Positions 1 through 52,669 of a stretch of DNA of 52,669 bases are shown piece after piece. Below the pieces are notes generated by a model, which was not told where the DNA came from, made no database searches, and saw nothing but the letters and a program-made list of their open reading frames with translations. Position 1 is the first letter of the stretch; every line of letters begins with the position of its first letter. The position numbers and the translations under genes are program-made. Source of the DNA: Sutterella sp. (lineage in GTDB: Bacteria; Pseudomonadota; Gammaproteobacteria; Burkholderiales; Burkholderiaceae_F); NCBI RefSeq assembly GCF_030539355.1, contig NZ_JAUNSF010000011.1, forward strand, positions 1-52,669, written 5' to 3'.

Positions 1-61
1 GAAACCGTAACCCCACCCCTGCTGAAACCGTGACCCCACCCCTTACGAAATCGTTACCCGA
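1..61 (+). repeat. Tandem repeats (~23 bp) inside the initiator gene
   Basis: Two near-identical 20-bp units (1-20 and 24-43, one mismatch) begin GAAACCGT and end CCCCACCCCT. A third, decayed unit (47-61) begins GAAATCGTTACCC, and GAATCAGTAAC follows. Being about 23 bp apart they shift frame between units, so the conservation is at DNA level rather than protein level. Iterons inside the initiator gene are the arrangement of the lambda O gene origin. The repeat probably continues left of the window, so its full extent is unknown. Confidence 0.45.
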
Positions 62-533
62 ATCAGTAACTAATCAGAAAGGTAATCGGGAAAGGAATCT
101 CTCAGAGGTGTTTGCCGCTCCCGCGGACCTCCCGCCCGACGAGCCTCCCTTCGACGGACTCTTCGCCGAGGCCGAGGCCGCGACCGCCGCGCCGATCTAC
201 GAGACGCCGAAGACCAAGCCGCGGGACAGGGGCTCGACGCCGAAGCGCGCGAGCGCGTGCCCGTTCGAGTTCGGCGCGCAGGTGCCTGATGACTACCGCG
301 CAGCCGCGGAGAAGATCGGGCTCGGCACCGGCGACGTGCAGAGGGTGTTCGACAAGTTCTGCGACCACGCCCGCGGGAACGGAAAGACCTTCAAGGACTG
401 GCTCGCGGCGTGGCGCACCTGGTGCCGCAACGAGGTGGACTGGGGCAAGAACCGCAGGCCCGCGGCGGCGCCTCCTCCGCGGAACAGACCGATGCAGAAA
501 GAGGACATGCAGCACTACACGGATGATTTTTAA
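3..533 (+). CDS. Phage replication initiator, C-terminal part (DnaT/O-like)
   Basis: The frame is open to the left window edge, so this is probably the C-terminal part of a longer gene; a GTG at 30 is the only visible start. After a low-complexity Pro/Ala-rich linker, the last ~70 residues contain the aromatic pattern FDKFCDHARGNGKTFKDWL followed by AWRTWCRN. That pattern closes many phage replication proteins of the lambda O/DnaT-like type, whose C-terminus contacts the helicase-loader complex. The DnaC-like loader gene follows 15 bp downstream, which supports a joint role in bringing the host DnaB helicase to the phage origin. The N-terminal DNA-binding part is off the window. Confidence 0.6.
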   Translation, partial: NRNPTPAETVTPPLTKSLPESVTNQKGNRERNLSEVFAAPADLPPDEPPFDGLFAEAEAATAAPIYETPKTKPRDRGSTPKRASACPFEFGAQVPDDYRAAAEKIGLGTGDVQRVFDKFCDHARGNGKTFKDWLAAWRTWCRNEVDWGKNRRPAAAPPPRNRPMQKEDMQHYTDDF

Positions 534-548
534 CAGGAGCTCTCAACT

Positions 549-1469
549 ATGACCACACCATTTCTTGGAACCGGCGGCGCACGGCGCAACCGCATGGCGA
601 CCGCAGTGCCGAGCGGCTGCACCGTCGAGATCGCCGCCGAGTGCGCCACGCACGGCCGCTACACCTTCACCGCGATCGCGCTCAAGGGCGAGGCGATCTA
701 CCCGCCGGGGAAGGATCGCTGCCCGAAGTGCGCGCAGGAGGAGCGGGACCGCTACTACGAGGAGCACCGCGAGGAGATCGAAGCCAGGCAGGCTCGGCTC
801 GAGGCCGAGGAGAGGGCGCGCGAGGAGCGCGTCGCGGCCGAGCGCCGGCAGGCCATGCTCGACAAGGCGCTGCACGACGCGGCGATCCCGCTCGAGTACC
901 AGGGCAAGGGCTTCGACGACTTCGAGGTCACGACCGCGCGCAACGGCGACAACGTGCGCCAGGCGCTGCTCTACGTGCGCAACTTCGCGAAGCTCCGCGA
1001 GACCGGCAACGGGCTCTTCCTCTACGGCCCCTCGGGGACCGGCAAGAGCCACATCGCCTGCGCGATCCTTCAGGCGCTCATGCCTGAGGTGGACTGCGCA
1101 TACGCGCTGCTGTGGCAGGTCATCGCCGCGGTGAAGGCCGCGCCCTTCGGCGAGGAGCCGCTCCGCCCGTTCATGGAAGCAAGCCTGCTCGTGCTCGACG
1201 AGGTCGGCGTGCAGACCGGCAGCAAGTACGAGGAGTCGATCCTCTACCCGCTCATCGACACGCGCATCACGAACCACCTGCCCACGATCTTCATCACCAA
1301 CGTGCAGCCCGATGTGCGCGGCGGATCCGACGAGCCGACCGTGCGCCAGATGCTCGGCGAGCGCCTGTGGGACCGCGTGCAGCATCGCTCGATCTTCCTG
1401 CGCTTCGACGGCCAGAGCCACCGCAAGCGCTTCGCGAGCGTGGACGCGCTTCTCGAGGAGGTGCAGTGA
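549..1469 (+). CDS. DnaC-like helicase loader ATPase
   Basis: This 306-aa AAA+ protein would load the host replicative helicase. Near the N-terminus (about residues 32-60) a Cys/His cluster (CATHG ... CPKCAQ) resembles the zinc-binding part of prophage DnaC proteins. A charged, probably coiled-coil stretch follows (about 60-100). The ATPase core shows Walker A GPSGTGKSH, Walker B LLVLDEVGVQ and a sensor-like IFITN. The length fits phage DnaC-like loaders, which are longer than E. coli DnaC. ATG 549 follows a GGAGC Shine-Dalgarno-like stretch at 536-540. The stop overlaps the next ATG (TGATG), so the run of small genes behind it is probably translationally coupled. Confidence 0.85.
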   Translation: MTTPFLGTGGARRNRMATAVPSGCTVEIAAECATHGRYTFTAIALKGEAIYPPGKDRCPKCAQEERDRYYEEHREEIEARQARLEAEERAREERVAAERRQAMLDKALHDAAIPLEYQGKGFDDFEVTTARNGDNVRQALLYVRNFAKLRETGNGLFLYGPSGTGKSHIACAILQALMPEVDCAYALLWQVIAAVKAAPFGEEPLRPFMEASLLVLDEVGVQTGSKYEESILYPLIDTRITNHLPTIFITNVQPDVRGGSDEPTVRQMLGERLWDRVQHRSIFLRFDGQSHRKRFASVDALLEEVQ

Positions 1470-1630
1470 TGGCTGAAATCTTCATTTGCCTGGCGCTCAT
1501 CTTCCTCGCCGTCGCGAGCGTCTTTCAGTCGCTGGCGATCCGCGACATGCGGCAGCAGCTTTGGGAGGTGCAACTCATGCTCGAGGAGCATCGCCCGCTC
1601 GACGGCGACGCGCTCAAGGAGGTGCGGTGA
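1469..1630 (+). CDS. Small membrane protein, 53 aa
   Basis: This 53-aa ORF shares the bases TGATG with the helicase-loader stop and overlaps the next gene the same way. The first ~20 residues (IFICLALIFLAVASVF) form one hydrophobic helix; the rest is a charged amphipathic tail. I do not recognise the family. One membrane helix with a short cytoplasmic tail fits a small bitopic protein. It opens a set of similar tiny genes (1469-2975) that look like one operon. The GC-rich third positions match its neighbours. Confidence 0.6.
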   Translation: MAEIFICLALIFLAVASVFQSLAIRDMRQQLWEVQLMLEEHRPLDGDALKEVR

Positions 1631-1848
1631 TGGAAACCAGCAAGACAACTTTGGATCCGCGCGAGGAGCTTGTGCACCTCTACAACCAGCAGTACTCCGA
1701 TGACCTCTCGGGCCGCGGCTTCGACTACATCGTTGAGGCCCGCCGCTCCCAGCCGGGCGACGCGGCCGAGCTCCGTGACCTCGCTCGCCGGCGCTACGAG
1801 CACCTGCTCGAGGTCGCGGACTTCATGGAAAAGCATGGGATCGGGTGA
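1630..1848 (+). CDS. Hypothetical soluble protein, 72 aa
   Basis: ATG 1630 overlaps the previous stop (TGATG). The product is charged, soluble and largely helical, with no membrane segment and no motif I recognise (... EELVHLYNQQYSDDLSGRG ...). An AAGGAGGTG lies just upstream at 1617-1625, a good ribosome-binding site. It sits in the middle of the early small-gene operon between two membrane proteins. Function unknown. Confidence 0.6.
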   Translation: METSKTTLDPREELVHLYNQQYSDDLSGRGFDYIVEARRSQPGDAAELRDLARRRYEHLLEVADFMEKHGIG

Positions 1849-1857
1849 GGTGCTGAG

Positions 1858-2058
1858 ATGAATTTCGGTGCTGTCATGTGCCTCGTGCTTGTCGTCTTCG
1901 CGCTCGGGCTGGTCGCGGCCTTCGGCCTCAACTACGCGATGACGGTCCTCTTCCGCTACACGCTCGAATATGAGCACATCGGCGTGGGGCTCCTGCTCTT
2001 CGGCATTCCTGTGTGGCTCATCTTCGAGATCGGCCTGATGCTCAGGGGGTGGTCATGA
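1858..2058 (+). CDS. Small two-helix membrane protein, 66 aa
   Basis: Two hydrophobic helices are clear: about residues 4-30 (VMCLVLVVFALGLVAAFGLNY) and 42-60 (VGLLLFGIPVWLIFEIGLML). GAGGTG precedes the ATG. The stop overlaps the next ATG (ATGA at 2055), so translation is likely coupled. I do not recognise the family. The hairpin topology and the position among other tiny membrane genes suggest a role at the host envelope early in infection or in lysogeny; this is inference. Confidence 0.6.
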   Translation: MNFGAVMCLVLVVFALGLVAAFGLNYAMTVLFRYTLEYEHIGVGLLLFGIPVWLIFEIGLMLRGWS

Positions 2059-2345
2059 GGGATCTGTTCAACGACTGGTGGCCTGACCTCAGGTTCTCGG
2101 CCGCGCTGTGCGGCGGCTCGGTGCTCGTCGGTTGGTTGCTCGGCCTGTTCGTCACGCGGCTCGATCTGCTCGAGCGTCTCCTCGCGCTCGCGGTGGTCGT
2201 CATGGCGTGTTGCTTCGCGGGGGTCGCGTACGTGCACCACAAGGCCCGCAAGGATCGCGAGGCCGAGGAGCTCGAGAGGAAGATCGAGCGCGACATCGTC
2301 GCGAAGTTTTACCCGGAGGTTCGCGAGGAGGACCGGCATGCTTGA
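2055..2345 (+). CDS. Small membrane protein, 96 aa
   Basis: The start ATG shares four bases (ATGA) with the stop of the previous gene. Two hydrophobic segments lie at about residues 13-33 (FSAALCGGSVLVGWLLGLFV) and 41-59 (LLALAVVVMACCFAGVAYV). A strongly charged tail of about 35 residues follows (HHKARKDREAEELERKIERD), probably an amphipathic coiled helix in the cytoplasm. The product is unrecognised; the layout of a two-helix anchor plus coiled tail is all that can be said. It overlaps the next small ORF by 8 bp. Confidence 0.6.
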   Translation: MRDLFNDWWPDLRFSAALCGGSVLVGWLLGLFVTRLDLLERLLALAVVVMACCFAGVAYVHHKARKDREAEELERKIERDIVAKFYPEVREEDRHA

Positions 2346-2412
2346 GTCCCTTCTCATCTGCTACCTGGCGCTCCTCGTCATGCGCCGCATCGAGGAGATC
2401 GACGATGACTGA
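2338..2412 (+). CDS. Very short membrane peptide, 24 aa
   Basis: A 24-codon ORF fills the space between two neighbours, overlapping each by 8 bp (ATG 2338; TGA 2410-2412). The peptide is one hydrophobic helix (LESLLICYLALLVMRRIEE) with a charged end. It fits the coupled pattern of this operon, but at this length chance cannot be excluded. GGAGGTTCGCGAGGAGG upstream provides Shine-Dalgarno matches. Confidence 0.35.
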   Translation: MLESLLICYLALLVMRRIEEIDDD

Positions 2413-2584
2413 GCACGCCGCCGCCTACATCCTCTGCTCGCTCCTGAGCTTCGCCGGCATCCTCGGCTCGCTGCTGCTGATGACCGTCCGCCCGTGGCGC
2501 GAGTTCCCTGTGTGGTGCGCCCTGCAGGTCGTGTGCTGCGTGGTGTGCTGCTTCTTCATCGACCTCGCGCTGAGGTGCCTATGA
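2405..2584 (+). CDS. Small two-helix membrane protein, 59 aa
   Basis: ATG 2405 overlaps the preceding 24-codon ORF. The protein has two membrane helices, at about residues 6-26 (AAYILCSLLSFAGILGSLLL) and 36-56. The second is remarkably cysteine-rich (VVCCVVCCFF: four Cys in two pairs). GAGGAGATC precedes the start. The stop shares ATGA with the next start at 2581. No family is recognised. Confidence 0.55.
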   Translation: MTEHAAAYILCSLLSFAGILGSLLLMTVRPWREFPVWCALQVVCCVVCCFFIDLALRCL

Positions 2585-2793
2585 CGTTCTTTGTCTGCGC
2601 TTGCCTCATCGCTTTCCTGCTCGCGCTCGGCATGTGGCTCTCGCACGCCGAGAGGATGAAGCGCATCGAAGCGCTGGGCGAGCTCTTCAAGATCCTGCGC
2701 ATCGCCTACGAGCGCGAGGACCCCGACGCCCAGAAGCTCACGAAGCTCTGCACGGATCTCATTACCAACAAACCCAAGGAGGAAACCAAGTGA
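2581..2793 (+). CDS. Small single-helix membrane protein, 70 aa
   Basis: ATG 2581 overlaps the preceding stop (ATGA). One N-terminal helix (FFVCACLIAFLLALGMWL) may act as a signal anchor. A ~45-residue charged helical tail follows, ending in KPKEETK. Spacing and overlaps place it in the same early operon. The AAGGAGG within its last codons (2776-2782) serves as ribosome-binding site for the next gene. No family is recognised. Confidence 0.55.
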   Translation: MTFFVCACLIAFLLALGMWLSHAERMKRIEALGELFKILRIAYEREDPDAQKLTKLCTDLITNKPKEETK

Positions 2794-2975
2794 CTCTGTT
2801 CTGGCTCATCGTGCTCCTCGTCGTGCTGTATGGATGCTTCGACCTCTCGAAGGAGCTCTTTCGCAAATCCTTCGACGAAACGGTGACTCTCGTCGCCGGG
2901 CTCTTCGCCGTTGGCTTCCTCATCGCCGACCTCTACGTTTTCTGCCTCATCATCCAGGAGATCATCCATGACTGA
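2790..2975 (+). CDS. Small two-helix membrane protein, 61 aa, GTG start
   Basis: A GTG at 2790, overlapping the previous TGA (GTGA), is the only start compatible with the AAGGAGG at 2776-2782. Hydrophobic helices lie at about residues 3-18 (LFWLIVLLVVLYGCF) and 33-57 (TLVAGLFAVGFLIADLYVFCLII). The end overlaps the MazG-like gene by 8 bp. It is the last member of the membrane-protein run. No known family is recognised. Confidence 0.55.
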   Translation: MTLFWLIVLLVVLYGCFDLSKELFRKSFDETVTLVAGLFAVGFLIADLYVFCLIIQEIIHD

Positions 2976-3405
2976 CATCAAGCCCGTCCGCGCGGACATC
3001 CCCAAGATCAACGGACACCTCGGCGCCAAGCCCAACTTCGGCCCGCAGCCGACCGCGATCCTCCTCGAGGACCCGCGCCTGCGCAAGATCTTCAAGCACT
3101 ACGGCGGCCACCTGCAGCGCTTCCAGCTGATCGAGGAGTGCGGCGAGCTCACGCGCGCGACCTCGCGCATGATGATGCACACCGAGACCCGCATCGGCTC
3201 GGACCGCCCCGAGGACGAGCTCAACCAGGAGGCCGTCGACGACTACATGGCCTGGACCGGCGAGATCGCCGACGTGCTGATCATGATCGAGCAGATGATG
3301 CTCGACCCCGGCATCAGGTCGGTCGTGCTCACGCAGCGCGAGTACAAGCTCAAGCGCACGATCCGCCGCATCAACGGCCTGCCCGACGAGGATCAGGAGG
3401 GATGA
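2968..3405 (+). CDS. MazG-like nucleotide pyrophosphohydrolase
   Basis: This 145-aa, all-helical protein carries the MazG-type metal-binding signature: QLIEECGELTRATSR (the EExxE helix, about residues 53-67) and EIADVLIMIEQMM (the ExxD helix, about 96-108). MazG-like enzymes of phages hydrolyse NTPs, dNTPs or alarmones to monophosphates, cleaning the nucleotide pool or damping starvation signals. The C-terminus (QREYKLKRTIRRI) resembles the basic tail of many phage MazG-like proteins. ATG 2968 overlaps the previous gene; the stop overlaps the next (ATGA). Confidence 0.7.
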   Translation: MTDIKPVRADIPKINGHLGAKPNFGPQPTAILLEDPRLRKIFKHYGGHLQRFQLIEECGELTRATSRMMMHTETRIGSDRPEDELNQEAVDDYMAWTGEIADVLIMIEQMMLDPGIRSVVLTQREYKLKRTIRRINGLPDEDQEG

Positions 3406-3704
3406 GCAGATGTCTCGAGTGCCAGCACCTCGCACCGCTCGCGCGCCTGCAAAAGGGAGATCCGCGGGAGCTTCACGTGGGCCAGCAGGGCATGCTCGCT
3501 CGCGGGCTCGTCTACTGCAGCCTGAAGCCGAAGGGGCAGACCTGGAAGTGCTTCAGGCCGATCGACTCGAGGGCGCCGTGCCCGCACTTCGCGCCGGTGA
3601 ACGATCCGGCCAAGATCGAGGCGCGCGAGGCGCTCGCGGCGAGACTGCAGGAGGGCTTTCGCTCTTTGATGGCGAGCCTCAGGAAGGCACGCACCGCACG
3701 CTGA
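3402..3704 (+). CDS. Cysteine-rich hypothetical protein, 100 aa
   Basis: ATG 3402 overlaps the MazG-like stop (GGAGGGATGA supplies the ribosome-binding site). Five cysteines in the first ~60 residues (CLEC near the N-terminus, then C in VYCSL, KCF and PCPHF) suggest one zinc site. The C-terminal third is a basic amphipathic helix. I do not recognise the family; the position before a RusA-type resolvase suggests nucleic-acid metabolism. Its TGA overlaps an in-frame CTG that probably starts the next gene. Confidence 0.55.
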   Translation: MSRCLECQHLAPLARLQKGDPRELHVGQQGMLARGLVYCSLKPKGQTWKCFRPIDSRAPCPHFAPVNDPAKIEAREALAARLQEGFRSLMASLRKARTAR

Positions 3705-4069
3705 CGCTCGAGTTTCCGTGGCCGCCGAAGGAGCTCTCGCCCAACGCGCGGCTCGAGCGCTTCGCCAAGGCGCGGGTCTTCAAGAAGCAGAAGCATGCGG
3801 CATGCCTGCTCACGAAGGCCCGGGCCTCGGGCCATGAGCGCGTGCGCCTCGCCGGCGACGGGCGGATGAACATCACGCTCGTCTGCACGCCGCCGACGAT
3901 GCGCTACCGCGACGAGGACAACCTGCTCGCGACGCTCAAGGCTCACTTCGACGGGATCGCCCAGGCGCTCGGCGTGGATGACCACACCTTTCACTTCAGG
4001 GAGCAGGAGTGGCACCCGCCGGAGAAGCCCGGGCGGCTCGTCATCGTGCTCGACTGGGAGCAGGCATGA
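3701..4069 (+). CDS. RusA-family Holliday junction resolvase
   Basis: RusA proteins are small dimeric endonucleases that resolve four-way junctions. The family pattern is clear: PPKELSPNAR near the N-terminus, then RYRDEDNLLATLKAHFDGIA followed by ALGVDD, with the conserved acidic residues. The frame has no ATG; the nearest GTG (3578) would overlap the upstream gene by 127 bp. A CTG at 3701 overlaps the previous TGA as CTGA, mirroring the ATGA/GTGA joints of this operon, and gives a product of about 122 aa, the normal RusA length. I prefer that start; it remains inference. Confidence 0.78.
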   Translation: MTLEFPWPPKELSPNARLERFAKARVFKKQKHAACLLTKARASGHERVRLAGDGRMNITLVCTPPTMRYRDEDNLLATLKAHFDGIAQALGVDDHTFHFREQEWHPPEKPGRLVIVLDWEQA

Positions 4070-4293
4070 GGAAGGATGAAGAAGAAGGAAAGCTCGAAAA
4101 CACTGACGCCGCCGGGGAGCGCGAGCCCCTCGGCGTTGCCGTGTGCGTATACCCGCCCCGGTGCCATGCAATGCTCGTCGTCGCAGCCGGCCGGGCCCGC
4201 ACATACCCAGAGGGCAGCATCGCGCGGCTCCTCGTCGTCAGCGAGGCGATCAAGGAAGTGCGGCGCCTGTGGCCCGAGTGCTTCAGGCGATGA
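4066..4293 (+). CDS. Hypothetical protein, 75 aa
   Basis: ATG 4066 shares ATGA with the resolvase stop. An acidic N-terminus (RKDEEEGKLENTD) is followed by a small mixed alpha/beta segment with VCVYPPRCHAMLVV and LLVVSEAIKEVRRLWPE. No family is recognised. The DNA at 4143-4158 resembles the late-gene motif described elsewhere in this entry (GTGCGTATACCC versus GTGCATATACCG) but lies in coding sequence. Confidence 0.5.
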   Translation: MRKDEEEGKLENTDAAGEREPLGVAVCVYPPRCHAMLVVAAGRARTYPEGSIARLLVVSEAIKEVRRLWPECFRR

Positions 4294-4357
4294 GGACTCG
4301 CTCTTCCCGGGGCTCGAGGCGCCGCTCAGGCCGTGCAACCTGCGCGCGCCGTCGATC

Positions 4358-4684
4358 GTGCGCCTGTGCCTGCGGCTCGAGCGTCTCGCCGAGGATCGCC
4401 GGCAGCGCGCGGCGAAGCGGACGCCGGGGCGGATCGCCGACAACTTCGGCACGGAGATGGTCCCCGTCGGGCTCAAGTCGGTCCCGCTGGGGCAGTACCA
4501 CCACCGCGCGAAGTACACCGACGAGGAGGTCGAGGAGGTGTTCATGCTCGCCGACGCGGGCTTCAGGCTCGCCGACATCTGCCTGAAGGTGGAGATGCCG
4601 AAGAGCACCGTGTGGGCGATCCTGCACGGCCGCATGCGGTGCACGACGCCGGTGACGTGGAAGAGAAGGAAGAAGAGGTTCTGA
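4358..4684 (+). CDS. HTH-type protein ahead of terminase genes
   Basis: The frame is open from 4076, but only the part after about 4300 looks coding. A GTG at 4358 gives about 108 aa; an unusual upstream start is also possible. The C-terminal half reads KYTDEEVEEVFMLADAGFRL then KVEMPKSTVWAILHGR. This is a helix-turn-helix of the resolvase/transposase-like type with a basic tail (KRRKKRF). It could be a regulator of the late genes, or a DNA-recognition partner of terminase. It ends one base before the ATG of the putative small terminase. Identity uncertain, start uncertain. Confidence 0.5.
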   Translation: MRLCLRLERLAEDRRQRAAKRTPGRIADNFGTEMVPVGLKSVPLGQYHHRAKYTDEEVEEVFMLADAGFRLADICLKVEMPKSTVWAILHGRMRCTTPVTWKRRKKRF

Positions 4685-4685
4685 G

Positions 4686-5054
4686 ATGGCAGAGGAGAAG
4701 AAGACGAAGCGCCGAGGCAACCCGCAGTACTTGCGAGTTCCGACCTCGGAACAAGCTCGAGAATACGGCCGCCGTGGCGGGCTTGCGAGCGCGCGGAAGT
4801 TCAGGGAGCGCAAGCAGTTCAGGGAGGTCATCCAGGAGTTCCTGGACTCGACCAACATCGACGACCCGACCAAGACCAACCGCGAGGTGCTCGTCGACGC
4901 GATGTTCAACACCGCCATGGCCGGCGATGTGCGTGCGTTCATCGCACTGCGCGACACCGCGGGCGAGAAGCCCGTCGAGGAGCGCCGCGAGGAGCATTCG
5001 GGCGGGATCGAAATCAGCTGGGCCGAGCCCGGCGAGATCAAGGAGGAGGAGTGA
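4686..5054 (+). CDS. Putative terminase small subunit
   Basis: This 122-aa protein sits directly upstream of and overlaps the large terminase (GTGA joint), the usual position of the small subunit that recognises the packaging site. Its N-terminus is basic, with a KGG-like segment (YGRRGGLASARKFRERKQF, about residues 27-45). A helical middle and a very acidic tail (EPGEIKEEE) follow. Such (R/G)GG-containing proteins often precede terminase in podophages. Assignment rests on position and this pattern, not on a clear family signature. Confidence 0.55.
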   Translation: MAEEKKTKRRGNPQYLRVPTSEQAREYGRRGGLASARKFRERKQFREVIQEFLDSTNIDDPTKTNREVLVDAMFNTAMAGDVRAFIALRDTAGEKPVEERREEHSGGIEISWAEPGEIKEEE

Positions 5055-6424
5055 TGCCGAGGATCGTCATCCCCTACACGCCGCGGTACCCGCAGGACGT
5101 GATCCACAAGGAGCTCGAGCGGCACCGCTTCGTCGTGCTCGTGGCGCACCGCCGCATGGGCAAGACCGTGCTCGCGGTCAACCACTTGATCAAGATGGCG
5201 CTGAAGTCCCGCAGGCGCGAGCCGCGCTTCGGCTATGTGGCGCCGTTCCGCGTGCAGGCGAAGCAGATCGCGTGGTCGTACCTCAAGCACTACACCTCGG
5301 TCGTGCCGGGGCGGAGCATCAACGAGACCGACCTCGAGATCACGCTGCCGAACAACGCGCGCATCCGCATCTTCGGCGCGGACAACCCGGACGCGCTGCG
5401 CGGCCTCTACTTCGACGGCGCGATCCTCGACGAGGTCGCGCAGATGAAGCCCGAGGTGTGGGGCGAGATCATCCGCCCGGCGCTCGCGGACCGCAAGGGC
5501 TGGGCGACCTTCATCGGCACGCCGAAGGGCGTGAACCTCTTCAGCGACCTCTACGACCGCGCGCTCAGGCTGCAGGACAAGCCCGCGGACCCGGATGACC
5601 CCGAGTCGAAGCCCGAGTGGAAGGCCATGCTCTACTCGATCGAGCAGACCAACGCCCTGGACGCGAAGGAGATCGCGAGCCTGAAGGAGGAGATGAGCGA
5701 GAGCGAGTTCCGGCAGGAGTTCCTCTGTGACTTCAACGCCGCGGCCGACGACGCCTTGATCAGCATCGACGTCGTGCGCGCGGCCGCCGGCAGGCAGATC
5801 GACGCGACCACATACATGCACGCCCCGCGCGTGATGGGCGTCGACGTCGCGCGCTTCGGCTCGGACAACTCGGTCATCTTCAAGCGCCAGGGGCTCGTGG
5901 CCTTCGAGCCGATCATCATCCGCGGCAAGGACAACATGGAAGTTGCCGACCGCGTGGCGATCGAGATCGCGAGCTTCAGGCCCGACGCGGTCTTCGTGGA
6001 TGCCGGCGAGGGTGCCGGCGTCATCGACCGCCTGCGGCAGCTGCGCATCGACGTGGTCGAGGTGCCCTTCGGCGGCGCCGCGAACCGCAAGACCGTCTAC
6101 GCCAACCGCCGCATGGAGATGTGGGACGAGATGCGCAAATGGCTCGAGAGCGGGGCCGCGATCCCGCCCGACCCGGCGCTGCAGGCCGACCTCTCCGCGC
6201 CGACCTACGGCTTCACCCAGCGGGGCCTGCGCATCCTCGAGGCCAAGGACAAGATCAAGGAGCGCATCGGCCGCTCGCCCGACCGTGCGGACGCGCTCGC
6301 GCTCACCTTCGCCGCTCCCGTGCGGCCGCGCCTCGAGCCGCGCTTCGAGCGGCAGATCCACGGCGACGACGGCAGCAACTACGACCCGATGGCCGCCTTC
6401 GAGGTCGAGTGGGGCCAGCGCTGA
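5051..6424 (+). CDS. Terminase large subunit (packaging ATPase/nuclease)
   Basis: This 457-aa packaging motor protein translocates and cuts phage DNA at the portal. The ATPase half shows a Walker A-like VAHRRMGKTV (about residues 33-42) and Walker B GAILDEVAQ (about 125-133). The RNase H-like nuclease half shows acidic strands VMGVDVARFG (about 261-270) and AVFVDAGEGAG (about 316-326), and a final SPDRADAL that supplies the third acidic residue. Translation can begin at GTG 5051 or at the adjacent ATG 5054. The order with a GNAT-like gene and portal downstream matches podoviruses of the BPP-1/Bcep22 type. Confidence 0.9.
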   Translation: MMPRIVIPYTPRYPQDVIHKELERHRFVVLVAHRRMGKTVLAVNHLIKMALKSRRREPRFGYVAPFRVQAKQIAWSYLKHYTSVVPGRSINETDLEITLPNNARIRIFGADNPDALRGLYFDGAILDEVAQMKPEVWGEIIRPALADRKGWATFIGTPKGVNLFSDLYDRALRLQDKPADPDDPESKPEWKAMLYSIEQTNALDAKEIASLKEEMSESEFRQEFLCDFNAAADDALISIDVVRAAAGRQIDATTYMHAPRVMGVDVARFGSDNSVIFKRQGLVAFEPIIIRGKDNMEVADRVAIEIASFRPDAVFVDAGEGAGVIDRLRQLRIDVVEVPFGGAANRKTVYANRRMEMWDEMRKWLESGAAIPPDPALQADLSAPTYGFTQRGLRILEAKDKIKERIGRSPDRADALALTFAAPVRPRLEPRFERQIHGDDGSNYDPMAAFEVEWGQR

Positions 6425-6428
6425 CGAG

Positions 6429-6445
6429 CGTGCATATACCGCGCC
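6429..6445 (+). promoter_or_regulatory. Recurring late-gene motif, copy 1
   Basis: CGTGCATATACCGCGCC lies four bases after the terminase stop and 24 bp before ATG 6470. It is identical over 17 bp to copy 5 at 33049. A small hairpin (GCGCC 6441-6445 with GGCGC 6452-6456) follows at once. Candidate phage-specific promoter or RNA-processing signal. Confidence 0.55.
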
Positions 6446-6469
6446 ACCTTGGGCGCGACCATCGCCCGC

Positions 6470-6910
6470 ATGAGATACGAGACCACCACGCTCCTGCAGG
6501 CGCTCAACGACTGCACTGCGCTCATCGACGAGAACCACGCCGAGACCGGCATGCCGGGCGAGCTCCGGCCCGCCTGGCGCATGTACCGGGACCTCGACGC
6601 CATTGGCCTGAGCTTCGGCCTCATCGCGCGCGACGCAGATGGCCTCCCTGTTGGGTACGCGCTAGTCATCATATCGCCGCATCCGCATGCCGTGGACAGG
6701 CTCTTCGCGACCAACGACACGATCTACGTCACGCCGTCCGCGCGCGCCCTGGGCGTCGGCGGGCAGCTGTTCGTTCGTGCCGAGCGCGAAGCCAGGAGCC
6801 GCCGCGCCGTGGCCTTTCAGTGGGCCGTGCCGGCGGGCTCGCCGCTCGACCGCGCGCTCGCGCGCCGGTGCTCCGTATCTCGCCAGATCACTTACCAAAG
6901 GGAGCTTTGA
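6470..6910 (+). CDS. GNAT-like acetyltransferase of the phage head region
   Basis: This 146-aa protein has a GNAT fold pattern. A central strand pair (GLSFGLIARDADGLPVGYALV) is followed by DTIYVTPSARALGVGGQLF, with the R/Q-x-x-G-x-G/A-like acetyl-CoA loop degenerated to ALGVGGQL. A helix with REARSRRA and a C-terminal strand come next. Phage GNAT-like proteins between terminase and portal are common in this podovirus group; their substrate is unknown. ATG 6470 is preferred over an upstream TTG at 6449. GGGAGC near the end serves the next gene. Confidence 0.6.
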   Translation: MRYETTTLLQALNDCTALIDENHAETGMPGELRPAWRMYRDLDAIGLSFGLIARDADGLPVGYALVIISPHPHAVDRLFATNDTIYVTPSARALGVGGQLFVRAEREARSRRAVAFQWAVPAGSPLDRALARRCSVSRQITYQREL

Positions 6911-6911
6911 T

Positions 6912-7214
6912 ATGGGCAGCAGCATCTTGGGCGCGATCACGGGCGGCGTCATCGGCCTGTGGCAGGACTACCAGGACAACCGACAGAGCAAGCGTGAGTA
7001 CAACCTCGCGCAGGAGCAGCTGGCGCTGCAGAAGCAGGCCGCGCAGGACGAGGAGCAGGCCCGCAACAAGGCCGAGAGCAAGTCGCCGGACATCGAGGGC
7101 ATCCTCGAGAGCAACACCGCGGGCGGTCTCGGCGCGACCTCGCTCACGGGCGGCACGGGCTCGCGCACGCAGCAGTCGCAGCTTGGCGGCGGCAACACCC
7201 TGCTGGGGCTCTAA
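6912..7214 (+). CDS. Hypothetical virion-associated protein, 100 aa
   Basis: AAGGGAGC upstream (6898-6905) supports ATG 6912. An N-terminal glycine-rich hydrophobic patch (SSILGAITGGVIGLW) leads into a Gln-rich helical segment. The tail is rich in Gly, Ser and Thr and ends GGGNTLLGL. Proteins with such a Gly/Leu-rich C-terminus occur just before the portal gene in several podophages, but the function is not established. It ends three bases before the portal start. Confidence 0.5.
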   Translation: MGSSILGAITGGVIGLWQDYQDNRQSKREYNLAQEQLALQKQAAQDEEQARNKAESKSPDIEGILESNTAGGLGATSLTGGTGSRTQQSQLGGGNTLLGL

Positions 7215-7217
7215 GCC

Positions 7218-8882
7218 ATGCCGCGCGCACAGCCCAAGGAGATCCGCCGCAGGTTCGAGGCGCTCAAGTTCGACCGCACGACGTGGGAGCCGCAGTGGCA
7301 GGACATCCGCGACTTCATCCTGCCGGACGCCGGCGCCTTCTCGGGCGAGGACGTCCGCGAGGGCGGCAAGCGCTTCAGGAAGATCATGAATGCCGAGGCG
7401 ACCAGCTGCGCGGACATGCTCGCCGCGGGCCTGCTCGGCGGCGTGAGCTCACCCTCGCGCCCCTGGCTGCGCCTCACCACGAACGACGCGACCCTGGACG
7501 AGAGCCCCGCCGTCAAGCAGTGGCTCGAGGCCGTGCGCGTGCGCATGATGATGATCTTCGCCAAGGCCGAGGTCTACAACCAATTGCACCAGAGCTACCT
7601 CGAGCTTCCGGTCTTCGGCACGGCGTGCACGCTCGTGCGCGCGCACCCCGAGGACCTGATCGCGCTGCAGAACCTCACGATCGGCGAGTACTGGCTCGCT
7701 GACGACGAGTTCGGCCGCATCGACACGCTTTACAGGCGCTTTGAGATCACGGCCAAGCAGGTCATTCAGCGCTGGGGATGGGAGAAGGTCTCGCCCATGG
7801 TGCGCACCGCGTACGAGGCAGACCCGTGGACCAAGATCGGCATCATCCACGCGATCGAGCCGCGCCTCGAGCGCGACGAGATGAAGCGCGACAACTTGAA
7901 CAAGCAGTGGAGGTCGGTCTACTTCGAGGAGAACGGCGCCGACGACGCGCCCGTCTTGAACGAGTCCGGCTTCGATGACTTCCCCGCGCTCTGTCCGCGG
8001 TGGTTCACCGCCGGCGGATCCGTCTACGGCCGCGGGCCGGGCGCCAAGGCGCTCTCCGCGGCGAAGAGCCTGCAGCGCATCGAGGCGCGCCTCGCGCACA
8101 TCGCCGACCTCATGAGCAACCCGCCCGTGCAGTACCCGGCCTCCGCCTCGGGCTACCTCTCGCAGTTCAGGCCGGGCGGCCGCATCCCTGTCGCCGCGGG
8201 CGAGTCGCAGGCCATCCGCACGGCGTGGGAGGCCAACCTCGACATGCAGGGCCTGCTCACGCTGCTCGCCGCAAGCACCGCGCAGATCCAGAAGATCTTC
8301 TACGCGAACCTCTTCCAGATGATCGCCGGCACGACCGCGCAGGGCGACCGCACCGCGACCGAGGTGCAGGCCCTCGAGCAGGAGAAGGTGCTGATGCTCG
8401 GCCCCGTGCTTGAGCGCCTGCACACCGAGATGCTCGACCCGCTCGTCACGCAGACCTTCACGCGCATGGTCGAGACCGGCGACATCCCCGAGGTGCCGCC
8501 CGAGCTCGCCGAGCGCGAGCTCTCGGTCGAGTACATCAGCGTGCTCGCCGCGCAGCAGAACAGCGCCAACGTGAACAGCATCGTGCGCCTCACGCAGCAG
8601 ATCGGCATGCTCGCGCAGCTGAACCCCAACGCCCTGGACAAGCTCGACGTCGACACGACCATCGACGAGCTCGCCGACATGTACGGCGTGCCGCCTTCGA
8701 TGATCGTCGCCGGCGATCAGGTCGCGCTCATCCGCCGGCAGCGTGCGGATCAGCAGGCGCAGGCGCAGCAGATGGAGCAGCTGCAACAGGGCGCGAGCGC
8801 GATCAAGGACATGGCCGCCGCGAGCGACTCCCCGAGCATGCAGGAGGTGATGAGCAACCTCGGCACGGGCGGCGCGATCTGA
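7218..8882 (+). CDS. Portal protein (podovirus head-tail connector)
   Basis: This 554-aa protein matches the T7 gp8-like head-tail connector family in length and pattern. The N-terminus reads RRRFEALKFDRTTWEPQWQD with IRDFILPDAG. It then has MNAEATSCADMLAAGLLGGV with SPSRPWLRL, and a middle RTATEVQALEQEK, the typical 'TATEV' helix of these connectors. The dodecameric ring is the DNA entry and exit channel and docks the terminase. The C-terminus (about residues 505-550) is Gln-rich and probably helical barrel. It is preceded closely by the 100-aa gene and followed by motif copy 2. Confidence 0.9.
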   Translation: MPRAQPKEIRRRFEALKFDRTTWEPQWQDIRDFILPDAGAFSGEDVREGGKRFRKIMNAEATSCADMLAAGLLGGVSSPSRPWLRLTTNDATLDESPAVKQWLEAVRVRMMMIFAKAEVYNQLHQSYLELPVFGTACTLVRAHPEDLIALQNLTIGEYWLADDEFGRIDTLYRRFEITAKQVIQRWGWEKVSPMVRTAYEADPWTKIGIIHAIEPRLERDEMKRDNLNKQWRSVYFEENGADDAPVLNESGFDDFPALCPRWFTAGGSVYGRGPGAKALSAAKSLQRIEARLAHIADLMSNPPVQYPASASGYLSQFRPGGRIPVAAGESQAIRTAWEANLDMQGLLTLLAASTAQIQKIFYANLFQMIAGTTAQGDRTATEVQALEQEKVLMLGPVLERLHTEMLDPLVTQTFTRMVETGDIPEVPPELAERELSVEYISVLAAQQNSANVNSIVRLTQQIGMLAQLNPNALDKLDVDTTIDELADMYGVPPSMIVAGDQVALIRRQRADQQAQAQQMEQLQQGASAIKDMAAASDSPSMQEVMSNLGTGGAI

Positions 8883-8884
8883 TG

Positions 8885-8900
8885 CGTGCATATAGATCGC
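8885..8900 (+). promoter_or_regulatory. Recurring late-gene motif, copy 2
   Basis: CGTGCATATAGATCGC starts two bases after the portal stop and lies 15 bp before ATG 8916. The GTGCATATA core is shared with copies 1 and 5; the tail diverges. AATGAGGTG between motif and start is the ribosome-binding site. Confidence 0.5.
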
Positions 8901-8915
8901 GAATGAGGTGAAAGC

Positions 8916-9263
8916 ATGACGGACAACAACTTCGAGACCTACGAAGAGCGCGTCGAGCGCGAGGAGAAGGAGAAGAAGGCGGCCGAGGAGGCGGAGAAGC
9001 GGCTTGACACCGCGCTCCTCTCAGTCCTCGGCACGAAGAGCGGCCGCGAGGCGCTCGCCTGGATGCTCTCCCTCACCGCGCAGGACGTGAGCGTCACGGC
9101 CTTCGACGCGCTGCGCATGGCGTGGCAGTCAGGCCGGCGCGACGTGGGCCTCGACATCCTGACGAGACTCCGCGCGCTGAGCCCGGAGCTCGTCCGACTC
9201 ATGGAGCAAGAACGAGATGACCGAAGAAACACCCGCCTCGACGTCGACGGAGCCGGCAAGTGA
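8916..9263 (+). CDS. Hypothetical head-region protein, 115 aa
   Basis: A highly charged N-terminal coiled segment (YEERVEREEKEKKAAEEAEK) is followed by a compact helical domain (TALLSVLGTKSGREALAWML). A Bbp-type gene between portal and scaffold is usual in this phage group, but I cannot name its role. The last 47 bp overlap the scaffold start at 9217 in another frame. The C-terminal residues (DDRRNTRLDVDGAGK) may thus be constrained by the overlap. Confidence 0.6.
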   Translation: MTDNNFETYEERVEREEKEKKAAEEAEKRLDTALLSVLGTKSGREALAWMLSLTAQDVSVTAFDALRMAWQSGRRDVGLDILTRLRALSPELVRLMEQERDDRRNTRLDVDGAGK

Positions 9264-9927
9264 CCCGACGCCTGCCGCTTCGCCTGCGCCTGCTGCTGAA
9301 ACGCCTGCGGCCCCGGCTGCAGCGCCTGCGCCTGCTGAAGGTGCCGGCGCGGACCCTGCCGAGGGAGCGGACCCCGCACAGGCAGAAGCGGACGACGCGG
9401 ACGGGATAGATGCGCCTGTGGAGGGCCAGCCCGAGGGGGATGCCGATGAGAGCCCGGCATCCCCCGAGAGCTACTCGACCGAAGGCATCAAGCTGCCCGA
9501 GGGCATGAAGCTCGACGAGGTCACCGCCGGCGAGCTCGGCAAGGTGTGCAAGGAGCACGGACTCACGCAGAAAGCCTTCGCCGGGATCCTCGAGAAGATG
9601 ACCCCGGTGCTCGCGCAGAGGCAGCAACAGCAGCTTCAGGCCGCCAAGGTGGACTTCATCAAGCGCGCCAAGGCCGACCCGGAGATGGGCGGCGCCAACT
9701 GGGCCGCGACCAAGCAGGCCGCCGGCAAGGCGCTGGGGCAGTTCGCCGACTCGGAGACCATCGCGCTCCTCAAGGCGACCGGCCTCAACTGCCACCCCGG
9801 CGTCATCCGAATGTTCAAGAAGATTTCCGACGCTGTGTCGGACGACGCGATTGTGCGAGGCGATCGCGGCGGTGGTTCTCGGAAGTCCCTCGCCGGCTAC
9901 TACAACAACTCTCAGATGAACGACTAA
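9217..9927 (+). CDS. Head scaffolding protein
   Basis: This 236-aa protein has a long Ala/Pro/Glu-rich acidic N-terminus (about residues 1-90) and a helical, basic C-terminal half with a Gln run (RQQQQLQ). This composition and the position directly before the capsid gene are typical of podovirus scaffold (T7 gp9-like) proteins. They direct procapsid assembly through a C-terminal capsid-binding helix. ATG 9217 follows GGAGCAAGAACGAG within the preceding gene. No protease signature is visible. Confidence 0.7.
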   Translation: MTEETPASTSTEPASDPTPAASPAPAAETPAAPAAAPAPAEGAGADPAEGADPAQAEADDADGIDAPVEGQPEGDADESPASPESYSTEGIKLPEGMKLDEVTAGELGKVCKEHGLTQKAFAGILEKMTPVLAQRQQQQLQAAKVDFIKRAKADPEMGGANWAATKQAAGKALGQFADSETIALLKATGLNCHPGVIRMFKKISDAVSDDAIVRGDRGGGSRKSLAGYYNNSQMND

Positions 9928-9939
9928 AGGGGGTTTCCT

Positions 9940-10923
9940 ATGGCAACCAATCCGACCAGCACGACTCATCCGACCCTGCTCGATGTTGTCTCCCGCCTTG
10001 ACGGCGACGGCAAGATCGCGCCGATCGCTGAGGTGCTCAACGAAGACCTGCCGATTCTTCGCGACATCGGCTTCATTCAGTGCAACTCCGACCAGCGTCA
10101 CGTGCACACCATCCGCACGGGCCTGCCGACTCCGACGTGGCGCAAGCTCTACGGCGGCGTGCTCCCGAGCAAGTCCCAGACCGCACAGGTCACGGACGTC
10201 TGCGGCAACCTCGAGGCGTACTCCGAGGTCGACAAGGACCTCGCGGACCTCAACGGCAACACGTCCGCCTGGCGCTTCTCCGAGGAGCGTCCCTTCATCG
10301 AGGCGATGGGTCAGACCATGGCCGAGACGATCTTCTACGGCGACGTCACCGTGAACCCGGAGCGCTTCACCGGCATCGCGCCGCGCTACAACACGCTCAA
10401 CACCGACACGCCGTGCGCGCGCATGGTGAAGAGCATGGGCGGCACGAGCGACCTCACCTCGCTCTACTTCATCTCGCACTCGGTCTTCCACGGCCTCTAC
10501 CCGAAGGGGTCGACGGGCGGCCTCAGCAAGACGGACAAGGGCCAGGTCACGATCACCAAGGACGACGGCTCGATGTTCGAGGCGTACCGCACGCACTTCA
10601 AGTGGGGCATCGGCACGACGCTCGACGACTGGCGCGGCTGCGCGCGCGTCTGCAACGTCGACATCAACAACGTCGACGGCGACGCGCTCATCGCCGCCAT
10701 GATCAAGGCCAAGAACGAGATCCTCGCCAAGTACGTGGGCCGCACCAAGCTCTACGTGCGCCGCGAGATCATGACGATCCTCGAGCTCGCCGCGCTCTCG
10801 AAGAGCTATCAGTGCCTCAAGATCACCGAGGCCGCTGATCAGTTCAAGACCTCCTTCTTCGGCATCCCGATCGTCGTCTGCGACTCGATCTCGATCAACG
10901 AGGATCAGGTCACCGCTGACTAA
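9940..10923 (+). CDS. Major capsid protein
   Basis: This 327-aa protein follows the scaffold by 12 bp with a strong AAAGGGGG ribosome-binding site. It has the features of the Bbp17/GP7-like podovirus capsid group: LLDVVSRLDGDGKIAPIAEV, a mid-region ADLNGNTSAWRFSEERPFIE with AMGQTMAETIFYGD (spine-helix region), and a C-terminal IPIVVCDSISINEDQV. It would form the HK97-fold shell. The coding sequence is almost free of A/T at third positions, as expected for a highly expressed gene in this genome. The cement protein follows 17 bp later. Confidence 0.85.
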   Translation: MATNPTSTTHPTLLDVVSRLDGDGKIAPIAEVLNEDLPILRDIGFIQCNSDQRHVHTIRTGLPTPTWRKLYGGVLPSKSQTAQVTDVCGNLEAYSEVDKDLADLNGNTSAWRFSEERPFIEAMGQTMAETIFYGDVTVNPERFTGIAPRYNTLNTDTPCARMVKSMGGTSDLTSLYFISHSVFHGLYPKGSTGGLSKTDKGQVTITKDDGSMFEAYRTHFKWGIGTTLDDWRGCARVCNVDINNVDGDALIAAMIKAKNEILAKYVGRTKLYVRREIMTILELAALSKSYQCLKITEAADQFKTSFFGIPIVVCDSISINEDQVTAD

Positions 10924-10940
10924 TTCAAGGAGAAACAAAA

Positions 10941-11339
10941 ATGCTGCTTGACACCCTTTCTGAGTTCTCCGACGGTCAGGCGCTGTCGGGCTCGTCCGCC
11001 TACTCGACGAACACGCTCGACCTCGCCGGCGCCGGCATCGCGGTCGCAGACCATGCCTATGTGGTCGTGTCCGTGCTCACCGCGACGGCCTCCGACCTCA
11101 AGGCCGAGCTTCAGTGCTCCGAGGACGGCTCGACGTGGCGCGCTGTCGCCTCGGGCTCGGTCGAGACCGGCGCGGCCGGCGACCAGATCGTGCTCGACAT
11201 CCCGCCTGACGTCTTCGGCAAGCTCCGCCTCGCCTACACGGGCACGAGCATGACGGGCACGGTCCACGCCGGCGTCACGCTCGGCGCGCAGACGAGGAAG
11301 CGCATCGGCGACTTCGCGGCTTCTGCGAACGGCGCTTAA
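10941..11339 (+). CDS. Capsid cement/decoration protein (Bbp16-like)
   Basis: This 132-aa protein begins LLDTLSEFSDGQALSGSSAY and continues as an all-beta Ala/Thr/Ser-rich chain (SVLTATASDLKAELQCSEDG), ending in a short basic segment. This resembles the Bbp16 capsid cement family of BPP-1-type podophages. Those proteins trimerise on the shell, and the family always follows the capsid gene. AAGGAG at 10927-10932 sets the start. An intrinsic terminator follows at 11370. Confidence 0.75.
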   Translation: MLLDTLSEFSDGQALSGSSAYSTNTLDLAGAGIAVADHAYVVVSVLTATASDLKAELQCSEDGSTWRAVASGSVETGAAGDQIVLDIPPDVFGKLRLAYTGTSMTGTVHAGVTLGAQTRKRIGDFAASANGA

Positions 11340-11369
11340 TCACCAACCGCAAGGAGGTGATCCACATCT

Positions 11370-11393
11370 CGGGGGCTTCGGCCCCCGTTTTCG
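11370..11393 (+). terminator. Intrinsic terminator after capsid genes
   Basis: CGGGGGC-TTCG-GCCCCCG forms a 7-bp GC stem with a UUCG tetraloop, followed by TTTTCG. It separates the head genes from the tail genes; the TAGGAGG ribosome-binding site of the next gene follows directly. Confidence 0.8.
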
Positions 11394-11405
11394 TAGGAGG
11401 AAACC

Positions 11406-12041
11406 ATGGCATCTGATGTCGACATCTGCAACCTGGCTCTCGCGCGCCTGGGCGACGAGGCCAACGTCACAAGCATCAGCCCGGCCGACGGCGGCATGCA
11501 GGCCGAGCACTGCGCGCGCTTCTACCCGCTCGCGCTCTCCCAGATCCTCGGCGCCTACCCGTGGCGCTTCGCCATCAAGCGGCAGACGCTCGCGAGGCTC
11601 GCCGCGGAGCCCGTGGGCGGCGGCTATGCCTTCCCGCTGCCGAGCGACTGCGTGACCGTGCTCGAGGCGCACGTCGACGACGAGGGGCTCACCGAGCACT
11701 TCATGCGCACGCTGTGGACGATCGAGCAGCAGGACTCCCGCGCCTGCCTCGTGTGGAAGCACGATACGTGCTGGATCCGCTACACGTCGGCCAAGACGCC
11801 GGCCTCGCTCTTTCCGAGCGATTTCGTCGACGCGCTCGCGTGGCTCCTGGCCTCGCACCTCGCCGGCCCCGTGATGCCCGGCGCGACCGGCGTGCAGGTC
11901 TCGCAGAGCATGCGCGAGATCTACGAGGCGACGGTGCAGCGCGCGATGGCCAACGACGCGCGGCAGCTGCGGCTGCACGAGGGCCGCCGCGAGGACTTCC
12001 TCGGCGACTACTGGGACAGGGGGCAGCATGACTACTTCTAA
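11406..12041 (+). CDS. Tail tubular protein A / head-tail adaptor
   Basis: This 211-aa protein resembles the T7 gp11-like adaptor family. The N-terminus DVDICNLALARLGDEANVTS is diagnostic (family pattern 'ICNxALxxLG'), followed by FYPLALSQILGAYPWRFAIK and a helical C-terminus. It would ring the portal and connect it to the nozzle. TAGGAGG at 11394-11400 supports ATG 11406. It overlaps the next gene by 14 bp. Confidence 0.85.
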   Translation: MASDVDICNLALARLGDEANVTSISPADGGMQAEHCARFYPLALSQILGAYPWRFAIKRQTLARLAAEPVGGGYAFPLPSDCVTVLEAHVDDEGLTEHFMRTLWTIEQQDSRACLVWKHDTCWIRYTSAKTPASLFPSDFVDALAWLLASHLAGPVMPGATGVQVSQSMREIYEATVQRAMANDARQLRLHEGRREDFLGDYWDRGQHDYF

Positions 12042-14859
12042 GGTGATCCAGCGCAGCTTCACAGGCGGCGAGATCTCGCCCCGCATGCACGGGCGCATCG
12101 ACCACACCACGTACCAGACCGGCCTCGAGGAGTGCCTGAACGCCTTCATCCTGCCGCAGGGGCCCGTGCAGAACCGTCCCGGCTTTGCGTACGTCAACGC
12201 CTGCAAGTACCCCGGCAAGGCGACGAGGCTGATCCCGTTCACGTTCAGCGAGAGCCAGACGATGGTGATCGAGCTCGGCGACAAGTACGCGCGCTTTCAC
12301 ACCGACGGCCAGACGCTGATGAACGCCGCCGGCACGGCGCCCTACGAGATCGCGACGCCGTGGGCCGCCGAGCACCTCTTCGAGCTCCACTACGTGCAGA
12401 GCGGCGACGTGATGACGATCGTGCACCACTACTACCCGCCGACCGAGCTCAGGCGCTACTCCGCGCAGGACTGGCGCGTGGCCGAGGTGAGCTTCGACCC
12501 GAAGCTCAGCACGCCCACGGGCGTCACCGCCGTGCGCGCGACCGCGGCCGAGAGCGACAGCAACGCCGAGAAGTACACCTTCAAGTACAAGGTCGCCGCG
12601 CTCTCGAGCGACAAGCTCTACGAGAGCAAGCCCTCCGACGCGGTCGAGGTGGTGGCCAACCTCTACGCGACCGGCACGACCGTGCGCGTGTCCTGGAACG
12701 CCGTCAGCGGCGCGGAGTTCTATCGCGTCTACAAGTACCAGGGCGGCCTCTACGGCTGCATCGGCGACACCGAGGACACGTACCTGATCGACGATGACAT
12801 CGACGCCGACCTGAGCATCACGCCGCGGCGCTTCGGCACCGCCTTCACGGCCTCGGGCGGCATTGAGTCGGTCACCATCAACTCAGGCGGCACGGGTTAC
12901 TCGAGCTTCAAGAAGGGCATCGCAGCCACGCCGAGCGCGACCACGTACGGCTCGCTCGGCCTTACCTCGAGCAGCAGCAACGTCTTCGAGAGCGTCGTGA
13001 GCTCGCTGACAGGATCGTCATCGACAAAGTACTTGAGCGTGGCCACACACGCGCTGCAGAGCTCGGGGAGCTATCCGTCGACGTACCCGACCTTCACGCT
13101 CGAGGTCTACGACGAGCAGGGGCAGGGATCGGGCGCCGTGGTCGAGCCCGTCATCGAGTACACGACAGGCACGAGCTACGATCGCTGGAACGCCGGCGGG
13201 CAGAGCGCGGACTCGCGCGACTACCGCACGGTTTACTACTACAAGAACATTGCAACGCTTACAGGGTTCACGATCAAGAACCCCGGCCACGGCTACATCA
13301 CGCCCAAGCTCAAGGTCACCTACACCTGCACGACGACCCGCCGCGGCAGCATTTCCTCGGCCTCGGGCACCGGCACCGCTTCGCTCAACACGCAGGACGT
13401 CTCGCCGGTCTTTAACGTCGAGGAGCTCTCCTCGAGCGGCTCGGGCGCGACCCTCGAGGCCGTGGTCACCGACGGCGTCATCACCGCGGTCAACGTGCTC
13501 ACCGGCGGCTCGGGCTACTCCTCGCCGACGATCACCGTCACGGATCCGCTGGGCGTCGGCTCGGGCGCGAGCTTCACCGCGGTCGTCTCGTCGACGGGCG
13601 ACTACCCCTCGGCCGTGACCTACTTCGAGCAGCGCCGCTGGTTCGGCGGCACGCCCAACCTGCCCACGAAGCTCTGGGCCACGCGCACGGGCACCGAGGA
13701 CGACCTCAGCTACTCGCTGCCGAGCGTCGACGACGACCGCCTTGAGGCGCAGATCTCCGCGAGGACGTTCTCGAAGATCCGCCACCTCGCCGCGCTCGCG
13801 CACCTGATGGTGCTCACCGGCGACAGCGAGCTCCGCATCAGCCCGCTCAACTCCGACGCGATCACGCCGGACTCGATCAGCGCGCGTCCGCAGTCGTACA
13901 TCGGCAGCAACGACGTGCAGCCCGTCACGATCAACTCGGCGCTCATCTACTGCGACAGCATGGGCGGACACCTGCACGAGTTCGCCTACAACGACTCCGC
14001 CGGCGGCTATGTCTCGGGCGACCTGTGCCTGCTCGCGCCGCACCTCTTTGACTACCGGCAGGTGGTCGACATGGCCTTCATGCGCGCGCCGTTCCCCGTC
14101 ATCTGGTGCGTCTCGAGCTCGGGGCAGCTGCTCGGCCTCACGTACGTGCCCGAGCAGCAGGTGGGCGCGTGGCACCGGCACGAGACCGACGGCGCCTTCG
14201 AGTCGGTCGCCTGCGTGGCCGAGGACGACGAGACCGCGCTCTACGCAGTTGTGCGGCGCACGATCCAGGACAGCGTCGTGCGCTACGTCGAGCGCTTGAG
14301 CACGCGGCAGTTCGAGAACCTCGAGGACTGCTTCTTCGTGGACTCGGGCGGCACGTACCGCGGCGCGGAGACCACGACCGTGAGCGGGCTCACGTGGCTC
14401 GAGGGCAGGACCGTCTCGATCCTCGCCGACGGCGCGGTGCTGCCGCAGCAGACGGTGACCGACGGCACGATCACGCTCGAGGTGCCGGCCTCCGTGGTGC
14501 ACGTGGGCTTGCCCTACACGACCGAGGTGAAGAGCCTGCCCACCGTGCTGCAGAAGGAGGGCTACGGCATGGGCGAGCCCAAGAACGTGAGCGAGGTCGC
14601 GATCAGGCTCTACGAGTCGAGCGGCATCTGGGTCGGCTACAGCGACAGCACGCTGAAGAAGTACGACGCGGAGACCGAGCGCTTCGCCGAGTACGCGCAG
14701 CGCACGACCGAGCAGCCCGGCACGGCCCCGGCGCGCGTCACGGGCGAGATTCGCATCAAGCCGCCTGTGCGCTGGTCCGACGGCGGGCAGATCTGCCTCA
14801 AGCAGGACGACCCGCTGCCGCTCGAGATCTCGAGCATCGCGATGACGGTCGCTTCCTGA
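12028..14859 (+). CDS. Tail nozzle protein (tubular protein B-like) with inserted repeat domain
   Basis: This 943-aa protein has the N-terminus of podovirus nozzle/stabilisation proteins (QRSFTGGEISPRMHGRID, then GLEECLNAFILPQGPVQNRP with RPGFAYV). Typical beta-propeller segments resume after about residue 520 (YFEQRRWFGGTPNLPTKLWA). Between roughly 268 and 522 lies an extra Gly/Ser/Thr-rich domain with repeats of the form GG-x-GYSS: NSGGTGYSS, NPGHGYITP and TGGSGYSSPTITVTDP. The length is above that of T7 gp12 (794 aa) because of this insert. The N-terminus overlaps the adaptor gene. Motif copy 3 follows the stop at once. Confidence 0.82.
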   Translation: MTTSKVIQRSFTGGEISPRMHGRIDHTTYQTGLEECLNAFILPQGPVQNRPGFAYVNACKYPGKATRLIPFTFSESQTMVIELGDKYARFHTDGQTLMNAAGTAPYEIATPWAAEHLFELHYVQSGDVMTIVHHYYPPTELRRYSAQDWRVAEVSFDPKLSTPTGVTAVRATAAESDSNAEKYTFKYKVAALSSDKLYESKPSDAVEVVANLYATGTTVRVSWNAVSGAEFYRVYKYQGGLYGCIGDTEDTYLIDDDIDADLSITPRRFGTAFTASGGIESVTINSGGTGYSSFKKGIAATPSATTYGSLGLTSSSSNVFESVVSSLTGSSSTKYLSVATHALQSSGSYPSTYPTFTLEVYDEQGQGSGAVVEPVIEYTTGTSYDRWNAGGQSADSRDYRTVYYYKNIATLTGFTIKNPGHGYITPKLKVTYTCTTTRRGSISSASGTGTASLNTQDVSPVFNVEELSSSGSGATLEAVVTDGVITAVNVLTGGSGYSSPTITVTDPLGVGSGASFTAVVSSTGDYPSAVTYFEQRRWFGGTPNLPTKLWATRTGTEDDLSYSLPSVDDDRLEAQISARTFSKIRHLAALAHLMVLTGDSELRISPLNSDAITPDSISARPQSYIGSNDVQPVTINSALIYCDSMGGHLHEFAYNDSAGGYVSGDLCLLAPHLFDYRQVVDMAFMRAPFPVIWCVSSSGQLLGLTYVPEQQVGAWHRHETDGAFESVACVAEDDETALYAVVRRTIQDSVVRYVERLSTRQFENLEDCFFVDSGGTYRGAETTTVSGLTWLEGRTVSILADGAVLPQQTVTDGTITLEVPASVVHVGLPYTTEVKSLPTVLQKEGYGMGEPKNVSEVAIRLYESSGIWVGYSDSTLKKYDAETERFAEYAQRTTEQPGTAPARVTGEIRIKPPVRWSDGGQICLKQDDPLPLEISSIAMTVAS

Positions 14860-14874
14860 CGTGCATAAAGCGCC
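14860..14874 (+). promoter_or_regulatory. Recurring late-gene motif, copy 3
   Basis: CGTGCATAAAGCGCC begins right after the nozzle stop and 57 bp before ATG 14917. The first 14 bases match copy 4 at 27946. A small inverted repeat (CCTTG 14890-14894 with CAAGG 14904-14908) follows and would pair part of the AAGGAG ribosome-binding site. Confidence 0.55.
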
Positions 14875-14916
14875 TGCCTGCGGGGTCTACCTTGGCCCGA
14901 TCACAAGGAGCACCCC

Positions 14917-15552
14917 ATGGGCAGACTACTCAACATCGACCTTCAGAACGATGGTCAGACCACGGCCGGCGCCTCGAAGAAGGCCGGTCAGTCGGTCATG
15001 TCGCAGCAGAGCTTCAGCGACTTCCAGATGGGCATGAAGATGGGCTACGCCGGCGAGCAGGGCTCGGTCGGCGCCATCCTCGCCTACGCAAAGGCGCGCC
15101 GGCAGAAGTCGATCCTCAACATGCAGGCCGAGCTCTACGACATGCTCGCGCAGTCGTATCAGACCGCGGCCGAGGACACCGTGCGCGCGGGTCATCAGGA
15201 GTCCGCGCAGGTGAGCTTCCAGGCGGGACAGACCAAGGGCGCGATCCGCGCGAGCCAGGGCGCGAGCGGCATCCGTGTCGCCGGCGCAGGCTCCGCGGCC
15301 GAGGTGCTCGCCTCGGTCGACATCTCCAAGGAGATGAACCGCAACCAGATCATGGCCAACGCGATCGCCAACTCGTGGGGCTACCGCAAGCAGGCCGTCA
15401 GCGCGCAGGGGCAGGCCAAGGCCGTGCGCGTCGCCGCCTCGAGCATCTCGCCGTGGGCCGCGGCGCTCACGCAGCACCTCAACGCCGGAATGATGTTCGG
15501 CGAGTCCGCCATGCAGAAGTGGGGCGGCAGCAAGGTCGGCACGAGCAAGTAA
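14917..15552 (+). CDS. Internal virion protein, 211 aa (T7 gp14-like position)
   Basis: This is a helical Ala/Gln/Ser-rich protein (... QAELYDMLAQSYQTAAEDTV ..., RASQGASGIRVAGAGSAAEV). The pattern 'RASQGASGIRV-GSA-EVLA' is common in the small internal virion proteins of podoviruses, which insert into the outer membrane during DNA ejection. It is the first of three consecutive ejection-protein genes. CAAGGAG at 14904-14910 supports the start. Confidence 0.75.
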   Translation: MGRLLNIDLQNDGQTTAGASKKAGQSVMSQQSFSDFQMGMKMGYAGEQGSVGAILAYAKARRQKSILNMQAELYDMLAQSYQTAAEDTVRAGHQESAQVSFQAGQTKGAIRASQGASGIRVAGAGSAAEVLASVDISKEMNRNQIMANAIANSWGYRKQAVSAQGQAKAVRVAASSISPWAAALTQHLNAGMMFGESAMQKWGGSKVGTSK

Positions 15553-15561
15553 GGAGAAGCC

Positions 15562-18132
15562 ATGGCAGGCATTCAGGTACCCAACCCCTACAGCACCCCG
15601 GCCGCGGTCGAGCGCCCCGTCATGGGCGAGCTCCACGAGGCGCCCAAGGTCAACGGCGCAGGCGGCATGGCCGTCCGCGAGATGATGACCGGCAAGGGCG
15701 GCGTGTTCGAGAAGCTCAACGCGTGGCAGGCGGAGTTTGACAAGACCCGCTCGCAGGACCTCATCACCCGCCTCGAGGAGAAGCGCATCGCGCTGCGCTC
15801 GGAGTGGTCGCAGCTTGAGGGCGAGAACGCGCTCAAGCGCCCGGGCGGGAAGTCGCTGCAGGAGGAGATCGACGACAAGTTCCGCGGGGAGTACGAGGCG
15901 GTCTTCGGCGAGGCAACCTCGAAGGCGCAGCGAGACGCGCTCAACGACTACTACACCAAGGCCCGCGGGCAGAACAACGACGCCATCACTACGCACACGC
16001 TCAAGCAGCAGCAGGTCTACGACGAGAGCGTGAGGCAGCGCTCGCTCAGCACCGCGCTCGGCCTCGCCATGAGCGACGACCCCAACGAATCGGCGAGCGG
16101 CATCGCCGGCATGCGCGCCGTGATCGTCGAGAGCGCGAAGCGCAAGGGTGTGGTGCCCGACTTCACGAAGTACCTCGGACCCGTTCATGCGCAGAAGGTC
16201 GGCGACTTCCTGGACAACAACGACATCGCAGGAGCCAAGGCATACCTCAAGAAGAACCGCGGCGAGATGGGTGTGGCCCAGATCGCGCAGTCCGAGAAGG
16301 CGATCGAGGCCGAGGAAAAACAGGCCGCGATCACCGCGCAGAGCGATGACATCCTCGAGAAGTACGGCGACGACCGCACCGCCGCGCTCAAGGCTGCGCT
16401 CGAGATCAAGGACCCCGAGACCCGCGACCACGTCTACAGAACCGTGAGCGCTGAGCTCTCCCGCCGCAGGGTGATCGAGGAGGCTGAGACCGACGAGCTC
16501 GTCAAGAACATCGCCGCCTCGGCCGAGAAGGGCGAGAAGATCCCCGCGCATCTCCTCTCGGAGCTCGAGAGTCGCGACCCCGCCAAGTACGAGAAGGTGC
16601 AGGAGGTGCTCGCCTTCCAGAGCGTCCCGAACATGACCGCTGCCGAGCTTGCCGAGCTACGAGCGACAACATCCAGCGCCGCAGTCATCCGTGCGTGCGA
16701 CGCGCGCCTCAAGGCGATGGCGGCCGATCCCATGGCCTACGCCGGCGCGGAGGCGCTCAACTGGAACAACCCGGACAAGCTCAGGGAGCAACTGGTCGAG
16801 CGCACCAGCCGAGCCTCGGACATCGAGAAGCAGACGGGCTCCGCCCCCGGCCTCCTCACCAACAATGAGAAGGCCGGGTTCGACACCTTCATGGACGGCA
16901 AGTCGCCCCAGGAGAAGACCCAGATGATGTACATGGTCGCCGGCGGCCTCGATGCCGACGGGTTGACCATGCTCAAGCGCAACTTCGGCAAGAACATCGA
17001 GGGGTACGTGCCTGCGGCGATGGCGGCGGATCCCGACATTGATCCCGAGACCGTACGCCTCTACTACCGCGGACAGCTTGCGCGCGCCGAGAAGACGCAC
17101 GAGATCCCGGACAAGTCCACCGGCCAGGGCGCGAAGGCGGTCCCGGTCGAGCAGACGACGTCTCAGATCGCGATCGAAATCGACAAGTACTACGACGACG
17201 AGGCGACGCGCGCCGAGCAGCGGATCGCCGTCACGAATGTCGCTCTCGGTCTCATGGCTGAAGGGCAGGCCGGCAACGCGGGCGAGGCCATCCAGAAGGC
17301 GCTTGACCTTGTTATTGGCGAGCGCACCGTCATCAACGGGCGCCCGGTTCTTCTCTCCAAGGGCCTGACCAAGGACGACGCCGAGAAGTCCCTTGCGGCC
17401 TTCGGCGAGGCGCTCGATCCAAAGGCGCAGTTCGTCGGCAGGCTCACGGGCGCGAACGAGCGGCACCCGCTGACGGGGCAGGCACTGAAGGACGGCATCG
17501 AGAGCAATCGGATCTGGCTGCGGCAGACGGGCGAGCCCGGCCGCTACTGGATCGTGGATGGCAGCGACGTCGTTCGTCACGCGAACAGCTTCCGCCCCGT
17601 GACCGTGCAGGTCAGCCCGGGCGGCGCCGACAGTTCGGTGAAGGCTCCGAGCTTCAACACCGACCTCTCCGACTACTACAACACGGAGCTCACCGCGGAG
17701 GAGGAGAAGCAGTACCAGGCATGGGCCAGGCGCACGGGCCGCGCGCGCGATGTCTTCAACTACGACCTCCGAGGCGCCTGGAAGGAGATGAGCGAGGAAG
17801 AGCGCGCGAAGTCCGGCCGCGGCGTGCACCTCCCGGACAAGTTCAAGAAGCCCAACCACTACACCTTCTCCGACGAGTCGAAGTACTCGACGCCGGAGAA
17901 CCCGGGCGGCAGCTGGACCCAGCAGTTCGGTGCGACGGTCTTCCGCCCGCGCGGGAAGTACTCGGAGGCCAAGATCGCCGAGCTCGTGAAGTACTTCGAG
18001 GAGCGCGAGAGGGGCGTTTCGCTCGATCTCTCCGAGATCAACCGACCCGAAAAAAAAGAAGAGGACTCGAGGCCGTGGTACGTCATGGGGCCTGAGTTCA
18101 AGCTCCCCGCCGATCCCGGACGCATCTATTGA
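15562..18132 (+). CDS. Internal virion protein, 856 aa (T7 gp15-like position)
   Basis: This long, highly charged, almost wholly helical protein starts 9 bp after the previous gene behind AAGGAG. The first ~40 residues are Pro-rich (QVPNPYSTPAAVERPVMGEL); most of the rest is coiled-coil-like (for example KAIEAEEKQAAITAQSDDIL). The last ~150 residues are more globular (SRPWYVMGPEF near the end). Position, size and composition match ejection proteins that form the periplasmic tube in podoviruses. No enzymatic motif is seen. Confidence 0.72.
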   Translation: MAGIQVPNPYSTPAAVERPVMGELHEAPKVNGAGGMAVREMMTGKGGVFEKLNAWQAEFDKTRSQDLITRLEEKRIALRSEWSQLEGENALKRPGGKSLQEEIDDKFRGEYEAVFGEATSKAQRDALNDYYTKARGQNNDAITTHTLKQQQVYDESVRQRSLSTALGLAMSDDPNESASGIAGMRAVIVESAKRKGVVPDFTKYLGPVHAQKVGDFLDNNDIAGAKAYLKKNRGEMGVAQIAQSEKAIEAEEKQAAITAQSDDILEKYGDDRTAALKAALEIKDPETRDHVYRTVSAELSRRRVIEEAETDELVKNIAASAEKGEKIPAHLLSELESRDPAKYEKVQEVLAFQSVPNMTAAELAELRATTSSAAVIRACDARLKAMAADPMAYAGAEALNWNNPDKLREQLVERTSRASDIEKQTGSAPGLLTNNEKAGFDTFMDGKSPQEKTQMMYMVAGGLDADGLTMLKRNFGKNIEGYVPAAMAADPDIDPETVRLYYRGQLARAEKTHEIPDKSTGQGAKAVPVEQTTSQIAIEIDKYYDDEATRAEQRIAVTNVALGLMAEGQAGNAGEAIQKALDLVIGERTVINGRPVLLSKGLTKDDAEKSLAAFGEALDPKAQFVGRLTGANERHPLTGQALKDGIESNRIWLRQTGEPGRYWIVDGSDVVRHANSFRPVTVQVSPGGADSSVKAPSFNTDLSDYYNTELTAEEEKQYQAWARRTGRARDVFNYDLRGAWKEMSEEERAKSGRGVHLPDKFKKPNHYTFSDESKYSTPENPGGSWTQQFGATVFRPRGKYSEAKIAELVKYFEERERGVSLDLSEINRPEKKEEDSRPWYVMGPEFKLPADPGRIY

Positions 18133-18144
18133 TAGGTTCACCCA

Positions 18145-21100
18145 ATGTCGAAACTCCTTGCAGCAGTCAACAACTCGATCAACATCCGGGAGCCGTACTT
18201 CGATCCGAGCACGGTTGTGACCGGCGAGCCCGACGACGAATACAGGCTCGCTCCCGACCGCGCCGTGCGGCTCAGCAACCCCGAGGCCGGCATGCTCACG
18301 AACCTGTGGGGCGGCCTGAAGATGGGCTACTCCGGCATCGAGCAGGGCACGCTCTGGTCGGAGATGCGCGACAAAGGCATCGAGTTCGATGCTGCCGGCC
18401 TGCCGCTCGACAAGGGCTTCCGCCGCAAAAACCAGGCGCTCGAGGACGCGCTCTTCTCCGCGAGCGTCGGCATCAACCAGGACAGCTTCAGCTACGACCT
18501 GGGCAACCTCCTCGGCTCAGTGGTGGGTGGTGCGTTGCATTCTGCGCGCGGCGCTGCCGTCGCCGGCACGATGGGTGCCTGGTGGCTGAGCGCCACGGGC
18601 GCAGGCGCGGCTGCCGGCTCGATCGTTCCGGGCGTCGGCACTGCCGCAGGTGCGGCCGCAGGCGCCGCCGTGAGCGCCGTGGGCACGGCCATGGCCACCG
18701 CGGGCACGTTCGACTCGATGTACCAGGCCGAGGGCGGCAACTCCTTCCGCGACATGGTGCAGGCCGGCATCGACCGCCGCACGGCGATGTACGCCTCGTC
18801 GGTGGTCGGACTGCTCAACGGCGGCCTCGAGGCCGGGAACGTGAAGGTGATGCTGAGCCCGCTCCTGCGCCCCGTGCTCGAGTACGCCGAGCGCGAGATC
18901 ACCGCAGCGGCGCTCAGGCAGATAACGCAGGGCTACGCGCTCCGCACTGCGGCGAAGGCGTACGGCGTCAACGTGGCGAGCGAGACGGCGACCGAGGTCG
19001 CGCAGCAGGCCATCACCATGGCCATGGGCGAGTTCGCGCGCTACATCTCGACGCCGGACCGCCCCGGCCTGACGGCCGAGGAGGTGTGGGATGAGCTCTC
19101 GAGCACGGCCGTGCACGCCTTCCGCGGCATGGTGCTCATGGGCGGCCTGACGGCGATCCCCTCCTACGGCTACCAGGCACACCGCGCGCGGCAGGCCGAG
19201 AAGACCGTCGAGTTCTTCGAGAAGCTGCAGAGCAGCGCGCCGACCATTCAGACCGCGACCGATCCGCGCGGCATGGCCGAGCGCATCGTGCGCGACGAGG
19301 GCGGCAGCGACGTCAAGACCGTCTACATCGACGGCAAGGTGTTCAACCAGGCGCTCGTCGACAACGGCGTGAGCCGCGAGGATCTGGCCAAGGTGCTGCC
19401 CGATGTGGCGGCGAACCTCGATCAGGCCGTGCTCAACCATGCCGACGTCGAGATCCCTGCCGCGGTCTACGCCGAGACGATCGCCGGCACGCCGCTCGGG
19501 CAGAACCTCATGCAGCACGTGCGCCTGGATCCCGAGGCCGAGTCGTACTTCGAGATGCGGCAGTCCGAGCGCGTCACGGGCGAGATGCTCGAGGCCATGC
19601 GCGAGCTCGAGCAGAACCCCGAGCAGGCCGAGGCGAAGATCAGCGAGGCCGAGCAGCGCCTCGAGAAGACCGAGACGGACGAGCAGAAGACCTTCCGCCG
19701 CGAGCTCATCGAGCGCATCAAGGAGGAGATGCGCGCGACCGGCGCACCCCTCAGCGAGTCGCAGTTGTCGGCGTCCGCCCGCATGGTGGCGACGATCGTC
19801 GGCAACACCGCGCGCCGCAGGGGCATGTCCTATCAGGAGGCCGAGAAGCTCCGTCCGCGCTTCGTGAGCCGCGCGCCCGAGGGCGTGCTGAACCAGGGCG
19901 CCATCGCCGAGCCGGTCACCGAGCTCACGCCGGCAGAGGAGCAGATCCTCCGCGATGCCAAGCTCGAGCCTGAGGTCGAGGAGGACCTGCGCAGGCAGAT
20001 TCTCGCCGCGCATGAGACATATCGCCCCGAGAACGGCTGGATGCCCGTCGAACTCTCGAAGATCAAGAAGGGCGACGATGGCTACGCGCCGGAGTTCAAA
20101 ACGAGCGCTTACACATTCAATCTTGACGACAACGGCAAGGCGCTGAAGCGCGGCACTCCCGAGTACACGGACCGCGTGATCGCCATCTCCGACGGTCTCG
20201 TTGAGGAAGTGCGTGCGATCTACCACCGCATGCTCGACGGCGACAAGGAGGCTGCGAACATCATCGGACAGGCGTCCTGGTACAAGGCCATGCGCAGCCG
20301 CCTGCGCGAGGAGTTTGGCTCTGCCGGCGACGTGCTCGCCGACCTGCTCGGCGCGACCTCTCCGAAGACCCCTGTGCGCGAGAATTGGCAGTCAGCAGTC
20401 GACATCATGCGCCAGCTGACGCGCGGCAACTGGGACGAACTTCTGCCCGTCTGGGAGGACTGGGACAAGCAGCGCATCGCGACACTGCAGGCCATCAGCG
20501 ACCTTGTTGACAAGGAGCGCCCGTACACCGTTGACGCCAATGGCAGAAAGAAGTACGCGGTCAGCGCGGACAAGGTCAAAGAGCTTCCTGAGTACAAGAA
20601 GCTCGAGGAGCTTTCGAAGAAGCTCGCCCAGATAGTCAATTACCGGCTCCCCCGCAAGGAGTCGGGCGCGCTCTACAGCACCAACTCAGGCAACGCTCTG
20701 AGAGCGATTCTTGGTCACTGGCGTGAGGTGCGAAACGCGAACCCGCTTAAGCGAGTCGGCAAGACCGCGCCGAAGGCGATCACCTTCGCTGGCAACCTGA
20801 TCGGCTACGCGCCGGGCGCGACCATCGACGTGTGGGCTGCGCGCCTGCTGCAGCGACACGCCGGCAAGCTCCGTGTGGCGCCGCGTGCCGAGGGTGCCGT
20901 CAAGGGCGATCTGACGATTGACGAAGACGGAAACTGGGAAAGCACCGGGCAGTTTGGCCTCGGCCAGGATGCCATGCACCGCGCTGCCGAGCTCATCCGC
21001 GCGGATCCCGAGCTCTCGCAGGATGAGCGGCTGCGCACGGTGCAAGACGATGACCTGCAGGCCGTCGTGTGGTTCGTCGAGAAAGAGATCTGGACCATCA

Positions 21101-24100
21101 ATGACTGGACGACCGCCGAGGGCGCCGGCGGCTCCTTTGAGTACGAGGCCGATCTCGAGGGCAACCCCGACCGCGAAGGCATCAGGAATGCCCGCTCAAC
21201 ACTGAACCGCGCCGACAGCACCGAGGAAGAGAGGCAGGCCGCGCGAGAGTTTCTCGAGGCCGCCAAGGATCGCGTCTCGCGCTACCAGGCCGGCATCTCG
21301 CTCACGATGGGCAAGGGCACTCAGGGCGCCGACTTCATCCCGCAGGACGCCGACCAGGCTGTCGCCGCGCGCCGCATGCGCGACGCCGCCGTGGCCGCCG
21401 ACGACGGCGTGCATCTGCTTTCCTTCCACGCGAACACCACCGACGGCGTCTACATGGGCTCGCACGAGACCTCCTTCGACGTCGAGCTCGTGGCCCGCAC
21501 CGGCTACGATCCGTCGAACGTGTTCCGCACCGTGATCGACATCGCGCGCTCGAAGCACCAGGACTCGACCTTCATGAGCCGCGTGCTGAAGGACGGGGAG
21601 AAGGTTGATTACCTGCGCCACCGTCCCGGCGTCGAGATCTATTTCAAGGAGGGGCACCCGTACGACAGCGAATACGTCAAGACTCTGATCAAAAAAATTG
21701 AGGGGGAGGGCGTCACGTTCTACACTGTGATTACGGACGCTCGCCCCTCGGCCGACGCTCGCGCGGGTCGCATGCCCAACGCCACCGGCATCCGATTTCA
21801 GTTCGTGCCGGAGTTCAATGCGGATGCGTTTGAAGGGCTTTCCGATCAAGAAATCGAGGCTGCCGTAAAGGCGGAGGCCAATAAATACGACGACATCGTT
21901 GAGTCTTGCAGAGATATTGAAGGCATTACTTACGCGGATGTGGCCTGGTATGACACGACCGTAGTCTTCAGGAAGGAATATGACGAACGACTCACCCCAC
22001 AGAACGTACACGATGAAGGAAGTGCTCGAGGAGAGGTACCAAACCTTTCTGAAGGAGGGCAGGGATCCGAACTCGCGGCAGATGCTGCACATTCGGGAGA
22101 AGATCGCGATCATCGAGCGGAAGGAGAGGATGCAGGAGCTCAGGGAGAACGAGCCGGAGCGCTACCGCTTCTTCATGGGCGGCCCGAACATTCACGAGTA
22201 GAGATCGGCTCGAGCATCCGCGACGGCGTGCGCCGTGCGCGCGAGCACTACGCCTGGCACGAGACGCATAAGCCCTCCAAGGAGGAGCTCGCGGTCGCCA
22301 CGCAGAACGAGCCCGAGCTTCCCAAGCCTCAGGAAGGCATCTACAAAGTGGATGCCGAGATTGAGAAGCAGGAAGAGATCAACCGCCTCGAGGAAGAGGC
22401 CAAGGCCGAAGCAAAGCGCTCCAAGAAAAAGAGCAAGGGAAAGGCGAAGGCCGGCGAGCTCAATCAGCCGTCCATCCAGCAGAGGAATGAACAGAGATAT
22501 GCCAACATCAACCCGAGAGAACGCAAGGGGCTCTATCGCATCGACGGCGGTGCCGACCTCCGCGCAGACATCCGGCAGGGAGGGCTGGCGGCCCAAGGTG
22601 CCGTATTCCGAGAAGAAGCTCAGACCGATCTCCGCGGAGACGAGGGCGTACGTGCAGAAGAAGCTCGCGGAGCTTCGACAGCCAGCTCCGAGGGAAGAGA
22701 TGACGCTCGAGGCCGCAGCGAAGCGGTACGGAATGACGGTCGAGGAACTCGAGGAGGTGTATCGCGAGCACGGACTCTGATCGACGACAAGCGCGCGACC
22801 GTCGTCAAGGTATGGCGCGCCGGCGGCACATCTGAGACCGGCCTGCGGGGCTACCTTGAGGAGAATGTGCGCCTCAGCGGCGGCAGAGTGCTCGACGCTG
22901 CAACGGACTTCTACGAACTCGAGTCCGGCGCCAAGTCCGCGAAGGTCTTCTGGGAGAAGTGCCGCTCGGCCAAGCGCAGTCAGCTGTTCGGAGCTTGTGT
23001 CGATCTCAAGAGCCGTGCGGAGCTCAAGGGGCTGCGTCTTTTCCTCTCGCCGGACGGACAGTCTGGCTTCGCGCTCAAGAACGGCGATGACATTGTTTCG
23101 GTCTTCAGCAAAAAGGGTTCTCAGGCCGGTCTTGCTGTCGTTCACTGTGCCATTGCCGCCGGCGGCCGCCGTCTGGATTGCTTCAACACCATCCTGCCCG
23201 AGTTCTATGGCAGTGCGGGCTTCATTCCTGTCGCGCGTGTGAAGTTTGACCGGCAGTGGGCGCCGGACGGCTGGAACTACGATCTGTTTGACCGCTTCCA
23301 GAGCGGCGAGCCCGACATCGTTTTCATGGTGTATGACGGCGAGGCTCGCGAGAATCTGGTCACGCCCGACCGCATTGAGGCCATTGACTACGCCACCGAC
23401 TACGACGCCGGCGAGGACATGCAAGTCGCTTTCGTGGACGCACTCTCTGAGACCAGCGAGGCGCTCGAGCGCACGGTTGCAGAGGCGAGTGAGAACGCGG
23501 CACCTGGCTCGCTGCAGCAGGACGCCCGCGGCGGCTTTAACACTGCGACCAACGAGATCAGCCTGAGCCTCAACTCCGACGTCTCGACCGTCGTGCACGA
23601 GATGGGGCACTGGTACCTCGAGAACCTGCTCGCGGCGGCGACCGACCCGAACGCGAGCGCGCTCTTTCGCGAGGACGCGCAGACCATCCTCGAGGCGCTC
23701 GGCCTCAAGAGCGTCGACGAGTGGAACGCGCTTGACTTCGAGCAGCGCCGCCCCCTGCACGAGCGCTTCGCGCACTGGGCCGAGCTCTACATCACCACCG
23801 CGAAGGCGCCGACGCCGAAGACCGAGGGCTTCTTCCGCCGCATGGGTGGCTGGGTGATCGACGTCTACCGCGCAGTGAAGTCCACGATCGAGAGCCGCAT
23901 CGGTGCGCAGTACCAGGCTGCGACCGGCGAGGCGCTCCCCGAGATCTCGCCCGAGGTCCGCAGGGTCTTCGACCGCATGCTCGTGGGCGAGGAGGCCATC
24001 ATCAACGCCGAGCGCGCCGAGGGTCTCGAGCCGCTCTTCGAGAGCAAGCCCGAGGACATGTCCGACGAGGAGTGGCGGCAGATCATGCTCGAGCGCGATG

Positions 24101-27100
24101 ACGCCGAGCGTGCCGGCGCGGAGAAGATCACGGCCGCGCATGCCCGCGACGAGAAGTGGTACGCCAACGCGCGCGAGCGCGAGCGCAAGAAGATCGACAA
24201 GCAGGTCGCCGAGCTCCGCAAGCAACTGCGCGAGAAGGCCGAGCGCAAGATCAACGGGCGCAAGGACGTCATCGCCGTCGACATCCTCAAGACCGGCGGC
24301 AAGGCTTTCGGCATCGAGAACCTCAAGCTCGACCCGGACAAGCTCCGCGCTGCCGGCCTCTCCGAGCGCACGACGGCGAAGCTCATCGCCATGGGCGTCA
24401 CCAAGCACGGCGGCCTCTCGCCCGAGCAGACGCTGCAGCTGCTGCAGCCGTTCGCGCGCTTCACGAACGTGCGCCAGATGATCAGCCAGATCGCGGCCTG
24501 CGGCGACAAGGAGCAGATGATCGAGGACGAGATCACGGCGCGCCTGGTGGCCCAGCACAGCGAGCTCGTCGACCCCGCGAGCGTGGAGCGCCTCATCACC
24601 GAGGCTCTGCACAACGAGGCCCGAGGCCGCATGGTCGCGCACGAGCTCGCCTACCTCGCCGGCGACAAGACCGGCAACTCGAGGATCTACCGCGCCGCGG
24701 CCCGCAGGGCAGCCGAGCAGCTGCTCTCGCGCATGCCGGTCAGGGACATCACCGCGCGCCGCTTCATGCGCGCCGAGGCCCGTGCCGCGCGCGAGGCGCA
24801 GGAGGCTTTCAGCAAGGGCGACCGCGAGGCGGCCGTGCTCGCCAAGCGCGCTCAGCTGGTGCAGCACGAGGCGGCGCTGCTCGCGCTCAACTACACCGCC
24901 GAGCTCGACAACTTCAAGAGCCTGCGCGGGAAGGTCTTCGGCAACAACACGAAGCTCGCGAAGACCCGCGACCTCGACATCGTGAACATCGCCCGCTACC
25001 TCATGACCAACAAGGGCCTGGGGCACAGCGCGAAGCCCGTCGACGGCGCGGCCGCCGATGAGTACATCAAGAATCTCAAGGCGCACGACGAGAACAAGTT
25101 CGAGGCTTACAGGGCCATGGTCAAGGACGGCGGCTTCACGGGCGTCATGTTCCCTGACATGCCGATGGGTGAGGCGCACGAGTTCATGGAGAACGTCCGC
25201 GCGCTCTGGCGACAGTCCGGCGAGGCGCGCAAGCTCGAGCTCGACGGTCAGCGGCTCGACCTCGAGGAGGCCGTCGACGCGCTCGTCAAGACCGCCGAGG
25301 CTCGCCCGCACAAGGGCAAGATCGCCGGCAAGCTGCACGCCGTCGACAGCGACGACAAGGCGGCCTTCGGGCTCCGCGGCATCGCGGCCCAGCTGGTGCG
25401 CGTTGAGAACCTCTGCAGATGGTTCGACGGCGGCACCCAGGGCGCCTTCACCAACTACATCTTCCGTCCGATCGTGAACGCGACCGCGCGCTACCGCGTC
25501 AAGAACAACGAGCTCCAGAAGCAACTCGCCGACTTGATCGAGCCGATGCACGTGCGCTGGGAGCTCGTGCGCAACATCGAGGCGCCCGAGATCAACTACA
25601 CCTTCCGCAACAAGGCCGAGCTCATCGCGGCGATCCTGCACACCGGCAACGCCTCGAACAAGCGCAAGCTCCTCCTCGGCGGCCGCGGCAAGGACCGCCC
25701 CTGGGGCAAGATCGCCGAGGACCAGGACGGCAACCCGACGGGCGAGCTCGACAGCAGCGCCTGGGACAACTTCATCGCCCGCATGTACCGCGAGGGCTAT
25801 GTCGACGAGCTTGACATGGACTTCGTGCAGGCCGTGTGGGATACGCTCGAGTCGACCAAGCACGAGGCCCAGGTGGCCTACCGCAAGATGTTCGGCCGCT
25901 ACTTCCAGGAGATCGAGGCGACCGAGATCGAGACCCCCTGGGGCACCTACCGCGGCGGCTACGTGCCGGCCGTGACCGACCACTACCTGGTCGACGAACG
26001 CAGCAGGCAGGAGGAGATCGAGCGCGCGCTCTCGCAGGACACGTACCTCAAGGTTATGCCGGTCAACGACCCCGGCTTCGCGCAGAGCCGCGTCGAGGGC
26101 TACAACCGCCCGCTCGCGCTCGACATCGGCAGCTTGACGGGGCACGTGCAGAAGGTGCTGAAGTTCTCGATCATCGGCCCGGCGGCTCAGGAGGTCTCAA
26201 AGGTCGTGCAGAACCGAGAGTTCCGCGAGGCGGTGAACCTGCACGGCGGCCACTTCCTCGACAAGGTGATCGAGCCGTGGATCAAGCGCTCGTACGAGCA
26301 GAGCATCAGCGACGGCAAGGTCGACGAGGTGAGCTCTGCACTCAATCGCCTGCGCAGCCTCGCCGGCATGAACATCATGGTCGGCCACATCATCAACGCG
26401 CTGCAGCAGAGCACCGGCCTCTCGATCGCCGCGGCGCTCGTCGGCAGCAAGGAGATCGCGCACGCCTTCTCGGCCTACATCCGCTTCCCCGGCAAGACCC
26501 TGCAGGAGATCGCGGACCGCTCGCCCTTCATGAAGGCGCGCCTTGAGGACCGCTCCTTCGAGTACGAGTCGCAGACGCGCCGCGCCGGCGCGACCGACGC
26601 CATCCCGGTGAAGGAGGCTCGCGGCGCCTTCAACAAGGTCGCCGCGCTCGACGCGAAGCTCGAACCCGCGCGCGCCGCTGTGGGCCGCCTCGGCTACTTC
26701 CTGCAGAGCGCGATGCAGAAACCGATCGACGGCATCGTGTGGACGGCGGGCTACAACAAAGCCATCCGCGAGGGCATGTCCGAGCAGGACGCTGTCGCCG
26801 AGGCCGACGCGCTCGTGCGCCGCACGCAGTCCGACTTCTCGCCCGAGAACCTCTCCGAGGTCGAGACCGGCAGTGCGCTCTACCGCGCCTTCCTGGTGTT
26901 CTACAACTACTTCAACATGCAGCTGAACCTGCTCGCCGAGCGCGGCATGCTCGCGCGCGAGACCAAGCAGTACGGGCGCTTCGCCAAGGAGGCGCTGCTC
27001 ATCTCGTGGGTGCCGTCGGTCCTCTCCGCGGTCATCCTGCGCATGATCGTGGGCGGCTGGGACACGGACGATGACGACGACTGGGATGCGTACGACGCGC

Positions 27101-27528
27101 TGCAACTCTTCGTCGGCGAGCCGCTCAAGGGCGTCATTGCCATGGCGCCGTTCATCGGATCCGGGGTGAACTCCGTCGCAGCGTACTGGGCAAATGATGA
27201 CTCACTGCCGCTGCACGGCACGCTCGAGACGCTCTGGGGCAAAGACCCCTACGTCGGGCGTGTTATGAGTTCCCCGGCCGTTGACCTTGTTGTCGGTGCT
27301 GCCGGCGGCGTGGCCACGGTCGCCCGCACGGTGACCGGCGAGGAGCAGCCTAACGCGCGCACGGCCATGCGCAACTTCCTCGATCTGCTCTCCGTGGTGC
27401 TGAGGCTCCCGGTCGGCGCACTCAAGAAGGAAGCGGGCTACATGGCGGGCGTCTATGCCGACGAGATCCACCCGGAGAACGCCGGCGACTTCGTACAGGG
27501 GCTGTTGCGCGGCCGAGGAGAGGACTAA
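18145..27528 (+). CDS. Giant polyvalent internal virion protein, 3127 codons
   Basis: A single open frame runs over 9.4 kb. Visible parts: a Gly/Ala-rich membrane-active stretch (about residues 130-232) and coiled regions (about 480-570). A domain at about 730-915 contains LLGATSPKTPVRENW and GATIDVWAARLLQRH, seen in phage polyvalent proteins. A possible acetyltransferase-like module lies at about 1550-1735, and a zincin motif HEMGH at 1818-1822 with a downstream FAHWAELYI. The C-terminal part (about 2850-2940; KPIDGIVWTAGYNKAIREGM) is typical of large phage-associated polyvalent proteins, with hydrophobic segments after 2945. It is presumably ejected with the DNA. Residues about 1280-1352 and 1470-1545 look non-native: another frame carries the coding signal there. 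Confidence 0.8.
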   Translation: MSKLLAAVNNSINIREPYFDPSTVVTGEPDDEYRLAPDRAVRLSNPEAGMLTNLWGGLKMGYSGIEQGTLWSEMRDKGIEFDAAGLPLDKGFRRKNQALEDALFSASVGINQDSFSYDLGNLLGSVVGGALHSARGAAVAGTMGAWWLSATGAGAAAGSIVPGVGTAAGAAAGAAVSAVGTAMATAGTFDSMYQAEGGNSFRDMVQAGIDRRTAMYASSVVGLLNGGLEAGNVKVMLSPLLRPVLEYAEREITAAALRQITQGYALRTAAKAYGVNVASETATEVAQQAITMAMGEFARYISTPDRPGLTAEEVWDELSSTAVHAFRGMVLMGGLTAIPSYGYQAHRARQAEKTVEFFEKLQSSAPTIQTATDPRGMAERIVRDEGGSDVKTVYIDGKVFNQALVDNGVSREDLAKVLPDVAANLDQAVLNHADVEIPAAVYAETIAGTPLGQNLMQHVRLDPEAESYFEMRQSERVTGEMLEAMRELEQNPEQAEAKISEAEQRLEKTETDEQKTFRRELIERIKEEMRATGAPLSESQLSASARMVATIVGNTARRRGMSYQEAEKLRPRFVSRAPEGVLNQGAIAEPVTELTPAEEQILRDAKLEPEVEEDLRRQILAAHETYRPENGWMPVELSKIKKGDDGYAPEFKTSAYTFNLDDNGKALKRGTPEYTDRVIAISDGLVEEVRAIYHRMLDGDKEAANIIGQASWYKAMRSRLREEFGSAGDVLADLLGATSPKTPVRENWQSAVDIMRQLTRGNWDELLPVWEDWDKQRIATLQAISDLVDKERPYTVDANGRKKYAVSADKVKELPEYKKLEELSKKLAQIVNYRLPRKESGALYSTNSGNALRAILGHWREVRNANPLKRVGKTAPKAITFAGNLIGYAPGATIDVWAARLLQRHAGKLRVAPRAEGAVKGDLTIDEDGNWESTGQFGLGQDAMHRAAELIRADPELSQDERLRTVQDDDLQAVVWFVEKEIWTINDWTTAEGAGGSFEYEADLEGNPDREGIRNARSTLNRADSTEEERQAAREFLEAAKDRVSRYQAGISLTMGKGTQGADFIPQDADQAVAARRMRDAAVAADDGVHLLSFHANTTDGVYMGSHETSFDVELVARTGYDPSNVFRTVIDIARSKHQDSTFMSRVLKDGEKVDYLRHRPGVEIYFKEGHPYDSEYVKTLIKKIEGEGVTFYTVITDARPSADARAGRMPNATGIRFQFVPEFNADAFEGLSDQEIEAAVKAEANKYDDIVESCRDIEGITYADVAWYDTTVVFRKEYDERLTPQNVHDEGSARGEVPNLSEGGQGSELAADAAHSGEDRDHRAEGEDAGAQGERAGALPLLHGRPEHSRVEIGSSIRDGVRRAREHYAWHETHKPSKEELAVATQNEPELPKPQEGIYKVDAEIEKQEEINRLEEEAKAEAKRSKKKSKGKAKAGELNQPSIQQRNEQRYANINPRERKGLYRIDGGADLRADIRQGGLAAQGAVFREEAQTDLRGDEGVRAEEARGASTASSEGRDDARGRSEAVRNDGRGTRGGVSRARTLIDDKRATVVKVWRAGGTSETGLRGYLEENVRLSGGRVLDAATDFYELESGAKSAKVFWEKCRSAKRSQLFGACVDLKSRAELKGLRLFLSPDGQSGFALKNGDDIVSVFSKKGSQAGLAVVHCAIAAGGRRLDCFNTILPEFYGSAGFIPVARVKFDRQWAPDGWNYDLFDRFQSGEPDIVFMVYDGEARENLVTPDRIEAIDYATDYDAGEDMQVAFVDALSETSEALERTVAEASENAAPGSLQQDARGGFNTATNEISLSLNSDVSTVVHEMGHWYLENLLAAATDPNASALFREDAQTILEALGLKSVDEWNALDFEQRRPLHERFAHWAELYITTAKAPTPKTEGFFRRMGGWVIDVYRAVKSTIESRIGAQYQAATGEALPEISPEVRRVFDRMLVGEEAIINAERAEGLEPLFESKPEDMSDEEWRQIMLERDDAERAGAEKITAAHARDEKWYANARERERKKIDKQVAELRKQLREKAERKINGRKDVIAVDILKTGGKAFGIENLKLDPDKLRAAGLSERTTAKLIAMGVTKHGGLSPEQTLQLLQPFARFTNVRQMISQIAACGDKEQMIEDEITARLVAQHSELVDPASVERLITEALHNEARGRMVAHELAYLAGDKTGNSRIYRAAARRAAEQLLSRMPVRDITARRFMRAEARAAREAQEAFSKGDREAAVLAKRAQLVQHEAALLALNYTAELDNFKSLRGKVFGNNTKLAKTRDLDIVNIARYLMTNKGLGHSAKPVDGAAADEYIKNLKAHDENKFEAYRAMVKDGGFTGVMFPDMPMGEAHEFMENVRALWRQSGEARKLELDGQRLDLEEAVDALVKTAEARPHKGKIAGKLHAVDSDDKAAFGLRGIAAQLVRVENLCRWFDGGTQGAFTNYIFRPIVNATARYRVKNNELQKQLADLIEPMHVRWELVRNIEAPEINYTFRNKAELIAAILHTGNASNKRKLLLGGRGKDRPWGKIAEDQDGNPTGELDSSAWDNFIARMYREGYVDELDMDFVQAVWDTLESTKHEAQVAYRKMFGRYFQEIEATEIETPWGTYRGGYVPAVTDHYLVDERSRQEEIERALSQDTYLKVMPVNDPGFAQSRVEGYNRPLALDIGSLTGHVQKVLKFSIIGPAAQEVSKVVQNREFREAVNLHGGHFLDKVIEPWIKRSYEQSISDGKVDEVSSALNRLRSLAGMNIMVGHIINALQQSTGLSIAAALVGSKEIAHAFSAYIRFPGKTLQEIADRSPFMKARLEDRSFEYESQTRRAGATDAIPVKEARGAFNKVAALDAKLEPARAAVGRLGYFLQSAMQKPIDGIVWTAGYNKAIREGMSEQDAVAEADALVRRTQSDFSPENLSEVETGSALYRAFLVFYNYFNMQLNLLAERGMLARETKQYGRFAKEALLISWVPSVLSAVILRMIVGGWDTDDDDDWDAYDALQLFVGEPLKGVIAMAPFIGSGVNSVAAYWANDDSLPLHGTLETLWGKDPYVGRVMSSPAVDLVVGAAGGVATVARTVTGEEQPNARTAMRNFLDLLSVVLRLPVGALKKEAGYMAGVYADEIHPENAGDFVQGLLRGRGED
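21980..22201 (+). CDS. Nested gene B inside the giant virion gene, 73 aa
   Basis: Here the +1 frame, not the giant frame, looks coding. Over 22021-22140 its third positions are about 90% G/C, while the giant frame falls to about 27%. ATG 21980 is preceded by AGGAAGGA. The product is charged and helical (TMKEVLEERYQTFLKEGRDP then NSRQMLHIREKIAIIERKER) and ends MGGPNIHE before a TAG. Either it is a real overlapping gene inserted into the virion gene, or the C-terminus of the upstream part reached by frameshift. Function unknown. Confidence 0.6.
   Translation: MTNDSPHRTYTMKEVLEERYQTFLKEGRDPNSRQMLHIREKIAIIERKERMQELRENEPERYRFFMGGPNIHE
22499..22780 (+). CDS. Nested gene D inside the giant virion gene, ~93 aa, HTH-like end
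   Basis: The +1 frame carries the coding signal from about 22562 to the TGA at 22780: over 22621-22680 GC3 is about 85%, against 45% in the giant frame. Possible starts are ATG 22499 (AGAGGA about 12 bp upstream) or ATG 22487. The convincing part of the product reads WRPKVPYSEKKLRPISAETR, then AYVQKKLAELRQPAPREEMT, and ends in an HTH-like EAAAKRYGMTVEELEEVYRE. Before 22562 the giant frame looks better, so a frameshifted fusion is an alternative to a nested gene. The TGA overlaps a CTG in the giant frame. Confidence 0.55.
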   Translation: MPTSTRENARGSIASTAVPTSAQTSGREGWRPKVPYSEKKLRPISAETRAYVQKKLAELRQPAPREEMTLEAAAKRYGMTVEELEEVYREHGL

Positions 27529-27842
27529 ATGAACCACCCCCAAACAGAGAATAGGATTATGCAAGCAATGCCTGCGTTTGGATGCGTGACTAGATAGGTC
27601 ATAAGAGCGCTTATTGCGCAGTTACGAGTGTGAAAAATAAAAACTCTGAATAAGCTATATACAAAAGCAATTATTAAATAAACTAAAAATATTATATAGA
27701 GAACGGTCAAAGGCCTTTCTAAAAAGGCCTCAAATAGATCTCGAGAATCGAGCGCCTGCACAATGAATGGAGTGGCGACCAAGAGAAGGATGTCCAAAAG
27801 GACACACTTCGCGTAGTAAAAGGCGGTCTCGCGGTCGATCAT
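27525..27842 (-). CDS. AT-rich membrane protein on the opposite strand (candidate moron)
   Basis: This 105-aa protein is encoded against the direction of all late genes, between the giant virion gene and the tail fibre. Its DNA is far richer in A/T (runs of TTATTAAATAA, AAATATTATATAG) than its neighbours. Three hydrophobic helices are seen: about residues 11-29 (KCVLLDILLLVATPFIVQAL), 45-66 (TVLYIIFLVYLIIAFVYSLF) and 78-103. CAGGAG precedes its ATG. Foreign composition, opposite strand and membrane location fit a moron acting in the lysogen, such as superinfection exclusion; that role is inference. Its stop overlaps the stop of the giant gene. Confidence 0.65.
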   Translation of the reverse strand: MIDRETAFYYAKCVLLDILLLVATPFIVQALDSRDLFEAFLERPLTVLYIIFLVYLIIAFVYSLFRVFIFHTRNCAISALMTYLVTHPNAGIACIILFSVWGWFI

Positions 27843-27945
27843 CTCTGGCTCCTGCAGCTGCTGACTCTCTCATTCTGCCCGACCGTGCCGCGGAGTTGAA
27901 GCCCCGCGCACGGTCTACCGCTGACGTGCGTGGTCGTGCGCAGGG

Positions 27946-27960
27946 CGTGCATAAAGCGCA
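27946..27960 (+). promoter_or_regulatory. Recurring late-gene motif, copy 4
   Basis: CGTGCATAAAGCGCA matches copy 3 over 14 bases. It lies 49 bp before ATG 28010 and separates the tail-fibre genes from the minus-strand gene upstream. Apart from this motif, the following hairpin and the region upstream of the minus-strand gene, I see nothing in 27843-28009. Confidence 0.55.
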
Positions 27961-27962
27961 GC

Positions 27963-28002
27963 GCCTCCAGGAGGACACTCCTCCGCAGATTCTTCTGGAG
28001 GC
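27963..28002 (+). promoter_or_regulatory. Hairpin covering the tail-fibre ribosome-binding site
   Basis: GCCTCCAG (27963-27970) pairs perfectly with CTGGAGGC (27995-28002), and an inner GAGG/CCTC can pair too. The right arm contains the TGGAGG ribosome-binding site for ATG 28010. No T-run follows, so this looks like translational control or mRNA stabilisation rather than termination. Confidence 0.5.
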
Positions 28003-28009
28003 ACGCCCA

Positions 28010-30433
28010 ATGGCAATCCCTGACGAGACCCGCCGAGCAGGACCGTACACCGGCGACGGCAGCACGACCGAGTTTTCCTTCGGCTTCAAGGTGTTCGGCA
28101 CCGATCAGGTCGCGGTCTACATCTCAAGCGAGGACGGCAACTCTGACGTCGAGCTCGCGTCCTCGGCCTACACCGTCACGCTGTCCGAGGACCAGGACAA
28201 CGCGCCCGGCGGCATGATCACGCTCAGCGAAGCGCTTGCGAGCGGCACGAATCTGTCGATTCTCTCCGCGGTGCCGTACACGCAGGAGATGGCGCTCACG
28301 AACCGCGGCGGGTTCTATCCTGACTTGCTCAACGAGTCCGCGGACAAGGCAGTTGCGCTCATCCAGCAGCTGCTCGAGCAACTCGACCGCGCGATCAAGA
28401 CGCCGACCACTTCGACCAAGACCCCGGAGGAACTCATGGCTGAGCTCCTCGCCGCGGTCCAGACAACCCTCGAGTACATGCAGTCCGCGGGGCTCGCTGC
28501 CGAGACGTGCGAGAAGATCCGTGCGCTCGTCGAGCAGTACTCCTGGGACATCCCGCACATTGTGGACACGCTCGACGCGGTCGAGAACTACCCCTACAAC
28601 GGGTACTTCTGGGTCAAAGGTTTCGGCGATGTCGGCACGAAGGGCACGGACATTAGCAATCGCGTGGCCACGGCCTCAGGTAGTACGGTTCAGCGCACGC
28701 TCGGCGAGCGCTTCGCTGATGTCGTCAACGTCAAGGACTTCGGCGCAGTGGGCGACGGGGAGACGGACGACACGGCGGCAATTCAGGCGGCGATTGACCG
28801 AGCCGAATCCGTGGGCGGTGGAACAGTGCTCCTCCCTGCGGGCACGTATCTCGCAACGTCGATCACGCTGAAGGGCGGAGTGTACGTTGTCGGTGGCGGC
28901 TATGACGTGACTCAACTGAAGCAGATCGCCGGGACGAACGGAGATTTTGTCAAGACGGACGGGTTCGACGAGAGCGCGGAGCTTCTGCATTTCGGCCTGA
29001 GCAATCTTGAGATCGACGGCTCCTATCTCACGTCCAATTGGAAGGACTCGTCGGCGGACTACGGCAACACGAGCGGCAATGGCCTGAGCGTCTGCGGGCG
29101 AGGCTTCGTCATCAACGTGGGTATCTCGAATGTGGCCGGGATCGGTGCTCTATTCACGAAGCCGACGAGTACGGCTTTGGACGTTACGGACAACCAGATT
29201 TCCGACATCAGCATTTATGGCTCGGTTTTCGGTCAGGAAGGTCTGATAATCAGCGGCCCCGGAGATCATATTCTGCGCAAGGCTTTTATCGGCCTCGCGG
29301 GAATGCTCAAGTATTCTGAAGCCGTTTCCACCCGTTCTACCTCGAAGTATTACGAGGGTGAGGGTATTGACGGCATTGTGATCGACGGCACGAATATCGA
29401 GATTGGCGACATCCACGTTTATGCGTGTTGGGCGGGAACGGGTTTCAGGACTCGAAACACGGTGCGTCTCACGAAGGGTGGAAGGATTATCTCCGAGAGC
29501 AATTCGGCTCAGGTGAATCTTTCCTCGGGCACGTATGGCTCCGCCTTTATTGACGTGCGCAACCTCTCGCTCTACCACCCGGATTACATGGGTGCGGCTC
29601 CCGAGTACACGTTCCCCGATCCGAATTGGGATGCGGTCAGTGTGTATGGCGAGAACCTGAATCTTGAAATCACTTGCACTCGCACGATCACGGCCACGTC
29701 CCGCGTGGCCGGGACGTGCGGTCTCGCGCTCTATGCGGGCGCAACGGTCAAGTTCAGCTACGCCAACTCGACGGCACCAGACGGAGACGCGGAAAGCGGC
29801 TCGCTTTACTCGGGAACAGCGGTCTATGTTTCCCCGGATGTTCGTGGTGCGCGGCTGGACGCGAAGGTGAAGCGGTGCAATGGCACGGCCATCGACATGC
29901 AGGGCTACGCGAGTGACATCAGCTTCACGGCGAGTCAGTGCGTGGTTGGGCTTTCGCGTACCTCGGCCTCGAACAGCAAGCGCGGGAACAACATCAGCGG
30001 AAACATCGACAACTGCACGACGGGCTTTGTCTCCTCGGGCACTCCAATGTCGGAGACGATCCGCCTCTCGATGGAGCTCAGCACGGGACAGGTTCCCTTC
30101 AGCGGCGACAGACGCGATTTGAACCGTGCTCAGATTTGGGATATTTCGGCAAGCGTCGCCAGCACGGCTTATGCGAGCCGAAAGAATCTTTCCGTCGCAT
30201 TATCGAATGACAGTTCTCTCGCTCAGCAGACAGTAACCGTGGAACACCATTGCATATATACTCCTAGGGTTAACGAGATTCAATATTCGATTTCCGACGC
30301 GGCTACGATCAGCACGAATTTGGAATATTGCCGATTAAACAGCATCGACGATACGAATCTGACCTTTGCCTATAAATACAGCGCGGCGGCGACGGGCGCG
30401 GATAACTGCATCGTCAACGTCTTTTTAGGATAA
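28010..30433 (+). CDS. Tail fibre/tailspike 1: T7-fibre-like head, pectate-lyase-like beta-helix
   Basis: This 807-aa protein has two clear parts. Residues about 1-130 (YTGDGSTTEFSFGFKVFGTD ... ESADKAVALIQQLLEQLDRA) match the virion-attachment head of T7-type tail fibres. From about residue 235, VVNVKDFGAVGDGETDDTAA opens a right-handed beta-helix of the Pectate_lyase_3 kind, with repeated Gly/Asn/Thr-rich turns to the end. Such spikes bind and may cleave surface polysaccharide. No C-terminal chaperone is present, unlike the next gene. ATG 28010 is preferred because the head domain begins there; the frame is open upstream from 27767. Confidence 0.8.
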   Translation: MAIPDETRRAGPYTGDGSTTEFSFGFKVFGTDQVAVYISSEDGNSDVELASSAYTVTLSEDQDNAPGGMITLSEALASGTNLSILSAVPYTQEMALTNRGGFYPDLLNESADKAVALIQQLLEQLDRAIKTPTTSTKTPEELMAELLAAVQTTLEYMQSAGLAAETCEKIRALVEQYSWDIPHIVDTLDAVENYPYNGYFWVKGFGDVGTKGTDISNRVATASGSTVQRTLGERFADVVNVKDFGAVGDGETDDTAAIQAAIDRAESVGGGTVLLPAGTYLATSITLKGGVYVVGGGYDVTQLKQIAGTNGDFVKTDGFDESAELLHFGLSNLEIDGSYLTSNWKDSSADYGNTSGNGLSVCGRGFVINVGISNVAGIGALFTKPTSTALDVTDNQISDISIYGSVFGQEGLIISGPGDHILRKAFIGLAGMLKYSEAVSTRSTSKYYEGEGIDGIVIDGTNIEIGDIHVYACWAGTGFRTRNTVRLTKGGRIISESNSAQVNLSSGTYGSAFIDVRNLSLYHPDYMGAAPEYTFPDPNWDAVSVYGENLNLEITCTRTITATSRVAGTCGLALYAGATVKFSYANSTAPDGDAESGSLYSGTAVYVSPDVRGARLDAKVKRCNGTAIDMQGYASDISFTASQCVVGLSRTSASNSKRGNNISGNIDNCTTGFVSSGTPMSETIRLSMELSTGQVPFSGDRRDLNRAQIWDISASVASTAYASRKNLSVALSNDSSLAQQTVTVEHHCIYTPRVNEIQYSISDAATISTNLEYCRLNSIDDTNLTFAYKYSAAATGADNCIVNVFLG

Positions 30434-30436
30434 AAC

Positions 30437-32623
30437 ATGGCTTCTCTTTCTAGAAACTACGTGCCGGGTGCGGCTCTCGTGAAGAAGAGCGACGACGGCA
30501 TCTTCATCCTGCAGCAGCCCAAGGGCGTGGAAGATGAGTCGGTGGTGACTCCGAGTGGCGGCAACACACCCAGAAGCCTTGCGGCACACTTCGCCGACAT
30601 CGTGAATGTCAAGGACTACGGTGCCGCGGGCGACGGCGTGACGGACGATACCGAGGCTGTCTCAGCCGCATTAGCATCCATTCCGGACACGGGGGCGACC
30701 CTTTACTTCCCTCCGGGAACCTATCTGATTTCTGCGGCTTTCAGCATCGCGAAACCCGTGCGAATCTGTGGCATGGCGACCATCCGTCAAACAACTACAG
30801 CCATTGAGGGATCGTTCATCATCACAGGCGGTCCTGTGTCTATCAGCGGTCTCATCTTTGACCTTGCTGAGAAGGGCGGCTCTGACGAGGTGAATGACAC
30901 CGCGATCATGCTCAACCTCGGCGCGCAGGACGTGAACATCGAAGATTGCCTGTTCACCGGCTTCGTGACGGGTATCGCCAGCACCACCGATAACGTCGAG
31001 CCGTTCATCTCCGGCATCAACGTTTCCCACTGCACCTTCCGAGACTACGAGTTCGGCATTCTTCTTGACGACTTCATCGGCGCGAGCATTACTCAGTGCC
31101 GTGGGTATGACATCAAATGCACGCGAACGGATACGTCTCAATCCTCCGGGTACAAGCCGCCGCATCTGGTCTACGTCACCGACAGAAGCGGCAACCCCAA
31201 GCGGGGCTTGACGATTTCCGATTGCTATGAGTATGGCAATACCTACAGCAGTTCGATCAAGGTCAGAAATGTAACGGGGCTGACAGTAATCGGGAACGTG
31301 TCCGAGGGATGTGTACGAGGTCTTGAGCTTGAGAAGTGCTACGACTTTGTGTTCTCGGGAAACGTCGTCAGAAACAAAATAACTTCTGCCGACGACTCGA
31401 TTAGCCCGGCGTTCAACTTCCGTATGATCGGCGATGGCGTTATTACCGGGAATACAATTTCAACAGGAGTAATTACTTCACCGCTAATCAGGGTTACCTA
31501 TAACCCGGACGATACCGATCAGACTCCCTGTTATCGCCTTAAGATTGCAGATAATTTAGTTTCCTATCAGGCAACGTCAGATTCGCCGACTTATCTGATG
31601 TATCTGAACATCGTTAAGGATACGATTATTAGCGGGAACGTGTTCCATAATACGACCGAGTCCGAACCTTCTGCGCGGAGTTTAATCTACGCCACTACGA
31701 GTAACTCCATCATCGTCAAGGACACGGCTTACATGGGCGTAGTTCCCGACAATTCAACTATTCTTCATGTAACCGCGAACGACTGCGACGACTTACGAGT
31801 TCTCAGAAACGCCGCCTTAATGCCTTTGGATGGAAACCCGAGCAGTACATTCACAAACTGTACGAATACCTATGAGGGCGGAGATGATGTTATTCCGGTA
31901 AATAACCGAGCAAGCGCTACGGGTTTCCATGTTTATCAAAACAAGGGCATAGGTTTTTCTCCTACTTCGAGTTCAGGCGTTATCGTTGGTCTCGCTCTGT
32001 GGGTTGCCGACGAGAAGAACACAACTCGAAGCGAGGCCCTCCGAGCGATTTACACGACTTCAGGTCCGAGAATCTATTCCTTGGGTGACGGCGGCAATCG
32101 ATTCGCAAGTGGACTTCAGCCCATCACAGATAACACTGCTCCGTTGGGCGCGGCATCCTACCGATGGACTCAGGTCTACGCCGCCTCGTCCACGATCAGC
32201 ACGTCGGACGAGCGCGAGAAGACCTCCGTGGCCGAGCCCGACGAGGCGCTCATGCGGGCATGGGGCGCGGTCGGCTTCAAGGTGTTTCAGTTCAAGGACG
32301 CCGTCGAGAAGAAGGGCACTGACGAAGCTCGCCTCCACATGGGCGTGATCGCCCAACAGGTGATCGAGGCTTTCGCGGCTGAGGGCTTGGATGCCACGCG
32401 CTACGGCCTCCTTTGCCATGACACATGGGAGGCGAAAGAAGCCGTGCTTGATGAGGACGGCAACGTGATCGAGCCCGCTCAGGAGGCCGGGGATCGCTAC
32501 GGCATCCGCTATTCCGAGGCCCTTGCGCTCGAAGCTGCGTATCAGAGGTGGAAGCTCGGGAAGATCGAGTCGAAGCTCTCCGCGCTCGGCCTCGCACTGG
32601 CTGACACCGAGGAGAGCGCGTGA
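30437..32623 (+). CDS. Tailspike 2 with C-terminal S74 intramolecular chaperone
   Basis: This 728-aa protein starts 3 bp after spike 1. A short adaptor (about residues 1-50) precedes DIVNVKDYGAAGDGVTDDTE, the same beta-helix entry as in spike 1, then a beta-helix to about 570. The end is a Peptidase_S74 chaperone: STSDEREKTSV with the expected cleavage before Ser590, then LHMGVIAQQVIEAFAAEGLD and YGIRYSEALALEAAYQ. S74 domains trimerise the spike and release themselves by autoproteolysis. The segment about 31,380-31,900 is richer in A/T than the ends, suggesting exchange of the receptor-binding part. Confidence 0.85.
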   Translation: MASLSRNYVPGAALVKKSDDGIFILQQPKGVEDESVVTPSGGNTPRSLAAHFADIVNVKDYGAAGDGVTDDTEAVSAALASIPDTGATLYFPPGTYLISAAFSIAKPVRICGMATIRQTTTAIEGSFIITGGPVSISGLIFDLAEKGGSDEVNDTAIMLNLGAQDVNIEDCLFTGFVTGIASTTDNVEPFISGINVSHCTFRDYEFGILLDDFIGASITQCRGYDIKCTRTDTSQSSGYKPPHLVYVTDRSGNPKRGLTISDCYEYGNTYSSSIKVRNVTGLTVIGNVSEGCVRGLELEKCYDFVFSGNVVRNKITSADDSISPAFNFRMIGDGVITGNTISTGVITSPLIRVTYNPDDTDQTPCYRLKIADNLVSYQATSDSPTYLMYLNIVKDTIISGNVFHNTTESEPSARSLIYATTSNSIIVKDTAYMGVVPDNSTILHVTANDCDDLRVLRNAALMPLDGNPSSTFTNCTNTYEGGDDVIPVNNRASATGFHVYQNKGIGFSPTSSSGVIVGLALWVADEKNTTRSEALRAIYTTSGPRIYSLGDGGNRFASGLQPITDNTAPLGAASYRWTQVYAASSTISTSDEREKTSVAEPDEALMRAWGAVGFKVFQFKDAVEKKGTDEARLHMGVIAQQVIEAFAAEGLDATRYGLLCHDTWEAKEAVLDEDGNVIEPAQEAGDRYGIRYSEALALEAAYQRWKLGKIESKLSALGLALADTEESA

Positions 32624-32931
32624 TGTCCGACATCCTCTCCTCGCTCTCCCACGCCGGGCTTGCGCTTGCGGCTCAGACCGTGCTCGGCGGCATCGCCTAC
32701 GCTCTTGGCTGTCCGCTCCCCACTGCGGCGGTCATCGGCGGGGCTGCGGCCACGGGCTTCTACTACGGGCGCGAGGTAGCTCAGGCCGAGCGCAAGGCCG
32801 GGACGCCGCCTTGGTACTCGGGCTTTCTGCCGAGCAACTGGAGCCAGGACAACGCGCTTGACTTCGCGTTCCCTGCGCTCGCGTGCGCGGCGGTGATCGC
32901 GGTCGCCTTCGTCTGCACGGGCGGGTCCTAG
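32623..32931 (+). CDS. Membrane protein between spikes and lysis genes, 102 aa
   Basis: ATG 32623 overlaps the spike TGA (GTGATG; GTG 32620 is an alternative). Three hydrophobic segments: about residues 10-30 (HAGLALAAQTVLGGIAYALG), 33-48 (PTAAVIGGAAATGFYYG) and 81-99 (FPALACAAVIAVAFVC). A polar loop (REVAQAERKAGTPPWYSGFL) lies between the second and third. Proteins of this pattern occur near podovirus lysis genes; the function is not established, and a role in lysis or host-envelope modification is possible. Confidence 0.6.
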   Translation: MSDILSSLSHAGLALAAQTVLGGIAYALGCPLPTAAVIGGAAATGFYYGREVAQAERKAGTPPWYSGFLPSNWSQDNALDFAFPALACAAVIAVAFVCTGGS

Positions 32932-33048
32932 CACGGCCTCTGGCTGCTCATCTGCTGGCCCCGCGCCCGCGGATGAGCAAACACCCGCAGAGGTCTCGCT
33001 CGACGCGACAGCGGCCACGCCAGCGCGTCCTGCGGGCATCTCCTGCGG

Positions 33049-33065
33049 CGTGCATATACCGCGCC
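33049..33065 (+). promoter_or_regulatory. Recurring late-gene motif, copy 5, before the lysis cassette
   Basis: CGTGCATATACCGCGCC is identical to copy 1 over 17 bp and lies 60 bp before ATG 33126. The gap 32932-33125 also holds an 8-bp inverted repeat (TGCTCATC 32945-32952 with GATGAGCA 32972-32979) and the terminator that follows this motif. Confidence 0.6.
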
Positions 33066-33081
33066 CGCACCGCTCGAAACT

Positions 33082-33125
33082 CTCCTGCATGGGCATCCCG
33101 CCCGGACTCATGCAGGAGGCTTTTT
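33082..33125 (+). terminator. Intrinsic terminator abutting the lysis-cassette start codon
   Basis: CTCCTGCATG (33082-33091) pairs with CATGCAGGAG (33109-33118), with GGGC/GCCC pairing inside the loop, followed by GC and TTTTT. The T-run touches ATG 33126, and the right arm contains the CAGGAGG ribosome-binding site. It can therefore act both as a terminator and as a translation block. Confidence 0.65.
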
Positions 33126-33428
33126 ATGTCTCTCATCAGCAAACTCGCCGCCTCGGTCTCGTCCTCGAGCGAGGCGGACAACGCGGCCTCGGCGCTCCTC
33201 GCCAAGCTCGGCATCACGGACATCACGGACGCGCTGAAGACCGCGGCCAAGAAGGCGCTCTCGGACATCGACACGGCCGTCGAGGAAGAGAAGGCCGAGA
33301 TGGACACGGCGACGCGCCGCAAGTGCCGCCTCTGGTACGGCATCGGCGCGGCCGTGCTGGTCGTCGCGGCCTCGGTCGGCTTCTTCTCGCTCGGCTACCA
33401 CATCGGCCTGCGCGCGATCGGGGGCTAA
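33126..33428 (+). CDS. C-tail-anchored membrane protein, 100 aa
   Basis: The first ~70 residues are helical and charged, Ser/Ala-rich at the start (SLISKLAASVSSSSEADNAA) and Glu/Lys-rich later (DTAVEEEKAEMDTATRRK). One C-terminal membrane helix (YGIGAAVLVVAASVGFFSLG) ends close to the terminus. It precedes the holin by 3 bp and is probably co-expressed with it. Such small proteins may modulate holin timing, but I recognise no family. Confidence 0.55.
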   Translation: MSLISKLAASVSSSSEADNAASALLAKLGITDITDALKTAAKKALSDIDTAVEEEKAEMDTATRRKCRLWYGIGAAVLVVAASVGFFSLGYHIGLRAIGG

Positions 33429-33431
33429 GCC

Positions 33432-33767
33432 ATGCCGGAGAAGAGCCCGCAAAACTGGTCACTGCTGACGCTCCTCGTGTCGGTCATTGTGCCGTTGTGC
33501 GGCGGAGCGATTCAGTACCGGCAGGCGCACAAGCTCGGCGACTGGTCGCTCGGCACCTTCCTCGCGGACATGTTCACGAGCGGCTTCGTGGGCTTCATGG
33601 TCTTTTGGGTCTGCCATGACGCGCTCGAGCAGCCCGACTCGATCTGCGCCGCGCTCGCGGGCTTCGCCGGCAACTTGGGCGTGACCATCTTTGACTACGC
33701 ACGGTGGGCGCTTCGGCGCCGCATCGGCATGCCGCCCGCGGAGCAGGGCAAGGGAGAGGAGCAATGA
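33432..33767 (+). CDS. Holin, LydA-like
   Basis: This 111-aa protein has three hydrophobic segments: about residues 10-27 (LLTLLVSVIVPLCGGAIQY), 44-62 (FLADMFTSGFVGFMVFWVC) and 71-87 (ICAALAGFAGNLGVTIF). The core 'TSGFVGFMVFW ... LAGFAGNLG' matches the LydA-like phage holin family. Holins accumulate in the inner membrane and open it at a set time, giving the endolysin access to the wall. The endolysin follows with a 4-bp ATGA overlap, which strongly supports the assignment. Confidence 0.75.
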   Translation: MPEKSPQNWSLLTLLVSVIVPLCGGAIQYRQAHKLGDWSLGTFLADMFTSGFVGFMVFWVCHDALEQPDSICAALAGFAGNLGVTIFDYARWALRRRIGMPPAEQGKGEEQ

Positions 33768-34183
33768 CGGCAGCCAGGGGCATGCGAAATCAGAACCCGG
33801 GGAACATTCGCCGCACCGCGGAGGTGTGGAAGGGCATGTCCACGATCCAGGGCGACCCGGACTTCGTGCAGTTCTCCGCGATGAAGTGGGGCTGCAGGGC
33901 GCTGGTGAAGACCCTGCGCACGTACGTCGAGAAGCGCGGCCTGCAGACCATCCGGCAGATCATCGGCCGATGGGCGCCGGCGAACGAGAACGACACGATG
34001 AGCTACATCCGCTCGGTCTCGTCGGCGATGCGCCGCGATCCGGATGAGGTGCTGCACTTCAGCGACGACCCGCTCCTCTACCTCGACCTTGCGAAGGCGA
34101 TCGCGCGGCATGAGTGCGGGCCCGAGGCCGAGAGCATCTCGAGCGATGGCTGGGAGTTTGCGCTGCAGGAGGCAGGCGTGTGA
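33764..34183 (+). CDS. Endolysin (P5-like lytic transglycosylase/muramidase type)
   Basis: This 139-aa protein has the pattern MRNQNPGNIRRTAEVWKG near the start, FSAMKWGCRALVKTLRTYV, and TIRQIIGRWAPANENDT with MSYIRSV. This is the family often annotated 'structural protein P5/endolysin' in phages, which degrades peptidoglycan. The C-terminal AIARHECG contains a conserved Glu that may be functional. No signal peptide is present, so release depends on the overlapping holin upstream. Membrane and spanin genes downstream complete a Gram-negative lysis module. Confidence 0.78.
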   Translation: MTAARGMRNQNPGNIRRTAEVWKGMSTIQGDPDFVQFSAMKWGCRALVKTLRTYVEKRGLQTIRQIIGRWAPANENDTMSYIRSVSSAMRRDPDEVLHFSDDPLLYLDLAKAIARHECGPEAESISSDGWEFALQEAGV

Positions 34184-34197
34184 CCCCAAATAAAATA

Positions 34198-34236
34198 GAG
34201 CCGCCCGAGGGTGGAATCTCGTGCGGCTCCCGTTTC
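34198..34236 (+). terminator. Hairpin after the endolysin gene
   Basis: GAGCCGC (34198-34204) pairs with GCGGCTC (34223-34229), continued inside by CGAG/CTCG. CCGTTTCT follows with only a short T-run. Probably a partial terminator or RNA-stabilising stem between endolysin and the downstream lysis genes. Confidence 0.5.
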
Positions 34237-34257
34237 TATACCAATTTGGAACCTGGT

Positions 34258-34572
34258 ATGCAAAGGATTTTATCAGACCTGCTGAGGCCGGTTGTGTTGA
34301 AGCTGCTCGAAAGCTCGCCGTTTGTGCGGGCGCTTTCGTTCCTGATTCTGCTCGTCGTTGCGGCGTGGGCGGGCCGGTTCGTGCTGATCGCCCTCGGCCT
34401 TGATGCCCAGCTGCCGCGGTTCGCGCAGGGTTTCGCGACGGCGCTCGCGTGGTTCGCGGTGTGCCGTTGGGCGCTGCCGAACCTCGTGGAAAACTTCCCT
34501 GCGCGGAAGATCTTCTGGGGCGGGTTTCTGCTCATTCTGGCCGCCGGCGCGGCGGTCGATCTTTGGGGGTGA
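34258..34572 (+). CDS. Small integral membrane protein in lysis cassette, 104 aa
   Basis: Three hydrophobic helices are visible: about residues 22-43 (VRALSFLILLVVAAWAGRFV), 53-70 (RFAQGFATALAWFAVCRWAL) and 84-101 (IFWGGFLLILAAGAAVDLWG). ATG 34258 is chosen because the region before it forms the hairpin at 34198-34236. A GTG at 34180 overlapping the endolysin stop (GTGA) would add 26 residues. The base composition is less GC-biased than that of the head genes. It could be a second holin or pinholin, or an antiholin; the sequence alone does not decide. Confidence 0.55.
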   Translation: MQRILSDLLRPVVLKLLESSPFVRALSFLILLVVAAWAGRFVLIALGLDAQLPRFAQGFATALAWFAVCRWALPNLVENFPARKIFWGGFLLILAAGAAVDLWG

Positions 34573-34575
34573 GGG

Positions 34576-34989
34576 ATGAGCCTCGGCACACTGTCAGTCT
34601 TCGGTCTCGGCGCCGGCGCGGTCATCGCGCTCGTCGGCGCCGGGTTCATCAGTGGCTGCGTCTACAAGGACGCCTCGCACAGGGAAGAGACCGCGATCGC
34701 GGTCGCAACACAAGGAGCCAAAAGCTATGCACGGATGGTCACCGCGATCGACGCACTCACCACGCAGCACGCTGCTGATCTCGCTGCTGCTGACGCTCGC
34801 ACTAAGCGGGTGCAGCAGTCTGTCGAGTCCCGCGTCAAGCGAGCCAGCGCAGCTGCCTGCAGTGCTGAGCGAGCCGCAGTCGCCCGCAGCGAAAGCCTAC
34901 TCAGAGAAGCTCTCGGACTTCTCGAAGAGGGTGGCGGACTACTTCAGCGATGTGCCGGAGTTCACGACGCCGCAGTGACGGCGCGGTAA
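34576..34989 (+). CDS. Inner-membrane spanin (Rz-like)
   Basis: This 137-aa protein has one N-terminal membrane anchor (SVFGLGAGAVIALVGAGFIS, about residues 7-26) and a long periplasmic helical part rich in Ala, Glu, Arg and Ser. It lies at the end of the lysis cassette. A lipoprotein gene is wholly embedded in another frame, the classical embedded Rz/Rz1 arrangement. i-spanin and o-spanin join the two membranes and fuse them at the last lysis step. The three C-terminal cysteines may give intermolecular disulfides. Confidence 0.75.
   Translation: MSLGTLSVFGLGAGAVIALVGAGFISGCVYKDASHREETAIAVATQGAKSYARMVTAIDALTTQHAADLAAADARTKRVQQSVESRVKRASAAACSAERAAVARSESLLREALGLLEEGGGLLQRCAGVHDAAVTAR
34727..34978 (+). 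CDS. Outer-membrane spanin lipoprotein (Rz1-like), nested
   Basis: This 83-aa ORF lies entirely within the i-spanin gene in the +1 frame. AAGGAG (34712-34717) precedes ATG 34727. The N-terminus is a lipoprotein signal: basic start, hydrophobic STLLISLLLTLALSGC, lipobox LSGC with the modified Cys at residue 29. The mature ~55 residues are Pro/Ser-rich (SSPASSEPAQLPAVLSEPQS) with a short helical end, as usual for o-spanins. Confidence 0.8.
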   Translation: MHGWSPRSTHSPRSTLLISLLLTLALSGCSSLSSPASSEPAQLPAVLSEPQSPAAKAYSEKLSDFSKRVADYFSDVPEFTTPQ

Positions 34990-35024
34990 AATAGCGTCTG
35001 GGAAAATCAATTTAGGGCGAGCAG

Positions 35025-35058
35025 GAGCTCAACCCTTCGCGGGGTTGGGCTCTTTCTC
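35025..35058. terminator. Bidirectional terminator between lysis genes and integrase
   Basis: GAGCTCAACCC (35025-35035) pairs with GGGTTGGGCTC (35042-35052; one G-T pair) around a TTCGCG loop, followed by TTTCTCT on the plus strand. The stem includes the last codons of the convergent integrase gene. On the minus strand the tail has few T residues, so the plus direction is the stronger. Confidence 0.7.
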
Positions 35059-36249
35059 TATCCACGCGAGCGGCAGGATCGTATCCGCCCAGCGCTGCAT
35101 GATCGGCCGGCGCTGCTCGAGCAGGTCCGAGCGCTGGTACGCGCGCGTCACGGCGTTGCCGGTCTGGTGCTGGATCGCCTTCTCCGACAGGCGCTCGGAG
35201 ATGTCCTGCTCGGCGGCCCAATCGCTGAAGCTCGAGCGGAAGCCGTGCATGGTGCCGCGGCCGACGCGCTTCCTGACAACCACGCGCGGGGTGTACTTGT
35301 TGATGTGCGTGCCGTCCTTGACCGGCGAGGGGAAGAGCCACTCCGAGTCATGCGGCAGCCGCTCGAGGAGCAGCAGCGCCTGCCGGCTCAGCGGCACGCG
35401 GTGAGGGTATCCCTTGCCGTCCTTGCGCCGCGGGCAGTACCACACGTCGCCCTTGATCTCCTCCCAGCGAGCCTCGCAGAACTCATTCGTGCGGGCGCCC
35501 GTGAGCGCGCCGAAGGCGATGGCCACCCAGGTGACCGGCGGATCGTTCCAATCGGTCTGCTCGAGCGCGTCGCGGATCTCCTGCACGGTGAGCGCCTCGA
35601 AGTGCTCGACCTTCTTGATCTTGCTCGGCGGCGCGAGGAAGTACGACAGGTTGCCGCGCCACACCGCGGGGTTGCCGGTCTTCATCTTCCCGGTCGCGAT
35701 GCCGTAGGCAAAGAGCGCCTCGAGGCGCATGCGCACGCGCGAGGCCGTCTCGGTCTTGGTCTCCCAGATCGGCGTGAGCACGGCGAGCACGTCGTCGCGC
35801 GTGATGTCCTCGAGCGCCTTGTCGCCGATCGCCGGCAGCGCATAGGTCTCGATGCTCGTGCGCCACTGCAGGCCGCTCTTGGGGTTGCGCCAGCGCTTGG
35901 CCTTCGCGATCGCCGGCAGTGCTTCCTCGAAGAGCTTCGCGAAGGTGTAGACCTCGGGCTTCTCGGCCAGCTGGGCGCGCACGGTGCGGCGGTGCTCGAC
36001 GGGATCGACGCCCTCGGCGACAAGTTGCCGGGCGCGCTCGAGCTTCTCGCGGGCGGCTGTGATGCCGACCTCGCCCACGCGCCCCAGGGAGAGCTCCCTG
36101 CGCTTGCCGGCCACGGTGTAGACAAAGAGCCAGGACGGGCAGCGACCCTCGCGCTTGCGCACGTAGAGGCCCCGCTCGATGCGGTGGATGCCTGCAGGGA
36201 GTTTGTCGATCTTCGCTTCAATTGAGAGCCGCGCCATAAGAACTGCCAT
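35029..36249 (-). CDS. Tyrosine integrase, P4-like
   Basis: This 406-aa integrase would carry out site-specific insertion and excision of the prophage. The N-terminus is the DUF4102-type arm-binding domain (WLFVYTVAGKRRELSLGRVG). The catalytic residues are visible: Arg in GALTGARTNEF, the HGFRSSFSDWA box (His and Arg), a His-containing segment HQTGNAVTRAYQ, and the nucleophile Tyr in AYQRSDLLEQRR. ATG 36249 gives MAVLMARLS; an in-frame ATG at 36237 (MARLSIEAK) is equally plausible, since neither has a clear ribosome-binding site. It lies at the prophage edge, convergent with the lysis genes. Confidence 0.92.
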   Translation of the reverse strand: MAVLMARLSIEAKIDKLPAGIHRIERGLYVRKREGRCPSWLFVYTVAGKRRELSLGRVGEVGITAAREKLERARQLVAEGVDPVEHRRTVRAQLAEKPEVYTFAKLFEEALPAIAKAKRWRNPKSGLQWRTSIETYALPAIGDKALEDITRDDVLAVLTPIWETKTETASRVRMRLEALFAYGIATGKMKTGNPAVWRGNLSYFLAPPSKIKKVEHFEALTVQEIRDALEQTDWNDPPVTWVAIAFGALTGARTNEFCEARWEEIKGDVWYCPRRKDGKGYPHRVPLSRQALLLLERLPHDSEWLFPSPVKDGTHINKYTPRVVVRKRVGRGTMHGFRSSFSDWAAEQDISERLSEKAIQHQTGNAVTRAYQRSDLLEQRRPIMQRWADTILPLAWIEKEPNPAKG

Positions 36250-36278
36250 AAGTGAGAGTGTTGCGATATGGTGCAGTA

Positions 36279-36379
36279 TGGCGCGAGATGATCACTCTGT
36301 CGAGCAGAGGGCGGCCCCAATCCCCGCGCGGTGGCGCGAGATGTTGCAGGGTGATCGCGGGATGGCGCGCAATGGCGCG
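36279..36379 (+). repeat. Short direct repeats beside the integrase gene (candidate arm-type sites)
   Basis: TGGCGCGAGATG occurs at 36279-36290 and 36332-36343, and shortened ATGGCGCG copies at 36362 and 36372. GCCATAAG is also doubled at 36233-36240 and 36245-36252. Repeated short sites just upstream of a tyrosine integrase gene are typical of integrase-arm or excisionase binding sites in attP. I see no gene in 36250-36599. Confidence 0.45.
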
Positions 36380-36415
36380 ACAGCTTCGACGGACACCCCT
36401 TCCGCCAGACCTCTC

Positions 36416-36435
36416 CTGAGTTTTAAAAAACTCAG
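36416..36435. other. Palindrome, candidate integrase core site (attR)
   Basis: CTGAGTTTTAAAAAACTCAG is a 9-bp perfect inverted repeat with a 2-bp centre. It can equally be read as 7-bp arms around a 6-bp TTAAAA spacer, the geometry of a tyrosine-recombinase crossover site. It lies between the candidate arm sites and the first host features. The left prophage end is outside the window, so the duplicated core cannot be confirmed; a bidirectional terminator is the alternative. Confidence 0.35.
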
Positions 36436-36456
36436 ACGGGAGTGCCGCTAGAATGG

Positions 36457-36492
36457 AAACCCCGCAGCAGCAGTGCACGGGGTTTTTCTTTT
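36457..36492 (+). terminator. Intrinsic terminator ahead of scpB
   Basis: AAACCCCG (36457-36464) pairs with CGGGGTTT (36478-36485) around a CAG-rich loop, followed by TTTTTCTTTT. It stands 110 bp before scpB and may end a host transcript that the prophage has separated from its gene, or insulate scpB from the prophage. A TAGAAT at 36449 resembles a -10 box but has no good -35 partner. I see no gene in 36493-36599. Confidence 0.75.
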
Positions 36493-36599
36493 GGGAAAAA
36501 TTTCTCCACGCCTTTCCCTCTGATCTTTTCCGGTCAGACGGCACTTCTCACGGTCCTGCCTCGGGCACGGACGCTTCCAAACTCCAGACGCCCAAGACG

Positions 36600-37352
36600 A
36601 TGGCTGAATTCACGCCCCAGACGATCCTTGAGGCCGCGCTTCTCACGGCGAGGAAACCCCTCACGATCCGTGACATGCGCCGGCTCTTCAATGACGAGCC
36701 CTCCGCGAAAGTGATCCGCGGGGAGCTCGAGGCGCTTCAGGCCTTCTGGCGGGGGCGCGGCATGGAGCTCGAGGAGCTCGCCGACGGCGGCTGGCGCTTC
36801 CGCACGGCGCAGGGGGCCATGACATGGCTCTCGCGCCTCGAGGAGGAGCGTCCCGCGCGCTACTCGCGCGCGGCGATGGAGACGCTCGCCATCATCGCCT
36901 ACCGGCAGCCGGTCACGCGCGGCGACATCGAGGAGATCCGCGGCGTCACGGTGAACCCCGCGATCATCCGTCAGTTCGAGGACCGCGGATGGGTGGAGAC
37001 CGTGGGGTGGCGGGAGACGCCGGGCAGACCCGCGCTGCTCGGCACGACAAAGACTTTTTTGAATGACCTCGGGCTCAAGAGCCTTGCGGACCTGCCGGCC
37101 CTCAGGGAGACGCAGTCCGAGGAATTCGCGCTCGGCCAAGAGGCACCTGATGCCGCCGGGCAGAACATGCAGGAATCGCCCGGTATCGGCACGATGCAGC
37201 TGCAGGAGGAACTTGATTTTGACCAGGACCAGCACGAAGCGCCCGCAGGCGCCCGAGAAGAAGCGCACCCCGTTCCGCGCCCCGCAGAAGAAGGCGGTGG
37301 TGAGGAAGCCCCGTCCGCAGACCCAGGAGACGCCGTGGGTGAGGAACGCTGA
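36600..37352 (+). CDS. scpB: Segregation and condensation protein B
   Basis: This 250-aa kleisin-associated protein works with ScpA and SMC in chromosome condensation. Two winged-helix domains are visible: [20 protein letters not shown], then the diagnostic [20 protein letters not shown] with [17 protein letters not shown] and [18 protein letters not shown]. The acidic C-terminal tail (after about residue 190) is variable in the family. ATG 36600 begins the conserved part; the frame is open further upstream but that part is not conserved-looking. The end overlaps the rluB gene by 134 bp if the TTG start of rluB is right. scpA is not adjacent here. Confidence 0.92.
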
Positions 37353-38499
37353 CGGCACGACCGAGCACGTTGTCACCGAGAAGCTCCAGAAGGCGCTGGC
37401 TGACGCGGGCTGGGGCTCGCGCCGCGAGATGGAGCGCCTCATTGAGTCCGGCGTCGTCACCGTGAACGGGCAGCCCGCCAAGTTGGGCGACCGCGTCAAG
37501 GCCGACGACGTGATCCGCGTCGAGGGCCGCACGGTCCGCCGCCAGACGGGCGACGAGGCCGAGGCGCCGCGCGTGCTCCTCTACCACAAGCCCGCCGGCG
37601 AGATCGTCACCCGCGACGACCCTGAGGGTCGTCCGAGCGTCTTCGCGCACCTGCCGCGCGTGCCGGGCGGCCGCTGGATCGCCGTGGGGCGTCTCGACTT
37701 CAACACCGAGGGGCTCCTCATCTTCACGACCTCTGGGTCGCTCGCCAACCGCCTGATGCATCCGCGCTTCGAGCTCGAGCGCGAGTACGCCGTGCGCACC
37801 GTGGGCGAACTCTCGGAAGAGGATGCGCAGAAGCTCCTCGCGGGCGTCGACCTTGAGGACGGTCCGGCGAAGTTCGAGACCCTCACCGACGAGGGCGGCA
37901 AGGGGCTGAATCACTGGTACGCCGTCACGATCCGCGAGGGCCGCAACCGCGAGGTGCGCCGACTCTTCGAGTCCGTGAATCTCACGGTCTCGCGCCTCAT
38001 CCGCGTGCGCTACGGCGACGTGGAGCTCCCCTCGGGGCTGCTCCGCGGCAAGATGAAGGAGCTCGAGCCCGCCGACGTGAAGCGCTGGATCGCCGCGCTC
38101 GAGCGCGCCGAGAAGGCCGTCTCCCCCGAGGCCGCCCGCGAGAAGGCCGAGGAGGTGAAGGCGGAGAAGGCCGCCGCCCGCATCCGCTGGCGCGAGCGCA
38201 TGGAGCGCGAGGAAGCCGAGCGCACCGAGAAGGTTGAGCGCTCCGAGCGCCGCCCCCGCCGCGAGGGCGCGAGCGACCGCACGGGCGTTCCCTTCAAGGG
38301 CGCGCGTGACCTCTCCGAGCGTCCGACGCAGCGCGCTTACCGCAAGGACCGGGGCTTCGATGAGACGGAAGAGGCGGGCAAGGCCCGTCCCGCCCGCGGC
38401 CCGCGCGGTTCCTCCCGTGCCTCCGGTGCCGCGGGTTCGAAGGGTTCCAATGGTTCGAAGGGCGGCCGCGGGTACGGCCCGCGCGGCGGACGCCTCTGA
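37219..38499 (+). CDS. rluB: 23S rRNA pseudouridine synthase (RluB/RsuA family)
   Basis: The enzyme isomerises a uridine in 23S rRNA (U2605 for E. coli RluB). An S4 domain ([20 protein letters not shown] ... [15 protein letters not shown]) is followed by the catalytic [17 protein letters not shown] with Asp at about residue 160, then [13 protein letters not shown]. The C-terminal ~130 residues are Arg/Glu- and then Gly/Ser/Arg-rich and probably disordered, as in other betaproteobacterial RluB. No ATG suits the N-terminus; TTG 37219 stands 9 bp behind AGGAGG (37204-37209), giving 426 aa and an overlap with scpB. A downstream GTG is possible. Confidence 0.88.
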
Positions 38500-38650
38500 T
38501 TTAGAACGGAAATCGTCCGTTCATCCTCCGCTTTCCTCTCCCCGGACCCTGCGCTTCGGGGAAAGGGCGGCGGGAGGACGGCCCTGGATTCCTGTCCGGG
38601 GCTGTCAGCGAGCGCTCTCCCGGGGCCGGGGGAGGTGCTCGAAGGCGCTC

Positions 38651-38692
38651 AAAAAAGGCCAAAAAATCCGCGCGGCTTCTTGCGCCGCGCGG
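38651..38692 (-). terminator. Intrinsic terminator pointing left, after rluB
   Basis: Read on the minus strand, CCGCGCGGC (38692-38684) pairs with GCCGCGCGG (38676-38668), followed by ATTTTTTGGCCTTTTTT. This is a textbook terminator for leftward transcription, although no minus-strand gene is evident to its right. On the plus strand the same A-runs lie upstream of a promoter. Otherwise I see nothing in 38500-38650. Confidence 0.6.
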
Positions 38693-38709
38693 GTTCGCCT
38701 CCCTATAAT
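38680..38709 (+). promoter_or_regulatory. Sigma70-type promoter of the rimP-nusA-infB operon
   Basis: TTGCGC (38680-38685) and a perfect TATAAT (38704-38709) are separated by 18 bp, with A-tracts (38651-38666) upstream that could act as an UP element. Transcription would start near 38716, giving a leader of about 455 nt before rimP. Confidence 0.7.
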
Positions 38710-39055
38710 CTCGGCCATTCCTCAACGGCCGGTCTGAGCCGCCCCGGGTTCGCAGCATGAACCGCGGGCCGGAGACCGAATGTTCCGTTTCAAGCCCCGC
38801 GAACACCGCTCCCCGATGTCTCTCTTCCTTTTGAGAGCCCTTCACAGCGGACTCCGGTGCCACGGAACAGAGAGGGGAAGCTTTTATTTCCCCTCGGACA
38901 AGCCTTGTTGAGACGTCGCATTCTGGCCGGCGCTCCGTGAACCTCCCCTCAAGAAAGGAGGTCCTTTGTGGAAGGAGCTCTGAGCCGCCCTCATCCCGGG
39001 CAAAGAGGCAGCGCTGAAAAGCGGAGCCGGAGCCTTTGGGAGGAAGGGAGAAGAG

Positions 39056-39084
39056 AAATGGGCCGTGTGAGCCCATTTTTTTTT
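39056..39084 (+). terminator. Attenuator-like terminator 1 before rimP
   Basis: AAATGGGC (39056-39063) pairs with GCCCATTT (39071-39078) and runs into a row of nine T (39076-39084). As it lies between promoter and rimP in the same direction, full termination would silence the operon; it is presumably conditional. Confidence 0.75.
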
Positions 39085-39110
39085 GATTCTGGAGCGGAAA
39101 GCGGCGCCGC

Positions 39111-39157
39111 GCCCCATGGGGGACCATCGGGCACGGGGCCCTTTTTGCGTTTTTTTT
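39111..39157 (+). terminator. Attenuator-like terminator 2 before rimP
   Basis: GCCCC (39111-39115) pairs with GGGGC (39135-39139) around a structured loop, followed by CCTTTTTGCGTTTTTTT, two T-runs. It ends 15 bp before ATG 39173. Together with terminator 1 it makes a double attenuator. Confidence 0.6.
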
Positions 39158-39172
39158 GAAGGATATCGCCTG

Positions 39173-39736
39173 ATGAATTCATCCTCCGGAGCGCTCGGCG
39201 CGCTTGTGGAAAAGACGGTTGAAGGCCTCGGATACGAGTTCGTTGACTGTGAGCGTCTTGCCCGCGGGCTCGTGCGCGTGACGATCGACACGACCGCCGA
39301 GGGCGGCATTTCGCTCGAGGACTGCGAGCGTGTGAGCGACCAGCTCACGCACCTCTTCACGGTCGAGGACGTGACCTACGAGCGTCTCGAGGTCTCCTCG
39401 CCCGGCGTCGAGCGCCCCTTGAAGCGCGCCCGCGACTGGGAGCGCTTCGCCGGTGAACTCGCCGCCGTCGAGCTCTTCGCCCCGATGAAGGCCGAGGGCT
39501 TTCCGGAGGCCGGCCGCCGCAAGCTCGAGGGCCGCATCATCGGCATCTCGGGCGAGTCCGGCGCCGAACAGATTGAATTTGACTACTTCGAGGTCGTCAT
39601 CGCGCGCACGCCGCGCGCCGCCGCCCTCCGCTCGAAAAAGCGTCAGACGGTCGAGGCCGCGCCCGTGCGCGTCACCTTCCCGCTCTCCGAGGTCGAGCGC
39701 GCACACCTCATCAAGGAACTGAATTTCAAGGGTTAA
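39173..39736 (+). CDS. rimP: Ribosome maturation factor RimP
   Basis: This 187-aa protein is needed for 30S subunit maturation. The family pattern is clear: LGYEFVDCE, LVRVTIDTTAEGGISLEDCE with RVSDQL, YERLEVSSPGVERPLKRARD with W, and the C-terminal SH3-like barrel (FDYFEVVIARTP ... LSEVERAHLIKELNFKG). The Arg-rich linker near residues 160-170 is longer than in E. coli RimP (~150 aa). ATG 39173 begins the conserved part and follows GAAGG at 39158. First gene of the operon behind the two terminators; nusA follows after 12 bp. Confidence 0.93.
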   Translation: MNSSSGALGALVEKTVEGLGYEFVDCERLARGLVRVTIDTTAEGGISLEDCERVSDQLTHLFTVEDVTYERLEVSSPGVERPLKRARDWERFAGELAAVELFAPMKAEGFPEAGRRKLEGRIIGISGESGAEQIEFDYFEVVIARTPRAAALRSKKRQTVEAAPVRVTFPLSEVERAHLIKELNFKG

Positions 39737-39748
39737 GGAACTTAAAAA

Positions 39749-41290
39749 ATGAACAGCCGTGAAATGCTCGAGCTCGTTGACGTGCTCGCCCGTGAAAAGA
39801 ACGTTGAGAAGAACATCGTCTTCGGCGTTCTCGAAATCGCCCTCGCGAGCGCCATCAAGCGCGCCCGCTTCCCCGGCGAGGATGCCGACATCCTCGTGCG
39901 CGTCGACCAGGCCACCGGTGAGTTCACCGCCGTGCGCCGCTGGATCGTCGTGCCCGACGAGCAGGGTCTGCAGGAGCCGGACCGCGAGGAGATGTACTCC
40001 GACATTCATGACGACTATCCGGAGCTCGAGCCCGGCGACTACGTCGAGCGCCCCGTCGAGAACGTCGACATCGACTCGGCCGGCCGCCGCTTCGCCCAGG
40101 ACGCCAAGCAGGTGATCCTGCAGCGCCTGCGCGACGCCGAGCGCGAGCAGATCCTCGCCGAGTTCCTCGCGAAGAAGGAGTCGATCGTCACGGGCACGAT
40201 CAAGCGCATGGACAAGGGCGACGCGATCGTCGAGATCGAGCGCCTCGAGGCGCGTCTCCCGCGCAACCAGATGATCCCGCGCGAGAACAAGCGCACGGGC
40301 GACCGCGTCCGCGCCTACGTCGACCACGTCGGCGACACGCCGAAGGGCCGCACGGTGATCCTCTCGCGCACCAGCCCCGAATTCATGAAGAAGCTCTTCG
40401 AGCTCGAGGTTCCCGAGATCGAGGAAGGCATCATCGAGATCAAGGCCGTCGCCCGCGACCCGGGCTCGCGCGCCAAGATCGCCGTCACCTCGCGTGACCA
40501 GCGAGTCGACCCGATCGGCACCTGCATCGGCATGCGCGGCTCGCGCGTCTCCGCCGTCACGCAGGAGCTCTCCGGCGAGCGCATCGACATCGTCGTCTGG
40601 AACGCCGATCCCGCGCAGTTCGTCGTGGGCGCGCTCGAGCCCGCCAAGGTCCGTTCGATCGTGATGCTCGAGGACACCCACACGATGGAGGTCGTCGTTG
40701 ACGAGGACAACCTCGCCATCGCGATCGGCCGCGGCGGCCAGAACGTCCGCCTGGCCTCCGAGCTCACCGGCTGGCAGATCAACATCCTCACCCAGGCCGA
40801 GGCGAGCGAGAAGCGCGACCAGGAGGTCTCGAAGATCCGCGAGGACTTCATGCAGAGCCTCGACATCGATGACGCCGCCGCCAACGTCCTCATCAGCGAG
40901 GGCTTCTCCTCGATCGAGGAAATCGCCTACGTGCCCGAGAAGGAGCTCTTCGCGATCGACGCCTTCGATCAGGAGACGATCGAGGAGCTCCGTCTGCGCG
41001 CCCGCAACAAGCTCCTCGCCGACGCCATCACGCGCGAGGAGAACCTCCGCAAGGCCGATCCGAAGCTCCTCGAGCTCGAGGGCATGACGAACGACCTCGC
41101 CAACAAGCTCGTGAGCCACGGCGTGAAGACGCTCGATGACCTGGGCGACCTCGCCACCGAGGAAGCCGTCGAGATGACGGGCCTCGACGAGGCCGAGGCG
41201 AGCAAGCTCATCATGAACGCGCGCGCCCACTGGTTCAGCGAAGGCGAGGAGGCCGGCGAGGCCGCCAAGGACGAATCCCAGTCCAAGTGA
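39749..41290 (+). CDS. nusA: Transcription termination/antitermination factor NusA
   Basis: This 513-aa RNA polymerase-binding factor modulates pausing, termination and antitermination. Order of domains: N-terminal RNAP-binding domain (about 1-130), S1 (GTIKRMDKGDAIVEIERLEA, about 135-200), KH1/KH2 (SRDQRVDPIGTCIGMRGSRV; AIGRGGQNVRLASELTGWQI, to about 350), and two C-terminal acidic helix-hairpin repeats (about 360-500). The two C-terminal repeats are the proteobacterial long form that binds the RNAP alpha C-terminal domain. It is in one operon with rimP and infB and may feed back on the leader terminators. Confidence 0.96.
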   Translation: MNSREMLELVDVLAREKNVEKNIVFGVLEIALASAIKRARFPGEDADILVRVDQATGEFTAVRRWIVVPDEQGLQEPDREEMYSDIHDDYPELEPGDYVERPVENVDIDSAGRRFAQDAKQVILQRLRDAEREQILAEFLAKKESIVTGTIKRMDKGDAIVEIERLEARLPRNQMIPRENKRTGDRVRAYVDHVGDTPKGRTVILSRTSPEFMKKLFELEVPEIEEGIIEIKAVARDPGSRAKIAVTSRDQRVDPIGTCIGMRGSRVSAVTQELSGERIDIVVWNADPAQFVVGALEPAKVRSIVMLEDTHTMEVVVDEDNLAIAIGRGGQNVRLASELTGWQINILTQAEASEKRDQEVSKIREDFMQSLDIDDAAANVLISEGFSSIEEIAYVPEKELFAIDAFDQETIEELRLRARNKLLADAITREENLRKADPKLLELEGMTNDLANKLVSHGVKTLDDLGDLATEEAVEMTGLDEAEASKLIMNARAHWFSEGEEAGEAAKDESQSK

Positions 41291-41333
41291 CGCTCCCGCG
41301 GGAGCATTCCAGCAACCCAACAGATTTCCCGCG

Positions 41334-41427
41334 CGGATGCGGCGGGGCCCTCCTTCGGGGGAGTGAGAGATATCTCCTCCCCGAGGGAGAAAAGCAAGAA
41401 GAAATGCGGGCCCTCGGGCCGCATCCG
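41334..41427 (+). promoter_or_regulatory. Multi-branched structured leader of infB
   Basis: CGGATGCGGC (41334-41343) pairs over 10 bp with GCCGCATCCG (41418-41427). Inside it sit two further hairpins, CTCC-TTCG-GGGGAG (about 41350) and CTCCCCGAGGGAG (about 41377). The closing stem touches the AAAGGAG of infB. A separate palindrome GCTCCCGCGGGAGC (41292-41305) follows the nusA stop directly. Confidence 0.5.
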
Positions 41428-41443
41428 AAAGGAGTGAAGATAT

Positions 41444-44266
41444 ATGACGAGTATGACGGTCAAGGAATTCGCACAGGAACTCAAGGTTTCCGTGAAGACC
41501 CTCATTGGACAGCTCCGCGCCGCCGGCGTTGACAAGTCCGCCGAGACGGACATGCTGTCGGACGCCGACAAGAGCCGGCTGCTTGACAGCCTGCGCATCG
41601 AGCGCACCAACTCGAGCCAGCGCAAGATCACGGTCACCCGCAAGGAGAAGAGCGTGATCCGGCAGAGCGACTCCTCGGGCAAGGCCCACACCATTCAGGT
41701 CGAGGTCCGCCGCAAGCGCGTCTTCATGAAGAACCCGCAGCTTCAGGCCGAGGAGCAGGCGAAGATCGAGGCGGAGGCCCAGGCCCTCGCCGAACGCCGC
41801 GCCGCCGAGGAGAAGGCCCGCCTTGAGCGCGAGGAGGCCGAGCGCCGTGCCGCCGCCGAGCGTGCCGAGGCTGCCCGCCGCGCCGCCGAGGAAGCGAAGG
41901 CCCGCGAGGAGGCCGCGAAGAAGAGCGCTGACGAAGCCGCTCTCAAGGCCGCCCGCCGCGAGGCCGAGAAGGCCAAGCTCGACGCCGAGGTCGCCCAGGC
42001 CACCGCCGCCCGCATGGAGGCCGAGGCCAAGGAGAAGGAAGCCGAGGCGAAGCGCCGCGAGGAGGCCCGCAAGAAGGCCCAGGAAGAGGCGCGCCGCATC
42101 CGCGAGATGATGAGCCGCAAGGCCGGTGTCCTCACCGCCAAGAAGCCGCCGAAGGAAGAGAAGCCCAAGGCCGAGGAGAAGCGCGAGGAGAAGAAGCCTG
42201 CCGAGAAAAAGGCCGGCGACAAGTCCTCCGAGAAGTCCGTGCAGCGCCGTCCCGGCGCCCAGCGTCCGGCGGCCCAGCCCGCCGGCGGCTCGGGCGACAA
42301 GCGCGGCGGCGCCCACGGCGACAAGAAGGGCGGCCGTAGCGGCCGCTCGGGCGGCGACTGGAGCGACGAGGATCGCAAGGGCCGCGGTTTGAAGACCCGC
42401 GGCGGCGTCGAGGAGGAGGGTTCCTCCTCCGGATGGCGCACCGCGCGCGGCCGTCGCAGCCAGGACCGTCACCGTCAGGACGCTCCGGTGCAGCAGCCGA
42501 CCGAACCCGTGGTGCGCGAGGTGCAGGTTCCCGAGACCATCTCGGTCGCTGACCTCGCCCACAAGATGAGCGTCAAGGCCACCGAAGTGATCAAGACCCT
42601 CATGCTCATGGGCCAGATGGTCACGATCAACCAGATGCTCGACCAGGACACCGCGATGCTCGTCGTCGAGGAAATGGGCCACAAGGCGATCGCCGCCAAG
42701 GCGGACGATCCGGAGGCCTATCTCGGCGAACTCGAGGAGAAGCAGGAGTTCCCCGCCAAGCCCCGTCCCCCGGTCGTCACGATCATGGGTCACGTCGACC
42801 ACGGCAAGACCTCGCTCCTTGACTACATCCGCCGCGCCAAGGTCGCCGCGGGTGAAGCGGGCGGCATCACGCAGCACATCGGTGCGTACCACGTGAAGAC
42901 GCCGCGCGGCATCATCACCTTCCTCGACACCCCGGGTCACGAGGCCTTCACGGCCATGCGCGCCCGCGGTGCGCAGGCCACCGACATCGTGATTCTGGTG
43001 GTCGCGGCCGACGACGGCGTGATGCCCCAGACGCAGGAGGCCATCTCGCATTCCCGCGCCGCCGGCGTTCCGCTCGTCGTCGCGATCAACAAGATCGACA
43101 AGCCCGAGGCGAACCCCGAGCGCGTGAAGCAGGAGCTCGTCACCGCGGGCGTGATCCCCGAGGAGTACGGCGGAGACGTTCCGTTCATCTGCGTGTCCGC
43201 GAAGAGCGGCCAGGGCGTCGACGAACTTCTCGAGAACGTGCTGCTCCAGGCCGAGATGCTTGACCTCAAGGCCCCGGACGAAGGTCCCGCCAAGGGTCTC
43301 GTCATCGAATCGCGCCTTGACAAGGGCCGCGGCCCGGTCGCCTCGATCCTCGTTCAGGCCGGCACCCTCCACCGCGGCGACGTGGTGCTCGTGGGCGCTG
43401 AGTTCGGCCGCGTCCGCGCGATGCTCAATGAACTCGGCAAGTCCCAGAACACCGCCGGTCCCTCGATCCCCGTCGAGATCCAGGGTCTCTCTGGCGTTCC
43501 GCAGGCCGGCGACGAGGTGCTCGTCCTCGCCGACGAAAGGAAGGCGCGCGAAATCGCCCTCTTCCGTCAGGGCAAGTACCGCGACGTCAAGCTCGCCAAG
43601 CAGCACGCCACCAACCTCGCCAACCTCTTCGCCGACGTGGGCGAGGGCGAGGCGAAGACGCTGCCGCTCATCATCAAGGCCGACGTCCAGGGCTCGCAGG
43701 AGGCGCTCATCCACGCGCTCACCCAGCTCTCGAACGCCGAGGTCCGCGTGAGCGTCGTGCACGCCGCCGTGGGCGGCATCTCCGAGAGCGACGTGAACCT
43801 CGCGACCGCCTCGAAGGGCGTCATCATCGGCTTCAACGTCCGCGCGGATGCGCAGGCGAGGAAGCTCGCCGAGAACGAAGGCGTGGACATCCGCTACTAC
43901 AACATCATCTACGACGCCGTGGACGATGTGAAGGCGGCTCTGTCCGGCATGCTCTCGCCCGAGCGCCGCGAGACCTCGCTCGGCCTCGTGGAGATCCGCC
44001 AGATCATCCGCGTGCCGAAGGTGGGCAACATCGCCGGCTGCCGCGTGCTCGAGGGTCTCGTGCGCCGCAGCGCCCAGGTGCGTCTGCTGCGCGAGAACGT
44101 CGTCGTGTGGACGGGCGAGCTCGCCTCGCTCAAGCACTTCAAGGACGACGTGCGCGAGATCAAGGCCGACAACGAGTGCGGCCTCTCGCTCAAGGGCTAC
44201 GAGGACATCAAGGTGGGCGACCAGCTTGAGGTCTTCGAGGTGACCGAGGTCGCCCGCACGCTCTGA
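41444..44266 (+). CDS. infB: Translation initiation factor IF-2
   Basis: This 940-aa GTPase brings initiator tRNA to the 30S subunit. The N-terminal IF2_N domain ([20 protein letters not shown]) is followed by a long Ala/Glu/Lys/Arg coiled segment (about 90-230), then a basic Gly-rich linker and a second IF2_N-like domain (about 355-420). The G domain shows [14 protein letters not shown] and NKID; domains II-IV follow, ending in [17 protein letters not shown] at 41428-41434 sets ATG 41444; ATG 41453 is a possible shorter start. The charged linker is the only variable part. Confidence 0.97.
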
Positions 44267-44276
44267 TGAAGCGCCG

Positions 44277-44354
44277 CTCCCGCGGTCCCTCCTGAGGGAA
44301 CCGCGGGAGAAGCGAATCCGGTGAAGGGGAATCGATTCGAACTCCTTTCACCGG
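44277..44354 (+). promoter_or_regulatory. Two hairpins between infB and rbfA
   Basis: CTCCCGCGGT (44277-44286) pairs perfectly with ACCGCGGGAG (44300-44309). A second stem joins CCGGTGAA (44318-44325) with TTCACCGG (44347-44354). Neither has a T-run. The first resembles the palindrome after nusA (GCTCCCGCGG core), so it may be a repeated mRNA-processing or stabilising element of this operon. Confidence 0.5.
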
Positions 44355-44456
44355 TTCCTCCGCCCGGGGAAGATGTCTGATGCTTTTAAAGAAGAAAAGA
44401 GCATCCGGCGTCCGCTCCGGGCGAACCGATTTCACTGCCTGATACTGAATTCATTC

Positions 44457-44828
44457 ATGAGAAACGCCAAACCCGGACGCGCCCAGCGCATCGGTGACCA
44501 GATCATCCGCGACCTCTCCGAGATCATCCCGAAGGAGGTCCGTGACCCCCGCGTGGGTCTCGTGACGCTCACGGGCTGCGAGGTGACGCCTGACTACGCG
44601 CACGCGAAGGTCTACTTCACCGTCCTCGGCAGCGAACCCGAGGCAAGTGCCGCGGGCCTGAACGCCGCCGCTGGGATGCTGCGCAACCACCTCTTCCGCC
44701 GTCTGCGCATCCACACCGTGCCGACGCTCCACTTCGAGATCGACACGAGCGTCGTGCGCGGCTTCGAGATGGACGCGCTCATCAAGCGCGCGATCGCCGA
44801 GACCGAGTCGACCGAGAAGAAGGACTGA
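44457..44828 (+). CDS. rbfA: Ribosome-binding factor A
   Basis: This 123-aa KH-like protein binds free 30S subunits during late maturation and cold adaptation. Motifs: RAQRIGDQIIRDLSEIIPKE, VRDPRVGLVTLTGCEVTPDY with AHAKVYFTVLG, and LRIHTVPTLHFEIDTSV. The first in-frame ATG (44373) precedes the conserved part by 28 residues; ATG 44457 matches the usual N-terminus of the family and is preferred, although it lacks a strong ribosome-binding site. Lies between infB and truB in the standard order; truB follows after 10 bp. Confidence 0.93.
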   Translation: MRNAKPGRAQRIGDQIIRDLSEIIPKEVRDPRVGLVTLTGCEVTPDYAHAKVYFTVLGSEPEASAAGLNAAAGMLRNHLFRRLRIHTVPTLHFEIDTSVVRGFEMDALIKRAIAETESTEKKD

Positions 44829-44838
44829 GAGAACCGCC

Positions 44839-45738
44839 ATGGCGAGCAAAAAAGGCGATTCGATCCACGGGGTGCTGCTCCTTGACAAGCCGCAGGGGCT
44901 CTCCTCGAACACGGCCGTGCAGATTGCGCGCCGCATCGTGAACGCCCGCAAGGCTGGTCACACGGGCACGCTTGACCCGATGGCGACGGGGCTTCTGCCC
45001 GTCTGCTTCGGTGACGCGACGAAGTTCTCCGCGGACCTTCTCAACGCCGACAAGGGCTACGAAGCCCGCGTGCGGCTCGGGATCGAGACCGACACGGGCG
45101 ACGCGGAGGGCGAGGTGATCGCCACGCACCCCGTCGAGGGCATCACGATGGAGAAAATCGAGGCGGCCGCCCGCGGGTTCCTCGGAACCATCACCCAGGT
45201 CCCGCCCATGCACTCGGCGCTGAAGCGCGACGGCGTCGCGCTCTACAAGCTCGCCCGCAGGGGCGAGACCGTCGAGCGCACCCCGCGCGAGGTGAGGATC
45301 CTCGAGCTCGAGGTCTCGGACTTCGACGGCGACTCCTTCACGATGAAGTGCCTCGTCTCGAAGGGCACCTACATCCGCGTGCTCGCCGAGGACATCGGCC
45401 GGGCGCTCGGTGTCGGGGCGCACCTGACGGCCCTGCGCCGCACCCGCGTGGGGCACCTCACGCTCGACGGGGCCCTGACGCTTGAAAACCTCCGCGAGAC
45501 AGGCACGGCGGAGGCGGCGCGCGTTAAACTCACGCCCGCTGACACGCTCATCACCACGCTCCCGCGCACGGATCTTTCCGAAGCGGATGAAAAGCGCTTT
45601 CTCCTCGGACAGCGCCTGGCACTCGGCCTGAAGCTGCGCGGACGTGTCCGCGTCTACGGCCCCGTGACGGGGCTCCTCGGCACGGCGGTCGTGAACGACC
45701 GCGGCGTGCTCGGGCCCGAGCGCCTCATCGAGCACTGA
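44839..45738 (+). CDS. truB: tRNA pseudouridine-55 synthase TruB
   Basis: This 299-aa enzyme makes pseudouridine 55 in the T-loop of tRNAs. The N-terminus [20 protein letters not shown] and the catalytic [19 protein letters not shown] (catalytic Asp in TLDP) are typical. [20 protein letters not shown] and [20 protein letters not shown] complete the core. A short PUA-like end ([20 protein letters not shown]) follows, as in gamma- and betaproteobacterial TruB. AGAGAACCGCC precedes the ATG. A terminator overlaps its 3' end, so truB probably closes the operon. Confidence 0.96.
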
Positions 45739-45750
45739 ATTTTTTTCTTT
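45706..45750 (+). terminator. Terminator overlapping the truB 3' end
   Basis: GTGCTCG (45706-45712) pairs with CGAGCAC (45729-45735), inside the last truB codons, followed by TGAATTTTTTTCTTT. It ends the rimP-truB operon; typA begins 24 bp later and probably has its own promoter or readthrough. Confidence 0.75.
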
Positions 45751-45773
45751 CCCCCAGAGACTGAACAATCAAA

Positions 45774-47621
45774 ATGACACGAGCTATTCGCAACATAGCC
45801 ATCATTGCGCACGTTGACCACGGCAAGACCACCATGGTGGACCGCCTGCTGCAGTGCGCCGGCACCTTCCGTGAGAACCAGCAGGTCGAGGAACGCGTGA
45901 TGGACTCCAACGCCATCGAACGCGAGCGCGGCATCACGATTCTCGCGAAGAACTGCGCGGTTGAGTACGAGGGCGTGCATATCAACATCATCGACACCCC
46001 GGGCCACGCCGACTTCGGCGGCGAGGTGGAGCGCGTGCTGTCGATGGTCGACGGCGTGCTGCTGCTCGTGGACGCGGTCGAGGGCCCGATGCCCCAGACG
46101 CGCTTCGTCACGCGCAAGGCCCTCGCCCAGGGTCTGAAGCCCATCGTCGTCATCAACAAGATCGACCGCCCGGGCGCCCGTCCGGACTGGGTCCTGAACC
46201 AGACCTTCGACCTCTTCGACAAGCTCGGCGCCACCGAGGACCAGCTCGACTTCCCCGTCATCTACGCCTCGGCCCTGAACGGCTTCGCCGGCTACACGGA
46301 TGACGTCGAGGAACTGCGCAAGATCGGCAACATGCGCGCGGTCTTCGACACCGTCATCAAGTACGTCCCGGTCCGCGACGACAATCCCGACGGCCCGCTG
46401 ATGCTCCAGATCTGCTCGCTCGACTACTCGACCTACGTGGGCAAGATCGGCGTGGGCCGCGTGCACCGCGGCCGCATCTACCCGAACACCGAAGTGGCGA
46501 TCATGAACGGCCCGGATGACACGCCGCGCCGCGCGAAGATCAACCAGATTCTCGAGTTCGAGGGCCTGCAGAGGAAGGAGGTCGAGGAGGCCCAGGCCGG
46601 CGACATCATCCTCGTCACCGGCATCGAGGAACTCGACATCGGCACGACGATCACCGACAAGGACGAGCCCGAGGCTCTGCCGATGCTGAAGGTCGACGAG
46701 CCGACGCTGACGATGAACTTCCAGGTGAACACGTCGCCGCTCGCCGGCCGCGAGGGCAAGTTCGTCACCTCCCGCCAGATCCGCGAGCGTCTCGAGCGTG
46801 AGCTCAAGTCCAACGTCGCCATGCGCATGCGCCCGACTGCCGACGAGACGGTCTGGGAGATCGCCGGCCGCGGCGAGCTCCACCTCACGATTCTTCTCGA
46901 GAACATGCGTCGCGAGGGCTATGAACTCGCCGTCTCGCGTCCGCGCGTGCTGCTCAAGGAAGTCGACGGCGTCAAGCTCGAGCCGTACGAACTCCTCACG
47001 GTCGACGTCGAGGAGGAGCATCAGGGCGCCGTCATGGAGGAGCTCGGCCGCCGCAAGGGCGACCTGCAGGACATGGCTCCGGACGGCAAGGGCCGTGTGC
47101 GCCTTGAGTACCGCATCCCGGCCCGCGGCCTGATCGGCTTCCAGAGCATGTTCATGACGATGTGCCGCGGCACGGGCATCATGAGCCACGTCTTCGACGA
47201 CTACGGTCCCATCAAGACCGGCGACGTCGGCGAGCGCCGCTCGGGCGTCATCATCTCGCAGGACGACGGCGAGGCCGTGGCCTACGCCCTCTGGAAGATC
47301 CAGGAGCGCGGCCGCCTCTTCGTCAACCCAGGCGACAAGCTCTACGAGGGCATGATCATCGGCGAGCACTCCCGCGAGAACGACATCGTCGTGAACCCGA
47401 TCCGCGGCAAGCAGCTCACCAACATCCGCGCCTCCGGCTCGGACGAGGCGATCCGCCTCGTGCCCCCGGTGAAGCTCACGCTTGAGAGCGCCGTCGAGTT
47501 CATCAACGACGACGAGCTCGTTGAGATCACCCCGAAGACGATCCGTCTGCGCAAGCGCTACCTCAAGGACTTCGAGCGCAAGCGCGCCGCCCGCGCCGAG
47601 GAGAAGCAGTTTGGCGAATAA
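45774..47621 (+). CDS. typA: Ribosome-associated GTPase TypA/BipA
   Basis: This 615-aa translational GTPase is involved in 50S assembly and stress responses. G motifs: [16 protein letters not shown], the switch [33 protein letters not shown] and [10 protein letters not shown]. The EF-G-like domains III and V follow, with the BipA-specific C-terminal domain ([20 protein letters not shown] ... [13 protein letters not shown]). Length is standard (605-615). It follows the truB terminator, and its stop overlaps the next gene's TTG start. Confidence 0.97.
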
Positions 47622-48048
47622 GCGCTCGCGCGCGGCCGCCGCGGCACCGGTCCGCTGCCCCTGCGGCAGCGGTCTCGCGGCGACGGCCTGCTGCCTGCGC
47701 TTCTTCCCCGACGGAGACGCGCCCTTCGGGGCTCCCACACCCGAGGCACTGATGCGGAGCCGCTTCACGGCCTACGCCACGGGGCGCGACGACTACGTCA
47801 CCGGAACCTGGGCCGCAGAGACGCGGCCCGCCGAGCTCTTCGCCCCGGGCGAGCCGAGGCCGAAGTGGCTCAGGCTCACCGTTTCCTCGAGCAGCGTCTC
47901 CGAGGACGGGAAGACGGGCGAGGTGACCTTCACCGCGCTCGGCCGCACTAACCGCGGCGCCTTCCGCATGACCGAGCACTCGCGCTTCCGCCGTGAGGCG
48001 GACGGCCGCTGGGTCTACCTGGACGGCGACCTCGAGGAGGAAGGCTGA
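47611..48048 (+). CDS. YchJ-family (UPF0225) SEC-C protein
   Basis: This 145-aa protein has an N-terminal SEC-C-like zinc motif CPCGSGLAATACC and then PEALMRSRFTAYATGRDDYV with TGTW. This is the signature of the YchJ/UPF0225 family, an NTF2-like fold. The molecular role is not known. It has no ATG: TTG 47611 lies inside the last typA codons behind GAGGAGAAG, gives the standard N-terminus and an 11-bp overlap, implying coupling to typA. A terminator follows. Confidence 0.8.
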   Translation: MANKRSRAAAAAPVRCPCGSGLAATACCLRFFPDGDAPFGAPTPEALMRSRFTAYATGRDDYVTGTWAAETRPAELFAPGEPRPKWLRLTVSSSSVSEDGKTGEVTFTALGRTNRGAFRMTEHSRFRREADGRWVYLDGDLEEEG

Positions 48049-48084
48049 AGAAGCCCTCCGATTCACCGGAACCGCTTCCAGGAC

Positions 48085-48121
48085 GAGCGCCCGACCTCAC
48101 CGGCCAGGGCGCTCTTTCTTT
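48085..48121 (+). terminator. Terminator after typA-ychJ
   Basis: GAGCGCCC (48085-48092) pairs with GGGCGCTC (48107-48114), then TTTCTTTG. It separates the typA-ychJ pair from dusA. Confidence 0.8.
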
Positions 48122-48161
48122 GCCCTTCGCAAAACCTTTCCGAACCATCCATCTCTCTGAC

Positions 48162-49196
48162 ATGTCCGACACCATCAGCACGCAGAACGCGGTCTCTCCC
48201 TGGCGCTTCACCGTCGCCCCGATGCTCGACTGGACGGACCGGCACTGCCGGTTCTTCGACCGGCTGCTCACGCGGCACGCTCGGCTCTACACCGAGATGG
48301 TGACGACGGGCGCGATCCGCTACGGCAACCGCGACGCGCTCCTCGGGTTCTCGCCCTGCGAGCACCCGGTGGCGCTGCAGCTGGGCGGCTCCGACCCGGC
48401 GGACCTCGCCTTCTCGATTGAGGTCGCCGAGGGCTACGGCTACGACGAGTACAACCTCAACTGCGGCTGCCCCTCGCCGCGTGTGCAGAAGGGAAGCTTC
48501 GGCGCCTGCCTCATGCTCGACGCGAAGCTCGTCGCCGACTGCGTGCGCGCGATGAGAGGGGCTACGGACAAGCCCGTCACCGTGAAGCACCGCATCGGCG
48601 TCGACGACCGCGACGACTACGCGTTCGTGCGCGACTTCGTGGGCGAGGTGAGGGAGGCGGGCTGCCGCGTCTTCATCGTGCACGCGAGGAGCGCTTGGCT
48701 CAAGGGCCTCTCGCCTAAGGAGAACCGCGAGGTTCCGCCGCTGAAGCGCGAGGTGGCCTACGAGCTTAAGAAAGATTTCCCGGACTGCACCTTTGTGCTC
48801 AACGGCGGCATCGCCGACCTCGGGCTCTCGCGCGAGCTGATCGACGCCGGCATGGACGGCGTGATGATCGGCCGCGCGGCGTACCAGAACCCCTGGATGC
48901 TCACGGGCGTGGACGGGGCGCTCTTCGATGACCCGATGGAGGTGACGCGCCTCTCCGTGATCGAGGCCGTCACCGAGGAGGTCCGCACGCACTGGGCGGG
49001 CGACGAGCATGCGCTGCGCGCCTTTTCGCGGCACCTGAACGGCCTCTGCCAGGGACTGCCCGGCGCGCGCGCCTGGCGCCGCACGCTCGCCGACCCGAAG
49101 GCGATCCGCGAGCAGGGCCCGGAGCTCTTCCACTACGCCTGGAGGCAGGCTTTCGGGGATGGGTTCAGCGAAGAGGACGCCGCCGAGGAGCGCTGA
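48162..49196 (+). CDS. dusA: tRNA-dihydrouridine synthase A
   Basis: This 344-aa FMN enzyme reduces uridines 20/20a of tRNA. Typical DusA signatures: FTVAPMLDWTDRHCRFFDRL, LQLGGSDPADLA, YDEYNLNCGCPSPRVQKGSF with GACLM (the proton-donor Cys), VTVKHRIGVDD, HARSAWLKGLSPKENREVPP and FVLNGGI. ATG 48162 gives the usual N-terminus; a TTG at 48120 in the same frame would overlap the terminator and is less likely. No ribosome-binding site stands out. It is the last clearly conserved host core gene in the window. Confidence 0.93.
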   Translation: MSDTISTQNAVSPWRFTVAPMLDWTDRHCRFFDRLLTRHARLYTEMVTTGAIRYGNRDALLGFSPCEHPVALQLGGSDPADLAFSIEVAEGYGYDEYNLNCGCPSPRVQKGSFGACLMLDAKLVADCVRAMRGATDKPVTVKHRIGVDDRDDYAFVRDFVGEVREAGCRVFIVHARSAWLKGLSPKENREVPPLKREVAYELKKDFPDCTFVLNGGIADLGLSRELIDAGMDGVMIGRAAYQNPWMLTGVDGALFDDPMEVTRLSVIEAVTEEVRTHWAGDEHALRAFSRHLNGLCQGLPGARAWRRTLADPKAIREQGPELFHYAWRQAFGDGFSEEDAAEER

Positions 49197-49226
49197 TCTC
49201 TTCGTCCGGGACGTTACTGCGACCAA

Positions 49227-49320
49227 ATTTTGCGAGTCGAAAGCGCGTTTTCACCATTTTTGCGAGTCCGCACCGGATTTTGCGAGGGGGAGACGCGCTT
49301 TTCACTTGTTTTGCGAGTCA
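49227..49320 (+). repeat. Direct TTTTGCGAGT repeats, left cluster (4 copies)
   Basis: ATTTTGCGAGTC (49227), ATTTTTGCGAGTC (49256), ATTTTGCGAGG (49277) and GTTTTGCGAGTC (49308) are spaced 29, 21 and 31 bp. The spacers carry a weaker shared GCGCKTTTCAC. A run of GTCAGGGAG-like repeats (49317-49360) follows. The gap 49197-49523 otherwise holds no gene. The same core recurs downstream of the next gene. Confidence 0.75.
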
Positions 49321-49523
49321 GGGAGTGTCAAAACGCGTCAGGGAGAGTCAGGAAGCGACAGAGAAGTTAGGGTGGAGACAGGGGAAGTGTCAGAGCCGGA
49401 ATGCTGATATCCCTAGGCAGTGAGCGGCGGTATGCTTGAAATTCGGACAGCGCATGCGGGATGCCGCCACGGTCGGATCCCCTGCAGCGGATTTTTCCCC
49501 ATCTCTCACAGAGCCTCTCCGCC

Positions 49524-50915
49524 ATGACTGACGCTAATTCCTCGAAGAACATTGCATGGTCCCGCGACTTCACGGGCATCGAGAACCTCCCGACCGACAA
49601 GCCTGAGGAACTCAGGAAGGTCAAGGCTGGCAACGGCACGGTCCGACTCGTGCGCCGCATCCGCCGGGTGAGGAAAGGGAAGGTTTCCTACGAGCAGGTA
49701 ACGATCGGTCGCATCATTGACAACGCCTTCATGCCCGAGGCGGACTATCAGGCAAGTCGCAGCCGCGAGGCCGTGCTCACCGAGGTCCCCGCCGCCGAGA
49801 CGCCCGCTGCGGCGCAGGAGCCGCAGGAATCGCCCGAGGTCGAGGGCGTGGCCATGGGCGTCGCTCCGATTCTGCTCGCCGTCGCCGAGAACTCCGGCAT
49901 CCGCAGTGATCTCACGGCCGTCTTCGGCGAGAGTCTCGCGAGTTTCATCCTGCAGGCGGCGATCTACATCAACAACCGCGCGGCCGACCAGGAGTCGAAG
50001 GACCGCACGGTGATGGGTGCCTGGGTGATGCCCGAGGACGTGACGACCTCCGCGCTCATCTGGATCGGCGCGGACGCGGGCTCGATCCGCCGCTACTTCG
50101 ATGCGCGAAAGGCGAGGGCCGCGAAGGCCCCCGTCTGGCAGCAGTGCTTCGTGCGCGTGCCCTGGATCAACGATGACGATTCGTTCGGCTGCTCGCTGCT
50201 CCTCTCCGGCGACCGCCATGACGTCCTCGACTTCCGCCTCACCGGCGCCGCCGGGAACCTGAGGATTCTCGCGGGGTGGCTCGCCGCCGCGCAAAAGACG
50301 GGCCGGCACCTCGTCGCCCGCATCCCGGCCGAGGCCGAGTGGGCGCAGAAGCGCTTCATCGAGAACCGCGCCGCGATCGAGGACATCCGCAGCACGTGCC
50401 CCGGGAACCGCGCCGTCTCGATGTGCTCGCTCCCGGTGAAGCTTGACGAGAAGGAGGCCCCTGCGGCCTGGCTTCACGTCTGCACGGAGCGCAGCAGGGC
50501 CGCCGCCGTGCAGGCCAAGTTCCTTGACGGTCTTGACCGCTATGTCTTGGCGCGCAAGAGAGGTATCGAGGTGAGCAAGGCCGAGAGGAAGCTCTATGAG
50601 CGGTTCCTGATTGATACCGCCAAGGGCTTCGGCTACGACTGGGAGAAGCTCGGCGAGTGCCTTGCCCCGATGGGGAGCGACCTCCTCGTGAGTTCCTGGA
50701 AGTGCCCGCCTGCGGAGGTGTTTGACCGCGCGCCCGCTCTCAATGCGGTGAGCGAGCGTCTCTGGGGAGACGGCGGCAGACCCGAGAAGGATCCCTTCCG
50801 GGCGATCGACGGCAACACGCTTCTCGCGCGTGCGTTGATCTGCTCGGTGGCGCTGAGCCTCACCGGCGAGCTTGACTGGCGCTACAGAAGCCATTCTTGT
50901 GTAGCTGATGACTGA
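49524..50915 (+). CDS. IS1634-like transposase homologue, probably inactive or strongly diverged
   Basis: This is a 463-aa protein from ATG 49524 (ATG 49461 would add 21 residues). The N-terminal part (VRLVRRIRRVRKGKVSYEQV with TIGRI) and APILLAVAENSGIRSDLTAV follow the layout of IS1634/IS4-type transposases. So do the later AWLHVCTERSRAAAVQAKFL ... and the end IDGNTLLARALICSVALSL. The expected DDE core is not evident: no clear 'DRGF'-like strand or 'YRxRxxIE-F' block is seen. It may thus be a decayed or domesticated copy. TTTTGCGAGT repeat clusters stand on both sides. No terminal inverted repeats or target duplication could be found by eye. Confidence 0.5.
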   Translation: MTDANSSKNIAWSRDFTGIENLPTDKPEELRKVKAGNGTVRLVRRIRRVRKGKVSYEQVTIGRIIDNAFMPEADYQASRSREAVLTEVPAAETPAAAQEPQESPEVEGVAMGVAPILLAVAENSGIRSDLTAVFGESLASFILQAAIYINNRAADQESKDRTVMGAWVMPEDVTTSALIWIGADAGSIRRYFDARKARAAKAPVWQQCFVRVPWINDDDSFGCSLLLSGDRHDVLDFRLTGAAGNLRILAGWLAAAQKTGRHLVARIPAEAEWAQKRFIENRAAIEDIRSTCPGNRAVSMCSLPVKLDEKEAPAAWLHVCTERSRAAAVQAKFLDGLDRYVLARKRGIEVSKAERKLYERFLIDTAKGFGYDWEKLGECLAPMGSDLLVSSWKCPPAEVFDRAPALNAVSERLWGDGGRPEKDPFRAIDGNTLLARALICSVALSLTGELDWRYRSHSCVADD

Positions 50916-50962
50916 GATGTCGAGTTCACGGTTCAGACAGTCAGTGTCGGAAGTCATACTAA

Positions 50963-51034
50963 ATTTTGCGAGTGGTATGATGGATATTCACTAACTTTGC
51001 GAGAAAAAATTCGAAATTCATCAAGAATGCGAGT
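50963..51034 (+). repeat. Direct TTTTGCGAGT repeats, right cluster (3 copies)
   Basis: ATTTTGCGAGT (50963-50973), ACTTTGCGAGA (50993-51003) and AATGCGAGTTC (about 51025-51034) are spaced about 30 and 32 bp, in the same orientation as the left cluster. From here the DNA becomes much richer in A/T. I see no gene in 50916-51144. Confidence 0.65.
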
Positions 51035-51144
51035 TCTTTCGACAGAATCTGACGCACCTGCCATCTGAACTTAGAAAGTGTGGAAACGGTCGCTTCAGTA
51101 ATTATTTTGGTTGGGAATAATTTAATTTACAGGCGATTTATGTT

Positions 51145-52656
51145 ATGTTGTGCGGGTATGCGAATCTCATAGAGCAGTTTGATATCAAAACTATTCCTCT
51201 GCGTGTTAAGGCTGTCGCCTCTTCTGCGGTCAATAAGAAACTGAGACAATCGAACCAGTTGATTGTGCCTGAGAGAATGGCTCCGCCGGCAAATTCTCCT
51301 TTTGATCACGTTTTATTTGCAATGAAGCATGAGGGAGTTAATCTTGCTGTTCTCTCGGAAGTACTGCCGAAAATTAATAAAGAAGAATTGTTGGCTGCTC
51401 TTTATGAAATGCCTAGTTCGGCAATGCTTCATAAAATTTCCTTTTTATGGGAGTATTTTACCAAGGATACTATTGATTTTAATTGCCCGAACAAGGGTTA
51501 TTCCACTCTTTTTGATGGTGAAAAATATATAACAGGTCCGATAGAGAAAAATCAGAAGTGGAAGGTTGCATACAATGGTATTGGGCCGCTGTCATACTGT
51601 CCAACTGTGGAAAAGACAGATTTAATTAAGCAAGGACTGGAGAAAAATATCCTCGCATTAACAAAAAAGTTGTTTGATGAAATTGGATCGGAATATTTGG
51701 ATAGAGCGTTGAATTGGGCTTATCTCAGTGAGACGAAGGGAACTTATGATTTGGAGCGCGAAAATGTTGGAGGAGACAAGGCAAAGAATTTTATGAAATT
51801 ATTGAGACACGTTAAGGACGCATGCTCCATTAATGAAAGCTATTTATGTGATTTGCAAAATGAGATAGTAAATAATCAATTCAATCATGCATTTGCGTTT
51901 CGGTCGGAACAGAACTGGCTTGCCCAGGGAGGTTCGCCAAGTGCTTTGTCGGTTACATATATTCCGCCATCTCCAGAAGTTATATGTGATTTGATGGATG
52001 GCTATATGAAAATGATAAATGGCTGGAACGGATTTGTTGATCCTGTTATTTCTGCGGCCATTGCTTCTTTTGGTTTTGTTTATCTTCATCCCTTTATGGA
52101 TGGAAATGGTAGATTAAGTAGATTTTTGATCCATCATCAATTGAGTAAATCTGATTTAATCGGGGATGGTGTTATTCTTCCTATATCTGTTGCTTTGAAG
52201 AAAAGGGAAAGTGAATATTTGGAGGCACTGAAAGCTTTCTCGGCTCCGGCTAGAGATCTATGGGATGCTGTTTTTTCAGGGGGCGATCCTTTGTATGATT
52301 TTACGTTCTATGGGACGGATTCTGTATATAGGTATTGGGATGCGACGACCCAGGTGGAATTTTTCTTTGATATAGCTGAACACGCTTTGAATGTTCATTT
52401 GAGAGAGGAAGTGGAGTACTTGTTGCGTTTTGATGAAATTGAAAGAATTGTGAATGATAGATTTGATATAAGAAATAATGATCGCATGTTGCTTATTTCA
52501 GTCGCAATGGAACGGAATGGAGAATTGTCAAAAAATATTCGTAGAAAATTTTCAGAGAGGGTGCCACCAGAAGTTTTTGATTTTATTGAGATGGAAACAA
52601 AAAAGGTACTTGGGGCCACGGCGAACGCAAACTACATCGATTTCTCTCTTTCTTGA
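51145..52656 (+). CDS. Fic-family AMP-transferase, AT-rich
   Basis: This 503-aa protein contains the Fic active-site motif HPFMDGNGRLSR (residues 315-326; catalytic His315). Fic enzymes usually transfer AMP from ATP to a Ser, Thr or Tyr of a target protein. About 110 residues upstream, LSETKGTYDLEREN (TYDLER at 200-205) lies where class II Fic proteins carry the autoinhibitory (S/T)xxxE(G/N) helix. The Glu is kept, the last position is Arg. The ~140 N-terminal residues and the C-terminal part (possible winged helix, after about 420) are unassigned. GC content is far below the rest, so recent acquisition is likely. It has no adjacent small antitoxin gene in the window. Confidence 0.85.
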   Translation: MLCGYANLIEQFDIKTIPLRVKAVASSAVNKKLRQSNQLIVPERMAPPANSPFDHVLFAMKHEGVNLAVLSEVLPKINKEELLAALYEMPSSAMLHKISFLWEYFTKDTIDFNCPNKGYSTLFDGEKYITGPIEKNQKWKVAYNGIGPLSYCPTVEKTDLIKQGLEKNILALTKKLFDEIGSEYLDRALNWAYLSETKGTYDLERENVGGDKAKNFMKLLRHVKDACSINESYLCDLQNEIVNNQFNHAFAFRSEQNWLAQGGSPSALSVTYIPPSPEVICDLMDGYMKMINGWNGFVDPVISAAIASFGFVYLHPFMDGNGRLSRFLIHHQLSKSDLIGDGVILPISVALKKRESEYLEALKAFSAPARDLWDAVFSGGDPLYDFTFYGTDSVYRYWDATTQVEFFFDIAEHALNVHLREEVEYLLRFDEIERIVNDRFDIRNNDRMLLISVAMERNGELSKNIRRKFSERVPPEVFDFIEMETKKVLGATANANYIDFSLS

Positions 52657-52669
52657 GACACCTTAGACA

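Follow-up and report, generated by a model that had tools for sequence, protein, structure and literature searches.

Can one virion-type gene of a double-stranded DNA phage house further genes in another of its reading frames? The question is raised by the 52,669-nucleotide Sutterella contig analysed here over its whole length (the window), in which an earlier note had seen the coding signal pass to the +1 frame at two places inside a giant ORF, and had offered true overlapping genes, frameshifts or a split of the giant protein as possible explanations. Same-strand nested genes are a classical theme of tiny phage genomes, and in phage lambda Rz1 is nested in Rz. In phiX174, gene E is nested in gene D (PMC8227390), and as a class nested genes are familiar. 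No account of conserved nested-gene families inside 3000-codon dsDNA phage genes was found in the open-licence PMC papers covered by the search. As in the phiX174 and lambda pairs, a same-strand gene lies wholly inside another in a different frame (here with a start of its own that we infer). Unlike them, the nested genes here number two and lie in a virion-type gene of 3000 codons from a dsDNA podovirus, the outer protein reads them as inter-domain stretches, and one of the two, orf1, also occurs un-nested in relatives. We put the probability that orf1 and orf2 are out-of-phase overlapping genes with starts of their own, each next to a cargo module of a giant protein of virion type, at slightly above 80%. 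Since similar genes recur at the same places in many uncultured phages, both look like real genes that standard annotation has missed.

The contig carries a podovirus late region with a terminase, a head-tail adaptor, the major head protein and two tail proteins, the first with an additional match to a tail tubular family. At 14917 lies an internal virion protein (phrog_418), and an 856-aa gene at 15562 occupies the gp15 position and takes its gp15 label from that position. The giant ORF itself, stop-free over 3127 codons (3127 aa), spans 18145-27528 on the plus strand, as do all features placed within it below, and tail fibre or spike genes lie downstream of it, from 27767. In T7, the structural region runs in the order tail proteins, internal virion protein, gp15, gp16 and tail fibre, and gp16 is ejected. 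Because the gene order equals that of the T7 structural region, the giant gene is placed where T7 keeps gp16, preceded by gp14- and gp15-like genes and followed by the tail fibre, and from this order its product may be packaged in the virion and ejected. The likeness to gp16 is one of position only: no Pfam domain, lytic transglycosylase included, is matched anywhere in the giant protein, and PHROGs gave no transglycosylase either. No close DNA relatives of the giant gene were found among phage or plasmid records. Elsewhere in the window, two proteins (41444-44263 and 45774-47618) match phrog_6880 (E 3.4e-29 and 2.3e-139), which PHROGs labels 'translation elongation factor', a strange label for adjacent phage genes. 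A 30-bp match on another contig of the same genome, C78, looks like chance, and no common gene was seen there.

The core of the giant ORF, residues about 1-600 and 1780-3124, matches phrog_9880 and is shared with a Sutterella wadsworthensis prophage (apparently of DSM 14016), at 29% identity over residues 16-599 and 44% over 1782-3124. The S. wadsworthensis homologue is without residues about 600-1780, and its core halves lie ~190 residues apart; the window therefore holds an extra middle of ~1180 residues. This middle consists, in order, of domain X, orf1 in the +1 frame, a stretch termed Y, orf2 in the +1 frame and domain Z, and both small ORFs are located within this gained-or-lost part, outside the core. 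The candidate effector-type domains of the giant protein are Z, which is acetyltransferase-like, and X, which is weakly DUF7178-like. In polyvalent proteins of phages and conjugative elements, Iyer et al. (2017, PMC5512222) report domains of the GNAT acetyltransferase and MPTase metallopeptidase types, and the giant protein of the window is likewise very large and apparently multidomain, with the acetyltransferase-like Z and an HEMGH stretch at residues 1818-1822. In the main text of that paper the word 'overlap' is absent, and both uses of 'nested' concern hairpin structure.

Within the window, the evidence for coding in the inner frame is a shift in the GC content of third codon positions (GC3), the substitution tests being made on relatives. 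Giant-frame GC3 is 74-100% in most 150-base steps (68% at 21745 and 66% at 23095), and it drops to 48% at 21895, 32% at 22045, 66% at 22495 and 44% at 22645, the +1 frame reaching 92% in the step at 22045. In 40-codon windows, a rival frame leads the giant frame by more than 0.15 in two regions only (window starts 21955-22135 and 22525-22705), and in both regions it is the +1 frame. The per-frame computation bears out the observation of the earlier note: high GC at third positions passes to the +1 frame at 21980-22201 and about 22598-22780, where giant-frame GC3 falls to 32% and 44%, respectively. The contrast between +1 and giant-frame GC3 is 0.56 at 21980-22198 and 0.40 at 22598-22777, against maxima of 0.19 and 0.10 in 1000 synonymous recodings of the giant protein; elsewhere in the giant ORF it stays at or below 0.03 in all of 273 windows of 60 codons. 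That the +1 frame is open is by itself not significant, as it stayed open in 540/1000 recodings for orf1 and 715/1000 for orf2; the signal is one of codon composition and conservation.

The first nested ORF, orf1 (21980-22201, 73 aa), runs from an ATG at 21980 to a TAG at 22199-22201 and is preceded by the Shine-Dalgarno-like AGGAAGGA at 21970-21977, read from the sequence as in the earlier note. The second, orf2 (22598-22780, ~60 aa), is taken from a GTG at 22598 to a TGA at 22778-22780, which overlaps the giant-frame CTG at 22777. Its candidate starts are ATG 22487, ATG 22499 and GTG 22598, the +1 frame being open from 22202. Both assignments draw on the GC3 shift, relatives and profile matches. 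The end of each +1 ORF at a stop likewise agrees with the earlier description. Between the two lies Y (22202-22597), delimited by giant-frame GC3, for which no relatives were found in the searches made, a search with Y across the genome of the window giving the window alone; it includes a lysine-rich charged part. Neither orf1 nor orf2 of the window has a PHROGs family or a Pfam match at its cut-off, and searches for close relatives of the two proteins gave none in viral contigs and only the window itself among 67 genomes of the family.

Relatives were reached through the neighbouring domains, the loci being sampled through X for orf1 and through Z for orf2, and not through the small genes. 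Domain X (19990-21993, giant-frame residues about 616-1283) matches five IMG/VR viral contigs at 43-46% identity in the best segments, and in each a +1 ORF directly follows X. A profile of the X C-terminus has 279 relatives in IMG/VR, of which 80 were examined, the first five contigs among them; many of these loci are near copies, and L058, L069 and L072-L074 are the same contigs as L029, L033 and L030-L032. A small +1 ORF lies right after X in 80/80 of these loci (among the matches listed, 80 of 279), and a possible ATG start is present in 81/81 loci including the window (again among the matches listed), a start statistic that is biased because the start rule favoured ATG and Shine-Dalgarno-like sites. 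The X contigs span 32-69% GC, and a GC-rich shadow frame is therefore not the cause of orf1. Window X is 32-45% identical to 47 aligned X sequences and contains a DUF7178-like stretch that is weak (E 0.0011, below its cut-off). The X proteins of L072-L074 and L029 have a C-terminal giant-frame element in common, after orf1.

By sequence, nothing credible was found for X in the Protein Data Bank (best E 0.11). Phage records gave no match to X of L029 or L113; none of the 40 of 155 matches listed for the window query touches X, and the 15 of 899 matches listed for the whole L079 gene all lie outside X. A search with X plus Y in 369 genomes of the class returned the window alone, and the X C-terminal profile gave the window and one weak match (E 4.2e-4) in 399 genomes of the order. 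Plasmid matches were seen in two Caballeronia records, and a Sideroxydans locus (L025) was also met.

Among the matches listed, the X frame encloses the whole of orf1 in 45 of 81 loci, the window counted. In 34 others the giant frame stops inside orf1, whose start then overlaps the end of X as in an ordinary next gene, and in eight of these 34 there is an operon-like overlap of 4 or 8 bases between the orf1 stop and the gene that follows. In the remaining two (L035 and L036) orf1 is cut by the contig end; both count as partial in the locus and substitution counts and as nested in the pair counts for stops before the ATG, and are left out of the openness test. In two of the 45 nested loci (L096 and L107) the X ORF ends about a dozen codons past orf1; these carry a separate label in the X tree and are out of the substitution and openness sets. 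An assembly error or a recent frameshift mutation of a single base, splitting what should be other genes, would give just such a switch of coding signal between frames as the window shows, and the earlier note had named it. The same arrangement recurs at the same place in the 45 nested loci, the orf2 arrangement is also found in the isolate genome of Limnohabitans phage DC33, and the position-specific substitution pattern described below needs long-term coding. With the arrangement recurring in dozens of contigs, read errors are excluded for the orf1 and orf2 families, and for the window itself we consider them extremely improbable.

The giant frame also appears to be under constraint where it crosses orf1. 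In a tree of 48 X sequences, which is quick and unrooted (L036 labelled nested, L035 left out) and in which the window, unusual in composition, forms a long branch of unsure place, the nested state forms one clade of 29 rows (SH-aLRT 100) with one change. In 28 of these 29 rows, low-GC genomes included, no giant-frame stop falls within orf1, and in the 29th, L036, the giant frame is open to the contig end, which speaks against a split of the giant protein into several products. Were orf1 alone under constraint, the giant frame would, by synonymous recoding, be expected to stay open in 4.7 of 43 nested loci; in 17 nested loci below 50% GC the frame is open though the chance of this is 0-2.5% per locus. 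Because openness itself served to define 'nested' and some of the loci are almost identical, it is the single nested clade that makes openness informative, softening both the circularity and the redundancy without removing either. Selection that keeps the giant frame open across orf1 looks real. The idea of insertion into the virion gene holds in part: the whole cargo region, together with its small genes, is what comes and goes between relatives, but X and orf1 occur together in both the nested and the un-nested state, which are separated by one change in the tree.

Domain Z (22781-23340), in the giant frame and directly downstream of orf2, matches phrog_2563 and acetyltransferase-annotated proteins. 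Of its 243 relatives 80 were examined, many of them near copies, and a +1 ORF occurs at the matching place in 75/83 Z loci under a permissive rule (an open +1 segment of at least 50 codons that ends near the Z start, with a start 40-130 codons before its stop), a count that takes in ORFs without the common C-terminal motif. The other eight loci comprise five that are cut by contig ends and three uncut ones (L170, L175 and L177). In most relatives, the domain upstream of orf2 differs from that of the window. The presence of +1 ORFs at both places in many phages favours true overlapping genes among the explanations first offered, and runs counter to the view that the +1 products are without homologues.

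When the orf2-type protein of L139 was compared with phage records, only Limnohabitans phage DC33 was matched (PQ492659, PMC12195039; locus L116). The record describes a 3126-aa giant ORF as one hypothetical protein; like the window, it has Z with a nested +1 orf2-type ORF directly before it, whose ATG is at L116 4696 and whose product would have 71 aa. It differs from the window in that no orf1-type ORF was seen, X is represented at best by a remote relative, and a further nested +1 ORF stands directly after Z, at about 5545-5733. By eye, the C-terminus of the DC33 ORF after Z is similar to the extension that orf1 has at its C-terminal end in L042 and L070. The deposited taxonomy of DC33 is Inoviridae despite a 39-kb genome and a podovirus-like giant protein, and is probably a mislabel. 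In Microbacterium phage UtzChips, an actinobacteriophage (locus L117), Z lies in a minor capsid gene, and a 47-aa nested +1 ORF with a weak Shine-Dalgarno-like site (3984-4124) precedes it at the orf2 place. Neither of these two isolate records has anything nested annotated.

Which of the two frames governs the evolution of these segments was addressed in disjoint pairs of loci, relatives only, by comparing substitution rates at giant-frame positions 1, 2 and 3. At <80% identity there were 26 nested orf1, 21 partial orf1 and 16 nested orf2 types, the nested orf2 set consisting of ATG-headed ORFs of 55-80 codons. Nested orf1 has rates of.271/.181/.160 versus.18/.123/.42 in the flanking upstream X (19 pairs), and the third position of orf1 itself changes faster than its second in 15 pairs versus 2, with 2 ties (p=0.0023). 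The partial, un-nested orf1 behaves likewise, with.326/.174/.135 versus.149/.101/.446 in X (16 pairs, 15 versus 1). For nested orf2, pooled rates are.248/.161/.174 versus.131/.073/.364 in Z, and the per-pair sign test is not significant (11 versus 8, p=0.65). Selection on the inner frame is thus clear in the relatives for orf1, and is seen for orf2 in the pooled rates.

A blind scan for nested ORFs that span at least 45 codons and have both a start and a Shine-Dalgarno-like site yielded 474 candidates, of which 444 lie in +1 and 30 in +2, with 13 clusters found in at least six loci. The own third position is fastest only in the two largest clusters, which are orf1 and orf2, the clear orf2 family comprising 51 ORFs from 40 loci. 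Ten clusters (3-12) were judged to be shadows of the giant frame because the third position of that frame changes fastest by a wide margin. In the 13th, an L119-type cluster of six loci at the orf2 place, the giant third position is narrowly fastest (.349 versus.314).

The window copies are divergent, at 11-31% identity to the family for orf1 and 19-30% for orf2. Against profiles built without the window, the orf1 and orf2 segments each rank first among 818 open segments, taken from all six frames over the full window, with E values of 0.022 and 0.31. Each match is weak alone, and first rank for both at the predicted places would be hard to get by chance. This divergence would also suit a different history, in which once-free genes were captured by read-through and are now, in the window, only linker-coding DNA. 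Such relics would be expected to drift towards the GC3 pattern of the giant frame, but in the flagged windows of orf1 the +1 frame has a GC3 of.72-.95 versus.28-.60 in the giant frame, and the stop codon and a ribosome-binding-like site are retained; we give this history only a slender chance.

How ribosomes would reach the +1 frame is the next point on which overlapping genes and programmed frameshifting part. Under the latter, some ribosomes would slip out of the giant frame close to 21980 and 22560 and terminate at the +1 stops, yielding shortened proteins with alternative C-termini; good giant-frame coding does precede both +1 ORFs, stops end them, and the long open +1 stretch ahead of the orf2 stop (22202-22777) is one in which a shift could occur. 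For orf1, however, a stop codon stands directly upstream of the ATG in the +1 frame in 16/45 nested loci, which speaks against entry by frameshift from upstream, and the open +1 segment of the window begins at 21965, only five codons before the ATG. ATG heads and Shine-Dalgarno-like sites upstream of them (which the choice of start favoured) agree with independent initiation, as does the tight operon spacing seen in some of the un-nested relatives. Taken over both genes, programmed frameshifting is improbable, less so for orf2 of the window, where the open +1 stretch leaves it some room, than for orf1. Initiation at an internal start of its own is suggested for orf1 by this indirect support, and the same is proposed for orf2.

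If orf1 and orf2 are overlapping genes of this kind, both would lie out of phase on the same strand in one long, truly translated giant ORF, and each would give a small protein of about 60-75 aa, while in the giant frame they would be read as linker-like sequence under loose constraint. The +1 bias is explained by codon geometry: a giant codon is made up of the third, first and second base of inner codons, and as it begins with the GC-rich third base of the inner one, few giant-frame stops arise. With orf1 after X and orf2 before Z, in the variable middle of what may be a polyvalent, ejection-type virion protein, each small gene sits beside a cargo domain, so that domain and small gene could be gained or lost together. 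The small protein may be a partner of its cargo domain, such as a chaperone, an antidote or an assembly factor.

A wider proposal, which we put forward tentatively and think doubtful as a whole, is that, across a wide group of uncultured phages, giant genes of ejection type hold a second gene layer, in which a domain and its small +1 partner are swapped as one unit because both frames are kept open. The small protein would serve its own cargo domain as antidote or chaperone; it would be produced while virions assemble and then be left behind or co-packaged. The orf1 and orf2 families offer a lead to small proteins beside cargo domains, and a strict test bed for dual-frame selection, because the same gene occurs nested and un-nested in one protein family.

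Some further observations were made in individual loci. In a genome of the family (G012, locus L017), a stop-interrupted remnant of Z plus core lies beside an ORF that is transposase-like by eye. In L018 (Sutterellaceae), the reverse-strand ORF 8539-13389 has a GC3-flagged region at residues about 1480-1530, where the +1 reading is open, without a clear gene. A point in favour of nested genes comes from L029 (the same contig as L058), where the giant ORF 289-9648 contains, close to its 3′ end, an HNH endonuclease gene (phrog_3377, E 1.2e-40) in the +1 frame at 8981-9478, with the giant frame open throughout.
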